Shown here: positions 1 to 64,000 of the stretch, piece by piece | Position numbering within the stretch: position 1 is the stretch's first letter | Layout: each line of letters begins with the position of its first letter | Assembly (NCBI RefSeq): GCF_900198835.1 | Contig: NZ_LT900021.1 | Location: 1,922,001 to 1,986,000 of the forward strand | Reading direction: 5' to 3' | Source of the DNA: Thermococcus henrietii | GTDB taxonomy: Archaea; Methanobacteriota_B; Thermococci; Thermococcales; Thermococcaceae | DNA: 64,000 bases | The notes under the pieces: model-generated | Told to the model about the DNA's origin: nothing | Databases searched by the model: none | Seen by the model: only the letters and a program-made list of their open reading frames with translations | Translations under genes and position numbers: made by a program

Positions 1-187
1 AAACATAGCGCTCCCGTTCTTCACCTATAAACGAGTAGAGGAGGTACGTCTTCCCCGAGCGCCTCGGGCCGACAATCGCGGTTGCTTTGCCTGGAATGAA
101 CGTGAGCTTGAGTTCCCTCTCGATTACCTCAGGAAGTTCACGCTCGTGGAAGAGCCTTATGTATCGCTTGACGTCCTCGGGGTTCAT
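1..187 (-). CDS. AAA_14-type archaeal ATPase, 5' part only
   Basis: Leftward gene cut by the window edge; 62 codons are visible from an ATG at 187. The N-terminus runs through a helical lead (ERELPEVIERELKLTFIPGK) into a Walker A loop, GPRRSGKTYLL, at about residues 41-51. This resembles the archaeal AAA_14/DUF4143 ATPases, whose cellular role is mostly unknown. A TATA-like element (TTTTAAG on the minus strand, about 209-216) lies about 25 bp before the ATG and there is no Shine-Dalgarno sequence, so the message is probably leaderless. Three GGTAC/GTACC palindromes cover the promoter. Another ATPase of this broad type is at 36806. The C-terminal part is outside the window, so the family call rests on the P-loop and leader only. 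Confidence 0.7.
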   Translation of the reverse strand, partial: MNPEDVKRYIRLFHERELPEVIERELKLTFIPGKATAIVGPRRSGKTYLLYSFIGEERERYV

Positions 188-274
188 GGTACTATACACT
201 GTACCAATACTTAAAAGGGTTTGGTACTCTTTACTGTACCAAAAACAGCTTTTCTTGGTACATCGCACAGTACC
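188..274 (-). promoter_or_regulatory. Promoter with three regularly spaced GGTAC/GTACC palindromes
   Basis: Three 18-bp inverted repeats, each GGTAC-N8-GTACC, lie at 188-205, 223-240 and 257-274, about 34-35 bp centre to centre. The copies share most inner bases (an A/T after GGTAC, ACWG before TACC). The first touches the ATG of the ATPase gene and covers the expected transcription start; the second sits just upstream of the TATA/BRE region; the third is farther upstream. This is the layout of a cooperative repressor or autoregulator. The binding protein is not identified. Confidence 0.7.
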
Positions 275-340
275 AATCAAAGGCATGTCTAAAGGTCCCC
301 TAGAGAGCCCTAGAGAGAACAAGAAAACATTAAGAAGACG

Positions 341-1723
341 TCAAAGCGCGCCCTTCTCCCTCAGAAGCGCGAGGTAGCTCGTGAAGGCTCCCGTCGAGAT
401 TGTATCGCCGAGGCCGACCGTCGAAACAGGGTTCTTAACGAGCCTCGTCGGGATTATCACGACCTTGTACTCCCTCGTGCGGAGCCTCCTCTTGGCCTCC
501 TCAAAGCGGAGCTTGACGTACTCCCCGCGCTCGTTGTAGGGGACGCTCAGACCGACCTTGAAGTCCTCGGGCGAGCGGACGTCGCCGAGCGAGGCCCTCG
601 CGGCCGCTAAAGTCGTCGCCAGCTCAAGACTCTTTCTGAGCTCGTCCTCGCTCAACGGGTTGTCGGCGTGGGTGATGTACATGAGGTAGTAAATCGTGTG
701 GATTTGCAAAACTTCGAGGTTCATCTCGTCTATGAGGATTTTTCCGCCCAAGACAGTGTCCTCGATGCGGTTGTAGGTGAATATCCTGTCGGCGAGCTTG
801 GAGTAACCGAGGGCACTCAGGACGTAGGCTATCTCAGACTCGTCCATACCGACACTGTCAACGAGCGGGAAGAGGTTGTAGATGACCTTCTTCCTGAGTT
901 CCCTGCTCTGTATCGAGGCGAACTCGAGGTGGACCTTGACGTCCTTCTCGCGCTTGAGCAGGAGGATGTCCTTCTTCGCCTCCCTAAGGTAGTAGTTCGC
1001 GTCCTTCCCGTCGGAATAGCGAAGCCTTATCCCCTGATAGCCTGAAAGAATAGCGCCGTCAACCTGGAGGCCAATCTCTGGTAGGAACGGCTTAAGCTTC
1101 TCCTCCGTGTAAATCCTTATGCTCTCGAAGCGGGCCGAAACGATGAAGCGACCAGAGTAAGGAACTGTAATAGTCTCGTCGCCCAGCCTGAAGGTCGTTC
1201 CGGCGCGGAACTCGAAAATCCTGTTCACCTTGACCGGGTCGTTCTCGCGGTAGGCCTCGCGGGGGTGCTTCAGAACGAGCTTTCCGTTCTCAACGACGGG
1301 GTAGAAGAGGTTCTTCTTTGGAACGAACATCTCGGCCTGCCTCTTCGCGAGGTGTGGGGTGTAGACGATTACCTTCCTGAAGTCGAGGTTGGCCAAGAGG
1401 TTCGCTATTATTCCCGCCTGACCTCCGATTCTCTCAACGTCGTACTTGAAGTGGGTGTCAAACCAGCCCTGGAGCTCCTCGTTGACGAGTGGAACCGCCA
1501 TCGGCTTACCCGTCTTGAGCGCATGAACGAGCCTCGCAACGAAGTCAATCGGCTCCTCAATCTGCCTGGGGAACTCTTCCATCCTCCTCCTGACGGCATC
1601 GGCGCCGAACTCGTCTATGAGCCTCTGAACGGTTTCGCCCTTGAGGTAGACTATCGCGTCAACGTTAGCGTTGTAGGCCGTGAAAATCGACAGCTTCCTT
1701 GCCTCGTCGAGGAGCTCCATCAT
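341..1723 (-). CDS. pfkC: ADP-dependent phosphofructokinase
   Basis: Phosphorylates fructose 6-phosphate with ADP as donor in the modified Embden-Meyerhof pathway of Thermococcales; cytoplasmic. About 460 residues, the usual length. Visible family motifs are NANVDA near the N-terminus, GGQAGIIANLL at about residues 100-110, and the C-terminal STVGLGDTIS with the catalytic Asp of the GXGD motif near residue 440. I chose the ATG at 1723 because GGTGAT lies 4 nt before it; the GTG at 1732 would sit inside that Shine-Dalgarno sequence, and ATG 1720 is also possible. A TATA box is at 1771-1778 and a possible Tgr/TrmBL1 site lies between it and the start. The sequence is very like characterised Pyrococcus/Thermococcus ADP-PFKs. 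Confidence 0.95.
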   Translation of the reverse strand: MMELLDEARKLSIFTAYNANVDAIVYLKGETVQRLIDEFGADAVRRRMEEFPRQIEEPIDFVARLVHALKTGKPMAVPLVNEELQGWFDTHFKYDVERIGGQAGIIANLLANLDFRKVIVYTPHLAKRQAEMFVPKKNLFYPVVENGKLVLKHPREAYRENDPVKVNRIFEFRAGTTFRLGDETITVPYSGRFIVSARFESIRIYTEEKLKPFLPEIGLQVDGAILSGYQGIRLRYSDGKDANYYLREAKKDILLLKREKDVKVHLEFASIQSRELRKKVIYNLFPLVDSVGMDESEIAYVLSALGYSKLADRIFTYNRIEDTVLGGKILIDEMNLEVLQIHTIYYLMYITHADNPLSEDELRKSLELATTLAAARASLGDVRSPEDFKVGLSVPYNERGEYVKLRFEEAKRRLRTREYKVVIIPTRLVKNPVSTVGLGDTISTGAFTSYLALLREKGAL

Positions 1724-1726
1724 TTG

Positions 1727-1778
1727 TATCACCCTCAGTGACTAACTATGGAGGAGTTGAGGGAGGACTCTTAAAAGG
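1727..1778 (-). promoter_or_regulatory. pfkC promoter with possible Thermococcales glycolytic motif (TGM)
   Basis: A minus-strand TATA box (CTTTTAA, 1771-1778) is followed toward the gene by TATCAC-N5-GTGACT at 1727-1743. The known TGM, bound by the sugar-responsive regulator Tgr/TrmBL1, is TATCAC-N5-GTGATA. In glycolytic genes the TGM lies downstream of TATA, as here. Caution: the TATCACC half is also the complement of the gene's Shine-Dalgarno GGTGATA, and the other half has two mismatches. Confidence 0.5.
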
Positions 1779-1825
1779 GTTTCGTTTTAAATTAGGAAAG
1801 CAAAAAAGAGTTAGGGGAAGCCGGG

Positions 1826-2539
1826 TCAATACTCGGTGAAGAGCCTCCCGAGGCTCGGAATCCGCTCCATGACGTCCATCTCCCTTAAAGCCAGCCAGAG
1901 GGAGGCCTGGTTGCTGGTAACGACCGGAACGCCAAGGTCGTTCTCAAGGGTCTCGATGATTTCGAAGGTCCTCCAGTTGGTGCAACTTATGAAAATCGCC
2001 TCCGCCTCGTCGGTGAAGCTCGCCTTCGCGAGGCGGTAAGCGGTGTAGGGCTCAAGCTTGCCGATTGCCCCGTTGTCCTCGAGGCCGAGACCTCTGATGT
2101 CGAGAACCGTGAACTCGTTGGCCTCAAGGAACTCCTTCTCGCGCTGGTTAATCTCGTCGGTGTAGGGCGTTACCACGAGTATTTCTCTCGCGTCGAGCAT
2201 CTTGAGGGCCTCTATCACCGCGGTGCTCGTGCTTATCACCGGGACGTTCACCTCGTCCTCGATTTCCATCTCAAGCTTTTTCTCGTAGTCCTTTCCGCCG
2301 ATGAAGGAACCGCTCGTGCACCCGTAGAGTATCAGCTCAACGCCCGCGTCTCTGAGCAGTCTGGCGCTCTCGACTGCCAAAGTGTTCATCTTCACGAGCT
2401 CCTCTTCGGTGACGTTCCTGAGCGGAACCCTGGCGGTGTGAAGCGAAACGCCCTCCGGCAGGTAATCGTGAAGCTCCATCTCCATCGTGGTGTTCGAGGA
2501 GGGAACTATAAGGCCAAGCCTTCCTCTCCATCCGTACAT
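1826..2539 (-). CDS. Maleate isomerase / Asp-Glu racemase superfamily protein
   Basis: 237 residues with two cysteines in the symmetric positions expected of the aspartate/glutamate racemase, arylmalonate decarboxylase and maleate cis-trans isomerase superfamily: C74 in YGCTSGSF and C186 in ISCTNWRT. The N-terminal GRLGLIVPSSNTTMEMEL fits the maleate isomerase/AMDase branch. Members use the cysteine pair for proton transfer at an alpha carbon or for maleate isomerisation. The exact substrate cannot be read from the sequence. A good Shine-Dalgarno (GGAGGGTGA) precedes the ATG and a TATA-like TTTAATAG lies near 2570-2577. No metabolic partner is adjacent; the divergent neighbour is a nitroreductase. 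Confidence 0.8.
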   Translation of the reverse strand: MYGWRGRLGLIVPSSNTTMEMELHDYLPEGVSLHTARVPLRNVTEEELVKMNTLAVESARLLRDAGVELILYGCTSGSFIGGKDYEKKLEMEIEDEVNVPVISTSTAVIEALKMLDAREILVVTPYTDEINQREKEFLEANEFTVLDIRGLGLEDNGAIGKLEPYTAYRLAKASFTDEAEAIFISCTNWRTFEIIETLENDLGVPVVTSNQASLWLALREMDVMERIPSLGRLFTEY

Positions 2540-2633
2540 ACTTTCACCCTCCGGGGTTTCTCGGCGCTTCTATTAAACCTTTGGTTTCGAAAAGGGATTA
2601 ATAAAGGAATCCCCAACGGTGACCGGTGGGAAC

Positions 2634-3242
2634 ATGGAACTGGACGAGGCGATAATGAAGAGGACCTCCGTGCGCTACTTCCTCGAAAAGCCCGTGCCGG
2701 AGGAAGATGTGAGAAAGCTCATCGAGAGCGCAATAAGGGCCCCAACCGCGAGCGGACTTGAGAACTGGCTCTTCGTTGTTTTCAGGAGCGAGGAGGCGAG
2801 GAAGAAGCTCTACGAGCTCATAGCGGAGGGTATGGAGGTTTATTACCGCGCCGTCAACCTGCCGGAGGAGAAGATAGAGAAGCTCAGGAAGAGGATGTAC
2901 GAGGAGGGCATGTTCAGGGCGCCGGTTTACATAGCAGTCTTCATAGACAAGAGGGTTCGCTTCCTTCCGGGAAAGGAGTTCGACGAGGTTGAGTTCATCT
3001 GGAGCGTCGAGAGCGCATCGATGGCCATTCAGAACCTCATGCTCAAGGCGGTGGAGCTCGGCCTCGGCACGGTCTACATCGGCGTGACGAGCTTCAGGGG
3101 AATCGAGGAGAAAGTCAGAGAGCTCGCGGGTCTCGACGAGAATCACTACCTCGTGGGAGTCATTCCCGTCGGCTATCCGAAGAGCGAGCCCAAGCCGAGG
3201 AAGAGGAAGAAGGGCGTCGATAACGTAACGAGGTTCATCTAA
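2634..3242 (+). CDS. Nitroreductase-family FMN oxidoreductase
   Basis: About 202 residues starting MELDEAIMKRTSVRYFL, the typical N-terminus of nitroreductase-fold proteins, where the RTSVR stretch contacts FMN phosphate. Further family marks are APTASGLENWLFVVF, the mid-protein SVESASMAIQNLMLKAVELGLGT and the C-terminal VGVIPVGYPKSEPKPRKRK. Such enzymes reduce nitro compounds, quinones or flavins with NAD(P)H; the substrate here is unknown. I start at ATG 2634 because GGTGGG precedes it; the upstream in-frame GTG at 2619 has no ribosome binding site. Transcribed divergently from the maleate isomerase-like gene. A second, shorter member of the family is at 47620. Confidence 0.85.
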   Translation: MELDEAIMKRTSVRYFLEKPVPEEDVRKLIESAIRAPTASGLENWLFVVFRSEEARKKLYELIAEGMEVYYRAVNLPEEKIEKLRKRMYEEGMFRAPVYIAVFIDKRVRFLPGKEFDEVEFIWSVESASMAIQNLMLKAVELGLGTVYIGVTSFRGIEEKVRELAGLDENHYLVGVIPVGYPKSEPKPRKRKKGVDNVTRFI

Positions 3243-3280
3243 ACTTTTTTATCCCCTTTATCCAAGCAAGGACGATAGCC

Positions 3281-3604
3281 ATGATAGAGTTCGTAATCCT
3301 CCTCGGGGTCATCGGTGGCTGGCTCGTGATGACGTCAACGCTCTTCCTCATGCTCGCCTTCGGCAAGATGTGGGGATTAGTCGGGGTGCTCTTCCTCGTG
3401 GGGTTCATCGTCATGAACCAGAGCTGGAAGGTCCGCTACATGCGCGCCATAGTCGACGCCACCCCGAGGGCGAAGGAACTGGCGAGGCACATCTTTGAGA
3501 TGAACGAGCTGATTCTGCTCTCATCTTACCTGATGTCCCTCGTGCTCTACACGGTCATCCAGAAATACATAGAGATTGTTGTCAAGTTCCCGGTGGCGAG
3601 GTGA
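3281..3604 (+). CDS. Small membrane protein, function unknown
   Basis: 107 residues with two strongly hydrophobic segments near the N-terminus (about residues 1-25 and 28-45) and a third near residues 75-97, joined by a charged loop. I do not recognise the family. No Shine-Dalgarno sequence precedes the ATG; a T-rich TATA-like stretch about 30 bp upstream suggests a leaderless message. It ends 4 nt before thiI and is probably co-transcribed with it, which by itself does not show a functional link. Confidence 0.65.
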   Translation: MIEFVILLGVIGGWLVMTSTLFLMLAFGKMWGLVGVLFLVGFIVMNQSWKVRYMRAIVDATPRAKELARHIFEMNELILLSSYLMSLVLYTVIQKYIEIVVKFPVAR

Positions 3605-3608
3605 TTCC

Positions 3609-4751
3609 ATGAACGTCGTCATAGTCCGCTACGGTGAGATTGGAACGAAGTCGAGGCAGACGAGGAGATGGTTCGAGAACATACTCATGAACAACATACG
3701 CGAGGCTCTCGTGAGCGAAGGAATCGAGTTTAAAAAGGTCGAGGCCAAGCACGGGAGGATTCTCGTGAGGACGAACAAAGCCAAAGAGGCCGTTGAGGTC
3801 CTTACGAGGATTTTTGGCATAGTCTCGCTCTCGCCGGCGATGGAAGTCGAGGCGAACCTTGAGAAAATAAACAAAACCGCGCTAAAGCTCTTCAGGAGGA
3901 AGAAGAGGGAGCTTGGCCTTGAGAGGCCGAAGTTCCGCGTCACGGCGAGGAGAATCACCAAGGAGTTCCCTCTGAAGAGCCCCGAGGTTCAGGCCAAGGT
4001 TGGGGAGTACATACTCGAGAACGAGGAGAGCGAGGTTGACCTTCACAACTACGATATCGAGGTCGGCGTCGAGCTGATGGAGGGCAAAGCGTACGTCTTC
4101 GTTGACAAGGTTAAAGCCTGGGGGGGACTGCCGATAGGCACGCAGGGCAAGGTCGTTGCGCTCCTCAGCGGGGGCATAGACTCGCCGGTCGCCGCTTTCC
4201 TGATGATGAAGCGCGGTGTCGAAGTGATTCCAGTCCACATTTACATGGGCGAGAAGACCCTTGAGAAGGTCAGGAAAATCTGGAACCAGCTGAAGAAGTA
4301 CCACTACGGCGGAAAGGCCGAGCTTATAGTTGTCAAGCCGAAGGAGCGCGAGAGAATCCTCGAGAAGCTGAAGGAACTTAAGAAGGAAAAGTACACCTGC
4401 GTGTTCTGCAAGTTCATGATGGTGAGGCACGCGGATAAGATAGCCAAGGACTTCGGCGCGAAGGGCATCGTGATGGGCGACTCCCTCGGGCAGGTTGCCA
4501 GCCAGACGCTCGAAAACATGTACATCGTCAGCCAGGCGAGCGACTTACCGATTTATAGGCCGTTGATAGGCATGGACAAGGAGGAGATAGTCAGGATAGC
4601 GAAGAGAATCGGAACCTTCGAGCTTTCAACGCTTCCCGAGGACGAGATACCCTTCATTCCAAAGCACCCGATAATTAGGGGCTCGTGGGAGGAGTTCAGG
4701 AAGCTCTACAGGGTGGTCTTTGGCGAGGAGCCGAGGAAGAGGGAGTGCTGA
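3609..4751 (+). CDS. thiI: tRNA sulfurtransferase ThiI (4-thiouridine synthase)
   Basis: 380 residues. Adenylates and thiolates U8 of tRNA; in many archaea ThiI-type proteins also feed sulfur to thiamine synthesis. The N-terminal ferredoxin-like plus THUMP region covers about residues 1-165, followed by the PP-loop ATPase domain with SGGIDSP near residues 182-188. A CVFC cysteine pair follows near residue 265 and GDSLGQVASQT is a ThiI hallmark. There is no C-terminal rhodanese domain, as usual in archaea. ATG 3609 follows GGTGAT by 3 nt. A second protein copying only the PP-loop part is encoded at 5352. Confidence 0.93.
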   Translation: MNVVIVRYGEIGTKSRQTRRWFENILMNNIREALVSEGIEFKKVEAKHGRILVRTNKAKEAVEVLTRIFGIVSLSPAMEVEANLEKINKTALKLFRRKKRELGLERPKFRVTARRITKEFPLKSPEVQAKVGEYILENEESEVDLHNYDIEVGVELMEGKAYVFVDKVKAWGGLPIGTQGKVVALLSGGIDSPVAAFLMMKRGVEVIPVHIYMGEKTLEKVRKIWNQLKKYHYGGKAELIVVKPKERERILEKLKELKKEKYTCVFCKFMMVRHADKIAKDFGAKGIVMGDSLGQVASQTLENMYIVSQASDLPIYRPLIGMDKEEIVRIAKRIGTFELSTLPEDEIPFIPKHPIIRGSWEEFRKLYRVVFGEEPRKREC

Positions 4752-4761
4752 GGTGGTCGTG

Positions 4762-5310
4762 GTGGAACTCGAACGCTTCGCTTCCTACGTAGCCCTCTCC
4801 CTGCCCATCATCTTCATCGTGGGCCTTGCAATAGTCATCCACGCCAACCCGTGGTTCTCCTTCACGAACAACGCGCTGAGCGACATGGGCTCGCTCAAGA
4901 ACCCCAACCGCTGGCTCTTCAACGGATTCCTGATGTTCTTCGCGGTAGTTGCAATGGTTCCGTCCGTTGTAGCCTTCAAGCACGGCCTATCCTACCTGAT
5001 GCCCTTCGCTCTGGTATTCCTGTTCCTCGTCGGGGTTTTTCCGGAGGAGACCCCTTACCACACCCCCTCGGCGGTTCTGTTCTACGTTCTGGCTTTAGCT
5101 GATATAGCGCTCGTCGGGATAAAGCTCGGGCGGGAAAACCCTATCAACTACCTCTGGAGTGTCCTCTCGGTTGTCGTGTTCCTCACGATGCTCTACCTGA
5201 TTAGGGCGAGGGTCTTCAAGGGGCTGGCGATTCCGGAGTTGATAGGGGCATCGCTAATCCTCGCGTGGTTCGTCTACATCGGCCTTCTCCTCAAAGGTTT
5301 AAAACCCTGA
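4762..5310 (+). CDS. DUF998-family membrane protein
   Basis: About 182 residues with roughly six transmembrane segments. The stretch NALSDMGSLKNPNRWLFNG between segments one and two is the signature of DUF998 proteins, integral membrane proteins of unknown function. The start is uncertain: GAGGTGG at 4750-4756 overlaps the thiI stop and serves GTG codons at 4759 and 4762. An upstream ATG inside thiI would add a non-hydrophobic tail and has no ribosome binding site. It lies between two ThiI-related genes on the same strand. Confidence 0.7.
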   Translation: MELERFASYVALSLPIIFIVGLAIVIHANPWFSFTNNALSDMGSLKNPNRWLFNGFLMFFAVVAMVPSVVAFKHGLSYLMPFALVFLFLVGVFPEETPYHTPSAVLFYVLALADIALVGIKLGRENPINYLWSVLSVVVFLTMLYLIRARVFKGLAIPELIGASLILAWFVYIGLLLKGLKP

Positions 5311-5351
5311 GTTGAAGAAAGCCTCATAAAAGCCCGCCCGAAGTTCCAGTC

Positions 5352-5924
5352 ATGAAGACCGTCGCACTGCTCAGCTCGGGCATCGACTCACCCGTGGCAA
5401 TCTACCTGATGCTCCGGAAGGGTGTGGAAGTAGTTCCGGTTCACTTCAGGCAGGATTCCATCAAGGAGGAGAAGGTCCACGAGCTCTGGGAGGTTCTGAG
5501 TAAATACGGGGAGCTCGACGAGTTAATCACGGTGGACTTCACGGAGGAGCACGTGCCGGTGTTTGAGAGGCTGAAGGAGCTCAAGAAGGAGCGCTGGACC
5601 TGCGTCTTCTGCAAGTGGCTGATGCTTAGAAGGGCCTGCAGGATTGGGCACGAGGTCGGGGCGAGCGCGATAATAACCGGCGACTCCCTCGGACAGGTCG
5701 CTTCACAGACGCTCGATAACCTCCTAATCGTCAGCCGGGCGAGTGATTTGCCGGTTCTGAGGCCTTTAATCGGACTCGACAAGGAGGAAATCGTCAGGAT
5801 AGCGAAGAAAATCGGAACCTTCGAGATAAGCGCCCGCGAGGAGCCTGGCTGTCCATTCACGCCGAGGTATCCGATAGTCAGGGGTTCGGCGGGCGAGTTC
5901 GAGAGGATTAGGGGCCTGCTGTGA
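5352..5924 (+). CDS. Free-standing ThiI-like PP-loop protein
   Basis: 190 residues matching only the C-terminal PP-loop half of ThiI. The P-loop LSSGIDSPVA is at the very N-terminus (about 7-16), CVFC follows near residues 84-87, then GDSLGQVASQT and the RPLIGLDKEEIVRIAKKIGTFE block. The THUMP/NFLD RNA-binding half is missing. It closely resembles the same segment of the full ThiI encoded at 3609, suggesting duplication followed by domain loss. It keeps the ATP site and the paired cysteines, so it may act in sulfur transfer with a different acceptor or partner; this is inference. TATA-like CATAAAAG about 25 bp before the ATG and no Shine-Dalgarno suggest a leaderless message. Confidence 0.75.
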   Translation: MKTVALLSSGIDSPVAIYLMLRKGVEVVPVHFRQDSIKEEKVHELWEVLSKYGELDELITVDFTEEHVPVFERLKELKKERWTCVFCKWLMLRRACRIGHEVGASAIITGDSLGQVASQTLDNLLIVSRASDLPVLRPLIGLDKEEIVRIAKKIGTFEISAREEPGCPFTPRYPIVRGSAGEFERIRGLL

Positions 5925-5960
5925 TTACCCATTTTTGTCCACAACTGAACGTTTTAGGAA

Positions 5961-5970
5961 GGTTTTTAAG
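5961..5970 (+). promoter_or_regulatory. TATA box of the cysteine-synthase-like gene
   Basis: GGTTTTTAAG lies about 35 bp before the ATG at 6001 and GGTGACGGCC directly precedes that ATG. The intact promoter and ribosome binding site support 6001 as the original start of the frameshifted gene. Confidence 0.5.
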
Positions 5971-6000
5971 GAAACCCCCAAACCCCTCCCGGTGACGGCC

Positions 6001-6865
6001 ATGAACGTGTTCGAGAACAGTATCGAGCTGTTCGAGAGGTACAAGCCGACGCCCCTCCTCAGGCTGAGGACGAGGGGGGATGTCTTTTGCCAAGTTAGAG
6101 TTCTTTAACCCGTTCAGCAGGAGCATAAAGGACAGAACGGCCTACAAACTGCTCTTCTCGGCCCTTGAAAACGGAAACGTTGGGAGCGTTTTTGAGGCAA
6201 GCTCCGGCAACACGGCAATAGCACTCGCCTCGCTGAGCAACGTGCTCGGTGTAAAGTTCAGGGCCTACCTGCCGAGGCCAACGCCAAAATCTACACGCGT
6301 TCTGCTCGGCGTTCTCGGGGCGGAGGTCATTCTAACGGACTTCGAGACGATAGACCGGGAGATGGTGGAGTTCGTCAGGGGAGAAGCTGAGAGGAGCGGA
6401 GCTCTAAACCTGAACCAGTACGAGAACGAGAACAACTTCATGGCCCACAGGGAAACCGGAAGGGAGATAGCAGAGCAACTGGAGAGCATCGGGAAGAGGC
6501 CCGACCTCCTTATAGCGGGAGTTGGCACCTCTGGGCACATCGCCGGGATTGGGAGCTACCTGAAGGAGCGCTACGGAACGAGGGTCGTGGGCGTCGTTCC
6601 TGCGAAGGGTGAGAGGATTCCCGGGATAAAAGGCCTCGACACCGGGCCGAAGTGGATAAGCTATGTTGACGAGGTCGTCGAGGTTACCCTTGAGGAAGCT
6701 ATTGCCGGGGTCAGGGAAGTTGCAAGGCTCAACGGAATCCTCGTTGGGTTGAGCTCCGGCGCAGTTTACCGGGCGATGAAGGAGCTAAAGCCGGAAGGAA
6801 CGACTGTCCTAATCTTCCCGGACGACGGCTTCAAGTACGTCGAGATTTTTGAGAGGTTCTCCTGA
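6001..6865 (+). CDS. PLP-dependent cysteine synthase-family protein, frameshifted near codon 28
   Basis: Fold-type II PLP enzyme of the O-acetylserine sulfhydrylase/cystathionine beta-synthase family. Frame one starts at ATG 6001 (MNVFENSIELFERYKPTPLL) behind a good promoter and ribosome binding site but stops at 6108. The rest continues one frame over from about 6080 and carries SIKDR with the PLP lysine, the SSGNTAIALA phosphate loop, GVGTSGHIAGIGSYL and GLSSGAVYRAM, ending at 6865. Removing one T from the TTTT run at 6085-6088 restores a continuous reading RGDVFAKLEFF. It may be a real mutation, a sequencing error or a slippage site. A product starting at ATG 6080 would lack the first strand of the fold but keep all catalytic residues. 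Confidence 0.75.
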
Positions 6866-6903
6866 CGGAGGAAAGGCTTTAAAGGCCCCCTCCAACTTTT
6901 TCC

Positions 6904-7260
6904 ATGCTCAACCTCAAGCCACCAAGGCTCGCCACGTACCTGCTCACCATCAACGGAATACTCCTCCTCGGCTACGCCTACTACTGGAGCTCGGTTACGT
7001 ACCTGTTCTTCGGCCTGCTCAACCTCGTCCTGGCTTACGGCGTCGGGCGGGAGAACAGGAGGGCGATAAAGGTTGCACTGGTCTATATAGCGATAGAGTT
7101 CTTCTTAGCGTTGTTCTACTTAATCTCCGGCGACATATACTCGGCTGTGGACGCGGCGATAAGCTTTTTCATAATGCACGACATACTGAGCTACATCGAG
7201 CTCGTCTACAAGGAGGAAAAAGAAGCTGAGGAAATGGGAGAAAAGACGGAAAGCGATTAA
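6904..7260 (+). CDS. Small membrane protein, function unknown
   Basis: 118 residues with three or four hydrophobic segments (about 10-30, 33-48, 55-75 and 80-95) and an acidic, charged C-terminal tail (KEEKEAEEMGEKTESD). I do not recognise the family. TATA-like GCTTTAAAG lies about 25 bp before the ATG and there is no Shine-Dalgarno sequence, so the message is probably leaderless. The stop overlaps the end of the convergent acetyl-CoA synthetase beta gene by 4 nt. Confidence 0.6.
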   Translation: MLNLKPPRLATYLLTINGILLLGYAYYWSSVTYLFFGLLNLVLAYGVGRENRRAIKVALVYIAIEFFLALFYLISGDIYSAVDAAISFFIMHDILSYIELVYKEEKEAEEMGEKTESD

Positions 7261-8018
7261 GCGCACCTCTCATTGTACTCCGAGCTTACCTCAGGCTTCT
7301 TCTCCTTCGGCTCCTTGAGGATGATTCTCGCGTCGACCACAACCGCGCCCTTGCCCTTCTCGTAGAGGAAGACGGGGTTGAGGTCCATCTCCTTGATGTA
7401 GTCCCTGAGCTCGTCGACAAGCTGGCTGACCTTGAGGAGCAGGTCAACGATGGCGTCTATGTCTGCCGGCTCCTCTCCACGCGCCCCAGCTAAAATCGGG
7501 TAGCTCTTGATTTCTTTAATCATCTTCCTCGCATCGCGCTCGGTTATTGGGATAATGCGGAAGGTGACGTCCTTGAGAACCTCGACGAAGATTCCGCCGA
7601 GACCGAACATTATCGCGTGGCCGAACTGCGGGTCCTCGGTGACGCCTATGATTATCTCCCTGCCGGGCTTGAGCATCGGGGCGACCAAGACGCCGAGGAT
7701 TTCGGCGTCGGGACGGTATCTCCTTGCGTTCTCGTGTATCTCCCCCCACTTCTGCCTGAGCTCCTCGGGGCTCTTGATGTTGAGAAGGACTACCTTCGCG
7801 TCGCTCTTGTGGAGTATCTGAGGCGACATCAGTTTCAGGGCAACGGGGTAGCCTATCTCCTCCGCGTACTTCAAAGCCTCATCGAGGGTCTTGGCGAGCT
7901 TCTCCTCCGGCACTGGGAGGCCGTAAGCTTTTAAAACCTGCTTGGCCTCGAACTCAACCATGGCCGTCCTGCCCTGGGACAGGACGGACTCAATAACTTT
8001 GAGCGCCTCCTCCCTCAT
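7257..8018 (-). CDS. acdB: ADP-forming acyl/acetyl-CoA synthetase, beta subunit
   Basis: 253 residues with the ATP-grasp fold: LKAYGLPVPEEKLAKTLDEAL at the front, HKSD (usual substrate/phosphate loop) near residues 73-76, and acidic metal-binding residues in the EMDLNPVFLY block near the end. With the alpha subunit it converts acyl-CoA, ADP and phosphate to acid, ATP and CoA, the main substrate-level ATP-forming step of peptide and sugar fermentation in Thermococcales. It starts 24 nt after the alpha gene stop, behind GGTGATACC, so the two form an operon. Which acid is preferred (acetate, aryl acids or others) cannot be told. The tail KEPKEKKPEVSSEYNERCA is unusually long and charged. Confidence 0.9.
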   Translation of the reverse strand: MREEALKVIESVLSQGRTAMVEFEAKQVLKAYGLPVPEEKLAKTLDEALKYAEEIGYPVALKLMSPQILHKSDAKVVLLNIKSPEELRQKWGEIHENARRYRPDAEILGVLVAPMLKPGREIIIGVTEDPQFGHAIMFGLGGIFVEVLKDVTFRIIPITERDARKMIKEIKSYPILAGARGEEPADIDAIVDLLLKVSQLVDELRDYIKEMDLNPVFLYEKGKGAVVVDARIILKEPKEKKPEVSSEYNERCA

Positions 8019-8042
8019 GGTATCACCACCGGTGAGTAAACA

Positions 8043-9467
8043 TCATTCCTCTTTAACTTTTTTCACATATTGGGCGTATCTAACGAGACCTGCTAAAGCG
8101 CGGACGCCCCTCTCGGGGGTCGGGTAAACTGGAACGCCCTTCTCCTCCAGCATTTTGGCGTAGCGGTCGGTCTTCTTACCGCCCATCGCAACGGCCACAA
8201 TCGGCTTGTCGCTCTTCTTCTGGTAGTCGGCTATGATGTTGATGACCTTCTCCTCCTCGAGGAGTGGAACCTGGAAGAGCACTATGACGAGTATAGCGTC
8301 AACGTTCGGGTCCTTGGTGAAGGCTTCAAGGGCAAGCCTGTAGCGCTCCGCGTCGGTATCTCCAACGACGTCAGTGGGGTTGCCGACGACCGCGTGCGGT
8401 GGGAACTTCTCCTTGAGGAACTTGACGGTTTCCTCGCTGAGGTCCGCCATCTTGAGGCCGAACTTCGCTACCGCGTCGCTGGCCATGACTCCAGCGCCAC
8501 CGCCGTCGGTGATGATGCCTATCCTATCGCCCTTTGGAAGCTTGTCCTTGAGCTCGGCGAAAGCCTTGGCCAGGTCGAACATATGCTCGAAGTCCTCGGC
8601 GCGGATTATACCCGTCTGCTTGAAGACGGCATCGTAAATCGTGTCGGCTCCAGCGAGAGAGCCGGTGTGGCTTGATGCCGCTTTGGCTCCGTACTCGGTC
8701 CTTCCGCTCTTGAGGGCTATCACCGGCTTGACCTTCGTTATCCTCTTGGCCGCCTCTATGAACTTCCTTCCGTCCTTGACGCCCTCGATGTAGAAGGTGA
8801 CGACGTTTATCTCGTCGTCGTGGATGAAGTAGTCCATCAAATCGGCGTCATCAACGTCGAGCTTGTTTCCGTAGCTGACCATCTTGCCGATTCCTATGCC
8901 CGCTCCGGCGGCCCAGTCGAGCATCGCAGCGGCGAAGGCACCGCTCTGGCTGACGAACGCTATCGGCCCGCTCTCGGGCCTGTCCATCTTGCTCTCCGGC
9001 AGGAAGACGGTGTCAACGCCGGTGTCTGGAACGTAAACGCCGACGCAGTTCGGGCCGATGACGCGTATGCCGTTGGCCTTGGCTATCTCGTAGATTTCCC
9101 TTTCGAGCTTCTTTCCTTCCTCGCCAAGCTCTCCGAAACCGCCGGTGATGATGATGACGGCCTTTATGCCCTTCTCCGCTATGTCCCTCATCGTGGCCGG
9201 GACGTAGGGAGCTGGAATCGATATAACGGCCAAATCGGTATCGTCCGGGAGCTCCTTAACGCTGTGATAAACCTTGTATCCGTCAATCTCGTCGAGTTTG
9301 GGGTTCACGGGATAGACCTTCCCCTTGAAGACCCCGCGCTCCCTGTTCATCCTGAAGTTCTCGAAGATGACGTTACCAACCTTCCCCTTCTTGTTGGTTG
9401 CACCGATGATAGCGACCGCCTTCGGGTCGAAGAAGGGCTTCAGTTCCTCCACTATCTTCTCAGCCAT
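8043..9467 (-). CDS. acdA: ADP-forming acyl/acetyl-CoA synthetase, alpha subunit
   Basis: 474 residues with a CoA-binding Rossmann domain at the N-terminus (AVIGATN-like AIIGATNKKGKVG, about residues 17-29), the ligase-CoA domain and GPNCVGVY. SSHTGSLAG near residue 265 carries the histidine phosphorylated in the catalytic cycle of this family. It forms a heteromeric enzyme with the beta subunit encoded just downstream. ATG 9467 is supported by GGAGGGA 7 nt upstream; a longer in-frame reading upstream runs through the promoter and is not used. A TATA box is at 9512-9519 on the minus strand. Confidence 0.92.
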   Translation of the reverse strand: MAEKIVEELKPFFDPKAVAIIGATNKKGKVGNVIFENFRMNRERGVFKGKVYPVNPKLDEIDGYKVYHSVKELPDDTDLAVISIPAPYVPATMRDIAEKGIKAVIIITGGFGELGEEGKKLEREIYEIAKANGIRVIGPNCVGVYVPDTGVDTVFLPESKMDRPESGPIAFVSQSGAFAAAMLDWAAGAGIGIGKMVSYGNKLDVDDADLMDYFIHDDEINVVTFYIEGVKDGRKFIEAAKRITKVKPVIALKSGRTEYGAKAASSHTGSLAGADTIYDAVFKQTGIIRAEDFEHMFDLAKAFAELKDKLPKGDRIGIITDGGGAGVMASDAVAKFGLKMADLSEETVKFLKEKFPPHAVVGNPTDVVGDTDAERYRLALEAFTKDPNVDAILVIVLFQVPLLEEEKVINIIADYQKKSDKPIVAVAMGGKKTDRYAKMLEEKGVPVYPTPERGVRALAGLVRYAQYVKKVKEE

Positions 9468-9511
9468 GCTCGTCCCTCCAGAAGTTATCCGGGAGTTCCT
9501 TCGGTGGGGAT

Positions 9512-9519
9512 GTATAAAA
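9512..9519 (-). promoter_or_regulatory. TATA box of the acetyl-CoA synthetase operon
   Basis: CTTTTATA on the minus strand lies about 45 bp before the alpha subunit start, leaving a leader of roughly 20 nt that contains the GGAGGGA ribosome binding site. Confidence 0.55.
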
Positions 9520-9554
9520 GGGTTGCGTTTTGTAAAAGTGGACCTCAATGAACT

Positions 9555-10328
9555 TCAAAGCTCACCAATGTCTCTGAGAAAGGTCAGACTAACCCGAGCG
9601 TCGTTGAGGCTCGAGACCTCGAGGGCACGGCTGAACTTCATAAGCCGGGGCAGGACCTTCCGCCAGGGGACGGTTCCCTTCCCGAGGGGCAGGTGCTCGT
9701 CGCTCTTCCCGGAGTTGTCATGAAGGTGGACGTGAACGATTCTATCGCCGAGGAGCTCCGTAAAGCGCTCGAAGGGAAAGCCGACGGTGTTGAGGTGGCC
9801 GACGTCGAGGGTGACGCCGAGGCCGATGCCATCCAGAAGTTCGGCCAGTCTCTCGGGGGTTTGGGCGTCGAGTATCGGAAAGCTCGGCATGTTCTCAACG
9901 CCAACCTTAACGCCGAACTCCTCGGAAAGCCCCTCAAGTTCCCGAAGGGACTCCCTGTGGACGCGGTTGTAGTCGTCGCGGAACTTCCTACTCGCCGGCG
10001 AGCAGTGGCCGGGGTGAACCGTAACCACGAGCGCGTTCAAGCGGGAAGCAACGTCAAGCGTCTCCCGCAGGACTTCGATGGAAGCCCTCCTGAGCCTCTC
10101 GTTGAGCGAGCCTATGTTGACGTCGCTGAAGGGAGCGTGGACGGTAACCCCAAGCTCGAAGCTACCGAGAACGTCGGCATAGGCCCTCCACGTTTCCCCC
10201 GTTAGGAAGTTCGGCCACTCGCTGACCAGCTCGACGAAGTCGAAGCCAAGCCCCTCCGCTTCCTCAAGCCAGCGTTCGAACTCCTCAGGAGTCCTACCCG
10301 TGTAAGACGTCATCGAGAGCCCTATCAT
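9555..10328 (-). CDS. Sugar-phosphate isomerase/epimerase-like TIM barrel (AP endonuclease 2 superfamily)
   Basis: 257 residues with the metal-site pattern of the xylose isomerase-like superfamily: VHAPF, VVTVHPGH, VGVENMP, TLDVGHLN and VHVHLHDNSG supply the His, Glu and Asp ligands. The superfamily includes sugar isomerases and epimerases as well as endonuclease IV. The substrate is not evident. ATG 10328 follows GGTGGGAGC; an upstream in-frame start would cross the promoter. A 14-bp perfect palindrome overlaps the ribosome-binding region, suggesting repression. It is divergent from the PhoU/RCK_C pair. Confidence 0.75.
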   Translation of the reverse strand: MIGLSMTSYTGRTPEEFERWLEEAEGLGFDFVELVSEWPNFLTGETWRAYADVLGSFELGVTVHAPFSDVNIGSLNERLRRASIEVLRETLDVASRLNALVVTVHPGHCSPASRKFRDDYNRVHRESLRELEGLSEEFGVKVGVENMPSFPILDAQTPERLAELLDGIGLGVTLDVGHLNTVGFPFERFTELLGDRIVHVHLHDNSGKSDEHLPLGKGTVPWRKVLPRLMKFSRALEVSSLNDARVSLTFLRDIGEL

Positions 10329-10334
10329 GCTCCC

Positions 10335-10348
10335 ACCACTGCAGTGGT
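10335..10348 (-). promoter_or_regulatory. Perfect palindrome over the leader of the isomerase-like gene
   Basis: ACCACTGCAGTGGT is a perfect 14-bp palindrome beginning 7 bp before the ATG at 10328 and overlapping the GGTGGGA ribosome binding site. A minus-strand TATA-like CATTTAAG lies near 10376-10383. It resembles a TGM (TATCAC-N5-GTGATA) but with a 4-bp centre, so Tgr/TrmBL1 binding is only a possibility. Confidence 0.45.
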
Positions 10349-10437
10349 ATCCACCACACCAAAAGGCAACTCCACTTAAATGCTTTGGCCGAAAAATTAA
10401 ATAGGCTTTCTTCAAAGCTTTAAACGGTGACGCTGAG

Positions 10438-11043
10438 GTGGAGGAGTGGGATGAGGTAGAGGTTCCAGACAACGTCAAGGACATATTCATCGAAATGAAG
10501 AACACTGCAGAGCTGATGGTTGATTTAGCCTATTCAGCCGTTCTCTTCAAGGAGAAAGAGATGGCTGAGGAGGTTCTCGAACTCGAAGAGTATCTCGACA
10601 TACTCAATTACAACCTCGCGGTGAGGGCTGTTTTAGCTGCGAGAAACATGAGGGAGGCGGAGCAGATAACTTCCATCCTCCAGATGGCCCGCTCCATAGA
10701 TGACATCTCAAACGCGGCGGGCGATTTGGCTAAGATGGTACTTGAGGAAAAGCTCCACCCGCTGATTACCGAGGTAATCCTCGAGAGTGAGGAGACGATA
10801 GGCAAAATCGTTGTTTCGCCCGAGTCCGCCCTCGTTGGAAAGACCCTTGAAGAACTCGACCTTGCGACTAACACTGGGGTCTGGGTGATAGCGATAAGGC
10901 GTGGCAAGCGGTGGATTTTCGACCCCGACGAGGACACAAAGATACTTCCAAACGACATCCTCATCGGCAGGGGAACGAGGACGGCCCTAGACTACCTGAA
11001 GGAGATAGCGAGGGGCAACATCAAGGTGATGCCCAATGAGTGA
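10438..11043 (+). CDS. PhoU-like / RCK_C (TrkA-C) domain protein 1
   Basis: 201 residues starting at GTG 10438 behind GGTGA. Residues about 10-115 are a helical PhoU-like domain (DIFIEMKNTAELMVDLAYSAVLF ... ISNAAGDLAKMVL). Residues about 120-195 match the RCK_C domain (IVVSPESALVGKTLEELDLATNTGVWVIAIRRG ... DILIGRG), which gates K+ channels and transporters by binding small ligands. No membrane part is present, so it is likely a cytosolic regulatory subunit. It overlaps the next gene, a paralogue of the same layout, by 8 nt. No transporter gene is adjacent, so the partner is unknown. Confidence 0.8.
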   Translation: MEEWDEVEVPDNVKDIFIEMKNTAELMVDLAYSAVLFKEKEMAEEVLELEEYLDILNYNLAVRAVLAARNMREAEQITSILQMARSIDDISNAAGDLAKMVLEEKLHPLITEVILESEETIGKIVVSPESALVGKTLEELDLATNTGVWVIAIRRGKRWIFDPDEDTKILPNDILIGRGTRTALDYLKEIARGNIKVMPNE

Positions 11044-11611
11044 GGAAGAAATCCGCAACTGCCTCGTTGAGATGAAGGACCTGTCCGCCCTCATGATTGA
11101 TTTGGCTTTCTCGTCAGTCATGTACAACAGCGAGGACATAGCGGAGGAAGTCTATCTCTTGGAGGAGAAGATGGACGACCTCACGCTGAAGGTCAAGAAG
11201 CTCGCCCTGAGACTCGCCAAGAAGGAGGAGGACCCCGAGAGCCTGCTGAGCATCATAGATTTGGCGGACATCAACGAGCGCATAAGCGATGCCGCCTACG
11301 GAATAGCGGACATAATCCTCCGCGACATCGAGCCCCACCCGATTATTCAGAAGATAATGGAGGACACCGAGGAGGAGCTGGGAAGGGTAACCGTCAGGCC
11401 CGGTTCGGTTCTAATCGGCAGGACCCTCGAACAGCTCAAGCTTCCGAGCAAGATAGGCACGAGGATTCTGGCAATAAAGCGCGGCGAGCGCTACATCTAC
11501 AACCCCGGAAGGAAGGACACGATTGAAGAAGGCGACGTCCTCATAGCGGTCAGCTCAGACATGGACAAGCTGAGAAAGCTGGCGGGCGAGGAAGTGGAAG
11601 AGGAGGAGTAA
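11036..11611 (+). CDS. PhoU-like / RCK_C (TrkA-C) domain protein 2
   Basis: 191 residues, paralogous to the preceding gene and translationally coupled to it by an ATGAGTGA overlap. A PhoU-like helical domain covers about residues 1-105 (CLVEMKDLSALMIDLAFSSVMY). The RCK_C domain follows (VTVRPGSVLIGRTLEQLKLPSKIGTRILAIKRGERYIYNP). The C-terminus is acidic (GEEVEEEE). The two proteins probably form a heteromeric ligand-sensing unit; this is inference from the pairing. The 3' end faces endonuclease III with an 8-nt gap. Confidence 0.8.
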   Translation: MSEEEIRNCLVEMKDLSALMIDLAFSSVMYNSEDIAEEVYLLEEKMDDLTLKVKKLALRLAKKEEDPESLLSIIDLADINERISDAAYGIADIILRDIEPHPIIQKIMEDTEEELGRVTVRPGSVLIGRTLEQLKLPSKIGTRILAIKRGERYIYNPGRKDTIEEGDVLIAVSSDMDKLRKLAGEEVEEEE

Positions 11612-11619
11612 CCCCTTTC

Positions 11620-12333
11620 TCATTTTATATCCTCGTCCCTGACGAGTCCCTTCGCGTAGGGGCACAGCTCCTTCAGCGGACAGCTTTCGCACTTCGGCCT
11701 TATCGGCTTGCATATGCTCCTCCCGTGGTCGACCATCGCGTGGTTCACGTAAATCCACTTGTCCCCCGGAATCAGCTCCATCAGGTACTCCTCGACCTTC
11801 TCAGGGGAAACCCTCGGAGGAGCGAGGCCGAGGCGCTTGCTTATCCTGTTCACGTGAGTGTCAACCGGAATGGCCCGCTTTCCAAAGCCGTAAGCCAGAA
11901 CGATGTTGGCGCACTTCCGGCCTATGCCCGGCAGTTTCATCAGCTCGTTGATGTCGTCCGGAACCTTTCCACCGTACTTCTCAAGGATTATCCGCGATGC
12001 CTTCACAATCCACTCGCCCTTCGTCTTCCAGAGGCCGACGCCCCTCTTTCTGAGGAACTCGCGCATCTCGTCAACCGGCGTGCTAGCTATTGTCTCGATG
12101 TCCTTGTACTTCTCGAAGAGCTCCTCCCAGACGCGGTAGGTGACCTCGTCCCTCATGCGCTGCGAGATTATGCAGTGAACCAGCGTCCTGTAGGGGTCGC
12201 CGATTAGGAGCTTCTCCCTCGGGTGGGTCTTCATGAGGATTTCAACGATTTTTTCGGCCCTTCTCCTCTTCTCCTCCCAGCTCTCCTCGAAGGTGAAGCC
12301 CTCAAGGCTCAACGACAGTGACTTTCTCGCCAT
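11620..12333 (-). CDS. nth: Endonuclease III (DNA glycosylase/AP lyase)
   Basis: 237 residues. It removes oxidised pyrimidines and cleaves at AP sites in base excision repair. The helix-hairpin-helix LPGIGRKCANIVLAYGFG carries the catalytic Lys, followed by the catalytic Asp in VDTHVNRISKRLGL. The C-terminal [4Fe-4S] motif is C-X6-C-X2-C-X5-C (CKPIRPKCESCPLKELC). Length and order are typical. The ATG at 12333 lies inside the end of the upstream gene, a 32-nt overlap suggesting coupled translation. Confidence 0.95.
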   Translation of the reverse strand: MARKSLSLSLEGFTFEESWEEKRRRAEKIVEILMKTHPREKLLIGDPYRTLVHCIISQRMRDEVTYRVWEELFEKYKDIETIASTPVDEMREFLRKRGVGLWKTKGEWIVKASRIILEKYGGKVPDDINELMKLPGIGRKCANIVLAYGFGKRAIPVDTHVNRISKRLGLAPPRVSPEKVEEYLMELIPGDKWIYVNHAMVDHGRSICKPIRPKCESCPLKELCPYAKGLVRDEDIK

Positions 12334-12730
12334 GCACTACCACCACCTTTTCCCCGGCGGCTCTAACCTTTTTCAGGTTCTCGAACTCCCTGCTATAAAC
12401 CTTTTGCCCGCTCCAGTTGTAGATTCGAACCTCGCTCCCGATGACGAGGACGAGGCCCTTTGCGAAGGGAATGGCGTCATCTACCTCCCCCTCGAACTCA
12501 AGCGTGAACTCCTCGACCTCCCCAGCGGAGAACTCGATTTTCGTCCCCTTGTCCACCTTCAGGGGGCTCGGCTCGGCCAAGAGAACCTTAAACGGCAGGG
12601 GCTTTCCGAGGAGTTCCACCTCGACGGTCTCTCCAGTCTTCAGCTCCCTGCCCCTGAGCTTCTCCCTCACTATATCCTCGAAACCGGCTGGAAGTTCAGC
12701 CTCGAAGAGCGGCTTTAGGACGACCTTCAT
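12302..12730 (-). CDS. Conserved Thermococcales protein, function unknown
   Basis: 142 residues, all-beta in appearance. The first part (LRGRELKTGETVEVELLGKP) resembles a double-psi barrel-like segment, and the second part alternates short beta strands and turns (VLVIGSEVRIYNWSGQKVYSREF). I do not recognise a catalytic motif. ATG 12730 follows GGTGGTTCC. It overlaps nth by 32 nt and is likely co-expressed with it, which may hint at a repair-linked or merely shared promoter. Confidence 0.6.
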   Translation of the reverse strand: MKVVLKPLFEAELPAGFEDIVREKLRGRELKTGETVEVELLGKPLPFKVLLAEPSPLKVDKGTKIEFSAGEVEEFTLEFEGEVDDAIPFAKGLVLVIGSEVRIYNWSGQKVYSREFENLKKVRAAGEKVVVVHGEKVTVVEP

Positions 12731-12768
12731 GGAACCACCAAAAGGGATTGGGAAGGGAGGAAAAAAGG

Positions 12769-14532
12769 TTAGCGCCTCCGCGTGGTTAGCGGAAGGACTG
12801 CAAGGGCAAGGAGCAGGACTGCACCGGGTCCGCAGATTCCGCTGGACGTCTCTGGCGGCGAGGCCGTCGTCGGCCGCTGAACCTCGACGTGAACCTGCCT
12901 GCTGACTCCAAGGACGTGCTCATCGGGAATCCACGCCGGAGGCTTCTCGCCGAGCGTTCTGAGAATTGCGGCGAGGAGAGGATGGCTCTTGGTCTTAGGC
13001 TTCCTGTCCGCAGTGATTTCCCAGACCATAACACCCCCCAGAGTGTGGTTGAGGGCGTAGCTCACTTTTATGGCTATGCTCTTAGGGTCGTCGTAGGTTA
13101 TGAAAACGCCCCTGCAGTAGGCCCAGGGCACCCTTGAGACGTTGCTCCAGTAGCGGGTGCACTTTCCGCTCGCTATCCTGCCGGCTATGTCCCAGTAGTC
13201 CATGACGCCGTGCGTCTCGCTCGCGGGTCCCCACGTTCCGGCAGGGGTGCCGCTGAACCTCTGGTAGAGACCGTGATTTGCCGGCGGAACGTTGGCAAAG
13301 GCCCTACCGTAGAAGGGAACCCCGAGGACGAGCTTCTCGCCGGGAACCCTCTTCAGGTACCAGCTTATCGTTTCATTGACGCTCCCGAGCCCAGGCCCGT
13401 TGGGGTCCTGGTAGAGGGGCGCGTTGAAGTAGGTAACGTTCAGCCAGGGTCCCGCGTAGTCGTAGGCCATGACGTCTATGAAATCAACGATTTTGGAAAC
13501 CTCCTCCCAGTTCACCCGAGACGCTATGGTCGTGTTGGCAGGGGCGGCGACCGTTAGGAGGTAATGCTTCCACGTGCTCGCGTTGTCAAGGGCTTTCCTG
13601 ATGGTTTTGAGGAGGAGGACGAAGTTCTTTCCGTCGTCGGGTCTGACGTGGTTCCCCTCCTTACCCCCACCTCCGGGGTACTCCCAGTCGATATCAACGC
13701 CGTCGAAGCCGTACTTTTTGAGTATCCCCACGACGCTCCTCGCGAAGTTCTCACGCTTGACGGGGTCGGCGGCTATGTCGGAGAAATACTTGCTCAGAGT
13801 CCAACCACCAACGGAGACAAGGATTTTGACGGCCGGATACTCCTTTTTGAGTCTCTTAAAGGCCTCAAAGTTCATTGGGTCCGCATACGAGTCGGCCCAC
13901 GTGACGGTTCCGTTCGGAAGGGGCTTCAGGAAGGCGTAGAGCACGTGGGTGACGTTCTCGAAGGGAATGTCATAGGGTGAGAACGCCCTCGCATAGATGC
14001 CCCAAGAGATGTAGTAGACGACGATGCGGTACGGCTGGGGAGGTGTTTTCACTATTAAGACGTTGGAGGGCCTTCCAAGCTTGCCACCCTCGAAAACCGG
14101 CCGGATGAAGTAGTAGTAGGTCGTGTTTCCGTGGAGGGAGTCATCAACGAAATTAGTGGCCGGGATTATCGGACCGAGCCTCTCCCAGTCTCCGCTCCCA
14201 GGAGGACTGGACGTGACGCGCTTGGCCCTCCAGAGTGAGCCGTTGTACTGAACGACCTCACCCTTAAGGTACGCCTCGCCCGGCGTAAAGCTTGAGTAGT
14301 TGCTCCAGTTCACGGTCACTATGGGACTATCAGTCACGTTGTCTCGGGAAGTACTCCGGTAAACGCGGTACGCTATTGCACCTTTAACGGGACTCCACGT
14401 GAGGTTCACTGCGTCCCAACCGAGTATCCCAGCCTTCAGAGAGGGACCCGACCCAGCATAGACGGGACGGTTGGTCATGGGAAGAACGCCGATGAGGAGG
14501 ATAACGAGAAAGGGCACGAGAATCCGCCTCAT
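12769..14532 (-). CDS. GH18 chitinase with cell-surface CGP-CTERM tail
   Basis: About 587 residues. Signal peptide (residues about 1-27), then an Fn3-like domain interrupted by a CBM5/12-like chitin-binding stretch (PGEAYLKGEVVQYNGSLWRAK, about 83-105). A GH18 barrel spans about 165-530 with the catalytic DGVDIDWEYP, the acid Glu near residue 284. The C-terminus SSGICGPGAVLLLALAVLPLTTRRR is a CGP-CTERM sorting tail (Cys-Gly-Pro, hydrophobic helix, Arg cluster) known in Thermococcaceae, so the enzyme is probably fixed to the cell surface. ATG 14532 follows GAGGTGA; the GTG at 14541 would be inside that site. It is closely related to the N-terminal third of the upstream chitinase and lies 36 nt behind it in the same operon. 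Confidence 0.92.
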   Translation of the reverse strand: MRRILVPFLVILLIGVLPMTNRPVYAGSGPSLKAGILGWDAVNLTWSPVKGAIAYRVYRSTSRDNVTDSPIVTVNWSNYSSFTPGEAYLKGEVVQYNGSLWRAKRVTSSPPGSGDWERLGPIIPATNFVDDSLHGNTTYYYFIRPVFEGGKLGRPSNVLIVKTPPQPYRIVVYYISWGIYARAFSPYDIPFENVTHVLYAFLKPLPNGTVTWADSYADPMNFEAFKRLKKEYPAVKILVSVGGWTLSKYFSDIAADPVKRENFARSVVGILKKYGFDGVDIDWEYPGGGGKEGNHVRPDDGKNFVLLLKTIRKALDNASTWKHYLLTVAAPANTTIASRVNWEEVSKIVDFIDVMAYDYAGPWLNVTYFNAPLYQDPNGPGLGSVNETISWYLKRVPGEKLVLGVPFYGRAFANVPPANHGLYQRFSGTPAGTWGPASETHGVMDYWDIAGRIASGKCTRYWSNVSRVPWAYCRGVFITYDDPKSIAIKVSYALNHTLGGVMVWEITADRKPKTKSHPLLAAILRTLGEKPPAWIPDEHVLGVSRQVHVEVQRPTTASPPETSSGICGPGAVLLLALAVLPLTTRRR

Positions 14533-14568
14533 GAATCTCACCTCGAGGGGAGGATAAAAGAAAAGAAC

Positions 14569-17500
14569 TCAAATGGGGACCACGGCCGCCTCTGCGGCTC
14601 CCGAGTGAACTTTGACAAAGGCGTTCATGAACTCCACGAAGACGTGGCTGTAAGCCCAGTCCGGGTTGCTGGTACCGCTGTTGGTCGGCGAAACCTGTCC
14701 TTCCTGCCCGGGGTGGTCACGGTCGACGCTCCAGAAGGAGAGGGAGCGTATCTTGTGCTCTATGGCCCACTCCACGAGCTTCCTAGCGTCGCTGAGAGTG
14801 AAGACGCTGTGGTCGTCGTTTGTTCCTATCATCGGGGTGAGGCCAATCATGCCCCAAATCTCCGAGTCGCTCTTGTTTGGATAGAGCTTCTTAAGCTGGC
14901 TGAACAGGTGCTCGGCCACCTTTATGGCATTGTCTGCGTTCGATGGGGTCCAGTAGTAATCCATGGTCATGGCGTTCACCCGGTCAATTCTGACGCCTTT
15001 CTCAACCATCGTTTGGATTATTGAGTAGCCGCTTCCAACGAGACCCGCTCCAGGGTCTGTGGGTAGGGTGAAGCTTATCCGTATCCCCGGCCTCTCGCGC
15101 TGAACGATGAGCAGTGCATCCGCGAGGAGGTCTGCGTTTATTGAGGATTCAATGTCAAAATCAATGTAGCTGACGTTGTAAGTGTCAATCACCTGGAGGT
15201 ACCACTTTGCGAGCTGTTCGGCACTCTGAGCCTGCTGACAGAGGTAGGGGCCAACGGCGCCACCGAAGCTTATTATCACATCGCCACCGGCCTTCCTAAG
15301 CTGTTTGACCTCGTCAACGTACTTGTCAAGCGGTAGCTTTCCTCCCCAGCTCGGACCGTTGTACGCGGAGCCGTAAAGGACGAAGGCGAGGGTGAAATAT
15401 GGAGTTCCCGTGAGCTTGTAATACTCGACCAGCGGCTTGTGGACGCCAGTGAGGGTCATGTCTATGTAGGGCGCAAAGAAGTGCTCCGGAAGTCCAGGAC
15501 CTGCAGGAACGTAGGTGTTGTTGCCCGGAGCAGGAGTCGGAGTCGTGTTGTTGCTCGGCGTGCCGTTTCCTGGTGACGGTGCGGGGGTTGAGTTGCTCTG
15601 GTTCTGCGCCGGAACGGAGCTTCCCTCTGGCCAGACGTCCCAGACCTTGCCGTTTACCTCGAGAACCATCTGCTCAACGGGCTTGCTCCCACTTGCTATG
15701 AAGCCGAAGGTCGCTGTGGGGCCGCGGTTCCAGCTCACGGGTGTCAGGACTATCCAGCCGTCTTTCTTGGCTTTATTCACACTCCATATGCTGGTTATTC
15801 TGGAGCCATCCCTGAGCTTAACCTTGACGACCCAGTCGTACTGACCGCCGAGGTTCAGGGTAACATCGTACTCGGTGCTTCCCCAATCCGTAACGCGAAC
15901 GCTTATCGCACCAGGCTTCAGCACGCTACCGTTGCTCGGAGAGGGAGTTGGTGCTGGAGTGGTGTTGTTGGCCGGTGTGGTGTTGCTCTGGTTACCCGGA
16001 GTGGGAGCGGTTCCGTTGCTCGGGGCCGTTTGGTTCTGAGAGGGAGTCGAGTTTGTTTGATTGCCAACGCCCGGGTTCGTAACGTTGCTGGGCATCGGAA
16101 TCGGACCGAGCTCGGGCGTGAAGTTCAAGGGAGGAAGGCCGCTCTGGTTTGTGTACCGGTTGAATATCCTGCTGAACTCGTAGTCCTGGATGTTGGGAAG
16201 GCTTGAGTGGTGGGGTGAAACGCCACTGCTTCCCGGGTGGTCCCTGGTCATTGACCACATTGAAAGCATTCCGACCCCGGTTTTGTTCGCCCACGCGAGG
16301 AGCTTCCAGGCATCACTTGGGTAGAAGACCTCGCTGGTGACGTCGTTGACGCCAATCATCGGCGTTATGCTAATCATTTCCCAAATCTCGGCGTCGCTCT
16401 TGTTGGGGAACAGCTCCTTGAGCTGTTTGAAGGTGTTTTGAGCGGCTTGAATGGCGTAGTCGCCCATCTTGCCGTCCGGATTTGGAGCCGCCCAGTCACC
16501 GTAGTCCATGGCCATTATATCAACCCTGTCAATCCTGACGCCGTTCTTGATGGCGTCCTTGAGGAGGTCTATTCCAGGCTGGGTAAGACCACTCGGGAGA
16601 ACGGGAAGGGTAAAGCCTATGTGGACGTTCGGGAAATCCTTCTGAACTATCGCCAGAGCCTTGGCACGCCTGTCGTTCTCCTGGGCGTTCTGGAGGTAGG
16701 CACCCTCGACGTCGAAGGTGAGCCACGTGGCGTTGTACGTCGTGATGACTTCCTCGATGGCCTTCGCGAGCTCCTCTGGGGTTGAACACTTCTCCGCGAG
16801 GTACGGCCCGTTGGCGCCGCCGAATGCTATCTCGACGTCGCCGCCCATCTCGCGAACCTTGTTGATTTCATCAACGTAGAAGCCACTGCTAACCGGATAA
16901 GCACCCGCCCAAGCCGGCGTGCAGGTACCGTTGTTCGAGGCAATGATAAAGGCGAGGTTGAAGAACCTTACACCGGTCTTCTTCATCATTTCACTTATCG
17001 AGGGCGTTGGCCAGAGGGTTATGTCCACGTAGGGCGAGAATACACGGTTCGGCCACTGAACCTTCGAGGCAACGGCAACCTTGGAGTTCGTCGGCGTTGT
17101 TGGGGAGTTGTCGGTCGAACCACCGCCCAATCCGCGGAACTCGGATGGAACGGGGGTCCCCTTGGGCCAAACGTCCCAAACGGCGTTGTTAACGACGAGA
17201 ACCATGACGGCGCTCTTAACGCTTCCGGTGTACGTGAACCCAAAGCTCGCCGTTGGTCCCCTGTTCCAGCTCCGCGGTGTGAAGACCACCCAGCTTCCGT
17301 TGGCTGATTTGTAGGCGCTCCAGTAGCTGGCGACCGTTGCCCCGTCAAGCTTAACGTAGAGCTTCCAGTCGTACTGGCCTCCAAGGTTGAGCGTAATGTC
17401 GTACTCGCCGCCAGTTCCCCAGCTGGAGTGGTGAACCTCGATTGCGCCCGGCTTCAGAGGGGTGGTGTTGGTGCCGTTTGAGGGAGCAGGAGTCGGAGTC

Positions 17501-19368
17501 GTGTTTGTTTGATTCTGGGAGGGAGCAGGATTTGTCTGGTTCTGGGAAGGTGTCGAGTTGGTCTGGTTACCCTGAGAGGGGAAGGTTTCATTGCTCGGTG
17601 TAGTGTTCGTCTGGTTGTTGCCTGGAGTTGTTCCGTTGTAAACCGGAACGGGAACGGTGAGGTTTGACGGAACGTTTGAGCCTATGTAGTATATGTCGGG
17701 AATCCATGCCGGCGGCTTCTCCCTGAGGTGCTCGAGGATTGCGTCGAGAAGCGGGTGGTTGCTGGTTCCTGGCTTCCTGTCCGCGGTGATTTCCCAGACC
17801 ATAACGCCCCCAAGGCTGTTCTTCAGCATGTAATCGACTTTTATCCCGATGCTCTTGGGATTGTCAAAGGTTATGAAGACCTTGCTCGAGGGACAGTACG
17901 CGTAGGGCTCCATTGTAACGTTGTCCCAGTAGAGATGGCAGCTTCCGCTCGCTATCTTGTCGGCTATGTCCCAGTAGTCCATGACGCCGTAGGTCTCGCT
18001 CGCAGGTCCCCAGGTACCGTCGGGAGTGCCTTTGAAAGGCTGGTACAGTCCATTGTTGGTGGACGGAACGTTGGCGAAGCTCCTACCATAGAAGGGCAGG
18101 CCGATTACGAGCTTTGTCCTGTCGGGAACATGCTTGAGGTACCAGTGGACGGTGTAGTTGACGTTGAACTCCCACTTTACAACGGGGTCCTTGTAAGGGG
18201 CGTTCGGGTCGGCGTAGAGCGGGGCGAGGAACCCGGTAACGTTGTCCCATGCACCGTGGTAGTCATAGGTCATTATGTCTATGAAGTTAAGGTACTTGCT
18301 AGCCTCGGTCCAGTTGATGCGGGCCGCTTTGACTGGGTCCGCGGGGGCCGCGACGGTGACAAGATAATCCTTGTGGTCGTGCTTGCTGGCGTTGTTAAAG
18401 ACCTCCCTTATGGTCTTGAGGAGGAGAACGAAGTTCTTCCCGTCATCGGGCCTAACGTGGTTGCCGGTAAGCCCGCCCCCACCGGGGTACTCCCAGTCGA
18501 TGTCAACTCCGTCAAGGTCGTACTGGCGGATTATCTTAAGGACACTCTCGGCAAAACGGAGCCTCTTCGCAGGGTCTGCGGCTATGTCGGAGAAGTACTT
18601 GCTTAGCGTCCAGCCGCCAACGCTGACGAGGACTTTAACCGCTGGGTATTTTTGCTTGTACTTCTTCAGCTCCTCAAGGTTGAGCGGGTCAGCGTAGGTG
18701 TCGTAGAATGTGACGCTACCGTTCTCGTTCGGCTTCAGAAAGGCGTAGAGAACGTCGGTAACCTTGGTCCAGGGGATGTCGCTCACGTAGAACTTCCTCG
18801 CGTAGCGACCCCAGGAGATGTAGTAAACTACGACGCGGTACGGTTGCTCGGGAGTTCTTAACTGGAGCACGCCGGAGGGGGTTCCAGTGGAACCATCTTT
18901 GAGTACCGGAACGACCGCGTAGAAGTACGTTGTATTGGCCTTAAGGTGGTACTGGTCAAGGTAGTGGGTCGTGGGAGTTGCATCGCCAACGAGCTCCCAT
19001 GCATCCCCGCCCGGAGCGCTCTGGGTCCAGTACTTGGCGCGCCAGATTTTACCGTTGTACTCAACCATGTCACCCTGGAGATACGTCTTACCCGGCTCAT
19101 ATGGAGGGTAGCTACTCCAGTTGACGACAACGAGGAGGTTGTCAGGGCTGATGATGTTCGTCGGGTCCGTGGAGCGGTAGATTTCATAAGCCTTGGCATT
19201 CTCAGCCGGTGTCCAAGTTAGGTTAACCACGTCCCAAGCAATCGCTTTTCCGCTCAGCTGGATTTGAGACGATGCCGAAACAAACCCAAAGAAGGGCACA
19301 ACTGCAGGCACCACCGCCAACAGCATAACGGCCACGACGGCCATGCTCAAAAACTGCCTCCGGTTCAA
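14569..19368 (-). CDS. chiA: Large secreted chitinase with three GH18 and three chitin-binding domains
   Basis: 1599 residues; extracellular hydrolysis of chitin. Order: signal peptide (1-33); Fn3-like part with CBM5/12-like insert (KTYLQGDMVEYNGKIWRAK, about 94-112); GH18-A about 175-550 with DGVDIDWEYP (Glu near 293); N/T/P/Q linker about 575-638; CBM2-like domain about 640-735; GH18-B about 775-1070 with FDVEGA (Asp886, Glu888); linker about 1090-1148; CBM2-like about 1150-1245; linker about 1253-1290; GH18-C about 1295-1590 with DFDIES (Glu1407). T. kodakarensis ChiA has about 1215 residues and two catalytic domains, so a CBM2-GH18 unit looks duplicated here. The start is TTG 19368 behind GGAGGTGA. 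No C-terminal anchor is seen. Confidence 0.93.
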   Translation of the reverse strand: MNRRQFLSMAVVAVMLLAVVPAVVPFFGFVSASSQIQLSGKAIAWDVVNLTWTPAENAKAYEIYRSTDPTNIISPDNLLVVVNWSSYPPYEPGKTYLQGDMVEYNGKIWRAKYWTQSAPGGDAWELVGDATPTTHYLDQYHLKANTTYFYAVVPVLKDGSTGTPSGVLQLRTPEQPYRVVVYYISWGRYARKFYVSDIPWTKVTDVLYAFLKPNENGSVTFYDTYADPLNLEELKKYKQKYPAVKVLVSVGGWTLSKYFSDIAADPAKRLRFAESVLKIIRQYDLDGVDIDWEYPGGGGLTGNHVRPDDGKNFVLLLKTIREVFNNASKHDHKDYLVTVAAPADPVKAARINWTEASKYLNFIDIMTYDYHGAWDNVTGFLAPLYADPNAPYKDPVVKWEFNVNYTVHWYLKHVPDRTKLVIGLPFYGRSFANVPSTNNGLYQPFKGTPDGTWGPASETYGVMDYWDIADKIASGSCHLYWDNVTMEPYAYCPSSKVFITFDNPKSIGIKVDYMLKNSLGGVMVWEITADRKPGTSNHPLLDAILEHLREKPPAWIPDIYYIGSNVPSNLTVPVPVYNGTTPGNNQTNTTPSNETFPSQGNQTNSTPSQNQTNPAPSQNQTNTTPTPAPSNGTNTTPLKPGAIEVHHSSWGTGGEYDITLNLGGQYDWKLYVKLDGATVASYWSAYKSANGSWVVFTPRSWNRGPTASFGFTYTGSVKSAVMVLVVNNAVWDVWPKGTPVPSEFRGLGGGSTDNSPTTPTNSKVAVASKVQWPNRVFSPYVDITLWPTPSISEMMKKTGVRFFNLAFIIASNNGTCTPAWAGAYPVSSGFYVDEINKVREMGGDVEIAFGGANGPYLAEKCSTPEELAKAIEEVITTYNATWLTFDVEGAYLQNAQENDRRAKALAIVQKDFPNVHIGFTLPVLPSGLTQPGIDLLKDAIKNGVRIDRVDIMAMDYGDWAAPNPDGKMGDYAIQAAQNTFKQLKELFPNKSDAEIWEMISITPMIGVNDVTSEVFYPSDAWKLLAWANKTGVGMLSMWSMTRDHPGSSGVSPHHSSLPNIQDYEFSRIFNRYTNQSGLPPLNFTPELGPIPMPSNVTNPGVGNQTNSTPSQNQTAPSNGTAPTPGNQSNTTPANNTTPAPTPSPSNGSVLKPGAISVRVTDWGSTEYDVTLNLGGQYDWVVKVKLRDGSRITSIWSVNKAKKDGWIVLTPVSWNRGPTATFGFIASGSKPVEQMVLEVNGKVWDVWPEGSSVPAQNQSNSTPAPSPGNGTPSNNTTPTPAPGNNTYVPAGPGLPEHFFAPYIDMTLTGVHKPLVEYYKLTGTPYFTLAFVLYGSAYNGPSWGGKLPLDKYVDEVKQLRKAGGDVIISFGGAVGPYLCQQAQSAEQLAKWYLQVIDTYNVSYIDFDIESSINADLLADALLIVQRERPGIRISFTLPTDPGAGLVGSGYSIIQTMVEKGVRIDRVNAMTMDYYWTPSNADNAIKVAEHLFSQLKKLYPNKSDSEIWGMIGLTPMIGTNDDHSVFTLSDARKLVEWAIEHKIRSLSFWSVDRDHPGQEGQVSPTNSGTSNPDWAYSHVFVEFMNAFVKVHSGAAEAAVVPI

Positions 19369-19416
19369 ATGTGGTCACCTCCCCATGGGTGCTCATTATT
19401 TATCAACAACGTACAC

Positions 19417-19427
19417 TTTATAAATTT
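19417..19427 (-). promoter_or_regulatory. TATA box of the chitinase operon
   Basis: AAATTTATAAA on the minus strand lies about 50 bp before the TTG start at 19368, leaving a leader of about 25 nt with GGAGGTGA. Further AT-rich sequence continues to 19560. No clear operator palindrome was seen for this promoter. Confidence 0.6.
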
Positions 19428-19558
19428 CCCGGTTTTTGTAATCTTGTCAAAACTTGGAAATCTTCTTAGATTTGTGTACATAATCCTACCCGGTCGACGG
19501 TTAAATGCTCAAATTCTTCCAATACCTTGGAAAATCCACAAACACAGAAACCACAAGC

Positions 19559-19587
19559 CTTTTAAGCAATATATCACTCGATATGTC
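19559..19587 (+). promoter_or_regulatory. TATA box followed by a PadR-type operator (site 1)
   Basis: CTTTTAAG (19559-19566) is followed 2 bp later by the imperfect dyad ATATATC-ACTC-GATATGT (plus C), 19569-19587. The same architecture and nearly the same dyad in inverse orientation occur before padR at 20055-20084. PadR proteins bind ATGT/ACAT-type dyads, so both sites are probably bound by the regulator encoded at 20095. Confidence 0.6.
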
Positions 19588-19631
19588 ACAACAAAACATG
19601 TTTAAAAAATGAATATTTGGGGGTCACAGGA

Positions 19632-20051
19632 GTGGCTGCGGATAAGGATAAACTTGAGAACGCACCGGACTGGAGGGAGTACTACGAAAAAATGAAAGAG
19701 ACCGCCCCACTCATCATACATTACCCCCTCTGCGGTGGGGGAGAGGAATGCATCTTCGTATGTCCGTTCAGCGATAAAATCTGGGAAGTCGTCCCGATGA
19801 AGGTTAGCCTCTTCGGCTTCAAGTACAAGGTAAGGCTCAGGCCCTTCATGGCCAATCCGGAAAACTGTAAGAAGTGTTACATCTGCGTCCAGGCATGCCC
19901 GACCGGAGCGCTGAGGCCCGTCGAGAAGCCCGTAAGGCATCCTGCCCTCGTCCTGCTGTACAATACCCTAAAACTGCCCTTCAAGAAGAAGTACGGCATC
20001 AAGTTTGTGTTCCGGAAGGAGCACGGAGAAAAGTTCAGGAAGAACAACTGA
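19632..20051 (+). CDS. Ferredoxin-like protein with 4Fe-4S cysteine motifs
   Basis: About 139 residues. Cysteines are grouped as CGGGEECIFVCP near residue 35 and CKKCYICVQACPTGAL near residues 80-95, the second a complete C-X2-C-X2-C-X3-CP motif; the first is an atypical C-X5-C-X3-CP. It probably carries one or two Fe-S clusters and transfers electrons. The C-terminal 45 residues are basic and do not belong to ferredoxins. The start is uncertain: GTG 19632 (GGGGTCAC upstream) or TTG 19617; no in-frame ATG exists. The gene shares a putative operator type with the PadR regulator just downstream. Partner unknown. Confidence 0.7.
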   Translation: MAADKDKLENAPDWREYYEKMKETAPLIIHYPLCGGGEECIFVCPFSDKIWEVVPMKVSLFGFKYKVRLRPFMANPENCKKCYICVQACPTGALRPVEKPVRHPALVLLYNTLKLPFKKKYGIKFVFRKEHGEKFRKNN

Positions 20052-20054
20052 AAG

Positions 20055-20084
20055 CTTTTAAACCAACATGTCGAACGATATATC
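20055..20084 (+). promoter_or_regulatory. padR promoter with PadR-type operator (site 2)
   Basis: CTTTTAAA (20055-20062) is followed by ACATGTC-GAAC-GATATAT (plus C), 20066-20084, directly over the expected transcription start. It is the near mirror of the site at 19569-19587. The position favours autorepression by PadR. Confidence 0.6.
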
Positions 20085-20094
20085 GGTGAATTAA

Positions 20095-20571
20095 ATGGAG
20101 AGACCGAACTTCAGGGGTCAGCTCAAGCTCCTAATCCTCAAGATGCTCGAGGAGAAACCGATGCACGGTTACGGGATAATGGCCGAGCTCGAGAAGCGCT
20201 ACGGCGTTCCTCACCCCAGCCCGGGAACCGTTTACCCGATTCTGGCATCACTCCGGAGGGCAGGACTAATCGAGACCGTTGGCTCGGGTAAGCGGGAGAA
20301 AAAGCTTTATCAGACCACTGAGAAGGGAAGAGAATACCTGCGGGAGCACGAGGAGGAACTCCAGAACGTCCTGAGCCTTGCTGAAAAGTTCATAGAGTTC
20401 AGAAAGATTGGAGGTTTTGAGCTCGCCAGGGCGCTGAAAGATGTATTTAACTCGGTTAACGAGCTGAGCGAGGAGCAGAAGAGGGCCCTCGCCGAGGAGT
20501 TCATTGACTTCACCAAGCGGGTCAGGCTGATTCTCCTCGGGGAAACAAAGGGTCAGGAAAAGAGCTCGTAG
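20095..20571 (+). CDS. PadR-family transcriptional regulator
   Basis: 158 residues. The N-terminal winged helix reads FRGQLKLLILKMLEEKPMHGYGIMAELEKRYG ... PSPGTVYPILASLRRAGLIE, the standard PadR signature (HGYG and GTVYPIL). The C-terminal helices (about 75-150) form the PadR dimerisation arm. It likely represses its own promoter and that of the upstream ferredoxin-like gene through the matching dyads. GGTGA precedes the ATG. The 3' end overlaps the convergent pgk gene by 19 nt. The inducer is unknown. Confidence 0.88.
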   Translation: MERPNFRGQLKLLILKMLEEKPMHGYGIMAELEKRYGVPHPSPGTVYPILASLRRAGLIETVGSGKREKKLYQTTEKGREYLREHEEELQNVLSLAEKFIEFRKIGGFELARALKDVFNSVNELSEEQKRALAEEFIDFTKRVRLILLGETKGQEKSS

Positions 20572-21773
20572 CTTATCCTGAAGGCCTCAAGAACGGGAAG
20601 CTTTTCCCCTGCGAAGAAGCTTAGCATCGCCCCACCGCCGGTCGAGACGTGGCTTATGCCCTTTATGTTGTACCTGTAGATGCTCGCTATCGAGTGGCCA
20701 CCGCCGACGACGCTGAACGCTCTGCTCTCGGCTATCGCCCGGAAAACGCCCACAGTCCCGACCGCGAACTCTTCCCTCTCGAAGACGCCCATCGGGCCGT
20801 TGGCAACGATGATTTTCGCGTTCAGGAGAATCTCGCGGTACTTCTCCACCGTCCGGGAACCGATGTCAAGGATTGGGTAGCGGTCGAAGAGCCACTTCTC
20901 GTCGCTCAGCAGGTCAACCTCGAAGCGCTCCCCACCGCGGTCAACGGCAAAGTCAACAGGGGTTCTCACGTAGGGATAGAACTCGTCGAGTATCCTCTCG
21001 GCCCAGTCAACAAGCTCGAGGAGGCCCTTCTTTTCCATGAACTCAAGGTTGGCATCTCCAAGGTTGAAGCCCTTCGCGAGGGTAAACACGTGGCCGACGA
21101 GACCGCCTGTGAGGATTAGGTCAGCCTTTCCCTTCCGAAGGACGTTTTCCGCCACCCTGAGCGAGTCGTCAACCTTCGCACCGCCGAGCACGTAAACCCT
21201 TGGCCTCTCGTCGCTCTCGTAGGCCTTGCTGAGGGCATCTATCTCCTTTTCCATCAGGTGGCCCATCACCATAGGCTTCAGCCGGGCGAAGCCAACGAGA
21301 GAGGGCTGACTCCTGTGTGCCGCGGCGAAGGCGTCGTTGACGACGTAGTCTATGAGCGGGGCGAGCTTTCTCACGAAGAACGTCCTCTCGCACTCCTCAA
21401 GGGGCCGGTAGAAGACCTCTTCGGCCGAGAAGCGGAGGTTTTCAAGCATGAGAACTTCTCCGGGTTTCATGGCCCTTATTCTATCCCTCGCGAGCTTCCC
21501 AAAGATGTCCTCGACGTACTCAACGTTCACCCCGAGAAGCTCACCGAGGATTTGGGCGTGTTGCTCCGTTGTTATGTAGTCGCCCTTGTAGGGCCTGCTC
21601 TGGTGGGTTCCTATTACGACCTTCGCCCCGTCTTCGACGAGGTGCTTCACCGTCGGAAGAACTGCCCTGAAGCGCGCGTCACTCGTAATCCGTCCGTTCT
21701 CAACCGGAGAGTTCAAATCCACCCTCAGAAACACCGTTTTGCCGTGAAAGTTGAAGTCGGTGAGCCTGAACAT
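20553..21773 (-). CDS. pgk: Phosphoglycerate kinase
   Basis: 406 residues. Interconverts 1,3-bisphosphoglycerate and 3-phosphoglycerate with ADP/ATP. Family motifs: VFLRVDLNSPVENG near the N-terminus, GTHQSRP (substrate His/Arg), LMLENLRFSAEE, and the C-terminal nucleotide-binding VGGGHSIASI and STGGGAMLSFFAG. Archaeal-type sequence. In Thermococcales glycolysis the GAPOR route bypasses it, so it is mainly gluconeogenic. GGTGAT lies 3 nt before the ATG and an AT-rich TATTAATAAAG region around 21800-21815 supplies the promoter. I did not find a convincing TGM. Confidence 0.95.
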   Translation of the reverse strand: MFRLTDFNFHGKTVFLRVDLNSPVENGRITSDARFRAVLPTVKHLVEDGAKVVIGTHQSRPYKGDYITTEQHAQILGELLGVNVEYVEDIFGKLARDRIRAMKPGEVLMLENLRFSAEEVFYRPLEECERTFFVRKLAPLIDYVVNDAFAAAHRSQPSLVGFARLKPMVMGHLMEKEIDALSKAYESDERPRVYVLGGAKVDDSLRVAENVLRKGKADLILTGGLVGHVFTLAKGFNLGDANLEFMEKKGLLELVDWAERILDEFYPYVRTPVDFAVDRGGERFEVDLLSDEKWLFDRYPILDIGSRTVEKYREILLNAKIIVANGPMGVFEREEFAVGTVGVFRAIAESRAFSVVGGGHSIASIYRYNIKGISHVSTGGGAMLSFFAGEKLPVLEAFRISYELFS

Positions 21774-21897
21774 TGCATCACCGGGAAAATGTTAAATATG
21801 GCCATTAATAAAGCTTATTTGGACACTCCCAGTGAATAATGGGGCTCAAGTAAGTTCTTAAGGGGAACCCCTTATTCGGTATGGGAAGGTGAACGCT

Positions 21898-24018
21898 ATG
21901 ACTTGGACGGCTGAACTCGTGAGAAAGCTTCCCCGCGAGACGCTCATCGATTACATAATCGAAGTTCTAGGGAGGATGGGCTTCAAGAACTACGAACGCG
22001 TCAGCGATCGAGGACGGTGGGGTATAGACATAGTCGCAATTAGAGACGACCCCATAGCGGGGATGGAAAAGCTAATTATAAAAGTTCACACGGACTCCCT
22101 TGCCTCTGCCAAGGACATCAACGTCTTCGGCGACCTTCTTGACAAGTACAAAGCCGACAGGGGAATCCTGGTGGCCCCGATAGGCTTTACGAAGGACGCG
22201 AGGAGCACCGTTGCGAAGGAGTACCGCGGGAGAATCGTCATGTGGGACGCCGACAAGCTCGCCGTTACATTCTCAAACTACGGCCTAGAGGCTCCGAAGA
22301 TTGAAGAGGAGAAGGACGAGGAAGAGGAAAAGAGCCCGCTCGAAGAGTTCGAGCTTGACGCACCGCTCCTCTACGAGTTCTCGCCCGAGGAGATAACAAG
22401 GCTCATAGCAAAGAAGGCGAGCACCGAGTACCCCGTCAAGCCCGCCGAGCTGAGGATAAAATCAATGAAGGTCGTTCTCACGAGCGCTTACATACTCTCC
22501 TGGAGCGTTGACGAGAAAAACGAACGCGATAAAGCCGTCGTGTTCTCGAAGGAGAACGTGGTTCCGAAGGCCCTCTCAAGCGAACTCGCCACCCCGGTTA
22601 AGAAGGCCCTCCTCAACGACAGTTCTACGATAAAAGCCACCGAGAGGGAAATAATAAACCAGATAAGCCCCAGCGAGTCCGTGATAATCCTCAAAGAGAG
22701 GCTCGCGAAGGAGCTCGGCGTTACAGAGGGACAGGTCAGGATACAGGACCGAAAGAAGGTGTACATCCCGGAGAGCGTTGAAGTCGAGCTCCAGGTCGGG
22801 GAGAACGAGGGGAAGGCGAGGGTCAACCCCGTCACCGGTGAAGTGGAGTTCGAGATGAAGCCCCTGCCGGAGGAGTTCTTTGAGGAGAAGGTAAGAGAAA
22901 TAGTGGAAAATCGCATTGGCGAGAGTCCTGAAACGATGGAGCTCACCAGGGAGGGCTGGAAGGTAAAGGTAACCGGAAAAACAAAGCGCTTTACCTTCGA
23001 GTTCAAGTTCAACGCCTACACCGGAAAAATATTGATAGCAGAGACTGTTTTAACAGACGAAGCGCTGAAAGAACTTCTCACAAGGACGTATCCTGAGGGC
23101 GAAATCCTGAGCCTTGAGAAGGGCAAGAAGGTGGCCGTCGCCGACGTCAAGCTCAGGGACGGGATAGCGGTCGTTGAGGTCAACCTCGAGAACGGAAGCC
23201 TGAAGGAGGTCAGAAAGCTCCCCTCACCTGAGGAGGCCCTCGACAACGCAAGGAGGGTCATCGAGGAGAACTTCCCGCTGAGAAACCTTGAGATGAAGGG
23301 AAGCAGGGTCATAGAGCACAAGTTCCTTGAACTCGAACTTGAGGGCGAAGGTGGGAAGGCCCTCGTAAAGGTTGACGGCGCGACGAGGGACGTTCTTGAC
23401 TACATCGTCGAGATAACCCCGGAGAAGGCTAAAGAGCTGGTGAAGGAGAAGTATCCGGACTTCAAGGTAAGGGACGTTGAGGAGAAAGAGGCTTCCTACC
23501 TCGTCACCGCAGAGAACGAAAGGCACGCGATAAAGGTTAAGGTCAGCAAGGACGGCAAGCTGATAGAGGAAACCGACCGCGTTCTGCTCGAGGACGTTGC
23601 GAGGGAAATAGCGGTTGAGAAGGTTAAGCAAATCGACGAGACGGCGGAGCTCAAGTCGTTAAAGCTTGAAAACGACTGGGTTGCAGAGTTCCAGGGCGGA
23701 ACGAAGGTCGGAAAGCTAATCCTCGACAGGAAGACCGGCGAGGTCAAGGAGGAAGACGTCCGCTTCACGGAGGTTGCCCTCGAGAACAGCTTCCACGAGC
23801 ACATACGGAAGATTTACGGCGAAACCGAGCTGAGAACCGAGAGGCTGACCCACTACAAGGAGCAGAATTACATCCACATAAAGGTCGCGGGCAAAGACCA
23901 CCTCTACTACGCGAGGATTGACACGAGAACGGGGAAGATAATAAGCGAGGACAGGGCCCCGGCGAAGGGCCTGACGGCGAAGCTCAAACAGCTCCAGCTG
24001 GAGAGCAAGTACAAGTGA
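21898..24018 (+). CDS. Mrr-type nuclease-fold domain fused to PepSY-like repeats
   Basis: 706 residues, cytoplasmic (no signal or membrane segment). Residues about 5-125 match the Mrr/restriction endonuclease-like fold: a helical start, WGIDIVAIRDD with Asp44, EKLIIKVHTDS with Lys62, and DRGILVAPIGFTKDA. The usual Q/E-x-K is IIK here, so nuclease activity is doubtful. An acidic linker (EEEKDEEEEKS, about 140-150) follows. The rest has about seven units ending in a beta hairpin with a TGxI/V-type turn (for example VNPVTGEVEFE, YTGKILIAE, DRKTGEVKEED, RTGKIISED), reminiscent of PepSY repeats. GGTGA precedes the ATG. It is convergent with a 203-residue protein with a 0-nt gap. The function is unknown. 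Confidence 0.65.
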   Translation: MTWTAELVRKLPRETLIDYIIEVLGRMGFKNYERVSDRGRWGIDIVAIRDDPIAGMEKLIIKVHTDSLASAKDINVFGDLLDKYKADRGILVAPIGFTKDARSTVAKEYRGRIVMWDADKLAVTFSNYGLEAPKIEEEKDEEEEKSPLEEFELDAPLLYEFSPEEITRLIAKKASTEYPVKPAELRIKSMKVVLTSAYILSWSVDEKNERDKAVVFSKENVVPKALSSELATPVKKALLNDSSTIKATEREIINQISPSESVIILKERLAKELGVTEGQVRIQDRKKVYIPESVEVELQVGENEGKARVNPVTGEVEFEMKPLPEEFFEEKVREIVENRIGESPETMELTREGWKVKVTGKTKRFTFEFKFNAYTGKILIAETVLTDEALKELLTRTYPEGEILSLEKGKKVAVADVKLRDGIAVVEVNLENGSLKEVRKLPSPEEALDNARRVIEENFPLRNLEMKGSRVIEHKFLELELEGEGGKALVKVDGATRDVLDYIVEITPEKAKELVKEKYPDFKVRDVEEKEASYLVTAENERHAIKVKVSKDGKLIEETDRVLLEDVAREIAVEKVKQIDETAELKSLKLENDWVAEFQGGTKVGKLILDRKTGEVKEEDVRFTEVALENSFHEHIRKIYGETELRTERLTHYKEQNYIHIKVAGKDHLYYARIDTRTGKIISEDRAPAKGLTAKLKQLQLESKYK

Positions 24019-24630
24019 CTACGCCATCAGCATGTTCTCTATCATCTTTATTGCTTCCACTATCTTTTTCTCGGGCTTGTCCTCGTTGCGCGGTATCTCA
24101 AGGTTTATTACCAGCCTCTCCTCCTTGCCGTCGTCGAAGTCGTAAATCTCAAGCTCCTCAACCTCAACGTCCTCAAAGATGCTCTCGAGTTCGGGACTGA
24201 GGATTTTGCCCTCGTTGCCGTAGACTTCCACGCGGACGACGTCGTCGGTCGTTGAAGCCACCACGACAATCTCGTAGGGGCCGACCTTCTTGACGAAGCG
24301 GAGGACGCTTCCGTAGCCCTCGACCGCCTCTTTGAAGCCGAGCTGGAGCATCGTCGAGCGTATCGCCTCGGTCTTGCTCCTAATCCTGTTGAGTATTCTC
24401 TCGCGGAGCTTGTAGCTCTCCTCAAGGGCCTTCTTTATGCCCTCTCCGGCCCTCTCAACGGGCCCCTCCCATATGCCGATGACCTTTATGCCAGATGAGG
24501 TCGGCTTGAGCTCAATCTTGAGGGAATCAACGTCAAAGTCTCTCAAATCATCAATCTTAAGCTCGCCGAGGGTGAGTATATCGAACTCAATCCTCACGAC
24601 GTTTCCGAAGGCCTTGCCTTTGAACTTCAC
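24019..24630 (-). CDS. Conserved protein, function unknown
   Basis: About 203 residues of mixed alpha/beta type. A beta-rich front (KFKGKAFGNVVRIEFDILTLGELKIDDL) and a helical middle (EGIKKALEESYKLRERILNRIRSKTEAIRSTMLQLGF) precede a second beta part and a C-terminal helix with IVEAIKMIENM. I do not recognise the family. I place the start at GTG 24630, 3 nt after GGTGAT; a longer reading from 24678 would include a TATA-like TTTTTAAA at about 24662-24669. ATG 24636 is the alternative. It is convergent with the Mrr/repeat protein gene. Confidence 0.55.
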   Translation of the reverse strand: MKFKGKAFGNVVRIEFDILTLGELKIDDLRDFDVDSLKIELKPTSSGIKVIGIWEGPVERAGEGIKKALEESYKLRERILNRIRSKTEAIRSTMLQLGFKEAVEGYGSVLRFVKKVGPYEIVVVASTTDDVVRVEVYGNEGKILSPELESIFEDVEVEELEIYDFDDGKEERLVINLEIPRNEDKPEKKIVEAIKMIENMLMA

Positions 24631-24797
24631 CCCCATCACCAAGGGACGCTCAAAGCTACGGTTTAAAAACCCTTCCATGCCGGTCGGGTGAAAGCTACCT
24701 CTTCCGAAGGTTTTTCGAGAAAAATCGGGAAAACGGCGGGGTTTGGAAAGGCCATACAGGTTTGATTTTTCTGAAAATAAAGATACGGGGGAGAACC

Positions 24798-26486
24798 TCA
24801 GAATATCAATGGCGCCCTGTACTCGCCCCAGACCTCGCGAAGGACATCGGTGACCTCGCCGAGGGTCGCGAGGTGCCTGTGGGCCTCGATGATGTAGGGC
24901 ATGAGGTTCTCGTCGTCGGTTTCGGCCGCGTTTCTGAGCTTATCGAGAGCTTCTTCAACCTTCTTGCTGTCCCTCTCGGAGCGAAGCTTCTTGAGGCGCT
25001 CAATCTGCTTCTCGCGGATGCTCGGGTTGACCTTGAGTATCTCGACCTCAAGGGGTTCATCCGTCTGGAACTTGTTGACGCCGACGATTATCCTCTTGCC
25101 CTCCTCGATTTCCTTCTGGTACTTGTAGGCGGCATCGGCAATCTCCTTCTGAATGTAGCCCCTCTCGATTGCCCTCATCATTCCACCCATCTTCTGAATC
25201 TTCTCGATGTACTTCAGAGCTTCTTCGTAGATGTGGTCGGTGAGCCACTCGATGTAGTAGGCACCTCCGAGCGGGTCAACGGTGTCAACGACACCGCTCT
25301 CGTAGGCGATAATCTGCTGGGTCCTCAGGGCAATCCTTACGCTCTTCTCGGTCGGGAGCGAGAGGGCCTCGTCGTAGGAGTTGGTGTGTAAACTCTGGGT
25401 TCCGCCGAGAACCGCCGCGAGGGCCTGAATGGCAACGCGGATGATGTTGTTCTCAGGCTGTTGAGCCGTAAGGGTTGAACCTGCCGTCTGGGTGTGGAAG
25501 CGGAGCATCATGGAGCGCGGGTTCTTGGCGTTGAACCACTCCTTCATGATGTAGGCCCAGAGCCTCCTCGCGGCCCTAAACTTCGCAATCTCCTCGAGGA
25601 AGTTGTTGTGAGCGTTGAAGAAGAAGCTCAGCCTTCCGGCGAACTTGTCAACGTCCATACCGCGCTCGATGACGGCCTTGACGTACTCGATACCGTCAGC
25701 CAGGGTGAAGGCAACCTCCTGGACCGCGTTGGCTCCGGCCTCTCTGATATGGTAACCACTTATGCTTATCGAGTTCCACTTCGGTATGTTCTCGGCACAG
25801 TACATTATGATGTCCGTTGTAAGGCGCATGCTCGGCCCGGGCGGGAAGATGTAGGTTCCCCTCGCTATGTACTCCTTCAGGATGTCGTTCTGAACCGTTC
25901 CGCGGAGCTTCTCCTGGGGAACGCCCTGCTCTTCGGCAACCAGAATGTACATCGCGAGCAGGTTTGCCGCGGTCGAGTTAATCGTCATGCTCGTTGAGAC
26001 CTTGTCGAGAGGAATGCCGTCGAAGAGAATCCTCATGTCCCAGAGCGAATCAATGGCAACGCCGACCTTTCCGACCTCTCCCTCGGCCATGGGGTGGTCG
26101 GAATCGTAGCCGAGCTGAGTCGGCAGGTCAAAGGCGACGCTCAAACCGGTCTGCCCCTGCTCGAGGAGGTACTTGTAGCGCTTGTTGCTCTCCTCGGCGG
26201 TGGCGTAGCCCGCGTACTGCCTCATCGTCCAGAATCTGCCACGGTACATCGTTGCGTAGACACCGCGCGTGAAGGGATACTCGCCGGGGAATCCGAGCTT
26301 CTCAAGGTAGTCCCAGTCCTCGCCGAGGTCAGCGGGAGTGTAGAGCCTCTTAATCTCGAAACCGTCATCTGTCATGAACTTCTCCTTTCTCTCTGGTCTC
26401 TTCTCGATGAACTTCTTGACAGTGGTCTCCTCCCAGCGCTTCTCCTCCTCGCGAATCTTGGCGAGCTTCTCCTTATCGAAGGTCAT
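24798..26486 (-). CDS. Methylmalonyl-CoA mutase, large (catalytic) subunit
   Basis: 562 residues comprising the substrate-binding TIM barrel of the adenosylcobalamin-dependent mutase that interconverts methylmalonyl-CoA and succinyl-CoA. Recognisable blocks are [99 protein letters not shown] and [13 protein letters not shown]. The C-terminal cobalamin-binding DXHXXG domain is absent because archaea encode it as a separate small subunit; that gene is not in this window. ATG 26486 follows GGTGGT by 4 nt. A TATA-like TTTTTATA lies just upstream near 26519-26527. Confidence 0.93.
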
Positions 26487-26572
26487 ATCAACCACCGCTT
26501 AGGGTAGGGCGGGGAACTATAAAAACCTTTTACATAGCGAAAGGAAGCATTTGGCATTGGATAAAAAGTCCA

Positions 26573-27343
26573 TCAGTCCGGAAACTCCCCTTTGACGAGG
26601 AGGAGCCACGTGGCGGAGAGCAGGCCGGCGGAGGCAACTGCAAAGGCCACCACAGTCTTCCAGGGCGTTCCGGCCACGCTCAGGTTTTCAAAGCTCATCT
26701 TCAACATCACGAGGGCCTGATAGCCGAGGGTCAGCCTCTCGGGGTGCTCGAAGTAGGGAACCTGCGGAAGGAGGAACTGGCCGAGGAAGAGTATCCCGAA
26801 CGTGGCGAGGGTTGCGTAGAGGGGCCTCCTGACGAGGACCGCCAAAAACATCGAGAGCGCCCCGAGAAAGGCCAGGATTACGGCGGTCGAAGCGAGGACC
26901 GCCCCAAAGTCAACGGCGAGGGCCTTAACCCCGGCCAAACCCGCGCGGTAGGGAAGGGGAGCGTAGAGCCAGACCACCGCGTAGGGGATTCCGAAGAGCA
27001 CGAGGAGTGCAGATAAACCCGCGAGGAACTTCCCGGCAAGGAACTCGCCGATTCCGATGGGCCTCGCGAGGATTAGCCTTATCGTGCCCCTGTCAATCTC
27101 TCCGGCGATGAGGTCGCTCATTATTATGACCGCTATGAGCTGGCCGATTATCCCGAGCCAGTAGTTTGGAAGCAGGTCGGCGAAGATGCCCTCAAAGCCC
27201 TTCTTAAGAGGTTCAACCCCCGTCCCGCTCGCGTTGGGGCTGAGCAGGTAGATTACCGCCGGGAAAATCGTAACGAGGAAGAGCAGCTTGAACTTCCGCG
27301 AGCGGATTAGCCTTAGAAACTCGGTCTCGAAAACCGGCGTCAT
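26573..27343 (-). CDS. ABC-2 type transporter permease
   Basis: 256 residues with about six hydrophobic segments. The N-terminal MTPVFETEFLRLIRSRKFKLLFLVTIF and the AGEIDRGTIRLILARPIGIGEFLAGKFLAG loop are standard ABC-2 permease features. With the ATPase encoded upstream it forms an exporter of unknown substrate; the DrrB/NosY-like type often exports drugs, lipids or assembles oxidoreductases. ATG 27343 overlaps the ATPase stop (ATGA), giving translational coupling. A longer in-frame reading to 27673 is antisense-type shadow within the ATPase gene and is not used. Confidence 0.87.
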   Translation of the reverse strand: MTPVFETEFLRLIRSRKFKLLFLVTIFPAVIYLLSPNASGTGVEPLKKGFEGIFADLLPNYWLGIIGQLIAVIIMSDLIAGEIDRGTIRLILARPIGIGEFLAGKFLAGLSALLVLFGIPYAVVWLYAPLPYRAGLAGVKALAVDFGAVLASTAVILAFLGALSMFLAVLVRRPLYATLATFGILFLGQFLLPQVPYFEHPERLTLGYQALVMLKMSFENLSVAGTPWKTVVAFAVASAGLLSATWLLLVKGEFPD

Positions 27344-28278
27344 TCCTCCCACCCCGCGTTGAAGCGCTTCATGAGGATTCTCTCCAGCGGACTCGTGTGG
27401 GGCTTGAAGAGCTTCAGCGCGAGGCCGTTCTCGCCTATAAACCGAGGAACCTCCGTGAAGAACCTCTCCGCGAAGCGCTCGTCGAGGCGAACCCGCAGGA
27501 TTCCCTCTTCCTCCCAGACCTCGCGCACGTAAACCTTGTCGCGCAGGAACTCCATCAGCCGGGCGTTGTCCGAGACGACCACGTCGTAGTCGTTGCTCTC
27601 GAACCTCGTCAGGTCTTTGACGCGCCCCTGCTCTATCATCTGGCCGTCCTTGATTATGCCCACGTAGTTGCACGTCCTCTCGATTTCGCTGACTATGTGG
27701 CTCGACAGGAAGACCGTCTTTCCAGCCTTCGCCAGCTCGAGAACCTTTCCTATGAACTCTATCCTGCCGATGGGGTCGAGGTTGCTGGTCGGCTCGTCGA
27801 GGATGAGCAGTTCGGGGTCGCCGATTAGGGCGGACGCGAAGGAAACCCTCTGCCTCTGCCCGCTCGAGAGCTCCCTCACCCTGTTGAAGGCGAGCCTTCC
27901 GACGCCGGTGTAGGACATCAGCTCCCTCGCCCGCGCCCTCGCCTCCTCCCGCCCAAGGCCGGAGAGCCTGCCCATATAAACCAGAAACTCGAAAACAGTC
28001 ATGTCCTCGTATGCCAAGGGCTTCTCGGGCATATAGCCGACCTTCCTCATGATTTCAACCCTCTCACGGGGCATCTCAAGGCCCAGAATCCTAATCTCAC
28101 CGTAGGTCGGCTTCAGCGCGCCGGTGAGCATCTTGATTGTCGTCGTCTTTCCTGCCCCGTTCGGCCCGAGGAAGCCGTAAACGACCCCCTTCGGAACCCT
28201 AAGGTCGAGGTTGTAGACGACGTTGCGCTTTCCGAAGAACTTGGTGAGCCTGAGGGTCTCAATGGCGTAGTCGGCCAT
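27340..28278 (-). CDS. ABC transporter ATP-binding protein (ABC-2 exporter)
   Basis: 312 residues. Walker A GPNGAGKTTTIKML near residues 38-51, signature LSSGQRQRVSFA, Walker B LLILDEPTSNLDP and the switch His in SSHIVSEIE are all present, so it should be active. The domain beyond about residue 215 is the usual extension of DrrA-like ATPases. It energises the permease encoded immediately downstream. The start is ATG 28278 with a weak ribosome binding site. The gene is preceded by about 200 bp of AT-rich intergenic DNA shared with a rightward gene. Confidence 0.92.
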   Translation of the reverse strand: MADYAIETLRLTKFFGKRNVVYNLDLRVPKGVVYGFLGPNGAGKTTTIKMLTGALKPTYGEIRILGLEMPRERVEIMRKVGYMPEKPLAYEDMTVFEFLVYMGRLSGLGREEARARARELMSYTGVGRLAFNRVRELSSGQRQRVSFASALIGDPELLILDEPTSNLDPIGRIEFIGKVLELAKAGKTVFLSSHIVSEIERTCNYVGIIKDGQMIEQGRVKDLTRFESNDYDVVVSDNARLMEFLRDKVYVREVWEEEGILRVRLDERFAERFFTEVPRFIGENGLALKLFKPHTSPLERILMKRFNAGWEE

Positions 28279-28480
28279 CTTAACACCTAAATTGAAATCG
28301 AAGCGATGCTAATAAGCTTTGTGCCGACGTCCCGACAAAATTGGCGGGTTTGATTATCATTTTGACAAAGAGCCAGCCGGGGGCGCTCTCTCAGTTGAAC
28401 ATTTTACAAAAACCCACCCGAAATCCTAATAATCTTCGAATACTACCCCAAATTTCGAAAAACTTTGCGGAGGTGATGGC

Positions 28481-28768
28481 GTGCAGAGCGTAGCCAGGAG
28501 GGCGCGCTCCAAGTGGGTCACTGGGTTGAGGCCCCGGCTGGAGGAAGCCTTTTCGCGCGGGGCCTTCGAGGGGACCCTCTTTGGCAGGGCCGAGCTCAAG
28601 GGGCTCGACATGCTGGAGGTCGTTGAGATAAAGCTCGTCCCCGGAAAGCCCGAGGGACCTTCCTTCGAGGTCTCGGGTAGAATCGTGACGTTCAAGTTCC
28701 CCGTGGAGAAGGGGGAGAGCCTTGACGACGTTTACTACCCCCTGATGGGCATGCTCAACAGGGTTTAA
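28481..28768 (+). CDS. Small conserved protein, function unknown
   Basis: 95 residues from GTG 28481, 4 nt after a strong GGAGGTGAT; the nearby ATG is out of frame and stops at once. The N-terminal 30 residues are basic and helical (VARRARSKWVTGLRPRLEEAFSRG); the rest is beta-rich (GRAELKGLDMLEVVEIKLVPGKPEG). I do not recognise it. It precedes an MBL-fold gene that has its own TATA box, so the two need not be one operon. Confidence 0.55.
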   Translation: MQSVARRARSKWVTGLRPRLEEAFSRGAFEGTLFGRAELKGLDMLEVVEIKLVPGKPEGPSFEVSGRIVTFKFPVEKGESLDDVYYPLMGMLNRV

Positions 28769-28798
28769 AGCTTTAAGCTCCCTCCCCAAGTTTTTCTG

Positions 28799-29656
28799 AT
28801 GCTCGTCAAAGGTATCGGCCTCGACAGCTCGGCTCGCTTCACCTTCCAGAGCCACGCCCACAGTGACCACTTCGTTAGCGGGGAGGTTATCTTCGCGACC
28901 AGGGCGACGAAGTTCCTCAGCCACCTCCGCAAGGGCGGGTTCTACCGCGAGGTCGGGTTCAGGAAGACCTTCTACATCGGCGATGTTAAGGCGAAGCTCT
29001 ATCCAGCTGGACATATGCTCGGTTCGGCCGGAATAAAGCTCTGGCTCGATACCGGAACGCTCTTCTACACCGGCGACACCAAGTGGTTCAAGCTGAGAAC
29101 GGCAGAGAAGAGTCGCTTCCCGAGGGCAGACTTCCTGATAATCGAGGCCACCTTCGGCGTTCCAGCTTTCACGTTCCCAACTCCAAGGGAAGCGGAGAAG
29201 AAGCTGGTCGCCTTCGTCGAAGAAGCGCTTGACAGGGGAAAGAGGCCCGTTCTCTACGTGAACCAGACCGGGAAGGCGCAGGAGGTTATGAAGATACTCG
29301 ACGTCCACGGGATAACCGTAAGGCCCTCGCGCGAGATGATAAAAGTGGCGAGGGTTTACTCCAAGTTCGGAGTTCGCTTTGGCAACATCGAGAGGGATGG
29401 GGAGGTAATCCTCCGCTCCTACCGCTCGCCGAGGGTCGAGAACTCTTTAAGCCCCTGGGAGCTAACCGTTTCCGGCTTCGGGAGGCTGAGACTCAGCAAC
29501 CACGCCGACTTCTGGGAGCTGGTGAGGATAGTGGAAAGGGTGAAGCCTGAGAGAATCTTCACCGTCTACGGCTTTGCCCGGGAGTTCGCCGAAATCCTCA
29601 GGGGGCTCGGCTACGATGCCGAACCCGCGGAAAGAACATCAGAGCTCACAGTTTAA
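28799..29656 (+). CDS. Metallo-beta-lactamase-fold protein, CPSF/exonuclease-like
   Basis: 285 residues with the MBL metal motif SHAHSDH near residues 18-24, further ligands in GHMLGSAG and YTGDTK, and the C-terminal LSNHADF motif typical of the CPSF73/beta-CASP-related 'exonuclease of the beta-lactamase fold' group. The compact length argues against a full beta-CASP insert. A role in RNA or DNA end processing is likely by family but unproven. TATA-like CTTTAAG (about 28770-28776) is 25 bp before the ATG and there is no Shine-Dalgarno, so the message is probably leaderless. Confidence 0.75.
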   Translation: MLVKGIGLDSSARFTFQSHAHSDHFVSGEVIFATRATKFLSHLRKGGFYREVGFRKTFYIGDVKAKLYPAGHMLGSAGIKLWLDTGTLFYTGDTKWFKLRTAEKSRFPRADFLIIEATFGVPAFTFPTPREAEKKLVAFVEEALDRGKRPVLYVNQTGKAQEVMKILDVHGITVRPSREMIKVARVYSKFGVRFGNIERDGEVILRSYRSPRVENSLSPWELTVSGFGRLRLSNHADFWELVRIVERVKPERIFTVYGFAREFAEILRGLGYDAEPAERTSELTV

Positions 29657-29684
29657 CTAACCTCATGGAACTAAAATCGAAAAG

Positions 29685-29725
29685 TTTATAAAGGGTTGAC
29701 TTTTTAGTAACTACTGGTAACCAAA
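29685..29725 (+). promoter_or_regulatory. Heat-shock promoter: TATA box and Phr operator
   Basis: TTTATAAA (29685-29692) is followed by a site at 29703-29725 that fits every fixed position of the Pyrococcus Phr consensus TTT-N2-T-N2-C-N5-GT-N-A-N2-AAA. It overlaps the expected transcription start. Phr is known to block polymerase recruitment at hsp20 and the AAA+ ATPase gene in P. furiosus. Confidence 0.8.
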
Positions 29726-29752
29726 ATAAAGGCCGTCGGGAGGTGATGCCCG

Positions 29753-30235
29753 ATGGTCTGGAGGAGGGACCGCTACTGGGACCCGTTTGACATAATGAGG
29801 GAAATCCAGGAGGAGATTGACGCCATATTCCGCGACTTCATGAGGGGCCCAAGGCTCTGGAGCTACCGCGAGCCGGAGCGCATTGAAATCAGCGAAACCT
29901 GGAGAGAGCCCTTCGTGGACATCTTTGACAGGGGAGACAGGTTCGTCATCACCGTCGAGCTCCCCGGAGTCAGAAAGGAGGACATCAAGCTCAGGGTTAC
30001 GGAAGACACCGTCTACATCGAGGCCCAGATAAAGCGCGAGAAGGAGCTCGAGGAGGAGGGCGCGATAAGAATCGAGCGCTACTACAGCGGTTACAGAAGG
30101 GTCATCAGGCTTCCTGAGGAGGTCATCCCCGAGAAAGCCAGGGCCCGCTACAACAACGGCGTCCTCGAAATCGAGCTTCCCAAGAAGGCCCCGAAGAAGA
30201 CCGAGGACGAGGGCTTCGAGGTCAAGATTGAGTGA
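29753..30235 (+). CDS. Small heat-shock protein Hsp20
   Basis: 160 residues. ATP-independent chaperone holding unfolding proteins, active as large oligomers in the cytoplasm. The alpha-crystallin domain covers about residues 48-150 (PFVDIFDRGDRFVITVELPGVRKEDIKLRVTEDTVYIEA ... RARYNNGVLEIELPK) and the N-terminus is rich in aromatic and charged residues (RRDRYWDPFDIMREIQEEID). The C-terminal I-X-I-type anchor may be EVKIE. GGAGGTGAT precedes the ATG. A perfect-consensus Phr operator indicates heat-shock control. The Cdc48 gene follows on the same strand. Confidence 0.95.
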   Translation: MVWRRDRYWDPFDIMREIQEEIDAIFRDFMRGPRLWSYREPERIEISETWREPFVDIFDRGDRFVITVELPGVRKEDIKLRVTEDTVYIEAQIKREKELEEEGAIRIERYYSGYRRVIRLPEEVIPEKARARYNNGVLEIELPKKAPKKTEDEGFEVKIE

Positions 30236-30241
30236 AATTGG

Positions 30242-30278
30242 CTCTTTCGTTGTTTTTCATTTGAAGGGGCTCCGCCCC
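30242..30278 (+). terminator. T-rich stretch and GC hairpin after hsp20
   Basis: T-runs (TTTCGTTGTTTTTCATTT, about 30244-30262) just after the hsp20 stop are typical archaeal termination signals. They are followed by a GGGGC-TCC-GCCCC stem-loop at 30266-30278. Cdc48 starts 54 bp later, so it probably has its own promoter. Confidence 0.4.
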
Positions 30279-30331
30279 CAGGTAAAATAAAGCCCATCAC
30301 AATCATCGCTCACAAAACGGAGGTGGTGTAT

Positions 30332-32722
30332 ATGAGCGAGAGGAAGGAAATCAAGCTTAAGGTCGCGTCCGCTTATCAGAGGGACGTTGGAAGGGGAATC
30401 GTCAGGATTGACAGGACCGCCATGCGCGAGCTCAACGTCCAGCCGGGCGACATAGTCGAGATTATCGGAACCAAGAACACCGCAGCGGTCGTCTGGCCCG
30501 CTTACCCGGAGGACGAGGGACTCAACATCATCAGAATGGACGGAACCATCAGGAAGAACGCCGGCGTCGGACTCGGCGACGAGGTTACGGTTAGGAAGGC
30601 CGACGTTAAGGAGGCTAAAAAGGTCATCGTTGCCCCGACCGAGCCGATTAGGTTTGGAAGGGACTTCGTCGAGTGGCTCCACAGCAGGCTCGTCGGCAGG
30701 CCCGTCGTCAGGGGAGACTACATCAAGATAGGAATCCTCGGTCAGGAACTCACGTTCGTCGTCACCGCGACAACTCCGGCCGGAATAGTCCAGATAACCG
30801 AGTTCACCGACTTCCAGGTCAGCGAGAAGCCCGTCAAGGAGGTCGCCAAGACCGCAACGCTCGGCGTTACCTACGAGGACATCGGTGGCCTGAAGGACGT
30901 CATCCAGAAGGTCAGGGAGATGATTGAGCTCCCGCTCAAGCACCCGGAGATATTCGAGAAGCTCGGCATCGAGCCTCCGAAGGGTGTCCTGCTCTACGGT
31001 CCTCCGGGAACGGGTAAGACCCTCCTCGCGAAGGCCGTCGCCAACGAGGCAAACGCCCACTTCATAGCCATCAACGGGCCGGAGATAATGAGCAAGTACT
31101 ACGGTGAGAGCGAAGAGAGGCTCAGGGAGGTCTTCAAGGAGGCCGAGGAGAACGCACCGGCGATAATCTTCATCGACGAGATTGATGCCATCGCTCCAAA
31201 GAGAGAGGAGACCCACGGTGAGGTTGAGAAGCGCGTCGTCAGCCAGCTCCTGACGCTGATGGACGGTCTCAAGAGCAGGGGCAAGGTCATAGTCATCGGT
31301 GCCACCAACAGGCCCGACGCCATCGACCCGGCTCTCAGGAGACCCGGAAGGTTTGACAGGGAGCTTGAGGTCGGCGTCCCGGACAAGCAGGGCAGAAAGG
31401 AGATACTCCAGATACACACCAGAGGAATGCCCATCGAGCCAGACTTCAGGAGGGACAAGGTGATAGAGATACTCGAGAAGCTCCGCGGTGACGAGAGGTT
31501 CAGGGACGTTATCGACAGGGCTATAGAGAAGGTCGAGAAGGCGAAGGACGAGGAGGAAATAAAGAGGGCCCTCAGGGAGCTCGACGAGAGGCTCTACGAC
31601 GAGGTCAAGGCGAGGCTCATCGACGCGCTCCTCGAGGAGCTGGCCGAGGTCACCCACGGCTTCGTCGGAGCGGACCTCGCGGCTCTGGCGAGAGAGGCGG
31701 CGATGGCGGCGCTCAGGAGGCTCATCAAGGAGGGCAAGATTGACTTCGAGGCCGAGCACATACCCAGGGAAGTCCTCGAGGATCTCAAGGTCACCAGGAA
31801 GGACTTCTACGAGGCCCTCAAGATGGTCGAGCCGTCAGCGCTCAGGGAGGTCCTCCTCGAGGTGCCGAACGTCCGCTGGGAGGACATCGGAGGTCTCGAA
31901 GACGTCAAGCAGGAGCTCCGCGAGGCAGTAGAATGGCCACTCAAGTACCCGGAGGCCTTCATGGGACTCGGAATCACCCCGCCGAAGGGAATCCTGCTCT
32001 ACGGTCCGCCGGGAACCGGTAAAACGTTACTCGCCAAGGCCGTGGCGAACGAGAGCGAGGCCAACTTCATCGCCATCAAGGGTCCAGAGGTGCTCAGCAA
32101 GTGGGTCGGCGAGAGCGAGAAGAACATCAGGGAGATATTCAGGAAGGCCAGGCAGGCGGCTCCAACGGTGATATTCATCGACGAGATTGACGCAATAGCT
32201 CCGCGCAGGGGAACCGACGTCAACCGCGTAACCGACAGGCTCATCAACCAGCTCCTCACCGAGATGGATGGAATCCAGGAGAACAGCGGTGTCGTCGTCA
32301 TAGGTGCCACCAACAGGCCGGACATCATCGACCCGGCCCTGCTCAGGCCAGGAAGGTTCGACAGGCTGATACTCGTGCCAGCGCCGGACGAGAAGGCCAG
32401 GCTGGAAATATTCAAGGTGCACACCAGGAAGGTCCCGCTCGCGGAGGACGTGAACCTCGAGGAGCTCGCCAAGAGAACAGAGGGCTACACCGGTGCCGAC
32501 ATCGAGGCCGTCGTCAGAGAGGCCGCGATGCTCGCCATGAGGAGAGCGCTCCAGGAGGGCATCATCAAGCCCGGCATGAAGGCCGACGAAATCAGGAGAA
32601 AGGTCAAGGTCACCATGAAGGACTTCGAGGAGGCCCTGAAAAAGATTGGGCCGTCGGTGAGCAAGGAGACGATGGAGTACTACAGGAAGATACAGGAGCA
32701 GTTCAAGCAGTCCCGCGGTTGA
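30332..32722 (+). CDS. Cdc48/VAT-type AAA ATPase
   Basis: 796 residues. Unfoldase that threads proteins for degradation or disassembly. The N-domain (about 1-185; double-psi barrel plus four-stranded barrel) is followed by D1 with Walker A GPPGTGKT at about 223 and D2 with a second GPPGTGKT at about 558; both have [17 protein letters not shown] Walker B motifs and arginine-finger GATNRPD regions. A charged helical insert of about 60 residues sits in the D1 lid (near 370-430), as in other Thermococcales. The tail [16 protein letters not shown] is basic and may bind the proteasome. ATG 30332 follows GGTGGT by 4 nt. It is next to the Phr-controlled hsp20, but I found no good Phr site for it. Confidence 0.95.
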
Positions 32723-32778
32723 CCGCGTGGCACCTTCACATTTTTAACTTCTTCCTTTCTACCCTCTGAGGTGGTTCG

Positions 32779-33237
32779 ATGAGGAGGAAGCTTGCGGTTT
32801 TGGTTTTTCTGGCGGTATTTCTGATGATGTACCTCTACCCCCTCTCGATAGTCCCGCTCCTGCTCCTCGCGAGGGAGTGGGAGGAATTCCGGGAGGAGTG
32901 GAGAAAGTCTGTCCTCTTCATAGGGCTCTCGATACCGCTCTACGGGGCGAAGATTGCCCTCGGCATCTCAGGCTGGGCCAAGACCCTTGGAATAACGCCG
33001 GTTCACGTTTCGCCTGCAATATGGTGGGCGGTTTATCTGGCCTTCACGGCACTCCAAACGCTGGCGGTTTACTACGTCTACCGCGTCGGAAAGGGGCTGG
33101 GCGACTACGCGAGAACCGGTGGGCTCGTAATGCTGATTGCCGTTCCGCTACACCTGCTCAGCCTCAAGCTGTACTTCATCCTCACGTGGACCGGGTTACT
33201 CCTCTTCCTGCTCGGTCTTGAAAAGGAAAGGAGGTGA
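32779..33237 (+). CDS. Membrane protein, function unknown
   Basis: 152 residues with about five hydrophobic segments (about 5-28, 44-62, 78-97, 110-128, 132-148) and a charged loop after the first. The family is not recognised. GAGGTGG precedes the ATG. The next gene starts 4 nt after its stop and shares its leader region (GGAGGTGATAGG), so the two are probably co-transcribed. Confidence 0.6.
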   Translation: MRRKLAVLVFLAVFLMMYLYPLSIVPLLLLAREWEEFREEWRKSVLFIGLSIPLYGAKIALGISGWAKTLGITPVHVSPAIWWAVYLAFTALQTLAVYYVYRVGKGLGDYARTGGLVMLIAVPLHLLSLKLYFILTWTGLLLFLLGLEKERR

Positions 33238-33241
33238 TAGG

Positions 33242-33487
33242 ATGATTTACGGAGTCCTGCTTAGCATACCCGCGAAGTTCGTGACCAAGTATGAGGACGA
33301 GGTCAGGAAGACCATCGGCTACGGCATAGCGAGGGGCGACATAATAAGCTTCACCGAGGCCCGATACAAGGGCGACGTCGCCTTCGTGATGCTCGCCCGC
33401 TCCAACAGGGCCGCGGAGAGGGTAGCAAACGAGCTCAAGGAACTGCCAATAAACGTCAAGGTCATTGAGATTGAAGGCGAGAGCTGA
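33242..33487 (+). CDS. Small cytosolic protein, function unknown
   Basis: 81 residues from ATG 33242, 4 nt after a strong GGAGGTGAT. The order of strands and helices (IYGVLLSIPAKF, a helix, GDIISFTEARYKGDVAFVMLAR, a helix, VKVIEIEGE) suggests a small alpha/beta ferredoxin-like fold. The family is not recognised. It lies directly behind a membrane protein gene and is followed by a T-rich terminator. Confidence 0.6.
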   Translation: MIYGVLLSIPAKFVTKYEDEVRKTIGYGIARGDIISFTEARYKGDVAFVMLARSNRAAERVANELKELPINVKVIEIEGES

Positions 33488-33498
33488 TTTGCCCCCTA

Positions 33499-33524
33499 CT
33501 TTTTATTGCGCTCGTTTTCTTTTT
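33499..33524 (+). terminator. T-rich transcription terminator
   Basis: Three T-runs (CTTTTTATT, GTTTTC, TTTTTG) directly follow the stop at 33487, the usual archaeal oligo-T termination signal. The 33488-33602 gap otherwise holds nothing I can name. Confidence 0.4.
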
Positions 33525-33602
33525 GGACAATCCGGGAAAGAGAACGGGAAAAGTTCTGGCTAGACCAAGGGGCATGAAGGACGGCCGGTTCAACAGACTT
33601 GA

Positions 33603-33752
33603 TTAAGCAACCCATTCGAGCTCGTAGCCCCTCGCGCGGAGCTTTACCATTTCCTCCCTCGCTATTCTCTCGGCCTTCTTTATGTCGTTGGTGACGACTA
33701 TCTTTTCCTTGGGCAGGGTGTTGTTCATGTAGTAGACAATCCTCACAAGCAT
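33603..33752 (-). CDS. 49-residue protein A, paralogue of 33929-34078
   Basis: 49 residues; GGTGAT lies 3 nt before the ATG at 33752. A short beta start (MLVRIVYYMNN) precedes KEKIVVTNDIKKAERIAREEMVKLRARGYELEWVA, a strand-helix-strand layout. Its second half aligns with the 49-residue protein encoded 176 bp upstream (IVV/IVF, A-RIA-E, a basic run, YELE). Function unknown. The promoter contains a TGM-like dyad, so it may respond to sugar through Tgr/TrmBL1. A single unit of this kind could be a small binding or adaptor domain. Confidence 0.7.
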   Translation of the reverse strand: MLVRIVYYMNNTLPKEKIVVTNDIKKAERIAREEMVKLRARGYELEWVA

Positions 33753-33767
33753 GCCATCACCCCTATG

Positions 33768-33806
33768 TATCACTGACAGTGAGGAGTTGATGCATGGTTT
33801 TAAAAA
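33768..33806 (-). promoter_or_regulatory. Promoter of the 49-residue protein gene with TGM-like site
   Basis: A minus-strand TATA box (GTTTTTAAA, 33798-33806) is followed toward the gene by TATCAC-TGACA-GTGAGG at 33768-33784, matching TATCAC-N5-GTGATA at 10 of 12 fixed positions. The core TCACTGACAGTGA is a perfect dyad. It sits over the expected start of transcription, the repressing position for Tgr/TrmBL1. Confidence 0.55.
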
Positions 33807-33928
33807 CATTATTGACCATAATAAAACATCAGTGAACATAATAGTGCGAACAAAAAAGTGCAATAGAGAACATTTAAAAACATGAGAACCAATGTGCTGA
33901 GGTATGCAGGGAAGTTAAGAAATAGAAG

Positions 33929-34078
33929 TCACTCGAGCTTCTCAAGCTCGTAAACCACAGCGTCCTTCCGCTTAAGTTCCCGAACGGCTATTCTCCTCGC
34001 CTCGTCGGCCGTTTCGGCCTCGAACACTATCGTCTTCCCGCTCTCCTCCCCGCCGTGGAGGGTGAGGGCCCACCTCAT
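33929..34078 (-). CDS. 49-residue protein B, paralogue of 33603-33752
   Basis: A 49-residue frame read directly from the sequence: ATG 34078, GGTGAT 3 nt upstream, TGA at 33929-33931. The product begins MRWALTLHGGEESGKTIVFE and continues AETADEARRIAVRELKRKDA, ending VVYELEKLE. The identical length, strand, Shine-Dalgarno spacing and strand-helix-strand pattern as protein A support both as real genes. A TATA-like box is not obvious within 30 bp upstream; its promoter may be shared with the region before the divergent JAMM gene. Function unknown. Confidence 0.65.
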   Translation of the reverse strand: MRWALTLHGGEESGKTIVFEAETADEARRIAVRELKRKDAVVYELEKLE

Positions 34079-34092
34079 GGTATCACCGCAAG

Positions 34093-34118
34093 GTTTGTCA
34101 TATTGTCAAACTTTATAA
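34093..34118 (+). promoter_or_regulatory. JAMM gene promoter with TTTG-CA dyad upstream of TATA
   Basis: TTTGTCATATTGTCAAA (34094-34110) is a 17-bp imperfect dyad (TTTG-N-CA / TG-N-CAAA) lying directly before the TATA box TTTATAA (34112-34118). A further TTTGTCA occurs just before the ATG at 34143. The position upstream of TATA suggests an activator. Confidence 0.45.
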
Positions 34119-34142
34119 GTTTATTGGGGTCAGATTTGTCAC

Positions 34143-34628
34143 ATGAGGCTCATCATAAGGCGTGAGATTATCAAAATGCTCATCGAGATGGCCAAAAACG
34201 CCAACGTTGAGGTCTGCGGCTTCCTGCTTGGACAAAAGGAGAGCCTAAATGAGATAAACCTTTCGGTCATCGAAGCTAGACAGATACGGAACAGGCTCAA
34301 CTCCCCAAACGCCTTTGGGATGGAACCGGAGGAGATGGTCAGGGTTCTCGATGAGGCAGAAACGAGGGGCCTCGAAGTCGTCGGAATCTTCCACTCCCAC
34401 CTCAAATGCCCACCAGTGCTGAGCGAGCGCGACTTGGAGGGAATGAAGAACTGGCCGGTTGTGTGGCTCATTGTCACACCGGAAGGGGAAGTTAGGGCGT
34501 GGGTTCTGGGGAAGGGAGGAGTGGAGGAAGTTGAAATCATAGATGAAGCTAATAACGTCCGGGAAGGGGGACGAACGAGGAATTCAGAAAACGGAGACTT
34601 GAGACACTCACACAGAGGGACCCGTTAA
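34143..34628 (+). CDS. JAMM/MPN+ metalloprotease-like protein
   Basis: 161 residues. The zinc motif of JAMM isopeptidases is complete: an early glutamate (VEVCGFLLG, about residue 23) and HSHLKCPPVLSERD, fitting H-x-H-x7-S-x2-D, near residues 82-95. Archaeal JAMM proteins can remove ubiquitin-like SAMP modifiers; that role here is by family only. The last 25 residues are basic and low in structure and not part of the domain. TATA at 34112-34118 is 25 bp before the ATG with no ribosome binding site, so the message is probably leaderless. It ends 4 nt inside the convergent mobB. Confidence 0.82.
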   Translation: MRLIIRREIIKMLIEMAKNANVEVCGFLLGQKESLNEINLSVIEARQIRNRLNSPNAFGMEPEEMVRVLDEAETRGLEVVGIFHSHLKCPPVLSERDLEGMKNWPVVWLIVTPEGEVRAWVLGKGGVEEVEIIDEANNVREGGRTRNSENGDLRHSHRGTR

Positions 34629-35359
34629 TCCTCCCTAATCACTATCTCTATCCTCCTGCCCTCGCGGTAGCCCTTCATGGCCGAAAGCATGCCCTTTATC
34701 GTCTTCTCTACCAGTTCCTGAACCCAGTCCTTCATCGGCAGAACCTGTCCGTCTATCTTGACCGTGACTTTGGGCTTCGAACTCAGCACAACGCAGTCCT
34801 TGAGAGTTTTCTCGCCCCTAACTATCATCCTCGCCATCTCGGCGCACTTGAAGCCACAGAGGCCACAGTCTATGTTGGGAAGCATGAAAGCCTTTTCCTC
34901 AACGAGGTCTGCGAGCCTTTCGGGTTCCTTCGTCGCATCAATGACGGGGAGACCGTCAATTTCCTCAACCCCCGTCGAAGCTATGACCCCGCTCACCGCT
35001 ATGGCAAGGCCGTCGTTGAGCTCCCTAACGTCCTCCTCGCTCCTCGCGCATATCACCTTGGGGACGTGCTGTATCGATTTGAACCCCTCAAGCAGGAGGA
35101 AGTCTGCCGAAACCATTGAGAAGAGCGCGTTTATGTCCTTGGCCTTGAAGAGCACCGCGTCGGTGTCGTGGGCGTGAACTATAACCTCATCGGCAACCTT
35201 CGAGAACCGCCAGGTGTCGCTTCCCTCCCTGTCGAAGTCGGCATGCATGCTCTTCGCTATCGCGACGCGATAGTTTCTCTCCTTCAAAACCCTCGCGACG
35301 GCCTCAACCGTAGTCGTCTTTCCGCTCTTCTTGAAGCCGACGAAGGCAACGGCCTTCAT
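34625..35359 (-). CDS. mobB: MobB (molybdopterin-guanine dinucleotide synthesis) with Fe-S C-terminal region
   Basis: 244 residues. The N-terminal P-loop GTPase part (about 1-165) has GFKKSGKTTT at 8-17 and LLLEGFKS, as in MobB, which helps attach GMP to molybdopterin. Residues about 170-200 add a cysteine motif C-G-L-C-G-F-K-C plus a later Cys (KDC), like a [4Fe-4S] binding region, followed by a charged tail. The fusion is not in bacterial MobB. It is probably needed for tungsten/molybdenum pterin enzymes. It begins 9 nt after the upstream Lsm-like gene. Confidence 0.85.
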   Translation of the reverse strand: MKAVAFVGFKKSGKTTTVEAVARVLKERNYRVAIAKSMHADFDREGSDTWRFSKVADEVIVHAHDTDAVLFKAKDINALFSMVSADFLLLEGFKSIQHVPKVICARSEEDVRELNDGLAIAVSGVIASTGVEEIDGLPVIDATKEPERLADLVEEKAFMLPNIDCGLCGFKCAEMARMIVRGEKTLKDCVVLSSKPKVTVKIDGQVLPMKDWVQELVEKTIKGMLSAMKGYREGRRIEIVIRED

Positions 35360-35368
35360 GCTCTCACC

Positions 35369-35584
35369 TCACAGCAGGGTTATCCAGTTGAGGTCGTCTA
35401 TCTTGACTATCAGCTCCTTGGCCCTGTTGCCGGCGTAGTCGTTGACGTCCCTTAGGAGGATTACCTCTTCGTCGAAGTCCTCGAGGATTCCCGAAAAGCT
35501 GGTCTCGCTTCCAACGCCGACCGCTACTCTCTTACCCTTCCAGCGCTCCAGCGTCTTGTCGAGCAGGTACTGCTTCTCGCTCAT
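35369..35584 (-). CDS. Sm-like (LSm) domain protein
   Basis: 71 residues. The sequence WKGKRVAVGVGSETSFSGILEDFDEEVILLRDVNDY looks like an Sm1 motif (SFSGILEDFDEEVILL); the second part LIVKIDDLNWITLL replaces the usual Sm2 (I-R-G-N-V). Sm-like proteins bind U-rich RNA, but the altered Sm2 motif makes RNA binding uncertain. ATG 35584 is preferred over the in-frame ATG at 35590. It sits 9 nt before mobB and is probably co-transcribed with it. Confidence 0.65.
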   Translation of the reverse strand: MSEKQYLLDKTLERWKGKRVAVGVGSETSFSGILEDFDEEVILLRDVNDYAGNRAKELIVKIDDLNWITLL

Positions 35585-35678
35585 AGCCATCCCTGCCGTT
35601 GCTATGTTAGGGGCTTTTAATACTTTCCCGGGTGCCAGACACGGTAACAAGACACTATGACGAGAGGAGAACGGAAAA

Positions 35679-35728
35679 GTTTATTAACCTCAATGGTCGC
35701 CGATAATATGGTACCACTGTCAGTGATA
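35679..35728 (+). promoter_or_regulatory. TATA box and near-consensus TGM (Tgr/TrmBL1 site)
   Basis: AGTTTATTAA (about 35679-35687) is followed by TACCAC-TGTCA-GTGATA at 35712-35728, matching TATCAC-N5-GTGATA at 11 of 12 positions and embedded in a longer dyad (35710-35730). It is placed where transcription would start. The nearest downstream gene begins at 35850 and has another TATA at 35813, so the product of this promoter is unclear. The rest of 35731-35800 is pyrimidine-rich. Confidence 0.6.
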
Positions 35729-35812
35729 CCAAAGGCCGCGGCCAGGTACCGTCACCCGCCTCCCCTTTCTTTTCCCTGCCATTTCTACCGTGAAAGACAG
35801 GTTTCAAAAAGG

Positions 35813-35819
35813 ATATAAA
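35813..35819 (+). promoter_or_regulatory. TATA box of the gene at 35850
   Basis: TATAAAC in an AAAAGGATATAAAC context lies about 34 bp before the ATG at 35850; the short leader contains GGTGGTT. Confidence 0.5.
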
Positions 35820-35849
35820 CAAACCACCGTTCCCCCTTCAGGTGGTTGT

Positions 35850-36677
35850 ATGAGACTCGTCACAAAGAACGAAGCCATCAGAAGGTCGCTCATCGAAGAG
35901 CTCAGGAAGGAGGGGATACGCTTCGAGGTCCGCTCAAGGGAGGGCTACGAGGCCTTCGTCGGCTATCTCATTGAAGGAACGCTCAGGGAAATCGAGGAGA
36001 AGATTGAGAACCTTGAGGGGGCCGACGTCGAGGCGATAAAAGAGGGCTTCCTCTCGTTCAGGGAGAGCCTCAACCACGTCCTTGAGCACCTCAAGGCCGG
36101 CGAGAAGGCCGACGAGCTCCTCAAAGAGGGCCTCTGGGTTGCGGAGCTTCTCGACCAGCTCTACCGCAACGGGGCGATAGAGTACGACGGCGTCAACGTC
36201 AGGCTCAAGGAGGGAATCAACGTCGATGAACTGAAGTTCGAGTTCAAGTTCCCCTTCAACCTCGTCCACAACCCAGAGGCAGTGGAGAAGCAGGTGAAGC
36301 AGTTCGCCTTCGTTGATTTGGTCATAGAGCACGAGTTCGAAATCCTTGAGCTGAACATCGCCAAGGTGAACGCCCTCGGAAAGATAGCGAGCAAGTACTT
36401 CCCCGAGGACTACCTGCTGAGGGTTTACTTCGCCCTCGTCGGCAGGGCAATCCTCGCTGAGGAAATCCTGAAGGCCCTCGGCGACAAGAAAATCCCAGAG
36501 GAGGAGCTCGTCAGGGGCTTCCTAAGGGCGTCGCCGATAGCGGTGCCAACGCCGAAGGGGACGCTCGTCATCAACTACTCGCGCGACTCCTTCGAGGAGA
36601 CCCTCAGGCTCCTCAAGAGGCTCGGCTACGTCGAGATAAAGGGCGGAAAGGTCAGGAAGCTCAAGGATTTGAGCTGA
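35850..36677 (+). CDS. Conserved archaeal protein with winged-helix-like C-terminus
   Basis: 275 residues. The N-terminal 60 residues are alpha/beta (MRLVTKNEAIRRSLIEELRKEGIRFEV), the middle is highly helical and charged, and the last 60 (LVRGFLRASPIAVPTPKGTLVINYSRDSFEETLRLLKRLGYVEIKGGKVRKL) look like a winged helix. The family is not recognised and no enzyme motif is visible. GGTGGTT precedes the ATG. A TGM lies 120 bp upstream, so carbon-source control is possible. Confidence 0.6.
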   Translation: MRLVTKNEAIRRSLIEELRKEGIRFEVRSREGYEAFVGYLIEGTLREIEEKIENLEGADVEAIKEGFLSFRESLNHVLEHLKAGEKADELLKEGLWVAELLDQLYRNGAIEYDGVNVRLKEGINVDELKFEFKFPFNLVHNPEAVEKQVKQFAFVDLVIEHEFEILELNIAKVNALGKIASKYFPEDYLLRVYFALVGRAILAEEILKALGDKKIPEEELVRGFLRASPIAVPTPKGTLVINYSRDSFEETLRLLKRLGYVEIKGGKVRKLKDLS

Positions 36678-36764
36678 TTTTCCCGTCTCTGATTTTAGAG
36701 CAAAAACAGCCTTTTCCTGTTCTTATTCCTGCCCTCGCACTTCAGCTTGTCCATTGGGGCAACC

Positions 36765-36794
36765 TTTATAAGTTTGGTCATTCAAATGACCAAA
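36765..36794 (+). promoter_or_regulatory. Promoter with 22-bp palindrome of the ATPase gene
   Basis: TTTATAAG (36765-36772) is followed at once by a palindrome at 36773-36794: arms TTTGGTCATT and its exact complement, separated by two bases. It covers the expected transcription start. Its ends (TTTGGT/ACCAAA) are like those of the palindromes before the ATPase at the left edge (TTGGTAC/GTACCAA). Confidence 0.7.
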
Positions 36795-36805
36795 ATGGTG
36801 GTGCT

Positions 36806-38113
36806 ATGGTTCAACCTGATGACTTTATTTTGGAGCACCTCCTCAACACCCAAAACCTGCTCGCTCCGTACAACAAGCCTCACAGAAGGGAGCTGTATCG
36901 CTGGCTTTCCTCAAAACTGAAAGCGTATCTTGAAAATGAAACTCCGGACACGGTTCTTCTGCTCGGCATAAGGGGAGTTGGGAAAACAACCCTTCTCGCC
37001 CAGCTGTACTTTGAGGCCATAAAGAGAACGAGCCCAAACAACATACTCTACCTCTCGCTCGACAGGCTGAAGGCCCTTGGTCTGGAACTGTTGGAGGTAA
37101 TTGACGCCTACCGGCGTCTTGTTCGACCAAAGAACGCGGTGCTCCTGCTCGACGAGGTGCAGTACGAAAGGGACTGGGATTTAAAGCTCAAACTCCTCCA
37201 TGATGAGAGGCGGTTCCTCATAATTGCCACCGGTTCATCGGCGATAAAGCTCAGGGAGAGCCCGGACCTTGCGAGACGGGCACTGCACAGGGAGCTGTTC
37301 CCGATGACGTTCAGGGAATACCACCTCCTCAAAACCGGTCGCAAACTTCCCGAACTAATTGGGAGAATCCTTCGGGGGCAGGGGGTTTCAATGCCCCCAA
37401 TAACGGAAGATGTGGAACTCTACGTAAGGGCCGGCTCGATGCCACTGATTCTCGAAATGGAAGAGTGGGAGGTCTACGAGCGCCTGACCGCGATGCTCGA
37501 CAGGGTTATCTACCGCGACCTCAGGGACGTGCACGAGTTCGATGCAGAAACACTTGACAAAACCCTTGACCTCCTCCACCTGCTTGCAACGCCAAAAGGA
37601 GAACGCTTCAGCTACGAGAGGCTCTCAAAGACCCTTGGTCTTGCCAAGGGAACCGTTATGAAGCTGATTGATGCCCTTGAGAAGGCAGGCCTCGTGCAGA
37701 GGATTCTCCCGTGCGGTTCTCTCTCAAAAGCAAAGAGGAAAAGCCCGAAAATCAAGTTTATAGCGGTTCCGATAAAGTCAGCCCTGCTCTTTGGCTCCGG
37801 CTTCAGCCTGGGGAAGAAGGAAGTCTTTGCCTCGTTGCTTGAAGATATCGTGGCGTTCTATCTGTTCCTCCTCGCAAAGTCCAGAAACGGCAAACTCTGC
37901 TACGAACCCGGCAAAGGAGGAGCAGACTTTGTTCTCGAGGTGGGTGGAGAGAAGGTCGTAGTGGAAGTCGGTCTCGGCAAGGTCAGAAAAGACCAAGTTG
38001 AAAGGAGTATGGAGCGTCTAAATGCAAAGAAAGGCATCGTATTGGGTAGCAAGTACGAGGTGGGCGATAGGATAGTGTTTTATCCCTGGCAGATGTTCGT
38101 GGCAGGATTTTAA
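36806..38113 (+). CDS. AAA_14/DUF4143-type archaeal ATPase with winged-helix domain
   Basis: 435 residues. Walker A GIRGVGKTTLL near residues 54-64, Walker B AVLLLDEVQYE near 113-123 and sensor-like IIATGSSAIKLRES form the AAA_14 ATPase part. A winged-helix part at about 270-300 (FSYERLSKTLGLAKGTVMKLIDALEKAGLV) precedes a DUF4143-like C-terminal nuclease-fold region (YEPGKGGADFVLEVGGEKVVVEVGLGKVRKDQ) with D...E-x-G/K-like residues. These ATPases are widespread in archaea; their role is largely unknown. GGTGGT precedes the ATG. A perfect palindrome covers the transcription start, so the winged helix may autoregulate. The stop overlaps mptE by 4 nt. Confidence 0.8.
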   Translation: MVQPDDFILEHLLNTQNLLAPYNKPHRRELYRWLSSKLKAYLENETPDTVLLLGIRGVGKTTLLAQLYFEAIKRTSPNNILYLSLDRLKALGLELLEVIDAYRRLVRPKNAVLLLDEVQYERDWDLKLKLLHDERRFLIIATGSSAIKLRESPDLARRALHRELFPMTFREYHLLKTGRKLPELIGRILRGQGVSMPPITEDVELYVRAGSMPLILEMEEWEVYERLTAMLDRVIYRDLRDVHEFDAETLDKTLDLLHLLATPKGERFSYERLSKTLGLAKGTVMKLIDALEKAGLVQRILPCGSLSKAKRKSPKIKFIAVPIKSALLFGSGFSLGKKEVFASLLEDIVAFYLFLLAKSRNGKLCYEPGKGGADFVLEVGGEKVVVEVGLGKVRKDQVERSMERLNAKKGIVLGSKYEVGDRIVFYPWQMFVAGF

Positions 38114-38823
38114 TCCATGAGCTCCGGGGAAAGGTACTCAATCCTCGCCCTTCCGTTTTTCTCCAGCCACTCCAACAGTTCCCTCGCGAACTCGAACTTC
38201 TTGCGCTTGCTCTCCCAGACCGGCGAGTGCTCCTTCAGCGAGGGCTTGCTCCACTTCCCAACGGTCTCGCCGAAGTCGAAGCCGACCAGCGTTATCTCCC
38301 TGGCCCCGAGCTCTTCCGCCAGAAAGACCGCCCTGTCTCCGTCGGTAAAGCCCCCGAAGTTGTAAATTATGTCCAGAGGCTCGGTCTGGCAGGTGCCGAG
38401 GATTCTCGACAGGAACGGGACGTAGGAGACGAGCTTATCCCGGTTGTCCCCGTGGGCGTGGACGACGAGGAAGGAACCTCTATCGTTGGTGAGCTTTATG
38501 TCCGAAATCCTTCCGTCGAGGTCCGTGACGATTACATCGGGGACGAGGCCGAAGTCAAGCAAAGCCGTCGTCGCGCCGTCAGCAGATATGAGCGTCCCGT
38601 CCGAGAAGTCGAACTCTTTCAATGCGTTTTCAAGACTTGGACCCGCTCCAAAGACGTAGGCTTTCCGCCCAATTACCGCCTCAAGCTCCTCGCGGAGGAG
38701 GTACTCATCACCTTCAAGAAGGAGTGAGCGGAGTAGCTCGGCCGACTTCCGGTCTTCCTTGATTGAATAGCCCATCTCCCTCACGATGCGGAGGTAGAAG
38801 GGTTTCCAGTCCTCCCACCGCAT
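38110..38823 (-). CDS. mptE: 6-hydroxymethyl-7,8-dihydropterin pyrophosphokinase MptE
   Basis: 237 residues. Archaeal enzyme adding pyrophosphate to 6-hydroxymethyldihydropterin on the way to methanopterin/tetrahydrofolate-type cofactors. Recognisable blocks of the MptE/DUF115 family are VFGAGPSLENAL, SADGATTALLDFGLVPDVIVTDLDG, VVHAHGDNRDKL, NFGGFTDGDRAVFLAEELGA and LVGFDFG. A TATA box (TTTATAAA, about 38860-38867 on the minus strand) lies 40 bp before the ATG. It is convergent with the ATPase gene with a 4-nt overlap. Confidence 0.9.
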   Translation of the reverse strand: MRWEDWKPFYLRIVREMGYSIKEDRKSAELLRSLLLEGDEYLLREELEAVIGRKAYVFGAGPSLENALKEFDFSDGTLISADGATTALLDFGLVPDVIVTDLDGRISDIKLTNDRGSFLVVHAHGDNRDKLVSYVPFLSRILGTCQTEPLDIIYNFGGFTDGDRAVFLAEELGAREITLVGFDFGETVGKWSKPSLKEHSPVWESKRKKFEFARELLEWLEKNGRARIEYLSPELMD

Positions 38824-38936
38824 GGGTGCAATTTTGACTTCCCGCTTATGAAGGTTTCTTTATAAATAGAACCAAGTTCAAGTTACAGGTTTGTAAAACA
38901 AAGTGCATTGTCGTTTGAACAAAGCCATTCACGAAA

Positions 38937-38945
38937 GGTTTAAAA
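38937..38945 (+). promoter_or_regulatory. TATA box of the Opp/Dpp-type transporter operon
   Basis: GTTTAAAAC lies about 40 bp before the ATG at 38981, leaving a short leader with GGTGACAACC. Upstream sequence to 38880 contains repeated TTTG-A/T-ACAAA-like segments that could be operators. Confidence 0.45.
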
Positions 38946-38980
38946 CATTAACGAACATAAAAGAACACTCGGTGACAACC

Positions 38981-40570
38981 ATGAGACGGTCAAAACTGGG
39001 ACTATTGATTGCGTTTTTGGTTCTTTTTTCGGTAGTGGCCAGCGGCTGTATAAGCAGTGGTGGTAGCTCTTCAACGAGCCCATCTTCGGCCCCAACTGCA
39101 GCGAGCTCCGAGAAGGACACGATAATAATCGGCGTCACAGATAAGGTGACCGACCTCGACCCCGCAAACGCCTACGACTTCTACACGTGGGAGGTTCTCA
39201 ACAACGTTATGGAAGGCCTCGTCAAGTACAAGCCGGGAACGCTGGAGATAGAACCTGCCCTCGCGGAGAACTGGACAGTAAACAAGGACTCAACCGTTTG
39301 GACGTTCCACCTCAGAAAGGACCTCAAGTTCGATGACGGGACGCCTCTAACAGCGAAGGACGTCGTCAGGAGCATCGAGAGGGTAATGACGATTAAGGGC
39401 GACCCCTCCTGGCTCGTCACGAGCTTCGTGAAAAAGGTCGAGGCCAAGGACGACTACACGGTCGTCTTCTACCTCAAGCACCCGACCGCTTACTTCCTCG
39501 CGCTCCTCACAACCCCGCCCTACTTCCCAGTCAGCCCGAAGTACGACAACAACAAGATTGACAGCGATGCAACCTACGGAGGCGTTGGGCCCTACAGAAT
39601 AGTCAAGTGGGTCCGCGACCAGGAGCTCGTCCTCGAGGCGAACCCCTACTACTACGGCCCCAAGCCAAAGACCAAGAAGATAATCATCAAGTTCTACAAC
39701 GACGCCTCAACCATGCGCCTTGCCCTCCAGAACGGCGAGATTGATGTAGCTTGGAGGACGCTGAGGCCGACCGACATAAAGAGCCTCAAGGAGAGCGGAA
39801 AGTTCAACGTCATCGAGGTTCCCGGTGGATTCATCCGCTACGTCTGTTTGAACACTAAGATTGACCCGACGAAGGAGGTAAAGGTCAGGCAGGCCCTCGC
39901 GGCGGCCGTTGACAGGAACGAGATTTCCAAGATAGTCTACCAGGGAACCGTTGAGCCCCTCTACAGCCTGATTCCGAACGGAATGTGGAGCCACCTCGAC
40001 GTCTTCAAGGAGAAGTACGGCGACGGCAACATCGAGCTGGCGAAGAAGCTCCTCCAGGAGGCCGGCTACTCAGAGAGCAACCCGCTCCAGATAACCCTCT
40101 GGTACACACCGACCCACTACGGCGACACCGAGGCATCGCTCGCGCAGGTTCTCAAGAGCGAGTGGGAGAAGACCGGAATGATTAAGGTCACCATCAAGAG
40201 CGCCGAGTGGAACACTTACACAGACTACGCGAGGAAGGGCCAGATGATGGTCTACCTCCTCGGCTGGTACCCAGACTACCTCGACCCCGACGACTACACC
40301 ACGCCGTTCCTTGACAGCGATGCCAACGGCTGGGCCGGAACCGGCTACGAGAACGAGCAGGTGAACGAGCTCCTCAGGAAGGCCCAGACCATAACCGACA
40401 AGAACGAAAGGGCCAAGCTCTACGAGCAGGTTCAGCAGATACTCGCCCAGGACGTTCCCTACATACCCCTCGTCCAGGGCAAGCTCTTCGTCGTTACCCA
40501 GAAGAACGTCAAGGGCGTTGTAATCGGCCCGGACATGATATTCCGCTACTCCACCCTCTACAAGGAGTGA
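38981..40570 (+). CDS. ABC transporter substrate-binding lipoprotein (family 5, peptide/oligosaccharide)
   Basis: 529 residues. Lipoprotein signal MRRSKLGLLIAFLVLFSVVA ending in SGC with the lipid-modified Cys23, then an S/T/P-rich spacer. The mature part matches family 5 solute-binding proteins: VTDLDPANAYDFYTWEVLNNV, LAENWTVNKDSTVWTFHLRKDLKFDDGTPLTAKDV, GGVGPYRIVKW and PDYLDPDDYTTPFL. In Thermococcales family 5 proteins bind peptides or oligosaccharides such as cellobiose or chitobiose; the ligand here is unknown. It heads an operon with two permeases and two ATPases. ATG 38981 follows GGTGA by 5 nt. A pyrimidine-rich run at 40572-40590 separates it from the first permease. Confidence 0.92.
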   Translation: MRRSKLGLLIAFLVLFSVVASGCISSGGSSSTSPSSAPTAASSEKDTIIIGVTDKVTDLDPANAYDFYTWEVLNNVMEGLVKYKPGTLEIEPALAENWTVNKDSTVWTFHLRKDLKFDDGTPLTAKDVVRSIERVMTIKGDPSWLVTSFVKKVEAKDDYTVVFYLKHPTAYFLALLTTPPYFPVSPKYDNNKIDSDATYGGVGPYRIVKWVRDQELVLEANPYYYGPKPKTKKIIIKFYNDASTMRLALQNGEIDVAWRTLRPTDIKSLKESGKFNVIEVPGGFIRYVCLNTKIDPTKEVKVRQALAAAVDRNEISKIVYQGTVEPLYSLIPNGMWSHLDVFKEKYGDGNIELAKKLLQEAGYSESNPLQITLWYTPTHYGDTEASLAQVLKSEWEKTGMIKVTIKSAEWNTYTDYARKGQMMVYLLGWYPDYLDPDDYTTPFLDSDANGWAGTGYENEQVNELLRKAQTITDKNERAKLYEQVQQILAQDVPYIPLVQGKLFVVTQKNVKGVVIGPDMIFRYSTLYKE

Positions 40571-40606
40571 TTTCCTTTTCTTTTCCCACTTTGGTGAGGT
40601 GATAGA

Positions 40607-41629
40607 ATGGCAAGGGGACTCGGCAGGTACATCCTTATCAGGGCTTTAATGATAATCCCGATGATACTCATTCTCTACACAATCGTATTCTTTTTCCTGA
40701 GAATCCTTCCCGGAAACCCGATTTTGGCGGTCGTCGGAACGAAGAATATTCCACCGGAGCAGTTGAAGCACCTCGAACACCTGGCCGGTCTCGATAAGCC
40801 CCTCTACGTCCAGTACTTCGACTACCTCTGGAAGATGCTTCACGGCGACCTCGGCGTTACGCTCGCCTCCCCGATGGGCAAGCCCGTTTCGAGCTACATA
40901 GCGCTCCGCCTTCCCGCGACGATAGAGCTGACCATATTCGCCTTCACAGTCAGCGTGCTCCTCGGAATAGCCACAGGCGTTCTCGGCGCGGTCAGAAAGG
41001 GCACAAAAACCGACACCGCGATGAGGGTCTACAGCATAGTGGCTTACACCCTCTTCATTCCCTGGTTCGGCATGATGCTCCAGTACCTCTTCGGCGTCAA
41101 GCTCCACTGGTTGCCGACCTCGGGCAGGATTGACCCCTCGATAACGTCGTTCCACCCGATAACGGGCCTCTACATCCTTGACAGCATAATCCAGGGCAAC
41201 TGGACGGCCCTCGGAAGCGTGCTCGAACACCTGATTCTGCCGAGCCTCACCCTCGGAATAGTGCTCAGCGGTGCCTACACGAGGCTCGTGAGAAACAACC
41301 TCGTTGACGTCCTCAGTCAGGACTTCGTGAGGGCCTACAAAGCGAGGGGCGTCCCCGATAGAAAGGTCCTGCTCTACGCGCTCAAGAACGCCTTCATTCC
41401 CGTCGTCACGCTCATGGGCCTCCAGTTCGCGATACTCCTCGGCGGAGCCGTTCTGACCGAGACGACCTTCAACTGGCCGGGGATGGGAACGTTCATAATG
41501 GACAGGATAAGCTACCGCGACTACAACTCGATACAGGGGGCGGTGATAGTGTTCGCCTTCTTCGTCGGCGTAATCAGCCTCATCGTCGACGTCATCTACG
41601 CCCTCCTCGACCCGAGGGTGGAGTACTGA
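40607..41629 (+). CDS. ABC transporter permease, DppB/OppB type
   Basis: 340 residues with six transmembrane helices. The N-terminal FFFLRILPGNPILAVVG block and the EAA loop (ARGVPDRKVLLYALKNAFIPVVTLMG) are standard for the first permease of oligopeptide-type importers. GGTGAT lies 3 nt before the ATG. It works with the next gene product to form the channel. Confidence 0.92.
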   Translation: MARGLGRYILIRALMIIPMILILYTIVFFFLRILPGNPILAVVGTKNIPPEQLKHLEHLAGLDKPLYVQYFDYLWKMLHGDLGVTLASPMGKPVSSYIALRLPATIELTIFAFTVSVLLGIATGVLGAVRKGTKTDTAMRVYSIVAYTLFIPWFGMMLQYLFGVKLHWLPTSGRIDPSITSFHPITGLYILDSIIQGNWTALGSVLEHLILPSLTLGIVLSGAYTRLVRNNLVDVLSQDFVRAYKARGVPDRKVLLYALKNAFIPVVTLMGLQFAILLGGAVLTETTFNWPGMGTFIMDRISYRDYNSIQGAVIVFAFFVGVISLIVDVIYALLDPRVEY

Positions 41630-41639
41630 GGTGGTAACG

Positions 41640-42488
41640 ATGATGGTCATCGAAGGGTTCGTCAAGCTCCTCCGCGAGAGGAAGCCCGGGAGGGGTCTCT
41701 TCATATTCGGCTTCTCCATAGTGCTCATCGTAATCCTGATGGCGATTTTTGCGCCCTGGATAGCGCCCCACAACCCGACTGAGATAAGCGCCGACATATT
41801 CCAGCCCCCGAGCTGGAAGCATCCGATGGGCACCAACAACCTCGGCCAGGACGTCTTTTCAAGGATAGTCTGGGGCTCGCGCGTAATCCTCTACGTCGTC
41901 GCCGTTGCGACAACGCTCTCAATCGCCATAGGCGTCCCCCTCGGCCTGCTCTCTGGCTACCGGGGAGGCAAGATAGACAGGACGCTCAGCATGATTATGG
42001 ACAGCATCTACTCCTTCCCGTCGCTCATCCTAGCCATAGTCATCGCCGTCGTCCTCGGCCCCAGTCCAATAAACACCGCCGTCGCGATAAGCTTCGTCTA
42101 CGTGCCAACGTACTTCAGAATGGTTCGTGGGCAGACCCTCAGCCTTAAGGGCCAGCTCTTTGTCGAGGCCGCAAGGGCCCTCGGCGTCAAGGACTGGGAG
42201 ACCATGAAAAAGTACATCCTCCCCAACGTCCTGCCGACGGTTCTCGTCGTCTTCACTCTCAGCGTAGCGGATGCCATACTGACGGAAGCAGGCCTGAGCT
42301 TCCTCGGGCTCTCTGTAACCCCACCAACGCCCGACTGGGGCTACGACCTGCGCGTTGGACAGCCATTCCTGCTCGACGGCTACTGGTGGCTGGCCTTCTT
42401 CCCGGGAGTCATGATAATGCTCCTCGCGATGGGCTTTGCCATGATCGGAGAGGCCATCAACGAGAGGCTCTCCCTTGGAACGAGGTGA
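41640..42488 (+). CDS. ABC transporter permease, DppC/OppC type
   Basis: 282 residues with about six transmembrane helices. APWIAPHNPTEISADIFQPPSWKHPMGTNNLGQDVFSRI is the OppC signature and ARALGVKDWETMKKYILPNVLPTVLV the EAA coupling loop. I use ATG 41640, 4 nt after GGTGGT; the GTG at 41631 lies in that site and ATG 41643 is also possible. The gap to the first permease is 10 nt. Confidence 0.92.
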   Translation: MMVIEGFVKLLRERKPGRGLFIFGFSIVLIVILMAIFAPWIAPHNPTEISADIFQPPSWKHPMGTNNLGQDVFSRIVWGSRVILYVVAVATTLSIAIGVPLGLLSGYRGGKIDRTLSMIMDSIYSFPSLILAIVIAVVLGPSPINTAVAISFVYVPTYFRMVRGQTLSLKGQLFVEAARALGVKDWETMKKYILPNVLPTVLVVFTLSVADAILTEAGLSFLGLSVTPPTPDWGYDLRVGQPFLLDGYWWLAFFPGVMIMLLAMGFAMIGEAINERLSLGTR

Positions 42489-42493
42489 TGAGG

Positions 42494-43453
42494 ATGCTCC
42501 TTGAGGTCAGAAACCTTAGCATTTACTACTATACCCTCTCCGGAGTCGTCAAGGGGGCGGAAGGGGTCAGCTTCAACGTCGAGGAGGGAGAGTGGATAAC
42601 ATTCGTCGGCGAGAGCGGGAGCGGGAAGTCAACCGTTGCCCACGCCGTCATGAACCTCGTTCCGTCGCCGGGAAAGGTTGTCTCCGGAGAGGTAATCTTC
42701 GAGGGGAAGGACATACTCAAGCTCTCCAAGGAGGAGCTGAGACAAATCAGAGGAAAAGAGATGACGATGGTCTTCCAGGACCCGATGACGAGCCTCGACC
42801 CCCTGCGGACGATAGACGACCAGATGATTGAGGCCATGACGGTCCACGGCGTCCCCGAGGACGAGGCGAGGGAGAGGGCCAAGGAGCTCCTCCAGAGAGT
42901 TAATCTGCCTCCCGACAGGCTCGATTACTACCCGCACCAGCTCTCCGGTGGTCAGAGACAGCGCGTTAGCATAGCTATCGCGATGGCCTTCAGGCCAAAG
43001 CTTCTCATAGCGGACGAGCCGACGACTGCCCTCGACGTCATCGTCCAGGACTCGATAATGGATTTACTCGACGAGATGAAGGCCGAGGGGACGAGCATCT
43101 ACTTCGTAACCCACGATATATCGCTCGCGGTCGAGAGAAGCGATAGGATAGCGGTGATGTACGCGGGCAAGCTCGTTGAACTCGGAACGGTTGAGCAGAT
43201 AGTTGAGAACCCGCTTCACCCCTATACGAAAGCTCTCATAGACGCGGTTCCCGACCTGTGGAGCGAGAAGCCGGTTAAGGCGATACCAGGCTATCCGCCG
43301 GACCTCAGGAACCCGCCGAAGGGATGCCGCTTCCACCCGAGATGCCCGCTCGCAAAAGCCGGCATCTGCGACGCGGAGGAGCCGGAGCTGAGGGAGGTCG
43401 AGCGCTATCACTTCGTCGCCTGCCACTTCCCAGGGGGTGCAAAGGATGAGTGA
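42494..43453 (+). CDS. ABC transporter ATP-binding protein, DppD/OppD type
   Basis: 319 residues. Walker A GESGSGKSTVAHAVM, signature LSGGQRQRVSIA, Walker B LLIADEPTTALDV and the switch His in VTHDISLA. The C-terminal oligopeptide ABC domain carries a cysteine cluster (GCRFHPRCPLAKAGIC ... FVACH) that in this family can hold an Fe-S centre. ATG 42494 follows GGTGAT by 4 nt; ATG 42488 overlaps that site. Confidence 0.93.
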   Translation: MLLEVRNLSIYYYTLSGVVKGAEGVSFNVEEGEWITFVGESGSGKSTVAHAVMNLVPSPGKVVSGEVIFEGKDILKLSKEELRQIRGKEMTMVFQDPMTSLDPLRTIDDQMIEAMTVHGVPEDEARERAKELLQRVNLPPDRLDYYPHQLSGGQRQRVSIAIAMAFRPKLLIADEPTTALDVIVQDSIMDLLDEMKAEGTSIYFVTHDISLAVERSDRIAVMYAGKLVELGTVEQIVENPLHPYTKALIDAVPDLWSEKPVKAIPGYPPDLRNPPKGCRFHPRCPLAKAGICDAEEPELREVERYHFVACHFPGGAKDE

Positions 43454-44435
43454 GCCACTCCTAAAAGTCGAGAACCTCAAAAAGTACTTCCCTGTCAGGA
43501 GAAGCCTCATCGAGTCACTGAAGAAAGTCCCACCGAAGTACGTGAAGGCCGTTGACGGAATAAGCTTCGAGATAGCGAGGGGAGAGGTCTTGGCTCTCAT
43601 CGGCGAAAGCGGTTGCGGAAAAACCACCGCCGGGAGGACGGTGCTCAGGCTGATAGAGCCGACAGACGGGAGGGTAATCTTTGATGGGACCGACATAACG
43701 AAGCTGAGCCAGGAGGAGCTGAGGCCTTTCAGGCGGAGGATGCAGATTATCTTCCAAGACCCATACTCAAGCCTGAGCCCGAGGATGAAGATTGGCGACG
43801 CCATAGCGCACCCGCTCCTCGTTCACGGCCTCGCGGAGAAGGAAGAGGCCAAGGAGATGGCCCTGAAGATGCTCAAGCGCGTCGGATTAACCCCGGAGGA
43901 GGAGTTCTACGAGCGCTATCCGCACCACCTCAGCGGCGGCCAGAGGCAGCGCGTCGTCATAGCGAGGGCGATGATACTCAAGCCCGAGTTCGTGGTCGCC
44001 GATGAAGCGGTCTCGATGATAGACGTCTCGATGCGCGCCTCAATCCTTGAGCTCCTTGAGTCCTTCAGGGAGGAGTACAACCTCAGCCAGCTCTTCATAA
44101 CCCACGACATAGCGGTCGGAAAGCTCATAGCCGACAGGATAGCTGTGATGTACCTCGGGAAGATAGTCGAGATTGGGCCGACCGACGAGGTGCTGAAGAA
44201 CCCGGCTCACCCATACACGAAGGCCCTCATAGACGCCGTTCCCTCGATAGCGCGCAGGAAGAAGGGCAGAAAGTTCAGGGTGAAAGGCGAGGTCCCAAAC
44301 GCGGTGGACGTTCCGCCCGGATGCCGGTTCCACCCGAGGTGCCCGTTCGCGACCGAGGAGTGCAGAACCAAGGAGCCGGAGCTCGTTGAGGTTAGCCACA
44401 ACCACTTCGTCGCCTGCCACCACCCGCTTCACTGA
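43446..44435 (+). CDS. ABC transporter ATP-binding protein, DppF/OppF type
   Basis: 329 residues. Walker A GESGCGKTTAGRTVL, signature LSGGQRQRVVIA, Walker B VVADEAVSMIDVS (Ala replaces the usual Pro after the Glu) and VTHD-like ITHDIAVG. The C-terminal GCRFHPRCPFATEEC ... FVACHH again has the cysteine cluster. It overlaps the preceding ATPase gene by 8 nt. The two ATPases form the energy-coupling pair of the importer. Confidence 0.93.
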   Translation: MSEPLLKVENLKKYFPVRRSLIESLKKVPPKYVKAVDGISFEIARGEVLALIGESGCGKTTAGRTVLRLIEPTDGRVIFDGTDITKLSQEELRPFRRRMQIIFQDPYSSLSPRMKIGDAIAHPLLVHGLAEKEEAKEMALKMLKRVGLTPEEEFYERYPHHLSGGQRQRVVIARAMILKPEFVVADEAVSMIDVSMRASILELLESFREEYNLSQLFITHDIAVGKLIADRIAVMYLGKIVEIGPTDEVLKNPAHPYTKALIDAVPSIARRKKGRKFRVKGEVPNAVDVPPGCRFHPRCPFATEECRTKEPELVEVSHNHFVACHHPLH

Positions 44436-44890
44436 CCCCTCAGCTTTTTATCCATTTTCAGCATCTCCCGCCACTGTTTTCCGGGCCAGTAGATTTGTCC
44501 ACAGTTCTGACAGACGTAGAATTCGTTGTAATCCTCGTAGACCCCCGGTGGAACCTTGCCCTTAACGGCTTCCTTTGGAACCGCTTTTATGGGCCCGTTG
44601 CACTTCGGACAGCGCGCGTTAGCTGGAAAGAGCTCCTCAAACTGGACGCCAAGGCGCTTCAGTTCTTCAACCTGTCCCTCAAGCGAGTTGGAGCGGAGGA
44701 GAAAAGCTTTGGCGCCGAGCCTTTCGGCTCTCCGGGCGAGAGCGACGTCCTTGGTGAGGACTACCCTGCCCTCTTTCTGGGCAACCTCGATTATCTCATC
44801 GTCGTCCTCGATTCCGTAGAGCGTATCGTAGCCGTAGAGGCGCAACCAGCGGGCGAGCCTTCCGAGCATCATGTCGGCGATGAACTTCAT
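44429..44890 (-). CDS. Mut7-C RNase/PIN-like domain protein with zinc ribbon
   Basis: 153 residues. MKFIADMMLGRLARWLRLYGYDT with DDDEIIEVAQKEGRVVLTKDVALARRA is the Mut7-C (PF01927) pattern, a PIN-like fold with Asp residues that in some homologues cut RNA. The C-terminal zinc ribbon has CPKC (about 94-97) and CQNC (about 128-131). Function in Thermococcus unknown; RNA processing is likely by fold. The start ATG 44890 has a weak ribosome binding site (TTCCGATGAAG context). It overlaps the convergent ABC gene end by 7 nt. Confidence 0.82.
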   Translation of the reverse strand: MKFIADMMLGRLARWLRLYGYDTLYGIEDDDEIIEVAQKEGRVVLTKDVALARRAERLGAKAFLLRSNSLEGQVEELKRLGVQFEELFPANARCPKCNGPIKAVPKEAVKGKVPPGVYEDYNEFYVCQNCGQIYWPGKQWREMLKMDKKLRGQ

Positions 44891-44964
44891 CGGAAGGGGT
44901 TACGGGAGAACCCTTATAAACTCAGCCACTATTTCACGACCATAAAATAAAACCGGTGATTGCT

Positions 44965-45714
44965 ATGCTCGTCTACTTCATCGGCACCGGGGGGAGCGAG
45001 GGAATTCCTGCTCACCTCTGCACCTGCTCGACCTGCAACGAGGCGAGAAAGTTCGGCTTCGCCCAGAGGAAGCCCTCAACGCTCGCGGTAATTACTGACA
45101 ACAGGAAGGCCGTTCTCTTCGACGTCGGGACCGATATAAGGGACTTCCTCAACGTCCCGCTTGAGGCCATCTTCCTGACCCACTGGCACCACGACCACAT
45201 CTACGGCCTCTACAAGCTCCGCTGGATGGCGAGGAAAACGGTTCTTTATGCACCGGAAGGGAGCGCCGACGCGCTAATCCTGCAGGACCCGAAGAACCTC
45301 CGCCCGAGAACGCTCAGGCCCTTCGAAACGGTCGAGCTCGACACGCTGAGGATTACTGCGTTAAAGCTCAACCACGGCGTTGAAACCCTCGGCTACCTCA
45401 TCGAGGAGGACGGAAAGGGCGTGGCTCTGCTCTACGACACCAAGGGCCTTCCTGAGGAGACGTGGGAGTTTTTGGAAGAGAGGGCCCCGCTCAGGCTGGC
45501 GATTGTAGATGCCACCTATCCACCCGGCTTCGACGACCCCTACCACAACAACGTTGACGAAGCGGCCGAACTCGGGCTTAGATTAGCTGAGAGAACCGTT
45601 CTGAGCCATATCTCTCACAAGAACCTGCCGTTCCTTGAGCTGACCGACTACGTGCGGAAGAGGTGGGGAAACAAAGTTCTCGTCGCATACGACGGCATGG
45701 TGTTCTACGTTTAG
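44965..45714 (+). CDS. Metallo-beta-lactamase-fold hydrolase, PhnP-like
   Basis: 249 residues. The metal motif THWHHDH is near residues 73-79, with the N-terminal FIGTGGSEGIPAHLCTCSTC carrying a Cys cluster as in PhnP (cyclic phosphate phosphodiesterase of the C-P lyase family) and further ligands in LNHG, YDTKG and SHISH. The substrate cannot be deduced; no phosphonate genes are nearby. GGTGAT lies 4 nt before the ATG. It ends 4 nt inside the convergent gene. Confidence 0.8.
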   Translation: MLVYFIGTGGSEGIPAHLCTCSTCNEARKFGFAQRKPSTLAVITDNRKAVLFDVGTDIRDFLNVPLEAIFLTHWHHDHIYGLYKLRWMARKTVLYAPEGSADALILQDPKNLRPRTLRPFETVELDTLRITALKLNHGVETLGYLIEEDGKGVALLYDTKGLPEETWEFLEERAPLRLAIVDATYPPGFDDPYHNNVDEAAELGLRLAERTVLSHISHKNLPFLELTDYVRKRWGNKVLVAYDGMVFYV

Positions 45715-46538
45715 TCACCCTCCGGAACCCCGAGAAAGGCTATCGCCGTCATGGAAGTCGTCTCGGTGTTCGGGTCTCCGACGGGAATTATCCTCCCATC
45801 TTTGACCTCATAGCCCGTCACAATCCCGCCGTCCTTCGACTGGAGCGCCGTCAGAATCCGGGAGCAGGATAGGTAAACGCTTCTTCCCTCCCCCGGCTCT
45901 CCAAGGGCACGGTAGAGGTAGACGAAGAGGGCGCACTTGTAGGACTGGTAGACGCCGGAGAAGGCCCTGTCCCTGAAACCGCTGCCGTCCCACATGGAGA
46001 GCAGACGGGAGTAGAGGCGAAGGGCCCCACTCCGGTTTCCCCAGAGGAGGTCGCTCAGAGCACCGTAAACGACCAAATCGGCGTAGGAGCGCCAGTCACG
46101 CATAACGCACGAGTGGTTCGCGGTTTCGAGCTTCAGCGTGAAGGTCGCGTTGAACTTCCAGGAGTAGACCTTTCCAAGGGTTCTGACCTCGGGGCAGTAA
46201 AAGCCGTTGAGCGGTCTGCCGAGGAGGGGGTCAACCCTGCCGTTGTAGGAGACGCAGTAGGCCGCGAGTGAACGGCTCACGTTCCTCCAGAGAGTTGAGT
46301 TGAGGAGTTTCAGTGCCCTAACGGCCAGAATGTTGTCGTTTGCGAGCCATATCGTCTCGTTGTCCGGATATGAGGTTACTGAAGCCCTCAGGAGGCCCGC
46401 TTCGGGGACGTACTGGGACTGGAGGAAGGCCCTCATCGCGGAGGCATCGGGAGTAGGAGCTCGGGCTGGGGGCTCGATTAGGGGGATGGCAACGAGGAGG
46501 ATGAATAAGAGCGCGAGCAGAGCGAGCTTCCGGGTCAT
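45711..46538 (-). CDS. Secreted protein, function unknown
   Basis: 275 residues with a signal peptide (KLALLALLFILLVAIPLIEPPARA). The mature part is helical with Trp/Tyr-rich repeats (TIWLANDNILAVRALKLLN, SYADLVVYGALSDLLWGNRSGALRLYSRLLSMWDG, TETTSMTAIAFLG), reminiscent of alpha/alpha-barrel proteins, and has six cysteines that could pair outside the cell. I do not recognise a catalytic site. ATG 46538 has no Shine-Dalgarno; TTTATTCT about 20-25 bp upstream suggests a leaderless message. Confidence 0.6.
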   Translation of the reverse strand: MTRKLALLALLFILLVAIPLIEPPARAPTPDASAMRAFLQSQYVPEAGLLRASVTSYPDNETIWLANDNILAVRALKLLNSTLWRNVSRSLAAYCVSYNGRVDPLLGRPLNGFYCPEVRTLGKVYSWKFNATFTLKLETANHSCVMRDWRSYADLVVYGALSDLLWGNRSGALRLYSRLLSMWDGSGFRDRAFSGVYQSYKCALFVYLYRALGEPGEGRSVYLSCSRILTALQSKDGGIVTGYEVKDGRIIPVGDPNTETTSMTAIAFLGVPEGD

Positions 46539-46681
46539 CAAAGGCAATTGGGGTGGGAGAATAAAGGGCTTGCGGTCGCTGACTTTACACCACGACCAAA
46601 AGATTATTAACTACCGCAGAGCTATGTGCGAATAACACTTTTTAAAGTACTACGGGGAATCACAAAATCCGGGTGACGAGG

Positions 46682-47521
46682 ATGGGGGTTGGGGAGCTTA
46701 TAACCGCAGGAAGGCTCGAAGATGCGGAGACAATGCTCCGGAGCGTGAACCGAGCGGGACTTGACGAAATGAAGCTGCTCAACTACACCCATAACGTTGT
46801 GGAGCTTGCACTCGCTTTCCTTCAGAGGGATGGGCTTGAAAGGGCCGTCAATACGGTTCTATCACTCATCGATGCCCCCGATGACATTTCATGGGGACTC
46901 GAGCGGATTTTTGAGGAATACCTGGTGGAGTGCACACCCGAGCGCGCCCGCAGAGTGTGGAGGAGAGTTCACCTCATTCCAGAACCGGAGAAGAAGGTCG
47001 AAGTCCTGCTGAAAGTTTTGGACTGTCTGGATGGCGAAGAAGAGAGGAGGAAGGTTCTCTCTGAAGCGTTCGGATGGGCCCTTCGAGTTAGGGGACGCTC
47101 CTGGAGAACTTACATGCTCTCAAGGGTTCTCTACAGGGTTCACGACCTCGAATACTACGACATGATGCTAGAGCTCTGCAGAAGGATAAGATGGCGGGAG
47201 AGGCGGCTCGTATTCGAGGACTTTCTCTTCGAAGACGAGAACGCGGAAACATGCGAGGAGTTCGTTGAGACCCTGAGGAAACGCCACGAGGCCTCGGAGA
47301 GGGCCCTCGATACCGTCATCGAGGTTCACCTGAAGTACGAAAAGGAGCTCCTGCGAGCAAAGGGGCTCGACCCGAGGTTTTACAAGCTCATCTCTCGGAG
47401 GACTCCGGAGGGTGTTATCTTTTACGCCGTTCCAAAACCTCTCTATCCCCTAGCGGTGCTCTACCTGCGGCTGAGGAGTATCGCTGGGAGACGGAGAGTT
47501 CGGGTAGTGAAGGCCGATTAA
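46682..47521 (+). CDS. Helical protein, function unknown
   Basis: 279 residues, almost all helix and rich in Arg, Glu and Leu, with repeat-like helical pairs (ELALAFLQRDGLERAVNTVLSLI, KVEVLLKVLDCLDGEEERRKVLSEAF). This looks like a TPR/HEAT-type scaffold, but the register is not clear. GGGTGACGAGG precedes the ATG at 46682. Transcribed divergently from the secreted protein gene. Likely lineage-specific. Confidence 0.55.
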   Translation: MGVGELITAGRLEDAETMLRSVNRAGLDEMKLLNYTHNVVELALAFLQRDGLERAVNTVLSLIDAPDDISWGLERIFEEYLVECTPERARRVWRRVHLIPEPEKKVEVLLKVLDCLDGEEERRKVLSEAFGWALRVRGRSWRTYMLSRVLYRVHDLEYYDMMLELCRRIRWRERRLVFEDFLFEDENAETCEEFVETLRKRHEASERALDTVIEVHLKYEKELLRAKGLDPRFYKLISRRTPEGVIFYAVPKPLYPLAVLYLRLRSIAGRRRVRVVKAD

Positions 47522-47619
47522 AACCCCGATGAGGCCGAGGGGAAGGCACCTCGAATTGAATTCCCTCAGGACACCCAAACCCCTAAAACTGCCGACCCCT
47601 ATTTTATCCCGGTGGTGCC

Positions 47620-48183
47620 ATGCGAGTCTTTGAGCTGGCGAGGCGAAGGAAGACCGTGAGGAGTTTTCTCCCAGATAAACCGCCGAGGGAGGACATCCTA
47701 AAGGCCCTAAAGGCTGCAAAGGAAGCGCCGAGCGGAATGAACGCCCAGCCCTGGAGGTTTGTTGTTATTGACGACGACTGGCTGAAGGGAAAAATACGGG
47801 AGCTCTGCGAGAGAGAAGAGGAGAAGTTCTACTCAAGGACGAAGGGCGACCTGATGGCATGGCTCAACGCCAAGGGCTTCAAACCGGAGAAGCCGTTCCT
47901 GAGCGAGGCGCCCTATCTGATTCTCGTCTTCGGTCACACCAAGGCACCGTACTGGCCCCAATCGACGTGGATTGCCGTCGGGTACCTACTCCTCGCGCTC
48001 GAAGAGCTTGGCCTCGGAACCGTAGCATACACTCCACCAAATCCGAAGCCGGTCGAGGAGCTCCTGAACGTCCCGCAGGATTACAAGCTCCAGACGATTC
48101 TGCCCGTCGGCTACCCAGCGGACCCGAAGCCGAAGTACGGGAGGAAGAAGCTTGAGGAGGTCGTGAGTTTCAACGAGTTCTGA
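47620..48183 (+). CDS. Nitroreductase-family FMN oxidoreductase
   Basis: 187 residues. MRVFELARRRKTVRSFLPDKPPREDILKALKAAKEAPSGMNAQPWRFVVI is the nitroreductase FMN-binding start; GLGTVAYTPP and LPVGYPADPKPKYGRKKLEEVV close the fold. Substrate unknown. GGTGGTGCC precedes the ATG and TTTTATCC at about 47602 is TATA-like. It is a distant relative of the protein encoded at 2634. Confidence 0.82.
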   Translation: MRVFELARRRKTVRSFLPDKPPREDILKALKAAKEAPSGMNAQPWRFVVIDDDWLKGKIRELCEREEEKFYSRTKGDLMAWLNAKGFKPEKPFLSEAPYLILVFGHTKAPYWPQSTWIAVGYLLLALEELGLGTVAYTPPNPKPVEELLNVPQDYKLQTILPVGYPADPKPKYGRKKLEEVVSFNEF

Positions 48184-48211
48184 TGTTTTGACTAATTTTT
48201 CACGCGATTCC

Positions 48212-48233
48212 GACAGTAGTTTGTCAAAACGAC
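48212..48233 (+). promoter_or_regulatory. 22-bp GACA-N6-TGTC element (copy 1) before the aminotransferase gene
   Basis: GACAGTAGTTTGTC followed by AAAACGAC. A second copy at 50173-50194 (GACATTTGTTTGTC then ATAATGAC) matches at 17 of 22 positions. It lies about 20-40 bp before the TATA region (GTTTATCA, 48251-48258) of the aminotransferase, the activator position. Confidence 0.5.
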
Positions 48234-48292
48234 AGAGGAATACCGAAAAGGTTTATCATTTTAAGGTATAAATTCGGGTTTTAGGTGATGCT

Positions 48293-49453
48293 ATGTTCTC
48301 ACGGAGAATTCAAAATGTTGATACGAGCGCCCTCAGGAGGGTTCTGTCGCTTGTAAGCAGCGGGGAGGTCATATCCTTCGCAGGTGGAGTGCCGAGCGCG
48401 GAGCTGTTCCCAATGGGGGAGCTGAGGGAGCTCGTGGCAGAGGCGAGTGAAAATCCCCTCGCCTTCCAGTACGGCTCCGCCCTCGGGCTGAAGGAGCTCA
48501 GGGACGAGATAGCGCGCTACATGGAGAGATGGGGCGTCAGAACCTCCGCGGGTGAAATCATGGTGACCCACGGCTCCCAGCAGGGGATTGACGCCGTTGC
48601 GAGGGCCTTCGTGAACCCGGGCGACGTGGTTATAGTTGAGGCGCCGACCTACTTCGTGGCCCTCAACACGTTCCAGATTTACGAGCCGGCCTTCCAGCAG
48701 GTGCCGCTCGACGGGGAGGGGATTGACGTTGAAAGGCTCGAAGACCTGCTGAGAAGGCTGAAGGCCGAAGGAAAAACCGTTAGGCTCCTCTACACGGTGC
48801 CGACGTTCCAGAACCCTGCCGGGGTTACGATGAGCGAGGAGCGCAGAAAGGCCCTTGCCGAGCTCGCCGAAGCTTACGACTTCCTCATCGTGGAGGACAA
48901 CCCCTACGGTGAGCTGAGATACAGAGGAAAGGCCGTCAAAGCCGTCAGGGCATTTGTGCCCGACAGGACCGTCTACCTTGGGAGCTTTTCCAAGGTCTTC
49001 GTGCCCGGCTTCAGGATAGCGTGGCTGAACGCGCCGGAAGAGCTCATGGAGCGCCTCGAAGTGGCCAAGCAGACCGCCGACGTTTGCACTAACAGCTTCG
49101 GCCAGTACGTGACGCTCCTCTTCATGAAGAAGGGCCTCCTCGAGCGGCAGATAGAGAGACTGAGGGAGGCCTACGGGCCCAAGATGGAGGCGATGCTTGA
49201 GGCGCTCGAGGAGTTCATGCCTGAAAACGTCGAGTGGACGGAGCCCGAGGGCGGGATGTTCGTGTGGCTGAGGACGGGGAAGAACACGGACGAGCTCCTC
49301 GAGGAGGCGGTAAAGCGGGGAGTGGCATACGTCCCGGGGAGTGCGTTCTACGCCCTCGACCCGAGGGGGGACGAGATGCGCCTGAACTTCACGTTTGAGC
49401 AGATTGACAGGATACATGAGGGCGTAAAGCTTCTCGCCGGGCTCCTCTCCTGA
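48293..49453 (+). CDS. PLP-dependent aminotransferase (class I/II, LysN/aromatic type)
   Basis: 386 residues. VISFAGGVPSAELFP at the N-terminus, YTVPTFQNPAGVTMS, VEDNPYGELRY and the PLP lysine in LGSFSKVFVPGFRIAW place it with the 2-aminoadipate/aromatic/multisubstrate aminotransferases of the MocR-like branch. It could finish lysine, phenylalanine or tyrosine synthesis, or degrade amino acids. GGTGAT lies 4 nt before the ATG. Its promoter shares a 22-bp element with the region before the aromatic operon regulator, favouring an aromatic role, while the relic of a homocitrate-synthase-like gene directly downstream favours a former lysine link. Confidence 0.85.
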   Translation: MFSRRIQNVDTSALRRVLSLVSSGEVISFAGGVPSAELFPMGELRELVAEASENPLAFQYGSALGLKELRDEIARYMERWGVRTSAGEIMVTHGSQQGIDAVARAFVNPGDVVIVEAPTYFVALNTFQIYEPAFQQVPLDGEGIDVERLEDLLRRLKAEGKTVRLLYTVPTFQNPAGVTMSEERRKALAELAEAYDFLIVEDNPYGELRYRGKAVKAVRAFVPDRTVYLGSFSKVFVPGFRIAWLNAPEELMERLEVAKQTADVCTNSFGQYVTLLFMKKGLLERQIERLREAYGPKMEAMLEALEEFMPENVEWTEPEGGMFVWLRTGKNTDELLEEAVKRGVAYVPGSAFYALDPRGDEMRLNFTFEQIDRIHEGVKLLAGLLS

Positions 49454-49483
49454 ACCTCCCTATTTGGAAAGGTCGTCCTTTAC

Positions 49484-49500
49484 CCGCCCCCGCTTTTTTA
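49484..49500 (+). terminator. GC-rich stretch followed by T6
   Basis: CCGCCCCCGC followed by TTTTTTA, 30-45 bp after the aminotransferase stop. From here to 49605 the DNA is AT-rich without a gene; a TATA-like ATTTATATAA (49606-49614) then introduces the relic gene. Confidence 0.4.
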
Positions 49501-49653
49501 CATCCCTCCAGAATTATTCGGAAAATTGGCAATAAACTGAAGAGATATTTTCGAAATTTCTTAGTTTCAAAAATTTATTCGATAAACAAGGCAAATCATC
49601 GAGAAATTTATATAACACCCGCGGTGATGAGTGGTGGGTGATGCCTATTAAGC

Positions 49654-50029
49654 GTGAAAATAATGGTGCTCAACTCAACGCTGAGGGAAGGGGAGCAGAC
49701 ACAGGGAGTGAACTTTTCGCATGAGAACAGACTGAGGATAGGGGTTGCCCTCGACGAGGTCGGCGTTGATTTTATAGAGGCCGGCGCGACCCTCGTCGAT
49801 GCGACCGTGAACGGTATCGGGGAGAGGGCCAGAATAGTTGACCTCGCGCAGCTCTTAGGGGTTCTCCACTACCACTACGGGGTCGAGAAGCTCTACCCCC
49901 CCTCAGCAGGCTTGTGGAGGAGATAACCGGCGTGAGAACCAGCCGAACTGGCCGATAGTCGGTGAAAACGCGTTCACCCACAAGGCGGACCTGCACGTCT
50001 CGGCCGTCGTTAGGGACCCAGCCCTTTAA
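49654..50029 (+). pseudogene. Relic of a homocitrate/2-isopropylmalate synthase-like gene
   Basis: The first part encodes MVLNSTLREGEQTQGVNFS (from about 49663) and DEVGVDFIEAG, the N-terminus of DRE-TIM aldol enzymes (LeuA/homocitrate synthase). It jumps straight to VDATVNGIGERARIVDLAQL, which is normally about 150 residues further on, so most of the barrel is deleted. A frameshift near 49900 follows, after which LVEEITGV, WPIVGENAFTHKADLHVSA and VVRDPAL can be read in other frames up to a stop at 50029. TATA and ribosome-binding remnants persist upstream. The gene is clearly dead. Homocitrate synthase is more likely than LeuA because of the NAFTHKA motif. Confidence 0.8.
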
Positions 50030-50033
50030 ATCC

Positions 50034-50147
50034 TCAAACCACCGCCTTTTCGATGTTTCTACGCGTCGCTATGACCTCGTGCCCCACCTCACTCAGGGCC
50101 CTTGCAACGGCTTCACCGATACTCCCTACCATATCACCGGCGTGCAT
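50034..50147 (-). pseudogene. 5' fragment of a ProC-like dehydrogenase gene
   Basis: Reading leftward from ATG 50147 (GGTGATG upstream) gives 37 codons: MHAGDMVGSIGEAVARALSE then VGHEVIATRRNIEKAVV and a stop at 50034. This is the first beta-alpha-beta of a Rossmann fold. GSIGEAVARAL with HEVIATRR resembles pyrroline-5-carboxylate reductase of Thermococcales. The rest of the gene is absent; its cut end lies 5 bp from the end of the homocitrate-synthase-like relic, suggesting one deletion that fused the two. Confidence 0.6.
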
Positions 50148-50172
50148 TTTACATCACCAGATAACGTTTTTG

Positions 50173-50194
50173 GACATTTGTTTGTCATAATGAC
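50173..50194. promoter_or_regulatory. 22-bp GACA-N6-TGTC element (copy 2)
   Basis: Second copy of the element found at 48212-48233, here 25 bp beyond the start of the ProC-like relic and about 160 bp before the regulator gene. It may have served the relic gene on the minus strand or may still act on the regulator promoter. Confidence 0.45.
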
Positions 50195-50261
50195 TAGAAA
50201 CTGAAGAATTTTGGGCGGTTTTTGAATAAATTGACAGTCTCGTGCCTTTTAGAGGCCAATG

Positions 50262-50292
50262 GACAGCCCAACCTGTCGAAGGATTTAAATAA
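50262..50292 (+). promoter_or_regulatory. Promoter of the aromatic operon: dyad, BRE and TATA
   Basis: GACAG-CCCAAC-CTGTC (50262-50277) directly abuts a BRE-like CGAAGG and the TATA box ATTTAAATAA (50283-50292). An activator site just upstream of BRE is the arrangement reported for Tar control of aromatic genes in T. kodakarensis. The expected transcription start is near 50313. Confidence 0.55.
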
Positions 50293-50324
50293 GCTTCCCT
50301 ACTCCTCAGTTTCGGTGATCGGTG

Positions 50325-50360
50325 ATGTCCCGCCAATGGATAATGCCTCACCAATATTGA
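50325..50360 (+). other. Possible 11-residue leader ORF overlapping the regulator start
   Basis: GGTGATCGGTG precedes ATG 50325, which opens MSRQWIMPHQY and a TGA at 50358-50360. It is out of frame with the regulator gene beginning at 50336. The presence of Trp and Tyr at the head of an aromatic operon is suggestive, but the frame is short and could be chance. Confidence 0.2.
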
Positions 50361-50650
50361 TGGGTCCTGATGGGGACGAAGTGATAAGAAAGCTGATTCT
50401 GAGGGCTTTGAACGAGAACCAGAGGCTAATACTGAGGAGCATCAACGGCAAACACCGTTCCCTCAACTCCCTTCTTGAGGAGCTCAGCAGGCGCGAAAAC
50501 AGGCCCCTCTCCACCCTGAAGCTGAACGCAAGGATACTCAAGGAGCTGGGATTAATTGACTACGGCACGAAAAGCAACCCGAGGCCCGTTAGACTTACCG
50601 AGCACGGAATGCTTGTTCTCAGCATTCTAGAGGTGAGTAAAAATGAGTGA
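50336..50650 (+). CDS. tar: Tar-like winged-helix regulator of aromatic amino acid genes
   Basis: 104 residues. A winged helix covers about 20-95: EVIRKLILRALNENQRLILRSINGKHRSLNSLLEELSRRENRPLSTLKLNARILKELGLI, then a wing with the basic KSNPRPVRLTEHG. Position at the head of the aro operon matches T. kodakarensis TK0271 (Tar), reported as an activator of aromatic biosynthesis genes; the identity is by context and type, not by alignment. I place the start at ATG 50336, 9 nt after GGTGAT; GTG 50315 close to the predicted transcription start is possible. It overlaps the transketolase gene by 8 nt. Confidence 0.75.
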   Translation: MDNASPILMGPDGDEVIRKLILRALNENQRLILRSINGKHRSLNSLLEELSRRENRPLSTLKLNARILKELGLIDYGTKSNPRPVRLTEHGMLVLSILEVSKNE

Positions 50651-51299
50651 GGCCATGAGGGAAACCAAGCTTAGGGCCATGCTCGGGGGGGTTAACAACT
50701 TCCACCTTGACTCCTCCGAGACCTGCCTGGATATACTAGCCGCGGTTCTCAGGAGAAAGAAACCGGAGGACATCGTTATACTGAGCAAGGGACACTCAGC
50801 TCCCGCGTTCTACGTGATGCTCCATGAGATGGGTCTGCTGAGTGACGAGGAGCTCTACAGCTTCGCGGACATTGATGGCCTGCCGAGCCACGTCATGCGT
50901 GGGCTGCCGTTCATAGAGGTCTCCAGCGGCTCCCTCGGCCAGGGGCTTTCGGTGGCCAACGGGATAGCCCTCGCGAAGCGCATGGACGGAGAGGAGGGCA
51001 GGATATACGTCATCCTTGGAGATGGAGAGCTCGACGAAGGACAGGTCTGGGAGGCCGCGATGACTGCCGCACACCACAAGCTTGACAGTGTCATAGCAAT
51101 CGTTGACAGGAACTATTTCCAACTCACGGGGAAGACGGAGGAGATTCTCAACAAGGAGCCCATCGCTGAGAAGTGGCGGGCCTTCGGATGGGTGGTCATT
51201 GAGGTCCCGAACAGGGAGGACGCGATAGCGGAGGCGCTCGACTACGCGGAGAGCATAAAGGGCAGGCCAAAGGTCATAATCGTGAGGTGGGAGGGGTGA
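50643..51299 (+). CDS. Transketolase, N-terminal (TPP-binding) subunit
   Basis: 218 residues. Contains ILSKGHSAPAFYVML, GSLGQGLSVANGIALAKR and the thiamine diphosphate/Mg motif GDGELDEGQVWEAAM. In archaea transketolase is often split; this and the next gene product form the active enzyme. In the aromatic operon it probably supplies or handles the C4/C3 sugar phosphates needed for the pathway. Start ATG 50643 overlaps the regulator stop. GATC does not occur in this gene, like the region to its left and unlike the genes from DAHP synthase onward. Confidence 0.9.
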   Translation: MSEAMRETKLRAMLGGVNNFHLDSSETCLDILAAVLRRKKPEDIVILSKGHSAPAFYVMLHEMGLLSDEELYSFADIDGLPSHVMRGLPFIEVSSGSLGQGLSVANGIALAKRMDGEEGRIYVILGDGELDEGQVWEAAMTAAHHKLDSVIAIVDRNYFQLTGKTEEILNKEPIAEKWRAFGWVVIEVPNREDAIAEALDYAESIKGRPKVIIVRWEG

Positions 51300-52213
51300 T
51301 AGAGAGCTTCAGAGAGGCCTTTGGAAGGGCACTGGTCGAGCTCGGGAAAGAGAACGAAAGGCTCGTGGTGCTGGATGCAGACGTCAAGAGCTCCACGAAG
51401 ACGATATACTTCGAGAGGGCCTTTCCCGAACGCTTTATTCAGGTCGGGATAAGCGAGCAGGACATGGTGTCAACGGCGGCAGGTCTCGCGATAGCGGGAA
51501 AGGTTCCAGTGGTTTCAGCCTTCGCAGCCTTCCTCATGAGGGCTTGGGAGCAGATAAGGAACACCGTGGCGAGAGACAACCTCAACGTCAAACTCATACC
51601 GACGCACTCGGGCTTTTCCGACCACATGGACGGCTCCTCCCACCAGTGCCTCGAGGACATAGCCCTGATGCGCGTGCTGCCGAACATGACGGTTGTCGTG
51701 CCCGCGGACGCTCCATCCGTTCCCGTCCTGCTCAAGCAGGTTATAGAGCACGAGGGGCCAGTTTACATGAGGCTCGGCAGGGACCACGCGGTGAGGGTCT
51801 ACGAAAACCCCGAGCTGGAACTCGGGAGGGCGAGCGTCCTCAGGGAGGGGAGCGACGTCCTCATAGTAGCAAACGGCGTGATGGTTTCGGTGGCGCTGGA
51901 GGTTGCCAAAGCGCTGGAGGGGAGGAACGTCGAGGCAGGGGTGATAGACATGCACACGGTGAAGCCCCTCGACGAGAGAACCCTCCTCAGGATGGCGAGG
52001 AAGGTCGGTACCGTCATCACGATGGAGGAGCACAGCGTCTACGGCGGCCTCGGGGGGGCCGTTGCGGAGGTGCTCTCGGAGAAGCTCTCGAGGAGGGTGG
52101 TTAGGATAGGCACGACCGAGTTCGGAAGGTCGAGCAGGGACTACTTCTCCCTGCTGAGGCGCTACGGCCTCACGACCGAGTCCGTGGTGAAAAGGATTGA
52201 AGGGGTGGTCTGA
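51296..52213 (+). CDS. Transketolase, C-terminal (pyrimidine-binding) subunit
   Basis: 305 residues. DADVKSSTKTIYFERAFPERFIQVGISEQDMVSTAAGLA has the catalytic Glu that activates thiamine (GISEQDM). PTHSGFSDHMDGSSHQCLEDIALMR and the C-terminal TVITMEEHSVYGGLGGAVAEVL complete the Pyr and C domains. GTG 51296 overlaps the preceding stop (GTGA) and follows GGTGGGAGGG; a GTG at 51287 is less likely. Confidence 0.9.
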   Translation: MIESFREAFGRALVELGKENERLVVLDADVKSSTKTIYFERAFPERFIQVGISEQDMVSTAAGLAIAGKVPVVSAFAAFLMRAWEQIRNTVARDNLNVKLIPTHSGFSDHMDGSSHQCLEDIALMRVLPNMTVVVPADAPSVPVLLKQVIEHEGPVYMRLGRDHAVRVYENPELELGRASVLREGSDVLIVANGVMVSVALEVAKALEGRNVEAGVIDMHTVKPLDERTLLRMARKVGTVITMEEHSVYGGLGGAVAEVLSEKLSRRVVRIGTTEFGRSSRDYFSLLRRYGLTTESVVKRIEGVV

Positions 52214-53002
52214 GTGAAGTACAGCAGGGAGTACAGGGATAAAACCGTGGTGAAGGTTGGGGACGTTAAAATAGGTGATGGCTTCACGATAATGGCCGGC
52301 CCCTGCGCCGTCGAGAGCGAGGAGATGATAACGAAGGTGGCCGGCTTCCTCGCGGAGATGGGCGTGAAGGTTCTGAGGGGCGGCGCCTTCAAACCCAGGA
52401 CGAGCCCCTACTCCTTCCAGGGCCACGGCGAGAAGGCCCTCAAATGGATGAGGAAGGCCGCCGACGAGTACGGGCTCGTGACGGTGACGGAGGTAATGGA
52501 CACCAGGCAGGTTCCCCTCGTCGCGGAGTACTCGGACATAGTCCAGATCGGCGCAAGGAACGCCCAGAACTTCGAGCTCCTCAAGGAGGTCGGGAGGATA
52601 GACAATCCCGTGCTGCTCAAGAGGGGCATGGGCAACACGGTTCAGGAGCTCCTCTACTCGGCAGAGTACATAATGAGCGAGGGCAACGAGAACGTGATCC
52701 TCTGCGAGCGCGGCATAAGGACGTTCGAGACCTCAACGCGCTTCACCCTCGACATCTCGGCGGTGCCGGTTGCCAAGGAGCTCACCCACCTCCCGATCGT
52801 CGTCGACCCATCACATCCCGCCGGGAGGAGGAGCCTCGTCATCCCGCTGGCTAAGGCGGCCTACGCCGTTGGGGCAGACGGCATCATCGTCGAGGTTCAC
52901 CCCGAGCCGGAAAAGGCCGTCTCGGACTCGGCCCAGCAGCTAACCTTTGACGGCTTCGCCAAACTCCTCGAGGAGCTGGAGGGCCTCGGATGGAAGGGGT
53001 GA
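52214..53002 (+). CDS. aroF: 3-deoxy-7-phosphoheptulonate (DAHP) synthase
   Basis: 262 residues. First committed step of aromatic synthesis: phosphoenolpyruvate plus erythrose 4-phosphate to DAHP. Single-domain type I-beta, KDO8P-synthase-like: MAGPCAVESEEM, RGGAFKPRTSPYSFQG, IQIGARNAQNF, LLKRGMGNTVQELL, LCERGIRTFE and VDPSHPAGRR. There is no chorismate mutase or ACT domain, so feedback control at this enzyme is not expected. Starts at GTG 52214 behind GGGGTGG. The first GATC of the GATC-rich block is at 52546 in this gene. Confidence 0.95.
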   Translation: MKYSREYRDKTVVKVGDVKIGDGFTIMAGPCAVESEEMITKVAGFLAEMGVKVLRGGAFKPRTSPYSFQGHGEKALKWMRKAADEYGLVTVTEVMDTRQVPLVAEYSDIVQIGARNAQNFELLKEVGRIDNPVLLKRGMGNTVQELLYSAEYIMSEGNENVILCERGIRTFETSTRFTLDISAVPVAKELTHLPIVVDPSHPAGRRSLVIPLAKAAYAVGADGIIVEVHPEPEKAVSDSAQQLTFDGFAKLLEELEGLGWKG

Positions 53003-53973
53003 AGTTCGGGACCCTCTCCGACCTTTCTTCCCTCGTTTCCGAGCTTTCCCCGTACAGGACCGTCGTGCTGACCAACACGACAGTTGAGAGGCTGTGGCTC
53101 GGAAAGCTGGAGGGGATTGACGCGGAGACAATAGTCATTCCAGACGGCGAGGAGCACAAGAACATCGAAACGGTGAAGGAGATCTGGGCGAGGCTGCAGG
53201 GGCTGGGCTTCACGCGGAAGTCCCTCCTAATAGGCCTCGGCGGAGGTGTCATCACAGACATAGCGGGCTTTGTGGCGTCAACGTACATGCGCGGAACGAT
53301 GCTCGGCCTCGTGCCGACCACGCTCCTGGCCCAGGTGGACGCCGCCATAGGCGGAAAGACCGGCGTCAACTTCAACGGCAAGAACATGATCGGCACGTTT
53401 TACCTCCCGGACTTCGTGCTGATAGCCCACGAAACGCTCTCCACCCTCCCGAGGGAGGAACTCCTGAACGGGATGGCCGAGGTGGTCAAGTACGGCGTCC
53501 TCGACGGCAACGTCCATTCCCTCCTGAAAAGGCTCGACTCCGTGGATGACGTCAACCCGGAGCTCGTGAGGGCCTGCGCCGGGGTTAAGCTGAGGGTCGT
53601 TGAGGAGGACCTGAGGGAGGGCGGTAAGAGGCGCGTCCTGAACCTCGGGCACACCACTGCCCACGCCATAGAGAAGCTCTCAAACTACACGATAAAGCAC
53701 GGCTTCGCGGTCTCGATAGGCCTGATGGTGGCGGCGAAGGTCGGCGAAACCATGTACGGCTTCGACCCCGGGAAGGTGGGGGAGCTCCTCGAGAAGTTCG
53801 GACTGCCCACGAGGCTCCCATTCGAACCGGACGAAGTGCTGAGGGAGATGCGGCTCGACAAGAAGTCGTGGTACGGAAAGCTGACCTTCGTCGTCCCGGT
53901 TGACATCGGCGAGGTAACCGTTGAGGAAGTGGAAGAGGACGTTGTGAGGAGGGCCCTGGAGGCGGTGAGATGA
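52990..53973 (+). CDS. aroB: 3-dehydroquinate synthase
   Basis: 327 residues. NAD- and metal-dependent conversion of DAHP to dehydroquinate. Motifs: [14 protein letters not shown], the NAD loop [41 protein letters not shown], the metal ligands in GMAEVVKYG and [12 protein letters not shown], and HGFAVSIG. It overlaps aroF by 13 nt at its start (ATG 52990; GTG 52999 also possible). The presence of AroB shows the canonical DAHP route, not the ADH-synthase route of methanogens. Confidence 0.95.
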
Positions 53974-54611
53974 TAGCGGGTGTTGTGCTGGCCAGAGACG
54001 CCAGGGAAGCGGCAGCAAAGATAGAGGGAAGCAGAGCCGACCTCTACGAGGTCAGGCTCGACCACTTCGAATCCTTCGACCTCTCCCCGCTCAAGCCCTA
54101 TGCGGAGCGGCTGATCCTCACGGTCAGGCGGGCCGAGGAGGGGGGATACAGAAGGATCCCCGAGGAGGAGAGGCTCGAGCTTTACAGAAGGGCGATGGAG
54201 CTGGGACCGAGGTACGTTGACGTCGAAGTTTACTCCGGGATAGCGGGCGAGGTCATTGAGGAGGCGAGGAGGAAAAAGGTGGGCGTCATCCTCTCCCACC
54301 ACGACTTTGAAAAGACCCCCACCTTCGGGGGGCTGATAGGGGTCCTCGACGACATGGAGGAGATGGACCCTGACGTGATAAAGATAGTTCCCACGGCGAG
54401 GGAGCTCAGGGACAACGTGAGGGTTCTGAGGCTTTATGAGCAGGCCGACAACCTGGTGGCCTTCTGCATGGGGCCTCTCGGGAGGATATCCCGGCTGTTC
54501 AGCGCGCTGCTCGCCCCGTTCACCTACGCCTCCATCGACGGCTCCGCGGCGCCCGGCCAGATGAGCGTGGAGGAGCTCGAGAGGCTCCTGGTGATGCTGA
54601 ATGGACGCTGA
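53970..54611 (+). CDS. aroD: 3-dehydroquinate dehydratase, type I
   Basis: 213 residues. Class I aldolase-type enzyme forming a Schiff base; catalytic His in [10 protein letters not shown] and Lys in DVIKIVPTA. Substrate residues are in YEVRLDHFE and LTVRR. C-terminal [12 protein letters not shown] forms the closing lid. ATGA overlap with aroB; the end overlaps aroE by 11 nt. Confidence 0.95.
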
Positions 54612-55419
54612 GACAAGACTATACGGCGTAATCGGGTTCCCTGTCAGGCACTCCCTCAGTCCGGCGATGCACAACGCAGCATTCAGGGAGCTCGGGATAA
54701 ACGCTGTCTACCTCGCCTTCGAGGTCCCCCCCGAGCGGCTCGGAATGGCAGTTGATGGCGTCAGGGGGCTGGGGGTGAAGGGCCTGAACGTCACGATGCC
54801 GCACAAGACGGCCGTAATGGAGCACATCGACGGGCTCTCTGGAGACGCGGAGGAGATAGGGAGCGTGAACACCATAGTCAACGAGGGCGAGCTGCTCGGC
54901 TACAACACGGACGGTATCGGCGCGAGGCGGGCCCTCGAGATGGTGACGCGGCTGGAGGGGAAGGACGTCCTCGTGCTCGGTGCGGGAGGAGCCGGGAGGG
55001 CCATAGCCTACGAGCTCTCGAAGACGTCCAACGTTGTTGTCCTCAACAGGACCCCCGGGAAGGCCAGGGCCCTCGAGCGCTTCGGCGTCATTGGGGATGC
55101 CCTGACGGCCGACAACCTGAGGCGCTACATCAGAGAGGCCGACATCCTCATCAACGCCACGTCCGTCGGCATGAACTCCGACGAGAGCCCGGTTCCGGCG
55201 GACCTCCTGAGGGAGGGGCTGGTGGTCATGGACGTAGTCTACAAACCCCTGCGGACGAGGCTCCTGCGGGAGGCGGCCGAGAGGGGCTGCGTAACGGTCG
55301 ACGGCCTCTGGATGCTCGTGCACCAGGGCGCCGAGAGCTTCCGGCTGTGGACAGGAAAAAAGGTGGATCCAGAGCTGATGAGGGGGGCCGCCCTTGAGGG
55401 GCTACGGAAGGGCTGGTAG
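54601..55419 (+). CDS. aroE: Shikimate dehydrogenase
   Basis: 272 residues. NADPH-dependent reduction of 3-dehydroshikimate. [17 protein letters not shown] and [10 protein letters not shown] (catalytic Lys) bind shikimate; NTDGIGA has the catalytic Asp; [16 protein letters not shown] with NRTPGKA binds NADP. Overlaps aroD by 11 nt and aroK by 26 nt. Confidence 0.95.
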
Positions 55420-56215
55420 CGCCGTCACAGTTGTTAACGCCTTCGCCACCGGAAAGGGCGCGGCCGTTGGGATAGACCTCTGGACCGAGGCGAGGGTGAG
55501 GCTCACGGACGGGGGGATATCTGGGAGCATAACCGTTAGAGGGGAGAGCTACGGGGACACACGGCTCGTTGAGGCGGTCGTTGACGTGGTGAGACGTGAG
55601 ACCGGGGAGGACTTCGGGATCGAGTTCGAGATCAGCTCCGAAATCCCCGTCGGAAAGGGCCTCAAGAGCAGCTCCGCCGCTGCAAACGCCCTCGTTCTGG
55701 CGCTCTGCGATGCCCTCGGAATCGAGATCGAGCCAGTTGAAGCCGTGAGGCTCGGGGTGAAGGCGGCGAGGCTCGCGGGGGTCACAATCACCGGGGCCTT
55801 TGACGACGCGTCAGCCTCCCTTCTCGGGGGCCTCTGCCTGACCGACAACGCGAGGGACGAGCTGATTAAGCGGGAGGAAGTTGAACCAGAGCCCGTCGTC
55901 CTCCTGATACCCGAGGAGACCCTGATGACCGCTGACCTCTCCGGCCTGGACTTCTCGTCCATAGCCCCCTACATCGGGAAGGCCTTCGAGATAGCCGCCC
56001 GGGGCGAGTGGAGGAGGGCCCTCGTGATCAACGGGCTGGTGTACTCGGTCTTTCTCGGCCACCCCACGGAACCCATCGGGACCGCCCTGCGGCTTGGAGC
56101 GGTTGCCGGGCTCAGCGGGAAGGGGCCCGCTTTCTTCGCCCTGACCGATGAGCCGGAGACCCTCTCGGAGGAGTGGGGGCGGTTCGGGAGGGTGGAGATA
56201 ACGAGCCTGAGGTGA
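55394..56215 (+). CDS. aroK: Archaeal shikimate kinase (GHMP family)
   Basis: 273 residues. Archaeal-type shikimate kinase, unrelated to bacterial AroK and built on the GHMP fold: [20 protein letters not shown], the phosphate loop [33 protein letters not shown] and [12 protein letters not shown]. It begins with TTG 55394 within the aroE 3' end, so it is probably translationally coupled. No better start exists in frame before the conserved core. Confidence 0.93.
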
Positions 56216-56219
56216 TACC

Positions 56220-57416
56220 TTGAGGATAGAGCCAGTTGACCGCCTGGAAGGGACGATCAGGGCGCCGCCGTCGAAGAGCTACACCCACAGGGCCTTCTTT
56301 CTCGCGCTCCTGGCGGATGGCGAGAGCAGAATAGAGGAACCCCTCGTGAGCGACGACACGGAGGCAACGCTGAGCGCGGTCAGGGCCTTTGGAGCCGAGG
56401 CGGACTGGAACCGGGTGATTCCCCCGGAGGAGATCCGGCCGGCAATGATAAACGCCAGGGAGTCGGGGACAACAGCGAGGATAAGCGTCGCCGTGGCCTC
56501 CCTCGCGAGGGGAAGGAGCGTGATCGACGGCGAGGGGAGGCTGCGGGAGAGGCCCTTCGCCCCGCTCGTCCGCGCCCTGCTCTCGCTCGGCGTGAGGGTG
56601 AGGGGCGAGAAACTCCCCATCGAGGTGTCCGGGGGGAGCCTTGGAAGCGGGGTGAGGGTGGACGCGTCCATCTCCTCCCAGTTCGTGACGGCCCTCCTGA
56701 TACTCGCGTCCCGAGCCGGAATTCGCGTTGAGTTCGACAACGCTGTGTCGAGACCCTACGTGGAGATGACGCTCAGAACGATGGAGGCCTTTGGCGTTGA
56801 TTTCGAGCGGGACGGCGGCATCACGGTCTTCCCGGGTGTCAGCGGAACGGACTTCCACGTCCCCGGTGACTACTCGAGCGCCGCCTTTTTCCTCGCCGCG
56901 GGGGCTCTGTACGGGAAGGTCAGGGTGGAGAACCTCGACCCGAAGGACGTCCAGGCCGACCGCGCCATCGTCGAAATTCTAGAGGGCATCGGGGCGGGGG
57001 TCAGGGTAGGGAGGGACTACGTGGAGGTCGAGAGGGGAGATCTGAGGGGATTTGAGGTGGACTGCTCCGACTTCCCTGACCTGTTCCCTATTCTCACGGT
57101 TTTGGCCGCTTACGCCGACGGGAGTAGCGTCATAAGGGGCAGACAGCTCAGGTACAAGGAGAGCGACAGGGTTCGGGCGATGGCGCTCAACCTCGCGAGG
57201 GCGGGGGTGAAGGTGAGGGAGCTGAGGGACGGCCTGGAGATCCGGGGCGGGAGGCCGAGGGGGGTTACCGTTGAGGACTTCAACGATCACAGGGTGGCGA
57301 TGGCCATGGCGATACTCGGCCTCGGGGCCCGCGGGGAAACCGTCATTGAGAACGAAGGGGTCGTCGCCAAGTCCTACCCCGGATTTTTCGATGACCTGAG
57401 GGGGTTGCTTAAATGA
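56220..57416 (+). CDS. aroA: EPSP synthase (3-phosphoshikimate 1-carboxyvinyltransferase)
   Basis: 398 residues. Transfers enolpyruvate from PEP to shikimate 3-phosphate. Motifs: PPSKSYTHRAFFLALLADG, ARESGTTARIS, GEGRLRERPFAPL, SSQFVTALLIL, VPGDYSSAAFFLAAGAL, LRYKESDRVRAMALNL and FNDHRVAMAMAI. Starts with TTG 56220, 3 nt after GGTGAT, 4 nt behind aroK. Confidence 0.95.
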   Translation: MRIEPVDRLEGTIRAPPSKSYTHRAFFLALLADGESRIEEPLVSDDTEATLSAVRAFGAEADWNRVIPPEEIRPAMINARESGTTARISVAVASLARGRSVIDGEGRLRERPFAPLVRALLSLGVRVRGEKLPIEVSGGSLGSGVRVDASISSQFVTALLILASRAGIRVEFDNAVSRPYVEMTLRTMEAFGVDFERDGGITVFPGVSGTDFHVPGDYSSAAFFLAAGALYGKVRVENLDPKDVQADRAIVEILEGIGAGVRVGRDYVEVERGDLRGFEVDCSDFPDLFPILTVLAAYADGSSVIRGRQLRYKESDRVRAMALNLARAGVKVRELRDGLEIRGGRPRGVTVEDFNDHRVAMAMAILGLGARGETVIENEGVVAKSYPGFFDDLRGLLK

Positions 57417-58489
57417 AGGGGAGACTGCTTAGCTTCACGCTCTTCGGGGAGAGCCACGGGAAGGCGGTGGGGGTTCTGGTGGAGGGGCTGCCGCCGGGAA
57501 TCGAGGTGGACGTTGAGGAGATGAAGGCCGAGCTCGGGAGGCGAAAGGGAATCCCAAGGTTCTCGACCAAGAGGAAGGAGAGCGATGAGCCGGTGATACT
57601 CTCCGGCGTCTTCAACGGTTTCACAACGGGGACGCCGGTAGCGGTCATGGTGTGGAACCGGGATGTGGATTCATCCTACTACGAGGAGATAAGGAACACC
57701 CCGAGGCCGGGCCACGCGGACTATCCCGCCAAGCTGAAGTTCTTCGGCTACAACGACTACCGCGGCGGCGGTCACTTCTCCGGCAGGCTAACGGTTGGAA
57801 CCGTCATAGCCGGCTACTTCGCCAAGAAGCTCCTCGAGAGGTACAACGTGAGGATAAGGGCCTATCTCAGGCGCATAGGCTCCGTGGAGTGCCCATCTCT
57901 TGAGCCGGAGGAGCTACTCGCCTCGACCAACCCATACTGCCCGGACGAGGATGCCTTTGAGGGAATGCTCCGTGAGATGGAGGACGCGAGGAGGAAAGGG
58001 GACAGCGTGGGCGGTGTAGTCGAGGCCGTGGTGGTGAACGTTCCCCCCGGCCTAGGCGGACCCTGGGAGGAGGACATTGAGGCCGATCTGGCCTCTGCGC
58101 TCTTCAGAATTCCGGCAGTTAAGGGCGTCGAGTTCGGCCTTGGCTTTAAGTTCGCGGAGATGAGGGGGAGCGAGGCGAACGACCCCTTCGTCATCAGGGA
58201 CGGGAAGGTCGTCACCGAAACGAACAACCACGGCGGCGTCCTCGGCGGCATAACGACCGGAATGCCCCTCGTAGTCAGAATAGCGTTCAAGCCAACCCCC
58301 TCCGTATACCTGCCCCAGAGGACCGTCGACCTCGAGAGGATGGAGGAGGTTGAGCTGAGGCTGAGGGGCCGCTTCGACTCCTGCATCGTCCCCAAAGCGC
58401 TCCCGGTGGTTGAAGCGGTAATCGCCTTTGTTCTTGCCGACCACCTTCTGAGGAGGAAGGCGTGGGAGGGGGTAGAAAAAGCCCAGTAA
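57413..58489 (+). CDS. aroC: Chorismate synthase
   Basis: 358 residues. FMN-dependent trans-elimination giving chorismate, the substrate of TrpE/G. Motifs: SFTLFGESHGKAVGVLVEGLPPGI, RPGHADYPAKLKFFGYNDYRGGGHFSGRLTVG, NHGGVLGGITTGMPL, FKPTPSVYLPQRTVDL and GRFDSCIVPKALPV. ATGA overlap with aroA. The stop is only 5 nt from the stop of the convergent trpA. Usual archaeal length. Confidence 0.96.
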   Translation: MKGRLLSFTLFGESHGKAVGVLVEGLPPGIEVDVEEMKAELGRRKGIPRFSTKRKESDEPVILSGVFNGFTTGTPVAVMVWNRDVDSSYYEEIRNTPRPGHADYPAKLKFFGYNDYRGGGHFSGRLTVGTVIAGYFAKKLLERYNVRIRAYLRRIGSVECPSLEPEELLASTNPYCPDEDAFEGMLREMEDARRKGDSVGGVVEAVVVNVPPGLGGPWEEDIEADLASALFRIPAVKGVEFGLGFKFAEMRGSEANDPFVIRDGKVVTETNNHGGVLGGITTGMPLVVRIAFKPTPSVYLPQRTVDLERMEEVELRLRGRFDSCIVPKALPVVEAVIAFVLADHLLRRKAWEGVEKAQ

Positions 58490-58494
58490 AGAAC

Positions 58495-59241
58495 TTAGAG
58501 CCCTGAGAGCTCTTTCACGGTTTCTCTCAGGAGAGGGGCCGCCCCCTCCCCGTGCTCCTCTATGAGCCTTATGAGGGCGCTTCCCACCACAACCCCGTCT
58601 GCACCGCTCCGGAGGAGCCTCTCAACGTGCTCCCTCCGCGAGACGCCGAATCCAACCGCTAGTTTTCTGCTGCACATGGCCCTGGCCCGCCTCAACAGCT
58701 GGAAAGCCGTCTCGGGTATCTCCTCCCTCGCGCCGGTGGTTCCGTAGAGGGAGATCAGATAGACGAAGCCCGTTGATGCCCTGCATATCTCCCTCAGCCT
58801 CTCGTCCGGGGTATTGGGTGCCGCGAGGAAGACCGTCTTTATCCCCTCATCTTTGGCAGTCTCCAAAAGCTCCCCCGCGTGGCTCACGGGAAGGTCAACG
58901 ACGAGGATCCCATCAACCCCGCTGGCCTTCGCCGAGCCAAGGAACTCCCTGATGCCCGTCCGGTAAACCGGGTTGTAGTAGGTCATAAGGACCAGCGGTG
59001 TGTCGTAGTCCCTCCTGAACTCCCTCACGAGGGGGAAGAGGTCCCTCAGCCTGAAGCCGCCCCTGAGAGCCCTTTCGTGAGACGCCTGTATGGTCTTCCC
59101 GTCGGCCATGGGGTCGCTGAAGGGGAGCCCCAGCTCTATCGCCCCGGAGTACTCCGCGATCGAGTCGAGAAACTCCAGGGTGGCCCCAACGCTCGGGTCG
59201 CCGGCCGTTATGTAGGGTATAACCGAGCCCCTCTCAAACAT
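58495..59241 (-). CDS. trpA: Tryptophan synthase alpha subunit
   Basis: 248 residues. Cleaves indole-3-glycerol phosphate to indole and passes it to TrpB. The catalytic Glu is in [19 protein letters not shown] and the catalytic Asp in [18 protein letters not shown]; phosphate is held by the [10 protein letters not shown] and [10 protein letters not shown] loops. Last gene of the trp operon, overlapping trpB by 8 nt. No terminator fits between it and aroC. Confidence 0.96.
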
Positions 59242-60397
59242 CTCCGCTCACCTTCATGACTATTCCGAGGTCCTTGTCGCCCCTGCCCGAGAGGTTCACG
59301 ATTATTACCTCGTCCCGCTCCATCTCCCCCGCGAGCTTCATGGCGTACGCAACCGCGTGTGCCGACTCGAGTGCAGGCAGGATGCCCTCGGTCCGGGAGA
59401 GCTCGTGGAAGGCCCTCAGAGCCTCGTCATCCGTGACCGTGACGTACTCCGCCCTGCCGCTCTCCATCATCTGCGCGTGCTCCGGTCCGACGCCGGGGTA
59501 GTCCAGGCCGGCCGAGACGCTGTGGGTCGGCGTTATCTGCCCCTCCTCGTTCTGGAGGAAGTAGCTCAGCATGCCGTGGAAGACGCCCTCCTCACCGGCG
59601 TTGAGCGACGCGGCGTGGAGACCCGTCTCAAGGCCCTTTCCACCCGCCTCGACGCCTACCAGCCTGACATCATCATTTACGAAGGGGTAGAAGATGCCCA
59701 TCGCGTTGCTCCCGCCGCCCACGCAGGCCACTATGGCGTCCGGAAGCCTTCCCTCGGCCTCGAGTATCTGCGCCCTCGCCTCCCTCCCTATCACGGACTG
59801 GAAATCCCTCACGATGATGGGGTAGGGGTGAGGTCCGACGACCGAACCTATGAGGTAGTGAGAGTACTCGAAGCTCGCGACCCAGTCCCTCAGGGCCTCG
59901 TTTATCGCATCTTTGAGGGTCTTCGAGCCGGAATGGACCGGAATGACGTTCGCCCCGAGGAGCTTCATCCTGAAGACGTTCATGGACTGCCTCTCCACGT
60001 CCTCCGCCCCCATGTAAACGTCGACGCTCATCCCAAGGAGCGCACCAGCCATCGCCGTCGCGACCCCGTGCTGACCGGCCCCGGTCTCCGCTATGAGCCT
60101 GCTCTTGCCCATGAACTTCGCAAGCAGGGCCTGCCCTATCGCGTTGTTCGTCTTATGTGCACCGCCGTGAAGCAGGTCCTCCCTCTTGAGGTATATCCTG
60201 GCCCCGCCTATCTTCTCGCTCAGCCTCCTGGCGTAGTAGAGCGGGGTCGGCCTGCCGGCCCAGGTTCTGAGGTAGTAGTTTAGGGTCCTGTTGAACTCCT
60301 CATCGTCCTTGAGCTCGTTGTAGGCCTTCTCAAGCTCCCTCAGAGGCTCCATTAACGTCTCGGGGACGAACTGCCCCCCGAACCTACCGAACCACAT
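59234..60397 (-). CDS. trpB: Tryptophan synthase beta subunit
   Basis: 387 residues. Condenses indole and serine on PLP. TrpB1-type sequence: [16 protein letters not shown], the PLP lysine in [45 protein letters not shown] and [14 protein letters not shown]. Overlaps trpF by 14 nt and trpA by 8 nt. Confidence 0.97.
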
Positions 60398-61013
60398 TTT
60401 TTACCCTCCCAACGAATTCCTCTATAAGCGTTCTGTCCTTCACGCCGTTCCGCTCAACGCCGCTCGAGACGTCCACGCCGGCCGGTTTGACCCACCTCAG
60501 CGCCTCCTCAACGTTCTCCGGCGTTAGACCGCCCGCGAGGACTATCGGATACCTCCTTGCAACGATGGCGCTCACGCGGTAGTCGTGCCTCCTGCCGCTC
60601 CCTGCCCCCGTGTCGAGGAGGATCCTGTCAACCTCGTACTGGGCGATGAGCTCGAGGAGCCTCTCCGCGTCCTCCTCCGGGGAATCGCTCTCCCTCGGGA
60701 CAGTGAAGGCCTTCATTACCGAGACACCGTACTCGGAGACCAGCCTCTCGACCGTCTTCGGATGCGCGTTGGAGTGCACCTGGACGTACTCCGCCCCGGT
60801 TCTTTCGATGGCGTTGGCCCACTCGGAGAAGCCGACCATGGTTGAGACCAGGTATATCGGGATCTCCGATTCCTCTATCAGGCCCCTGGCAACCGTCAGC
60901 GGAACCCTTCTCCGGGAGTTCGAGTTCACCACTACCCCGGTCGCGTCCACGTACCTCTCCACGAGCCTCAGTTCGTCCGGGTTTCTGACACCGCATATCT
61001 TCACGAACATCAT
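60384..61013 (-). CDS. trpF: Phosphoribosylanthranilate isomerase
   Basis: 209 residues. Amadori rearrangement of phosphoribosylanthranilate. [15 protein letters not shown] has the catalytic Cys; the catalytic Asp lies in [14 protein letters not shown], followed by [15 protein letters not shown] and [16 protein letters not shown]. The start is one of two adjacent ATGs (61013 or 61010) overlapping the trpG stop; GGAGATGA lies upstream. Confidence 0.95.
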
Positions 61014-61582
61014 CTCGTCATCTCCACGAAGTTTTTGATTATCTTGAGCCCCTCCCGGCTCTCCCACTCGGTCAGAACGCTTTCGGGATGGAACTGAACA
61101 CCCTCGATGGGCAGCCTTCTGTGCCTTATCCCCATGATGACGCCGTCGTCGAGGGAGACGGCCGTTACCCTGAACCCCCTGGGAACCTCGAGGACGGCCA
61201 GGGAGTGGTAGCGGCCGGCTTTCAGGGGGTTCTTAACCCCCCTGAAGACACCCCTTCCATCGTGCCTGACCGGGCTGGCCTTGCCGTGCCTCGGGTTCAC
61301 CCTGCCGACCCTTCCGCCAAAGACCTCCGCTATTATCTGGTGGCCGAGGCAGACTCCCAGCACCGGAACCTCCGCCTCGAGGACGATCTCCGGCGAGTTG
61401 CCGACCTCCCTCCTGTCCGAGGGGGAGCCGGGCCCGGGGGAGATGATTATCCCGTCCGGATCGAGCCGCCTCACCTCGGCCGGCGTGAGGGTGTTGGGAA
61501 CAACCCTAACCTCGTCGAAGAGGGAAGCGTACTCGGCTAAGTTCCAGACGAAGGAGTCCCTGTTGTCCACGAGGACTATCAT
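61010..61582 (-). CDS. trpG: Anthranilate synthase component II (glutamine amidotransferase)
   Basis: 190 residues. Class I glutaminase supplying ammonia to TrpE: catalytic Cys in VLGVCLGHQII, and His/Glu in GVQFHPESVLT; SPGPGSPSDRREVGNSPEI is the oxyanion region. ATGA overlaps on both sides (trpE and trpF). Confidence 0.96.
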   Translation of the reverse strand: MIVLVDNRDSFVWNLAEYASLFDEVRVVPNTLTPAEVRRLDPDGIIISPGPGSPSDRREVGNSPEIVLEAEVPVLGVCLGHQIIAEVFGGRVGRVNPRHGKASPVRHDGRGVFRGVKNPLKAGRYHSLAVLEVPRGFRVTAVSLDDGVIMGIRHRRLPIEGVQFHPESVLTEWESREGLKIIKNFVEMTR

Positions 61583-62874
61583 CCCACCACCCCCAGGGCC
61601 TTCAGGACGGCCCTCATCTTGTTCTCGGTCTCCTCGTACTCCCGCTCCGGAACCGAATCTGCCACTATTCCGGCCCCGGCCCTGACCCTCGCAACGCGGT
61701 CTATCTCCGCCATCCTGATCGCTATCGCGAGGTCCGCGTCACCGGTGGCCGAGAAGTAGCCCACCGCCCCCCCGTAGACGCGCCTCCTGCTCCTCTCCAG
61801 CTCGTCTATGATCTCCATCGCCCTTATCTTCGGCGCTCCGGTCAGGGTTCCCGCCGGAAACGCCGCTTCCATGGCATCGAAGGAGGTAAGCCCTTCCCTG
61901 AGTTCCCCGACGACCTCGCTCTCTATGTGCTGGACGTGGCTGTACCGGAGGACGTCGAAGAAGCGGACAAGCCTCACGCTTCCCGCCTTCGAGACCCTCC
62001 TGACGTCGTTCCTCGCGAGGTCCACGAGCATGACGTGCTCCGCCCTCTCCTTCTCGTCGTTTAGGAGGCGTCTCCGGATTTCCTCGTCCTCCTCCGGGGT
62101 TCTGCCGCGGGGGGCGGTGCCCGCTATCGGGTTTATCCTGAAGGTCTTTCCCTCGACGGAGCCCATCGTCTCGGGCGATGCCCCGACGACGGTCTTGCCG
62201 AACTCGAGGAGGAAGGTGTAGGGGCTGGGGTTTATGGAAACGAGGCGCTCGTACACCTCCAGGGAGTCGAGGTCAGTCTCAACGCGGTATTCCCTGGAGA
62301 GAACGACCTGAAAGACGTCGCCCGAGCGGATGTACTCCTTCCCCCTCTCCACCATCTCCACGAACTCCTCAATCCCGGCGTCGGTAGAGACGATGGAGGA
62401 ACCACCTCCGGACCGCTTCCCCCTTCCTGCCCTCCGCACCACGGCCTCGGGGTCGAACGGCGGCTCCCGGAGGTAGAAGAACCCGAAGGTGTTCCTCACG
62501 TGGTCGTACACGAAGACCCAGGGGTAGTAGCCGAAGACCGAAGGCTCCTCGATGTCCCCCTCAACGTAGTTGTGAACAGCGTCGTAGGCGATGTACCCAA
62601 CGAAGCCGCCGAGGAAGCGGTTGCCCTCGACGCTGTCCCTCATGAGGCCCTTCAGGGCGCGGAAGGGGTTGGTCTCGTCCGACATCCTCTCGCCGTCCAC
62701 TAACGTGCCCCCACCCGAGACCTCAACCCTGAACTCGGGCATCGCCGAGACGTAGGTGAACCTGGCCTTCCTGTCCCCCTTCTCGGCGGAGCGGAGGATG
62801 AAGGGCATGTCGAAGTCCCTGAGGGCGGAGTACAGGTCAACGGGATCGACGTACCTCAGGACCTTGAAAGGCAC
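61579..62874 (-). CDS. trpE: Anthranilate synthase component I
   Basis: 431 residues. Converts chorismate and ammonia to anthranilate. The C-terminal chorismate-binding domain is complete: FRINPIAGTAPRGRTPEEDEE, HVMLVDLARNDVRRVSKAGSVRL, SHVQHIESEV, FPAGTLTGAPKIRAMEIIDELE and GGAVGYFS. The N-terminal tryptophan-binding motif (usually LLES) reads FILRSAEKGDRKARFTYVS, so feedback binding may differ. The start is GTG 62874, 19 nt inside trpD, after GGGGGCGAT. Confidence 0.95.
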   Translation of the reverse strand: MPFKVLRYVDPVDLYSALRDFDMPFILRSAEKGDRKARFTYVSAMPEFRVEVSGGGTLVDGERMSDETNPFRALKGLMRDSVEGNRFLGGFVGYIAYDAVHNYVEGDIEEPSVFGYYPWVFVYDHVRNTFGFFYLREPPFDPEAVVRRAGRGKRSGGGSSIVSTDAGIEEFVEMVERGKEYIRSGDVFQVVLSREYRVETDLDSLEVYERLVSINPSPYTFLLEFGKTVVGASPETMGSVEGKTFRINPIAGTAPRGRTPEEDEEIRRRLLNDEKERAEHVMLVDLARNDVRRVSKAGSVRLVRFFDVLRYSHVQHIESEVVGELREGLTSFDAMEAAFPAGTLTGAPKIRAMEIIDELERSRRRVYGGAVGYFSATGDADLAIAIRMAEIDRVARVRAGAGIVADSVPEREYEETENKMRAVLKALGVVG

Positions 62875-63836
62875 GCTATCGCCCCCAGCCTCTCCAGCAT
62901 TTTCTCCCCGAGGGCGCTCTCTGCAATCTCAACGCCTTCCCTGAAATCCCCGGCAACCCCAGCCGCGTACAGGGCGGCGGAGGCGTTCACCAGAACGAAG
63001 TTCCTGTCCTCCTCCCTCCCGCCCCCTGCCAGAACGGCCTTTATGCGCCGGGCGCTCTCCTCCGGGGAGGCGCAGGGGACGGGCTTCACCGGCTTCAGCC
63101 CGAAGTCCTCGGGCGAGACCGTGTAGGATTCCGCGCGTTTGCCCCTGACCTCAACGACGCTCGTTTCGGAGAAGGGACTCACCTCGTCCATCCCGCTTCC
63201 GTGGACGACGAGGGCCCGTTTGACCCCGAGGAAAGAGAGGGCCTCCGCCATGAGCTCCAGGAGGTCGGGGGAGTTCACGCCGACGATCTGGTATGCTGGC
63301 TCCGCTGGATTCGCGAGGGGGCCGAGGACGTTGAACACTGTCCTCACACCGAGGGCCCGCCGGACGGGCATTATGGGTCTGAGGGCCGGGTGGTACAGCG
63401 GCGCGAAGAGGAACGTAAAGCCCGTCTTCTCCACCATCTCCCTCGCCCTTTCCGGCCCGATCTCTGGGTTTATCTCGAGGGCCCTGAGGAGGTCGGCCGA
63501 GCCGCTCTTGGACGTTACAGACGTGTTCCCGTGCTTTGCGACGCGGGTGAATGAGGAGAGGATGAGGGCAGAGGCCGTGCTAACGTTTATCGTTGAGCTC
63601 CCGTCCCCGCCGGTGCCGGCGGTATCGGCCACCTCGCCGAGGTCAACCTTCACCGCAGCGTCGCGCATCGCCTTCGCGAGGCCCGCTATCTCCTCCCCCG
63701 TGTAACCCTTGGTCTGGAGCGCCGCTAGATAAGCCGCTATTCGAACCTCGCTCTCCTTCTCAAGCTCATGGAAGAGACCGTAGGCTTCCTCGAAGCTGAG
63801 GTTCTCTCCCGAGATTATTCTTTCAAGAAGGCTCAT
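62856..63836 (-). CDS. trpD: Anthranilate phosphoribosyltransferase
   Basis: 326 residues. Joins anthranilate to PRPP. DTAGTGGDGSSTINVSTASALI is the PRPP loop; KHGNTSVTSKSGSADLLRAL and FAPLYHPAL contact anthranilate; FNVLGPLANPAEPAYQIVGV is the second metal/PRPP block. ATGA overlap with trpC; overlaps trpE by 19 nt. Confidence 0.96.
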   Translation of the reverse strand: MSLLERIISGENLSFEEAYGLFHELEKESEVRIAAYLAALQTKGYTGEEIAGLAKAMRDAAVKVDLGEVADTAGTGGDGSSTINVSTASALILSSFTRVAKHGNTSVTSKSGSADLLRALEINPEIGPERAREMVEKTGFTFLFAPLYHPALRPIMPVRRALGVRTVFNVLGPLANPAEPAYQIVGVNSPDLLELMAEALSFLGVKRALVVHGSGMDEVSPFSETSVVEVRGKRAESYTVSPEDFGLKPVKPVPCASPEESARRIKAVLAGGGREEDRNFVLVNASAALYAAGVAGDFREGVEIAESALGEKMLERLGAIACLSRS

Positions 63837-64000
63837 ACCTCCACCTCCACGAACTTCCTGAGGAGCTCCCCGGGATCCTCTGCCTTCATGAGCGCCGTGC
63901 CTATCAACGCCGCGTCCGTCAGCCTGAGGGCCCTCCTGAGGTCATCAACCGTGGATATGCCGCTCTCGCTGACCCTGACGTATTTCTTCGGGATCAGGGG
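63833..64000 (-). CDS. trpC: Indole-3-glycerol phosphate synthase, 3' end
   Basis: The last 55 codons of a gene entering from the right edge. The reading YVRVSESGISTVDDLRRALR, then LTDAALIGTALMKAEDPGELLRKFVEV matches the C-terminal barrel strands of TrpC: the SESGI phosphate/substrate loop and the ALIGTALM phosphate-binding turn. It overlaps trpD by 4 nt (ATGA). The catalytic Lys and Glu of the N-terminal part are outside the window. It completes the trpCDEGFBA order. Confidence 0.9.
   Translation of the reverse strand, partial: PLIPKKYVRVSESGISTVDDLRRALRLTDAALIGTALMKAEDPGELLRKFVEVEV

Follow-up and report, generated by a model that had tools for sequence, protein, structure and literature searches.

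A secreted three-GH18 variant of Thermococcus ChiA encoded by Thermococcus henrietii

Among archaeal chitinases, the two-domain ChiA is the best known, and it shows an endo/exo division of labour within a single chain. ChiA of T. kodakarensis (TkChiA) is the product of TK1765, and we took our comparison genome G023 to be T. kodakarensis KOD1. A ChiD-type chitinase of T. chitonophagus was reportedly described by Horiuchi and co-workers in 2016. In TkChiA, the N-terminal domain A is exo-acting and releases diacetylchitobiose, and the C-terminal domain B is endo-acting (PMC3575233; PMC6579819). The premise of the first-pass annotation of this locus, that known Thermococcus ChiA has two GH18 domains, agrees with this description (PMC3575233).

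We analysed a 64,000-nucleotide stretch of the T. henrietii genome (the window), in which a 1599-codon open reading frame without any internal stop encodes, in order, a signal peptide, CBM5, GH18-A, CBM2, GH18-B, CBM2 and GH18-C (Table 1). The Thermococcales ChiA layout, a single secreted chain with an N-terminal CBM5 and GH18-A, a CBM2 and an AD2-type GH18 at the C terminus, was present. By sequence, GH18-A corresponds to domain A of TkChiA and GH18-C to its domain B or P. furiosus AD2, and a third GH18 domain (GH18-B) and an additional CBM2 lie between them. With three catalytic domains and not two, the protein is therefore a variant of Thermococcales ChiA.

Table 1. Features of the three-domain chitinase gene and its neighbour (positions in the window).
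Feature	Position	Strand	Evidence or remark
chiA-type gene, 1599 aa, three GH18	14569..19368	-	TTG start, stop included; same-order orthologues in G024, G018, G051
TATA box (archaeal) TTTATAAA, 49-56 nt upstream of start codon	19417..19424	-	read from sequence
Shine-Dalgarno GGAGGTGA, strong, 6 nt 5' of TTG	19375..19382	-	read from sequence
Signal peptide (NRRQFLSMAVVAVMLLAVV...SASS)	19270..19368	-	twin-arginine look
CBM5/12 module, residues 90-124	18997..19101	-	PF02839, 29.4 bits against a cut-off of 26.2
GH18-A catalytic domain, residues 176-535, TkChiA exo-type domain A	17764..18843	-	PF00704; A-domain tree
N/T/P/S linker 1	17461..17691	-	
CBM2-1	17149..17457	-	PF00553; clade with CBM2 of the same genome's ChiD-like protein
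GH18-B, extra catalytic domain, residues 772-1075	16144..17055	-	PDB matches, AlphaFold, Foldseek
GH18-B active-site motif LTFDVEG	16702..16722	-	Thr884 replaces first Asp of DxDxE; Asp886 and Glu888 kept
N/T/P/S linker 2	15925..16143	-	
CBM2-2	15613..15921	-	matches chitinase chitin-binding domain of PDB 5DHE
Linker 3	15499..15612	-	
GH18-C, P. furiosus AD2 type (endo)	14620..15498	-	2DSK, E 9.9e-153; IDFDIES at 15145-15165
Second chitinase, 590 aa, single A-type GH18, hydrophobic C-terminal tail	12769..14541	-	27 bp downstream; neighbour kept in G024

The whole protein matched PF00704 at 3.9e-98, with the best stretch in GH18-A, and CBM_5_12 and CBM_2 (two CBM2) scored above their Pfam cut-offs. 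PF00704 gave a weak signal on GH18-C and no match on GH18-B, which falls into one GH18 subgroup with GH18-C. GH18-B matched PDB entries 9BUF (S. venezuelae chitinase 1; 8e-75) and 2DSK (2e-71), and its AlphaFold model (pLDDT 93.8) resembled both in Foldseek (TM 0.92 and 0.91, respectively) and superposed on them at 1.3 and 1.7 A. Homology to GH18 chitinases and a TIM-barrel fold were thus found for A, B and C. Taken together, the Pfam and PDB matches and the superposition indicate that the three GH18 domains proposed in the first-pass annotation for this 1599-residue protein are real. The two CBM2-GH18 stretches with N/T/P-rich linkers (N/T/P/S in our reading) and the motifs FDVEGA (from residue 885) and DFDIES (from residue 1403) were likewise as it described. 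The GC content of GH18-B was 56.1%, compared to 55.7% for A and C, and hence base composition gave no signal of a foreign origin.

The TTG start of the gene is credible, since it is preceded by GGAGGTGA and TTTATAAA and the orthologue in G024 opens with the same N-terminal LNRRQFLSMAVVAVM. The signal peptide contains NRRQFLS, a twin-arginine look-alike that is common to G024. A search for TatC, whose control was positive in 11 of 14 genomes, detected none in the source genome. Tat export from NRRQFL was therefore rejected, and Sec is the likely route for the predicted signal peptide.

We conclude that the protein is a secreted form of Thermococcus ChiA enlarged to three catalytic domains; it is a novel version of a known enzyme and no artefact. 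In the explanation that we prefer, to which as a whole we assign a probability of about 0.6, GH18-B is a further active hydrolase of bacterial-type origin, acquired via domain shuffling and not through duplication of CBM2-GH18-C. The binding modules would tether the enzyme to chitin, while, by analogy with TkChiA, GH18-C would cut chitin internally and GH18-A would free diacetylchitobiose from chain ends; A and C should thus have the exo and endo roles, respectively, of their TkChiA counterparts. GH18-B would add hydrolysis by a retaining, substrate-assisted mechanism involving Asp886 and Glu888, and its rate or pH dependence may be changed because Thr884 stands where an Asp usually assists the catalytic Asp. 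The name 'Exochitinase 1' attached to 9BUF is a PDB label only and does not settle whether GH18-B is endo- or exo-acting. Most likely, GH18-B entered as a bacterial-type GH18 together with a Thermococcus-type CBM2.

The first-pass annotation had read the repeated order as a duplicated CBM2-GH18 unit, and the similarity of the linkers in the two stretches is in line with this. Such an old tandem duplication within Thermococcales, after which most species would have lost the copy and B would have diverged, appears to us unlikely. C domains were 74-98% identical to each other and B and C only 44-49%, so that B and C split long before the C domains of the family began to diverge; the annotation was right in that B and C diverged long ago. 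GH18-B was as near to bacterial enzymes as to C, with 45-49% identity to the nearest bacterial domains (up to 49% to planctomycete and actinomycete domains), and C reached at most 45%. No bacterial relative closer than 49% to GH18-B was found, and thus no donor is visible. Behind the catalytic Glu, both GH18-B and the bacterial domains have an insert, and both carry a MAMDYGDWAAPNP loop (DWAAPNP-type); these features are absent from GH18-C and from haloarchaeal relatives. The bacterial relatives also carry the CBM2-GH18 order. A duplication would in addition require loss of the copy in most lineages.

In larger trees, C paired with haloarchaeal plasmid-encoded domains and B was not joined to C, with modest support and long branches flagged. 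A reduced (trimmed) tree weakly united B with C plus one haloarchaeal row (66/49), and AU tests did not reject a B+C clade (p 0.098 and 0.21), which leaves the duplication some credit. The haloarchaeal rows of the B/C tree came from plasmids only, and a wider archaeal search of 115 genomes of the phylum gave no new relatives for it. One haloarchaeal protein, on a Halosolutus gelatinilyticus plasmid (L129:1013-3361, +), has two GH18 domains of the GH18-B/C subgroup.

A comparison of CBM2 and GH18 distances is independent of the deep branches in the B/C tree. CBM2-1 and CBM2-2 were separated by 0.7-1.0 substitutions per site and GH18-B and GH18-C by 1.3-1.7 (1.34-1.67). Between orthologues, CBM2 diverged more than GH18 in three pairs (0.43 versus 0.36, 0.40 versus 0.35 and 0.33 versus 0.24), with the reverse for CBM2-2 between G000, the source genome, and G024 (0.12 versus 0.17). 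A single CBM2-GH18 duplication should have left the CBM2s at least as distant as the GH18 domains; the CBM2 split instead appears younger, which does not fit. We therefore do not find the duplication supported as stated, although the AU tests do not reject it.

CBM2-1 is clearly of Thermococcales type by sequence, which a duplication would also explain: in phmmer searches its Thermococcales matches were far stronger than any bacterial CBM2 (best about 29 bits). In the tree, it fell in one clade (97/87) with the CBM2 that the genome's ChiD-like protein carries, and with neither CBM2 of TkChiA; the simple scenario in which GH18-B was inserted between two CBM2s already present in a TkChiA-like ancestor is therefore unsupported. 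The simplest account, which we favour without regarding it as proven, is a mosaic in which a bacterial-type GH18 was joined to a resident CBM2 and put between A and CBM2-C.

The first-pass annotation had also stated that all three domains keep a D-x-E pattern. This pattern is indeed kept, but the annotation missed that GH18-B lacks the first Asp of DxDxE. The complete motif was found in GH18-A (DGVDIDWE from residue 286; DIDWE) and GH18-C (DFDIE), whereas GH18-B reads T-F-D-V-E. At position 884, Thr was present in all four Thermococcus B domains and Asp in 55/55 other rows of the subgroup in an alignment of bacterial and archaeal sequences. By homology and fold GH18-B remains a GH18 domain, but its active site is not canonical. 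This conserved loss is, in our opinion, the most interesting part of the protein.

Thr884 may make GH18-B a poor enzyme, and its occurrence in all four species could mean that GH18-B has little or no catalytic activity and, with the first Asp lost, was retained as one more module that grips chitin, or for transglycosylation. Mutation of the equivalent Asp lowers the activity of other GH18 enzymes: two Listeria chitinases retained about 33% and 13% of their activity when it was replaced by Ala, and a strong drop has also been reported for Asp140 of Serratia ChiB (PMC7334433). However, some activity persists in such mutants, and GH18-B retains Asp886, Glu888, the M-x-M-D-Y motif (MAMDY) and the barrel Trp. 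For the G000-G024 pair, dN/dS was 0.10 for B, 0.20 for A and 0.09 for C, synonymous sites being near saturation in more distant pairs. Purifying selection on GH18-B is thus about as strong as on GH18-C, and B evolves about as slowly. As GH18-B is constrained about as strictly as the other two domains, its decay is unlikely, and we consider a weak or inactive domain quite improbable. Similarly low odds attach to the idea that GH18-B is a natural DxDxE variant selected for a new role between the exo and endo domains, for instance as a relay module that holds the chain or transglycosylates. GH18-B is most likely active with altered kinetics.

In a survey of 94 Thermococcaceae species, a PF00704 search detected GH18 in 17, and a GH18-B query found the B domain in four (G000, G024, G018 and G051). 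All four have the N-terminal domain, A, CBM2, B, CBM2 and C in a single frame of 1571-1633 codons, and their B domains are 83-100% identical. An assembly error or chimeric gene prediction is refuted by these orthologues, with the same layout in four genomes, a continuous frame and uniform GC. The layout is recurrent yet a minority one, being neither unique nor common in the genus; it occurs in 4 of the 10 species that have a C-type GH18, and the wide occurrence in the genus that would have refuted the first-pass annotation was not seen. Species with C and without B include T. kodakarensis-like G023 (A-CBM2-CBM2-C), G069 (A-CBM2-C) and G005, in which A-CBM2 and C are on separate genes.

Module shuffling in Thermococcales chitinases is plain, for example in G005, where GH12 is fused to CBM2-CBM2-GH18-C. 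This cellulase-chitinase fusion (L089:7228-10119, -) is a 964-residue protein with a GH12 endoglucanase domain, closest in the PDB to 3VGI (4e-70), two CBM2 and an AD2-type GH18, and GH18-A-CBM2 is located elsewhere in that genome. In G080, from another genus of Thermococcaceae, an AD2-type GH18 (L096:4199-5189, +) is broken by a frame change and stops and is apparently a decayed chitinase.

The second chitinase immediately downstream is probably co-transcribed with the chiA-type gene, and its C-terminal tail is a possible membrane anchor. Its GTG start may be wrong, as the ATG three codons further on has a GAGGTGA in a better position. Elsewhere in the genome, near 1276000, a ChiD-like protein (L098:6189-8186, +) combines a CBM2 with a region without Pfam match, and similar proteins occur in G068 and G053. 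Together with a candidate PIG-L deacetylase of the diacetylchitobiose pathway, these genes suggest that the organism looks equipped for chitin use.

In the literature searched, with most subscription journals outside its coverage, we came across no account of an archaeal chitinase with three GH18 domains. With a natural three-domain ChiA one can test directly what a third domain contributes on crystalline chitin at 80-90 C, and GH18-B is a naturally selected test of the need for the first Asp of DxDxE. The protein also documents module shuffling in Thermococcales glycosidases.

Several known proteins resemble parts of this enzyme. The ChiD-like protein of the source genome, which we take to resemble T. 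chitonophagus ChiD, has a CBM2 similar to CBM2-1, but unlike in the three-domain ChiA its other domain is not GH18. S. venezuelae chitinase 1 (9BUF) is the best sequence and fold match of GH18-B and shares the insert after the catalytic Glu, but it is bacterial, keeps DFDIE and is 47% identical. GH18-C is the orthologue of P. furiosus chitinase AD2 (PF1233; 2DSK); GH18-B has the same fold and 45% identity to it, but differs in its additional loops and in the missing first Asp of DxDxE. ChiA of T. kodakarensis (G023) has the signal peptide, CBM5, GH18-A, CBM2 and GH18-C in the same order, with 72% identity in A and 77% in C, but contains two adjacent CBM2s and no GH18-B.

Follow-up and report, generated by a model that had tools for sequence, protein, structure and literature searches.

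Biosynthetic operons are gained or replaced by recombination. The locus described here resembles such gains in that its site is used by another carrier, the operon is absent in sister genomes, and the operon trees conflict with that of a core gene; unlike other such gains, it lies in a genome that avoids the word GATC, and this avoidance gives polarity, which favours recent gain over old retention and suggests two sources. Avoidance of restriction sites has been described in prokaryotic genomes (PMC4687349, PMC2745766), and the present case is like those in the accounts cited in that a common Type II target palindrome is under-represented. It differs from the usual picture in those accounts in being near complete (97-100% in six of eight genomes) and clade-wide, and in that the families searched revealed no cognate enzyme in the genome carrying the window (G000). 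As in the genomes with DpnI-like enzymes in one of these accounts (PMC4687349), GATC is low and GATC methylation systems occur in genus relatives, although a DpnI relative was not detected here (the search controls were also without a match). Here, we report that a clade was probably long selected against GATC and that aroF-trpC probably entered afterwards from a relative free of such selection. Since the word is down to 0-3% in six species of the clade, later arrivals become visible, and its erasure helps to distinguish newly gained from long-retained DNA and to locate mosaic borders blurred by identity and GC content.

The window is a 64-kb stretch of G000 (positions 1-64,000); other G-numbers denote the genomes compared, which appear to belong to a Thermococcus-like genus (G007, G011, and G013 we take to be T. 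gammatolerans, T. kodakarensis, and T. onnurineus). The original prediction of about 4 GATC on the left and 33 on the right agreed with the machine count, which gave 37 in the window, 4 in 1-52,545 (at 22,006, 31,781, 42,443, and 50,317) and 33 from 52,546 onward; a maximal-order Markov model gave expectations of 191 and 54.2, and a dinucleotide model 274 and 71. The change is sharp: with the adjoining stretch of the same genome included, 36 GATC start in 52,546-64,408, a two-change-point fit returned exactly that segment, and no comparable left/right change was found in the window for any other of the 16 four-letter palindromes, CTAG being scarce on both sides (observed/expected, 16/94 left and 4/18.5 right). 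The right part, predicted to be near chance expectation, is in fact below it under the dinucleotide and Markov models (0.49-0.61) and near the Markov value of 0.52 for pooled outgroup DNA; base composition alone gives a ratio of 0.87, level with the top of the range for the operons of five other carriers (0.34-0.85). The GATC density of the block core resembles that of other carriers' operons. GC content rises from 0.56 to 0.63 at the GATC boundary, but this step is weak evidence of origin because aro genes are also GC-rich in other carriers (0.58 vs 0.51 in G011), and it was set aside.

A 340-kb sample of G000 held 48 GATC, with 1,126 expected, a specific depletion beyond neighbor composition: GATC stood at 0.04 of its Markov expectation and CTAG at 0.20, against 0.64-1.18 for the remaining 14 palindromes. 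Among 51 genus-level genomes tabulated (island L272 and stretches L001 and L002 of G000 left out), eight had 0-11% of the GATC expected from base composition (G031, 0.00; G012, 0.01; G050 and G037, 0.02; G000 and G053, 0.03; G045, 0.08; G006, 0.11) and 43 had 22-127% (G048, 0.22; the other 42, 0.29-1.27). Seven of the eight depleted genomes were monophyletic (support, 1.000) in an SMC tree of 28 proteins (28 of 30 loci; G044 and G048 were dropped, having no start motif). Residual GATC were nearly all private in pairs within the clade (2 shared, 92 not).

Resident DNA occupies positions 1-48,189 and has 3 GATC (183 expected by base composition) and only 12 GCWGC (130 expected), a second avoided word; its end, 46,691-48,188, shares 93% identity with sister G031. 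The left margin of the inserted DNA follows (48,190-52,545, plus strand; 5 GCWGC, not depleted), with an aminotransferase open reading frame (48,293-49,453, plus strand) and a 142-amino-acid frame without a Pfam match (50,222-50,650, plus strand). The sole GATC of this margin lies at 50,317-50,320, in a column that also reads GATC in G007, G011, G041, G056, and G057 and does not in G013. The two transketolase genes, tktN (N-terminal part, 50,643-51,299) and tktC (C-terminal part, 51,287-52,213), both on the plus strand, are GATC-free as predicted; they matched full-length NCBIfam transketolase models in part, scoring under the cut-offs, as halves would be expected to. The DAHP synthase gene aroF (52,214-53,002, plus strand; TIGR01361 and NF006421 above cut-off) contains the 52,546 GATC and is followed by aroB, aroD, aroE, archaeal aroK, aroA, and aroC (52,990-58,489, plus strand), which match NCBIfam models above cut-off and have a GATC density like that of other carriers. 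On the minus strand lie trpA, trpB, trpF, trpG, trpE, and trpD (58,495-63,836), also above NCBIfam cut-offs (trpG by subfamily model TIGR00566 only), and the 3' part of trpC (63,833-64,000), assigned by gene order and by the corresponding frames in L262 and L022; trpC extends beyond the window to 64,519, and the last dense GATC is at 64,408. No Rfam or tRNA features were found in the window.

The original prediction that aroF-trpC was imported, or replaced by recombination, from a lineage without the pressure stood in its main point, while the insert proved larger and mosaic looking. In four sisters (G031, G012, G050, and G006) and outgroup G009, window position ~48,185 is joined directly to ~65,226; G045 also lacks the operon, with a different junction, and G053 and G037 were not informative for this empty-site comparison. 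The gene aroF was found in 10 of 61 genomes and, among the eight GATC-depleted ones, in G000 alone (0 of 7 sisters, 4 of which have the junction); a close full-length tktC was found solely in 9 of the 10 aroF genomes and in none of the seven sisters. The stretch lacking in sisters thus covers at least 17 kb (48,190-65,225), wider than aroF-trpC. The first dense GATC does fall within the DAHP synthase gene, as predicted, but is not a structural edge, because inserted DNA runs from 48,190 at least as far as 65,225. To its right, the flank (65,229-66,700) is variable among sisters (G000 is 73-74% identical to G031 and G012, which are 89% identical to each other; G000 vs G050, 83% over 418 bp; G031 vs G050, 75%), and the insert may possibly reach ~1.5 kb further right of 65,225.

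Operon trees paired G000 with G007 (support, 0.948 and 1.000), and the SMC tree grouped G007 with G020 and G009 and not with G000, so that the operon trees depart from the core-gene signal as foreseen, the core side of the conflict being one gene (SMC). The pairing with G007 came out of the tkt, aroF, and aroB-C trees alike; because trees left and right of it agree, the boundary inside aroF is visible in GATC counts only. G007 is also the nearest relative of the core (~81% DNA identity over 8.3 kb), its own operon is GATC-poor (1 in 8.2 kb), and the best aroF match in a plasmid collection was about 60% identical. Relative to expectation, GCWGC stood at 0.09 left of the insert, at 0.42, 0.35, and 0.40 in the left margin, core, and right margin, and at 0.14 beyond; the change-points are loose (start, 43,946-51,524; end, 55,680-66,935), and GCWGC is sparse in the trp half. 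As read from these sequences, the most likely source of the aro-trp block is a relative that never lost GATC. The insert margins are GATC-poor and the core (52,546-64,408) GATC-rich, which suggests a mosaic with margins from a GATC-poor source and a core from a GATC-tolerant one.

Alternatively, G000 may have retained a tkt-aro operon lost in its sisters, with only aroF-trpC overwritten from a GATC-tolerant relative. Such retention would account for the single GATC in 50,222-52,545, where five other carriers average 4.8 (P, 0.048; G007, which also has 1, left out), and for the tkt-aro operon that carrier G013 has at this locus, with a short remnant there in G048. It is nonetheless on the unlikely side, since the margins are not depleted in GCWGC (7 found, where the resident rate would give 1.9; P, 0.003) and four sisters and outgroup G009 share nearly the same clean junction. 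Under the preferred reading, later arrival into a GATC-avoiding clade, this Thermococcus-like clade would have experienced long selection, effective until recently, against GATC and less specifically against GCWGC; the GATC-rich core would then have arrived from a relative without that pressure and the margins from a GATC-poor source, likely by homologous recombination through neighboring genes, a route suggested by the operon at the same place in G013.

The selecting agent may have been a GATC-specific restriction activity, long carried by the clade and now either lost from G000 or of a family other than those searched. The genome was searched for such a restriction-modification system, as originally proposed: eight families were tried, HsdS in G000 only and D12, DpnII, N6_N4, C5, DndC, DpnI, and McrC over 61 genomes, and none gave a convincing match in G000. 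HsdS, DpnII, C5, DpnI, and McrC had no match there (the DpnI search was without any match, controls included); the DndC and N6_N4 matches were weak and below threshold, like those seen in most genomes of the genus, and D12 had a single marginal partial match, scoring 22.1 bits against a cut-off of 22, within a recent island. The depleted genomes G031 and G050 carry a similar ~426-amino-acid methylase-like frame, which lies in GATC-poor DNA and matches D12 partially, barely above cut-off; G000 has no such match. The question posed is which activity erased GATC, the searched methylase and nuclease families giving no convincing match.

Conflict with GATC adenine methylation, instead of a cutter of bare GATC, could also have removed the word, with Dam-type systems moving among these archaea and lineages that have nucleases against methylated DNA surviving methylase entry only when their own genome is free of GATC. 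McrB of T. gammatolerans is reportedly a modification sensor that prefers methyladenine, which would fit such a conflict, as would the full-length D12 methylases that 12 of 61 genomes encode and the DpnII nucleases of 3 (plus one fragment). In a published survey, the word is under-represented in 38 of the 42 genomes that have DpnI-like enzymes (PMC4687349). We nevertheless consider this quite unlikely: DpnI matched in 0 of 61 genomes, though controls also lacked a match, and McrC occurs in 4 of 8 depleted genomes (24 of 53 others) and not in G000. Highly improbable is the idea that absence of the site is the clade's self-mark, with a GATC nuclease lacking a methylase partner policing incoming DNA; the host would be safe only because its own genome is nearly GATC-free, and blocks like aroF-trpC would settle only with the activity off, lost, or blocked.

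Within open reading frames, 1,119 clade sites could be aligned with a GATC of an outgroup, and 13 of them still read GATC; in comparisons between outgroups, 407 of 2,950 did. The one-step products were frame dependent: GACC led in the Asp frame (148/297; a share of 0.50, no higher than the 0.60 between outgroups), and GATT, AATC, and GATA made up 357/477 in the Ile frame. The share of synonymous products was no higher in the clade than between outgroups; Markov counts of one-step neighbors were confounded and set aside. A mutational contribution remains because C-to-T products are also in excess, with GATT plus AATC at 253/477 in the Ile frame (238/1,164 between outgroups) and GATT at 52/297 in the Asp frame (27/609). 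Deamination of a modified cytosine in GATC to GATT or AATC, without selection, can be given almost no credence as the sole cause, because the main Asp-frame product, GACC, is a T-to-C change, Asp-frame GATT kept the next amino acid in 44 of 52 events, chiefly through Leu codons going from CTN to TTG/TTA, two-base CTC to TTG changes among them (the outgroup comparison gave 13 of 27), and no C5 methylase scored above cut-off in the eight depleted genomes (one sub-threshold match, in G037). As judged from the alignments, GATC loss points to selection on the word, mostly keeping the protein, because GATC was lost in all three reading frames via several routes; with its genome-wide and clade-wide extent, this upholds the prediction that the resident genome has long been selected against GATC. 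Separately, and with little weight either way, 50 CRISPR spacers parsed in L016 contained 2 GATC (6.7 expected).

The window holds 37 GATC by machine count, 4 within 1-52,545 and 33 from 52,546 on, which bears out the counts of the original prediction (a GATC desert over 1-52,500, followed by a GATC-rich aroF-trpC block). Expectations for the two parts were 191 and 54 under a maximal-order Markov model and 274 and 71 under a dinucleotide model. With the window joined to the own-genome stretch that follows it (L001), 36 GATC starts fell within 52,546-64,408, the following one only at 72,387, and a two-change-point fit returned the segment 52,546-64,408. The block contains seven aro genes (plus strand) and six trp genes (minus strand), with trpC straddling the window's right edge.

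The desert is a property of the whole Thermococcus henrietii genome (G000): 17 stretches of 20 kb over its 2.16-Mb contig contained 48 GATC versus 1,126 expected (0.04), with CTAG at 0.20 of expectation and the other 14 palindromes at 0.64-1.18. GATC loss is also a clade trait. We tabulated 51 genomes (G000 included) of the 61 in the genus-level group, each with at least 15 kb sampled (407 kb for G000 after exclusion of stretches L272, L001, and L002; 17-67 kb per genome otherwise). GATC stood at 0.00-0.11 of base-composition expectation in eight (G000, G012, G031, G050, G053, G037, G045, and G006), at 0.22 in G048, and at 0.29-1.27 in the remaining 42. SMC protein identity to G000 was 98% in G012, G031, and G050, 94% in G006 and G053, and 93% in G045; outside the depleted set, it was 86% in G048 and at most 85% in all others. 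In an SMC tree (28 proteins; input of 30 loci from 60 genomes with an SMC match), the seven depleted genomes with SMC were monophyletic (support, 1.000), while G037, with no full SMC match, was assigned to the clade by its degree of GATC depletion and a single 1.8-kb alignment (83% identity to G000). A second word, GCWGC, is strongly avoided clade-wide. Relative to Markov expectation, GCAGC/GCTGC stood at 0.21 within the inner clade versus 0.57 outside it, and GCCGC/GCGGC at 0.43 versus 0.77; GCWGC was also low (0.17-0.26) in G048, G007, G046, and G020, so its avoidance is less confined to the clade than that of GATC. Restriction-linked GATC avoidance is already known (PMC4687349, PMC2745766), PMC10609329 treats 44 Thermococcales as a whole and names no persistent methylase there, PMC6471742 concerns haloarchaea, and, judging by titles and abstract openings, the open-licence PMC literature yielded no publication on clade-wide GATC loss in Thermococcus.

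Some residual GATCs of G000 are clustered in a GC-poor island from ~669 kb, an open reading frame (ORF) in stretch L019, and a CRISPR array in stretch L016. The island (L272:4300-18000, ~669-683 kb; GC, 0.38) is a second GATC-rich one, with GATC, GCWGC, and CTAG all at expectation, GCSGC at 0/7, and methylase-like, PLD-domain, and DEAD-helicase ORFs; it looks like a recently gained defence island. The L019 ORF (17888-19810) has 7 GATC in a GC-poor patch, and its part 17978-19810 had no match in Pfam or PADLOC. L016 carries two CRISPR arrays (8627-10281 and 14756-16550), with 2 GATC versus 6.7 expected in 50 parsed spacers.

Searches of G000 gave no match to HsdS, DpnII, C5 methylase, or McrC, and none to DpnI, for which the search was uninformative (controls gave no match either). 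For DndC, a sub-threshold match was of a type present in 55/61 genomes; for N6_N4, there were two weak matches, and every one of the 61 genomes has some; for D12, a marginal partial match lies in the L272 island. No convincing GATC-specific restriction-modification system, as sought on the original prediction, was thus found in G000 among the families searched. Since G000 retains scattered GATCs and no GATC methylase was recognised, it is unlikely at present to harbor a nuclease active on bare GATC. Our best guess, held about evenly between belief and doubt, is that a restriction activity of long standing was at work, one either lost recently or belonging to a family outside those searched. 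The main rival is that conflict with methylated GATC drove the loss; full-length D12 methylases occur in 12 genomes, none of them among the eight depleted. Similar ~426-aa methylase-like ORFs with marginal D12 matches and GATC-poor surroundings were seen in G031 (L168) and G050 (L165), with no such match in G000.

The gene aroF (DAHP synthase) was found in 10/61 genomes, G000 alone among the eight depleted ones (four of its seven sisters are draft assemblies of 91-96% completeness). A close full-length tktC (transketolase half; at least 69% identity) accompanies it in 9/10; tktC is an end fragment in G051 and a broken copy in G016, the remaining tktC matches being about 34% or less. This G016 remnant (L315; G016:C1:215154-215605) suggests that the tkt-aro operon was once present there and then lost. 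In G031, G012, G050, G006, and the outgroup G009, the end of a nitroreductase-like gene (window 48,179-48,188) joins window 65,225-65,229 within 2-7 bases, and these empty junctions delimit the insert as 48,190-65,225. Among the other genomes searched, G045 is also without the operon, but at a different junction; G048 retains a short piece matching window 50,031-50,111; G007 has the operon in a different setting; and G053, G037, and G020 did not show the junction. With aroF in none of the seven sisters and the junction empty in four of them and in G009, the predicted import of aroF-trpC holds: the block is foreign to G000. Foreign DNA could reach ~66,700: over 65,229-66,700, G000 has 73-74% identity to both G031 and G012, themselves 89% alike, and from 66,701 on its identity to G031 lies at 0.87-0.96; this extension is weakened because the stretch differs among sisters as well (G000 versus G050, 83% over 418 bp; G031 versus G050, just 75%).

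G000 paired with G007 in all operon trees (tktN plus tktC, 0.948; aroF, 0.935; aroB-C, 1.000). The transketolase and aro trees thus show no change at the aroF boundary, which is visible in GATC alone. G007, the closest core relative, shares 81% identity over 8.3 kb; for the trp genes, identity to G011 is 76%. The insertion site is old, given the operon at the same locus in G013 and the leftover piece in G048, and G000 might have kept part of the operon rather than regained it; with four sisters empty at the junction, we consider this improbable.

The imported insert looks like a mosaic. GCWGC stood at 0.42 of expectation in the left margin (48,190-52,545), 0.35 in the core (52,546-64,408), and 0.40 in the right margin (64,409-66,700), versus 0.09 and 0.14 outside. 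The margins held 7 GCWGC and the core 15, where the resident rate predicts 1.9 (P, 0.003) and 3.3 (P, 2e-6); the GCWGC change-point is loose, and the trp half holds few sites. GATC is relaxed in the core only, the margins having one versus 14-20 expected (P ≤1e-5). The simplest reading is two sources, GATC-poor for the margins and GATC-tolerant for aroF-trpC. The G007 operon (L256:7780-15950) has 1 GATC in 8.2 kb, with its genome sample at 0.59 of expectation, and at 19 GATC sites of the G000 aro genes G007 has AATC/GATT at 6, versus 2/95 in five other carriers. In the mirror image of the G000 case, the operon thus seems to have come to G007 out of a GATC-poor lineage. A 10.6-kb trp-aro stretch (L022:3241-13890; GC, 0.52) in a metagenome-assembled genome labelled Thermoplasmata archaeon AUK050 has 0 GATC versus 41 expected from base composition, between GATC-containing flanks (GC, 0.41), and either came by another transfer out of GATC-poor DNA or lies on a chimeric contig.

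At aligned positions, outgroup GATC sites in ORFs were kept at 13/1,119 in clade genomes versus 407/2,950 among outgroups (each query site entered once, those in unclear ORFs or between poor flanks were excluded, and sites from related genomes are non-independent). Products at lost sites depend on reading frame: GACC (148/297) and GATT (52/297) in the Asp frame; GATT (145), AATC (108), and GATA (104) of 477 in the Ile frame; the NGA-TCN frame is a small sample (41 sites). Behind Asp-frame GATT, the following amino acid was unchanged in 44/52 cases in the clade versus 13/27 between outgroups, mostly through Leu CTN to TTG/TTA, two-base changes included. In the Ile frame, GATT and AATC exceed the outgroup level, and the clade's synonymous and GACC shares are not above between-outgroup values, so C-to-T supply contributes. 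The pattern of loss points to selection on the word GATC, with that supply contributing, and not to a purely selective process; deamination as the sole cause is rejected, as it would yield neither GACC nor Leu recoding. Together with the 0.04 of the sampled genome and the eight-genome depletion, these frame-dependent products uphold the proposed long selection against GATC. Removal seems to have continued until recently, since residual GATCs are nearly all private: in clade pairs, 2 were shared and 92 (98%) unshared, versus 16-70% unshared for other palindromes except CTAG (91%).
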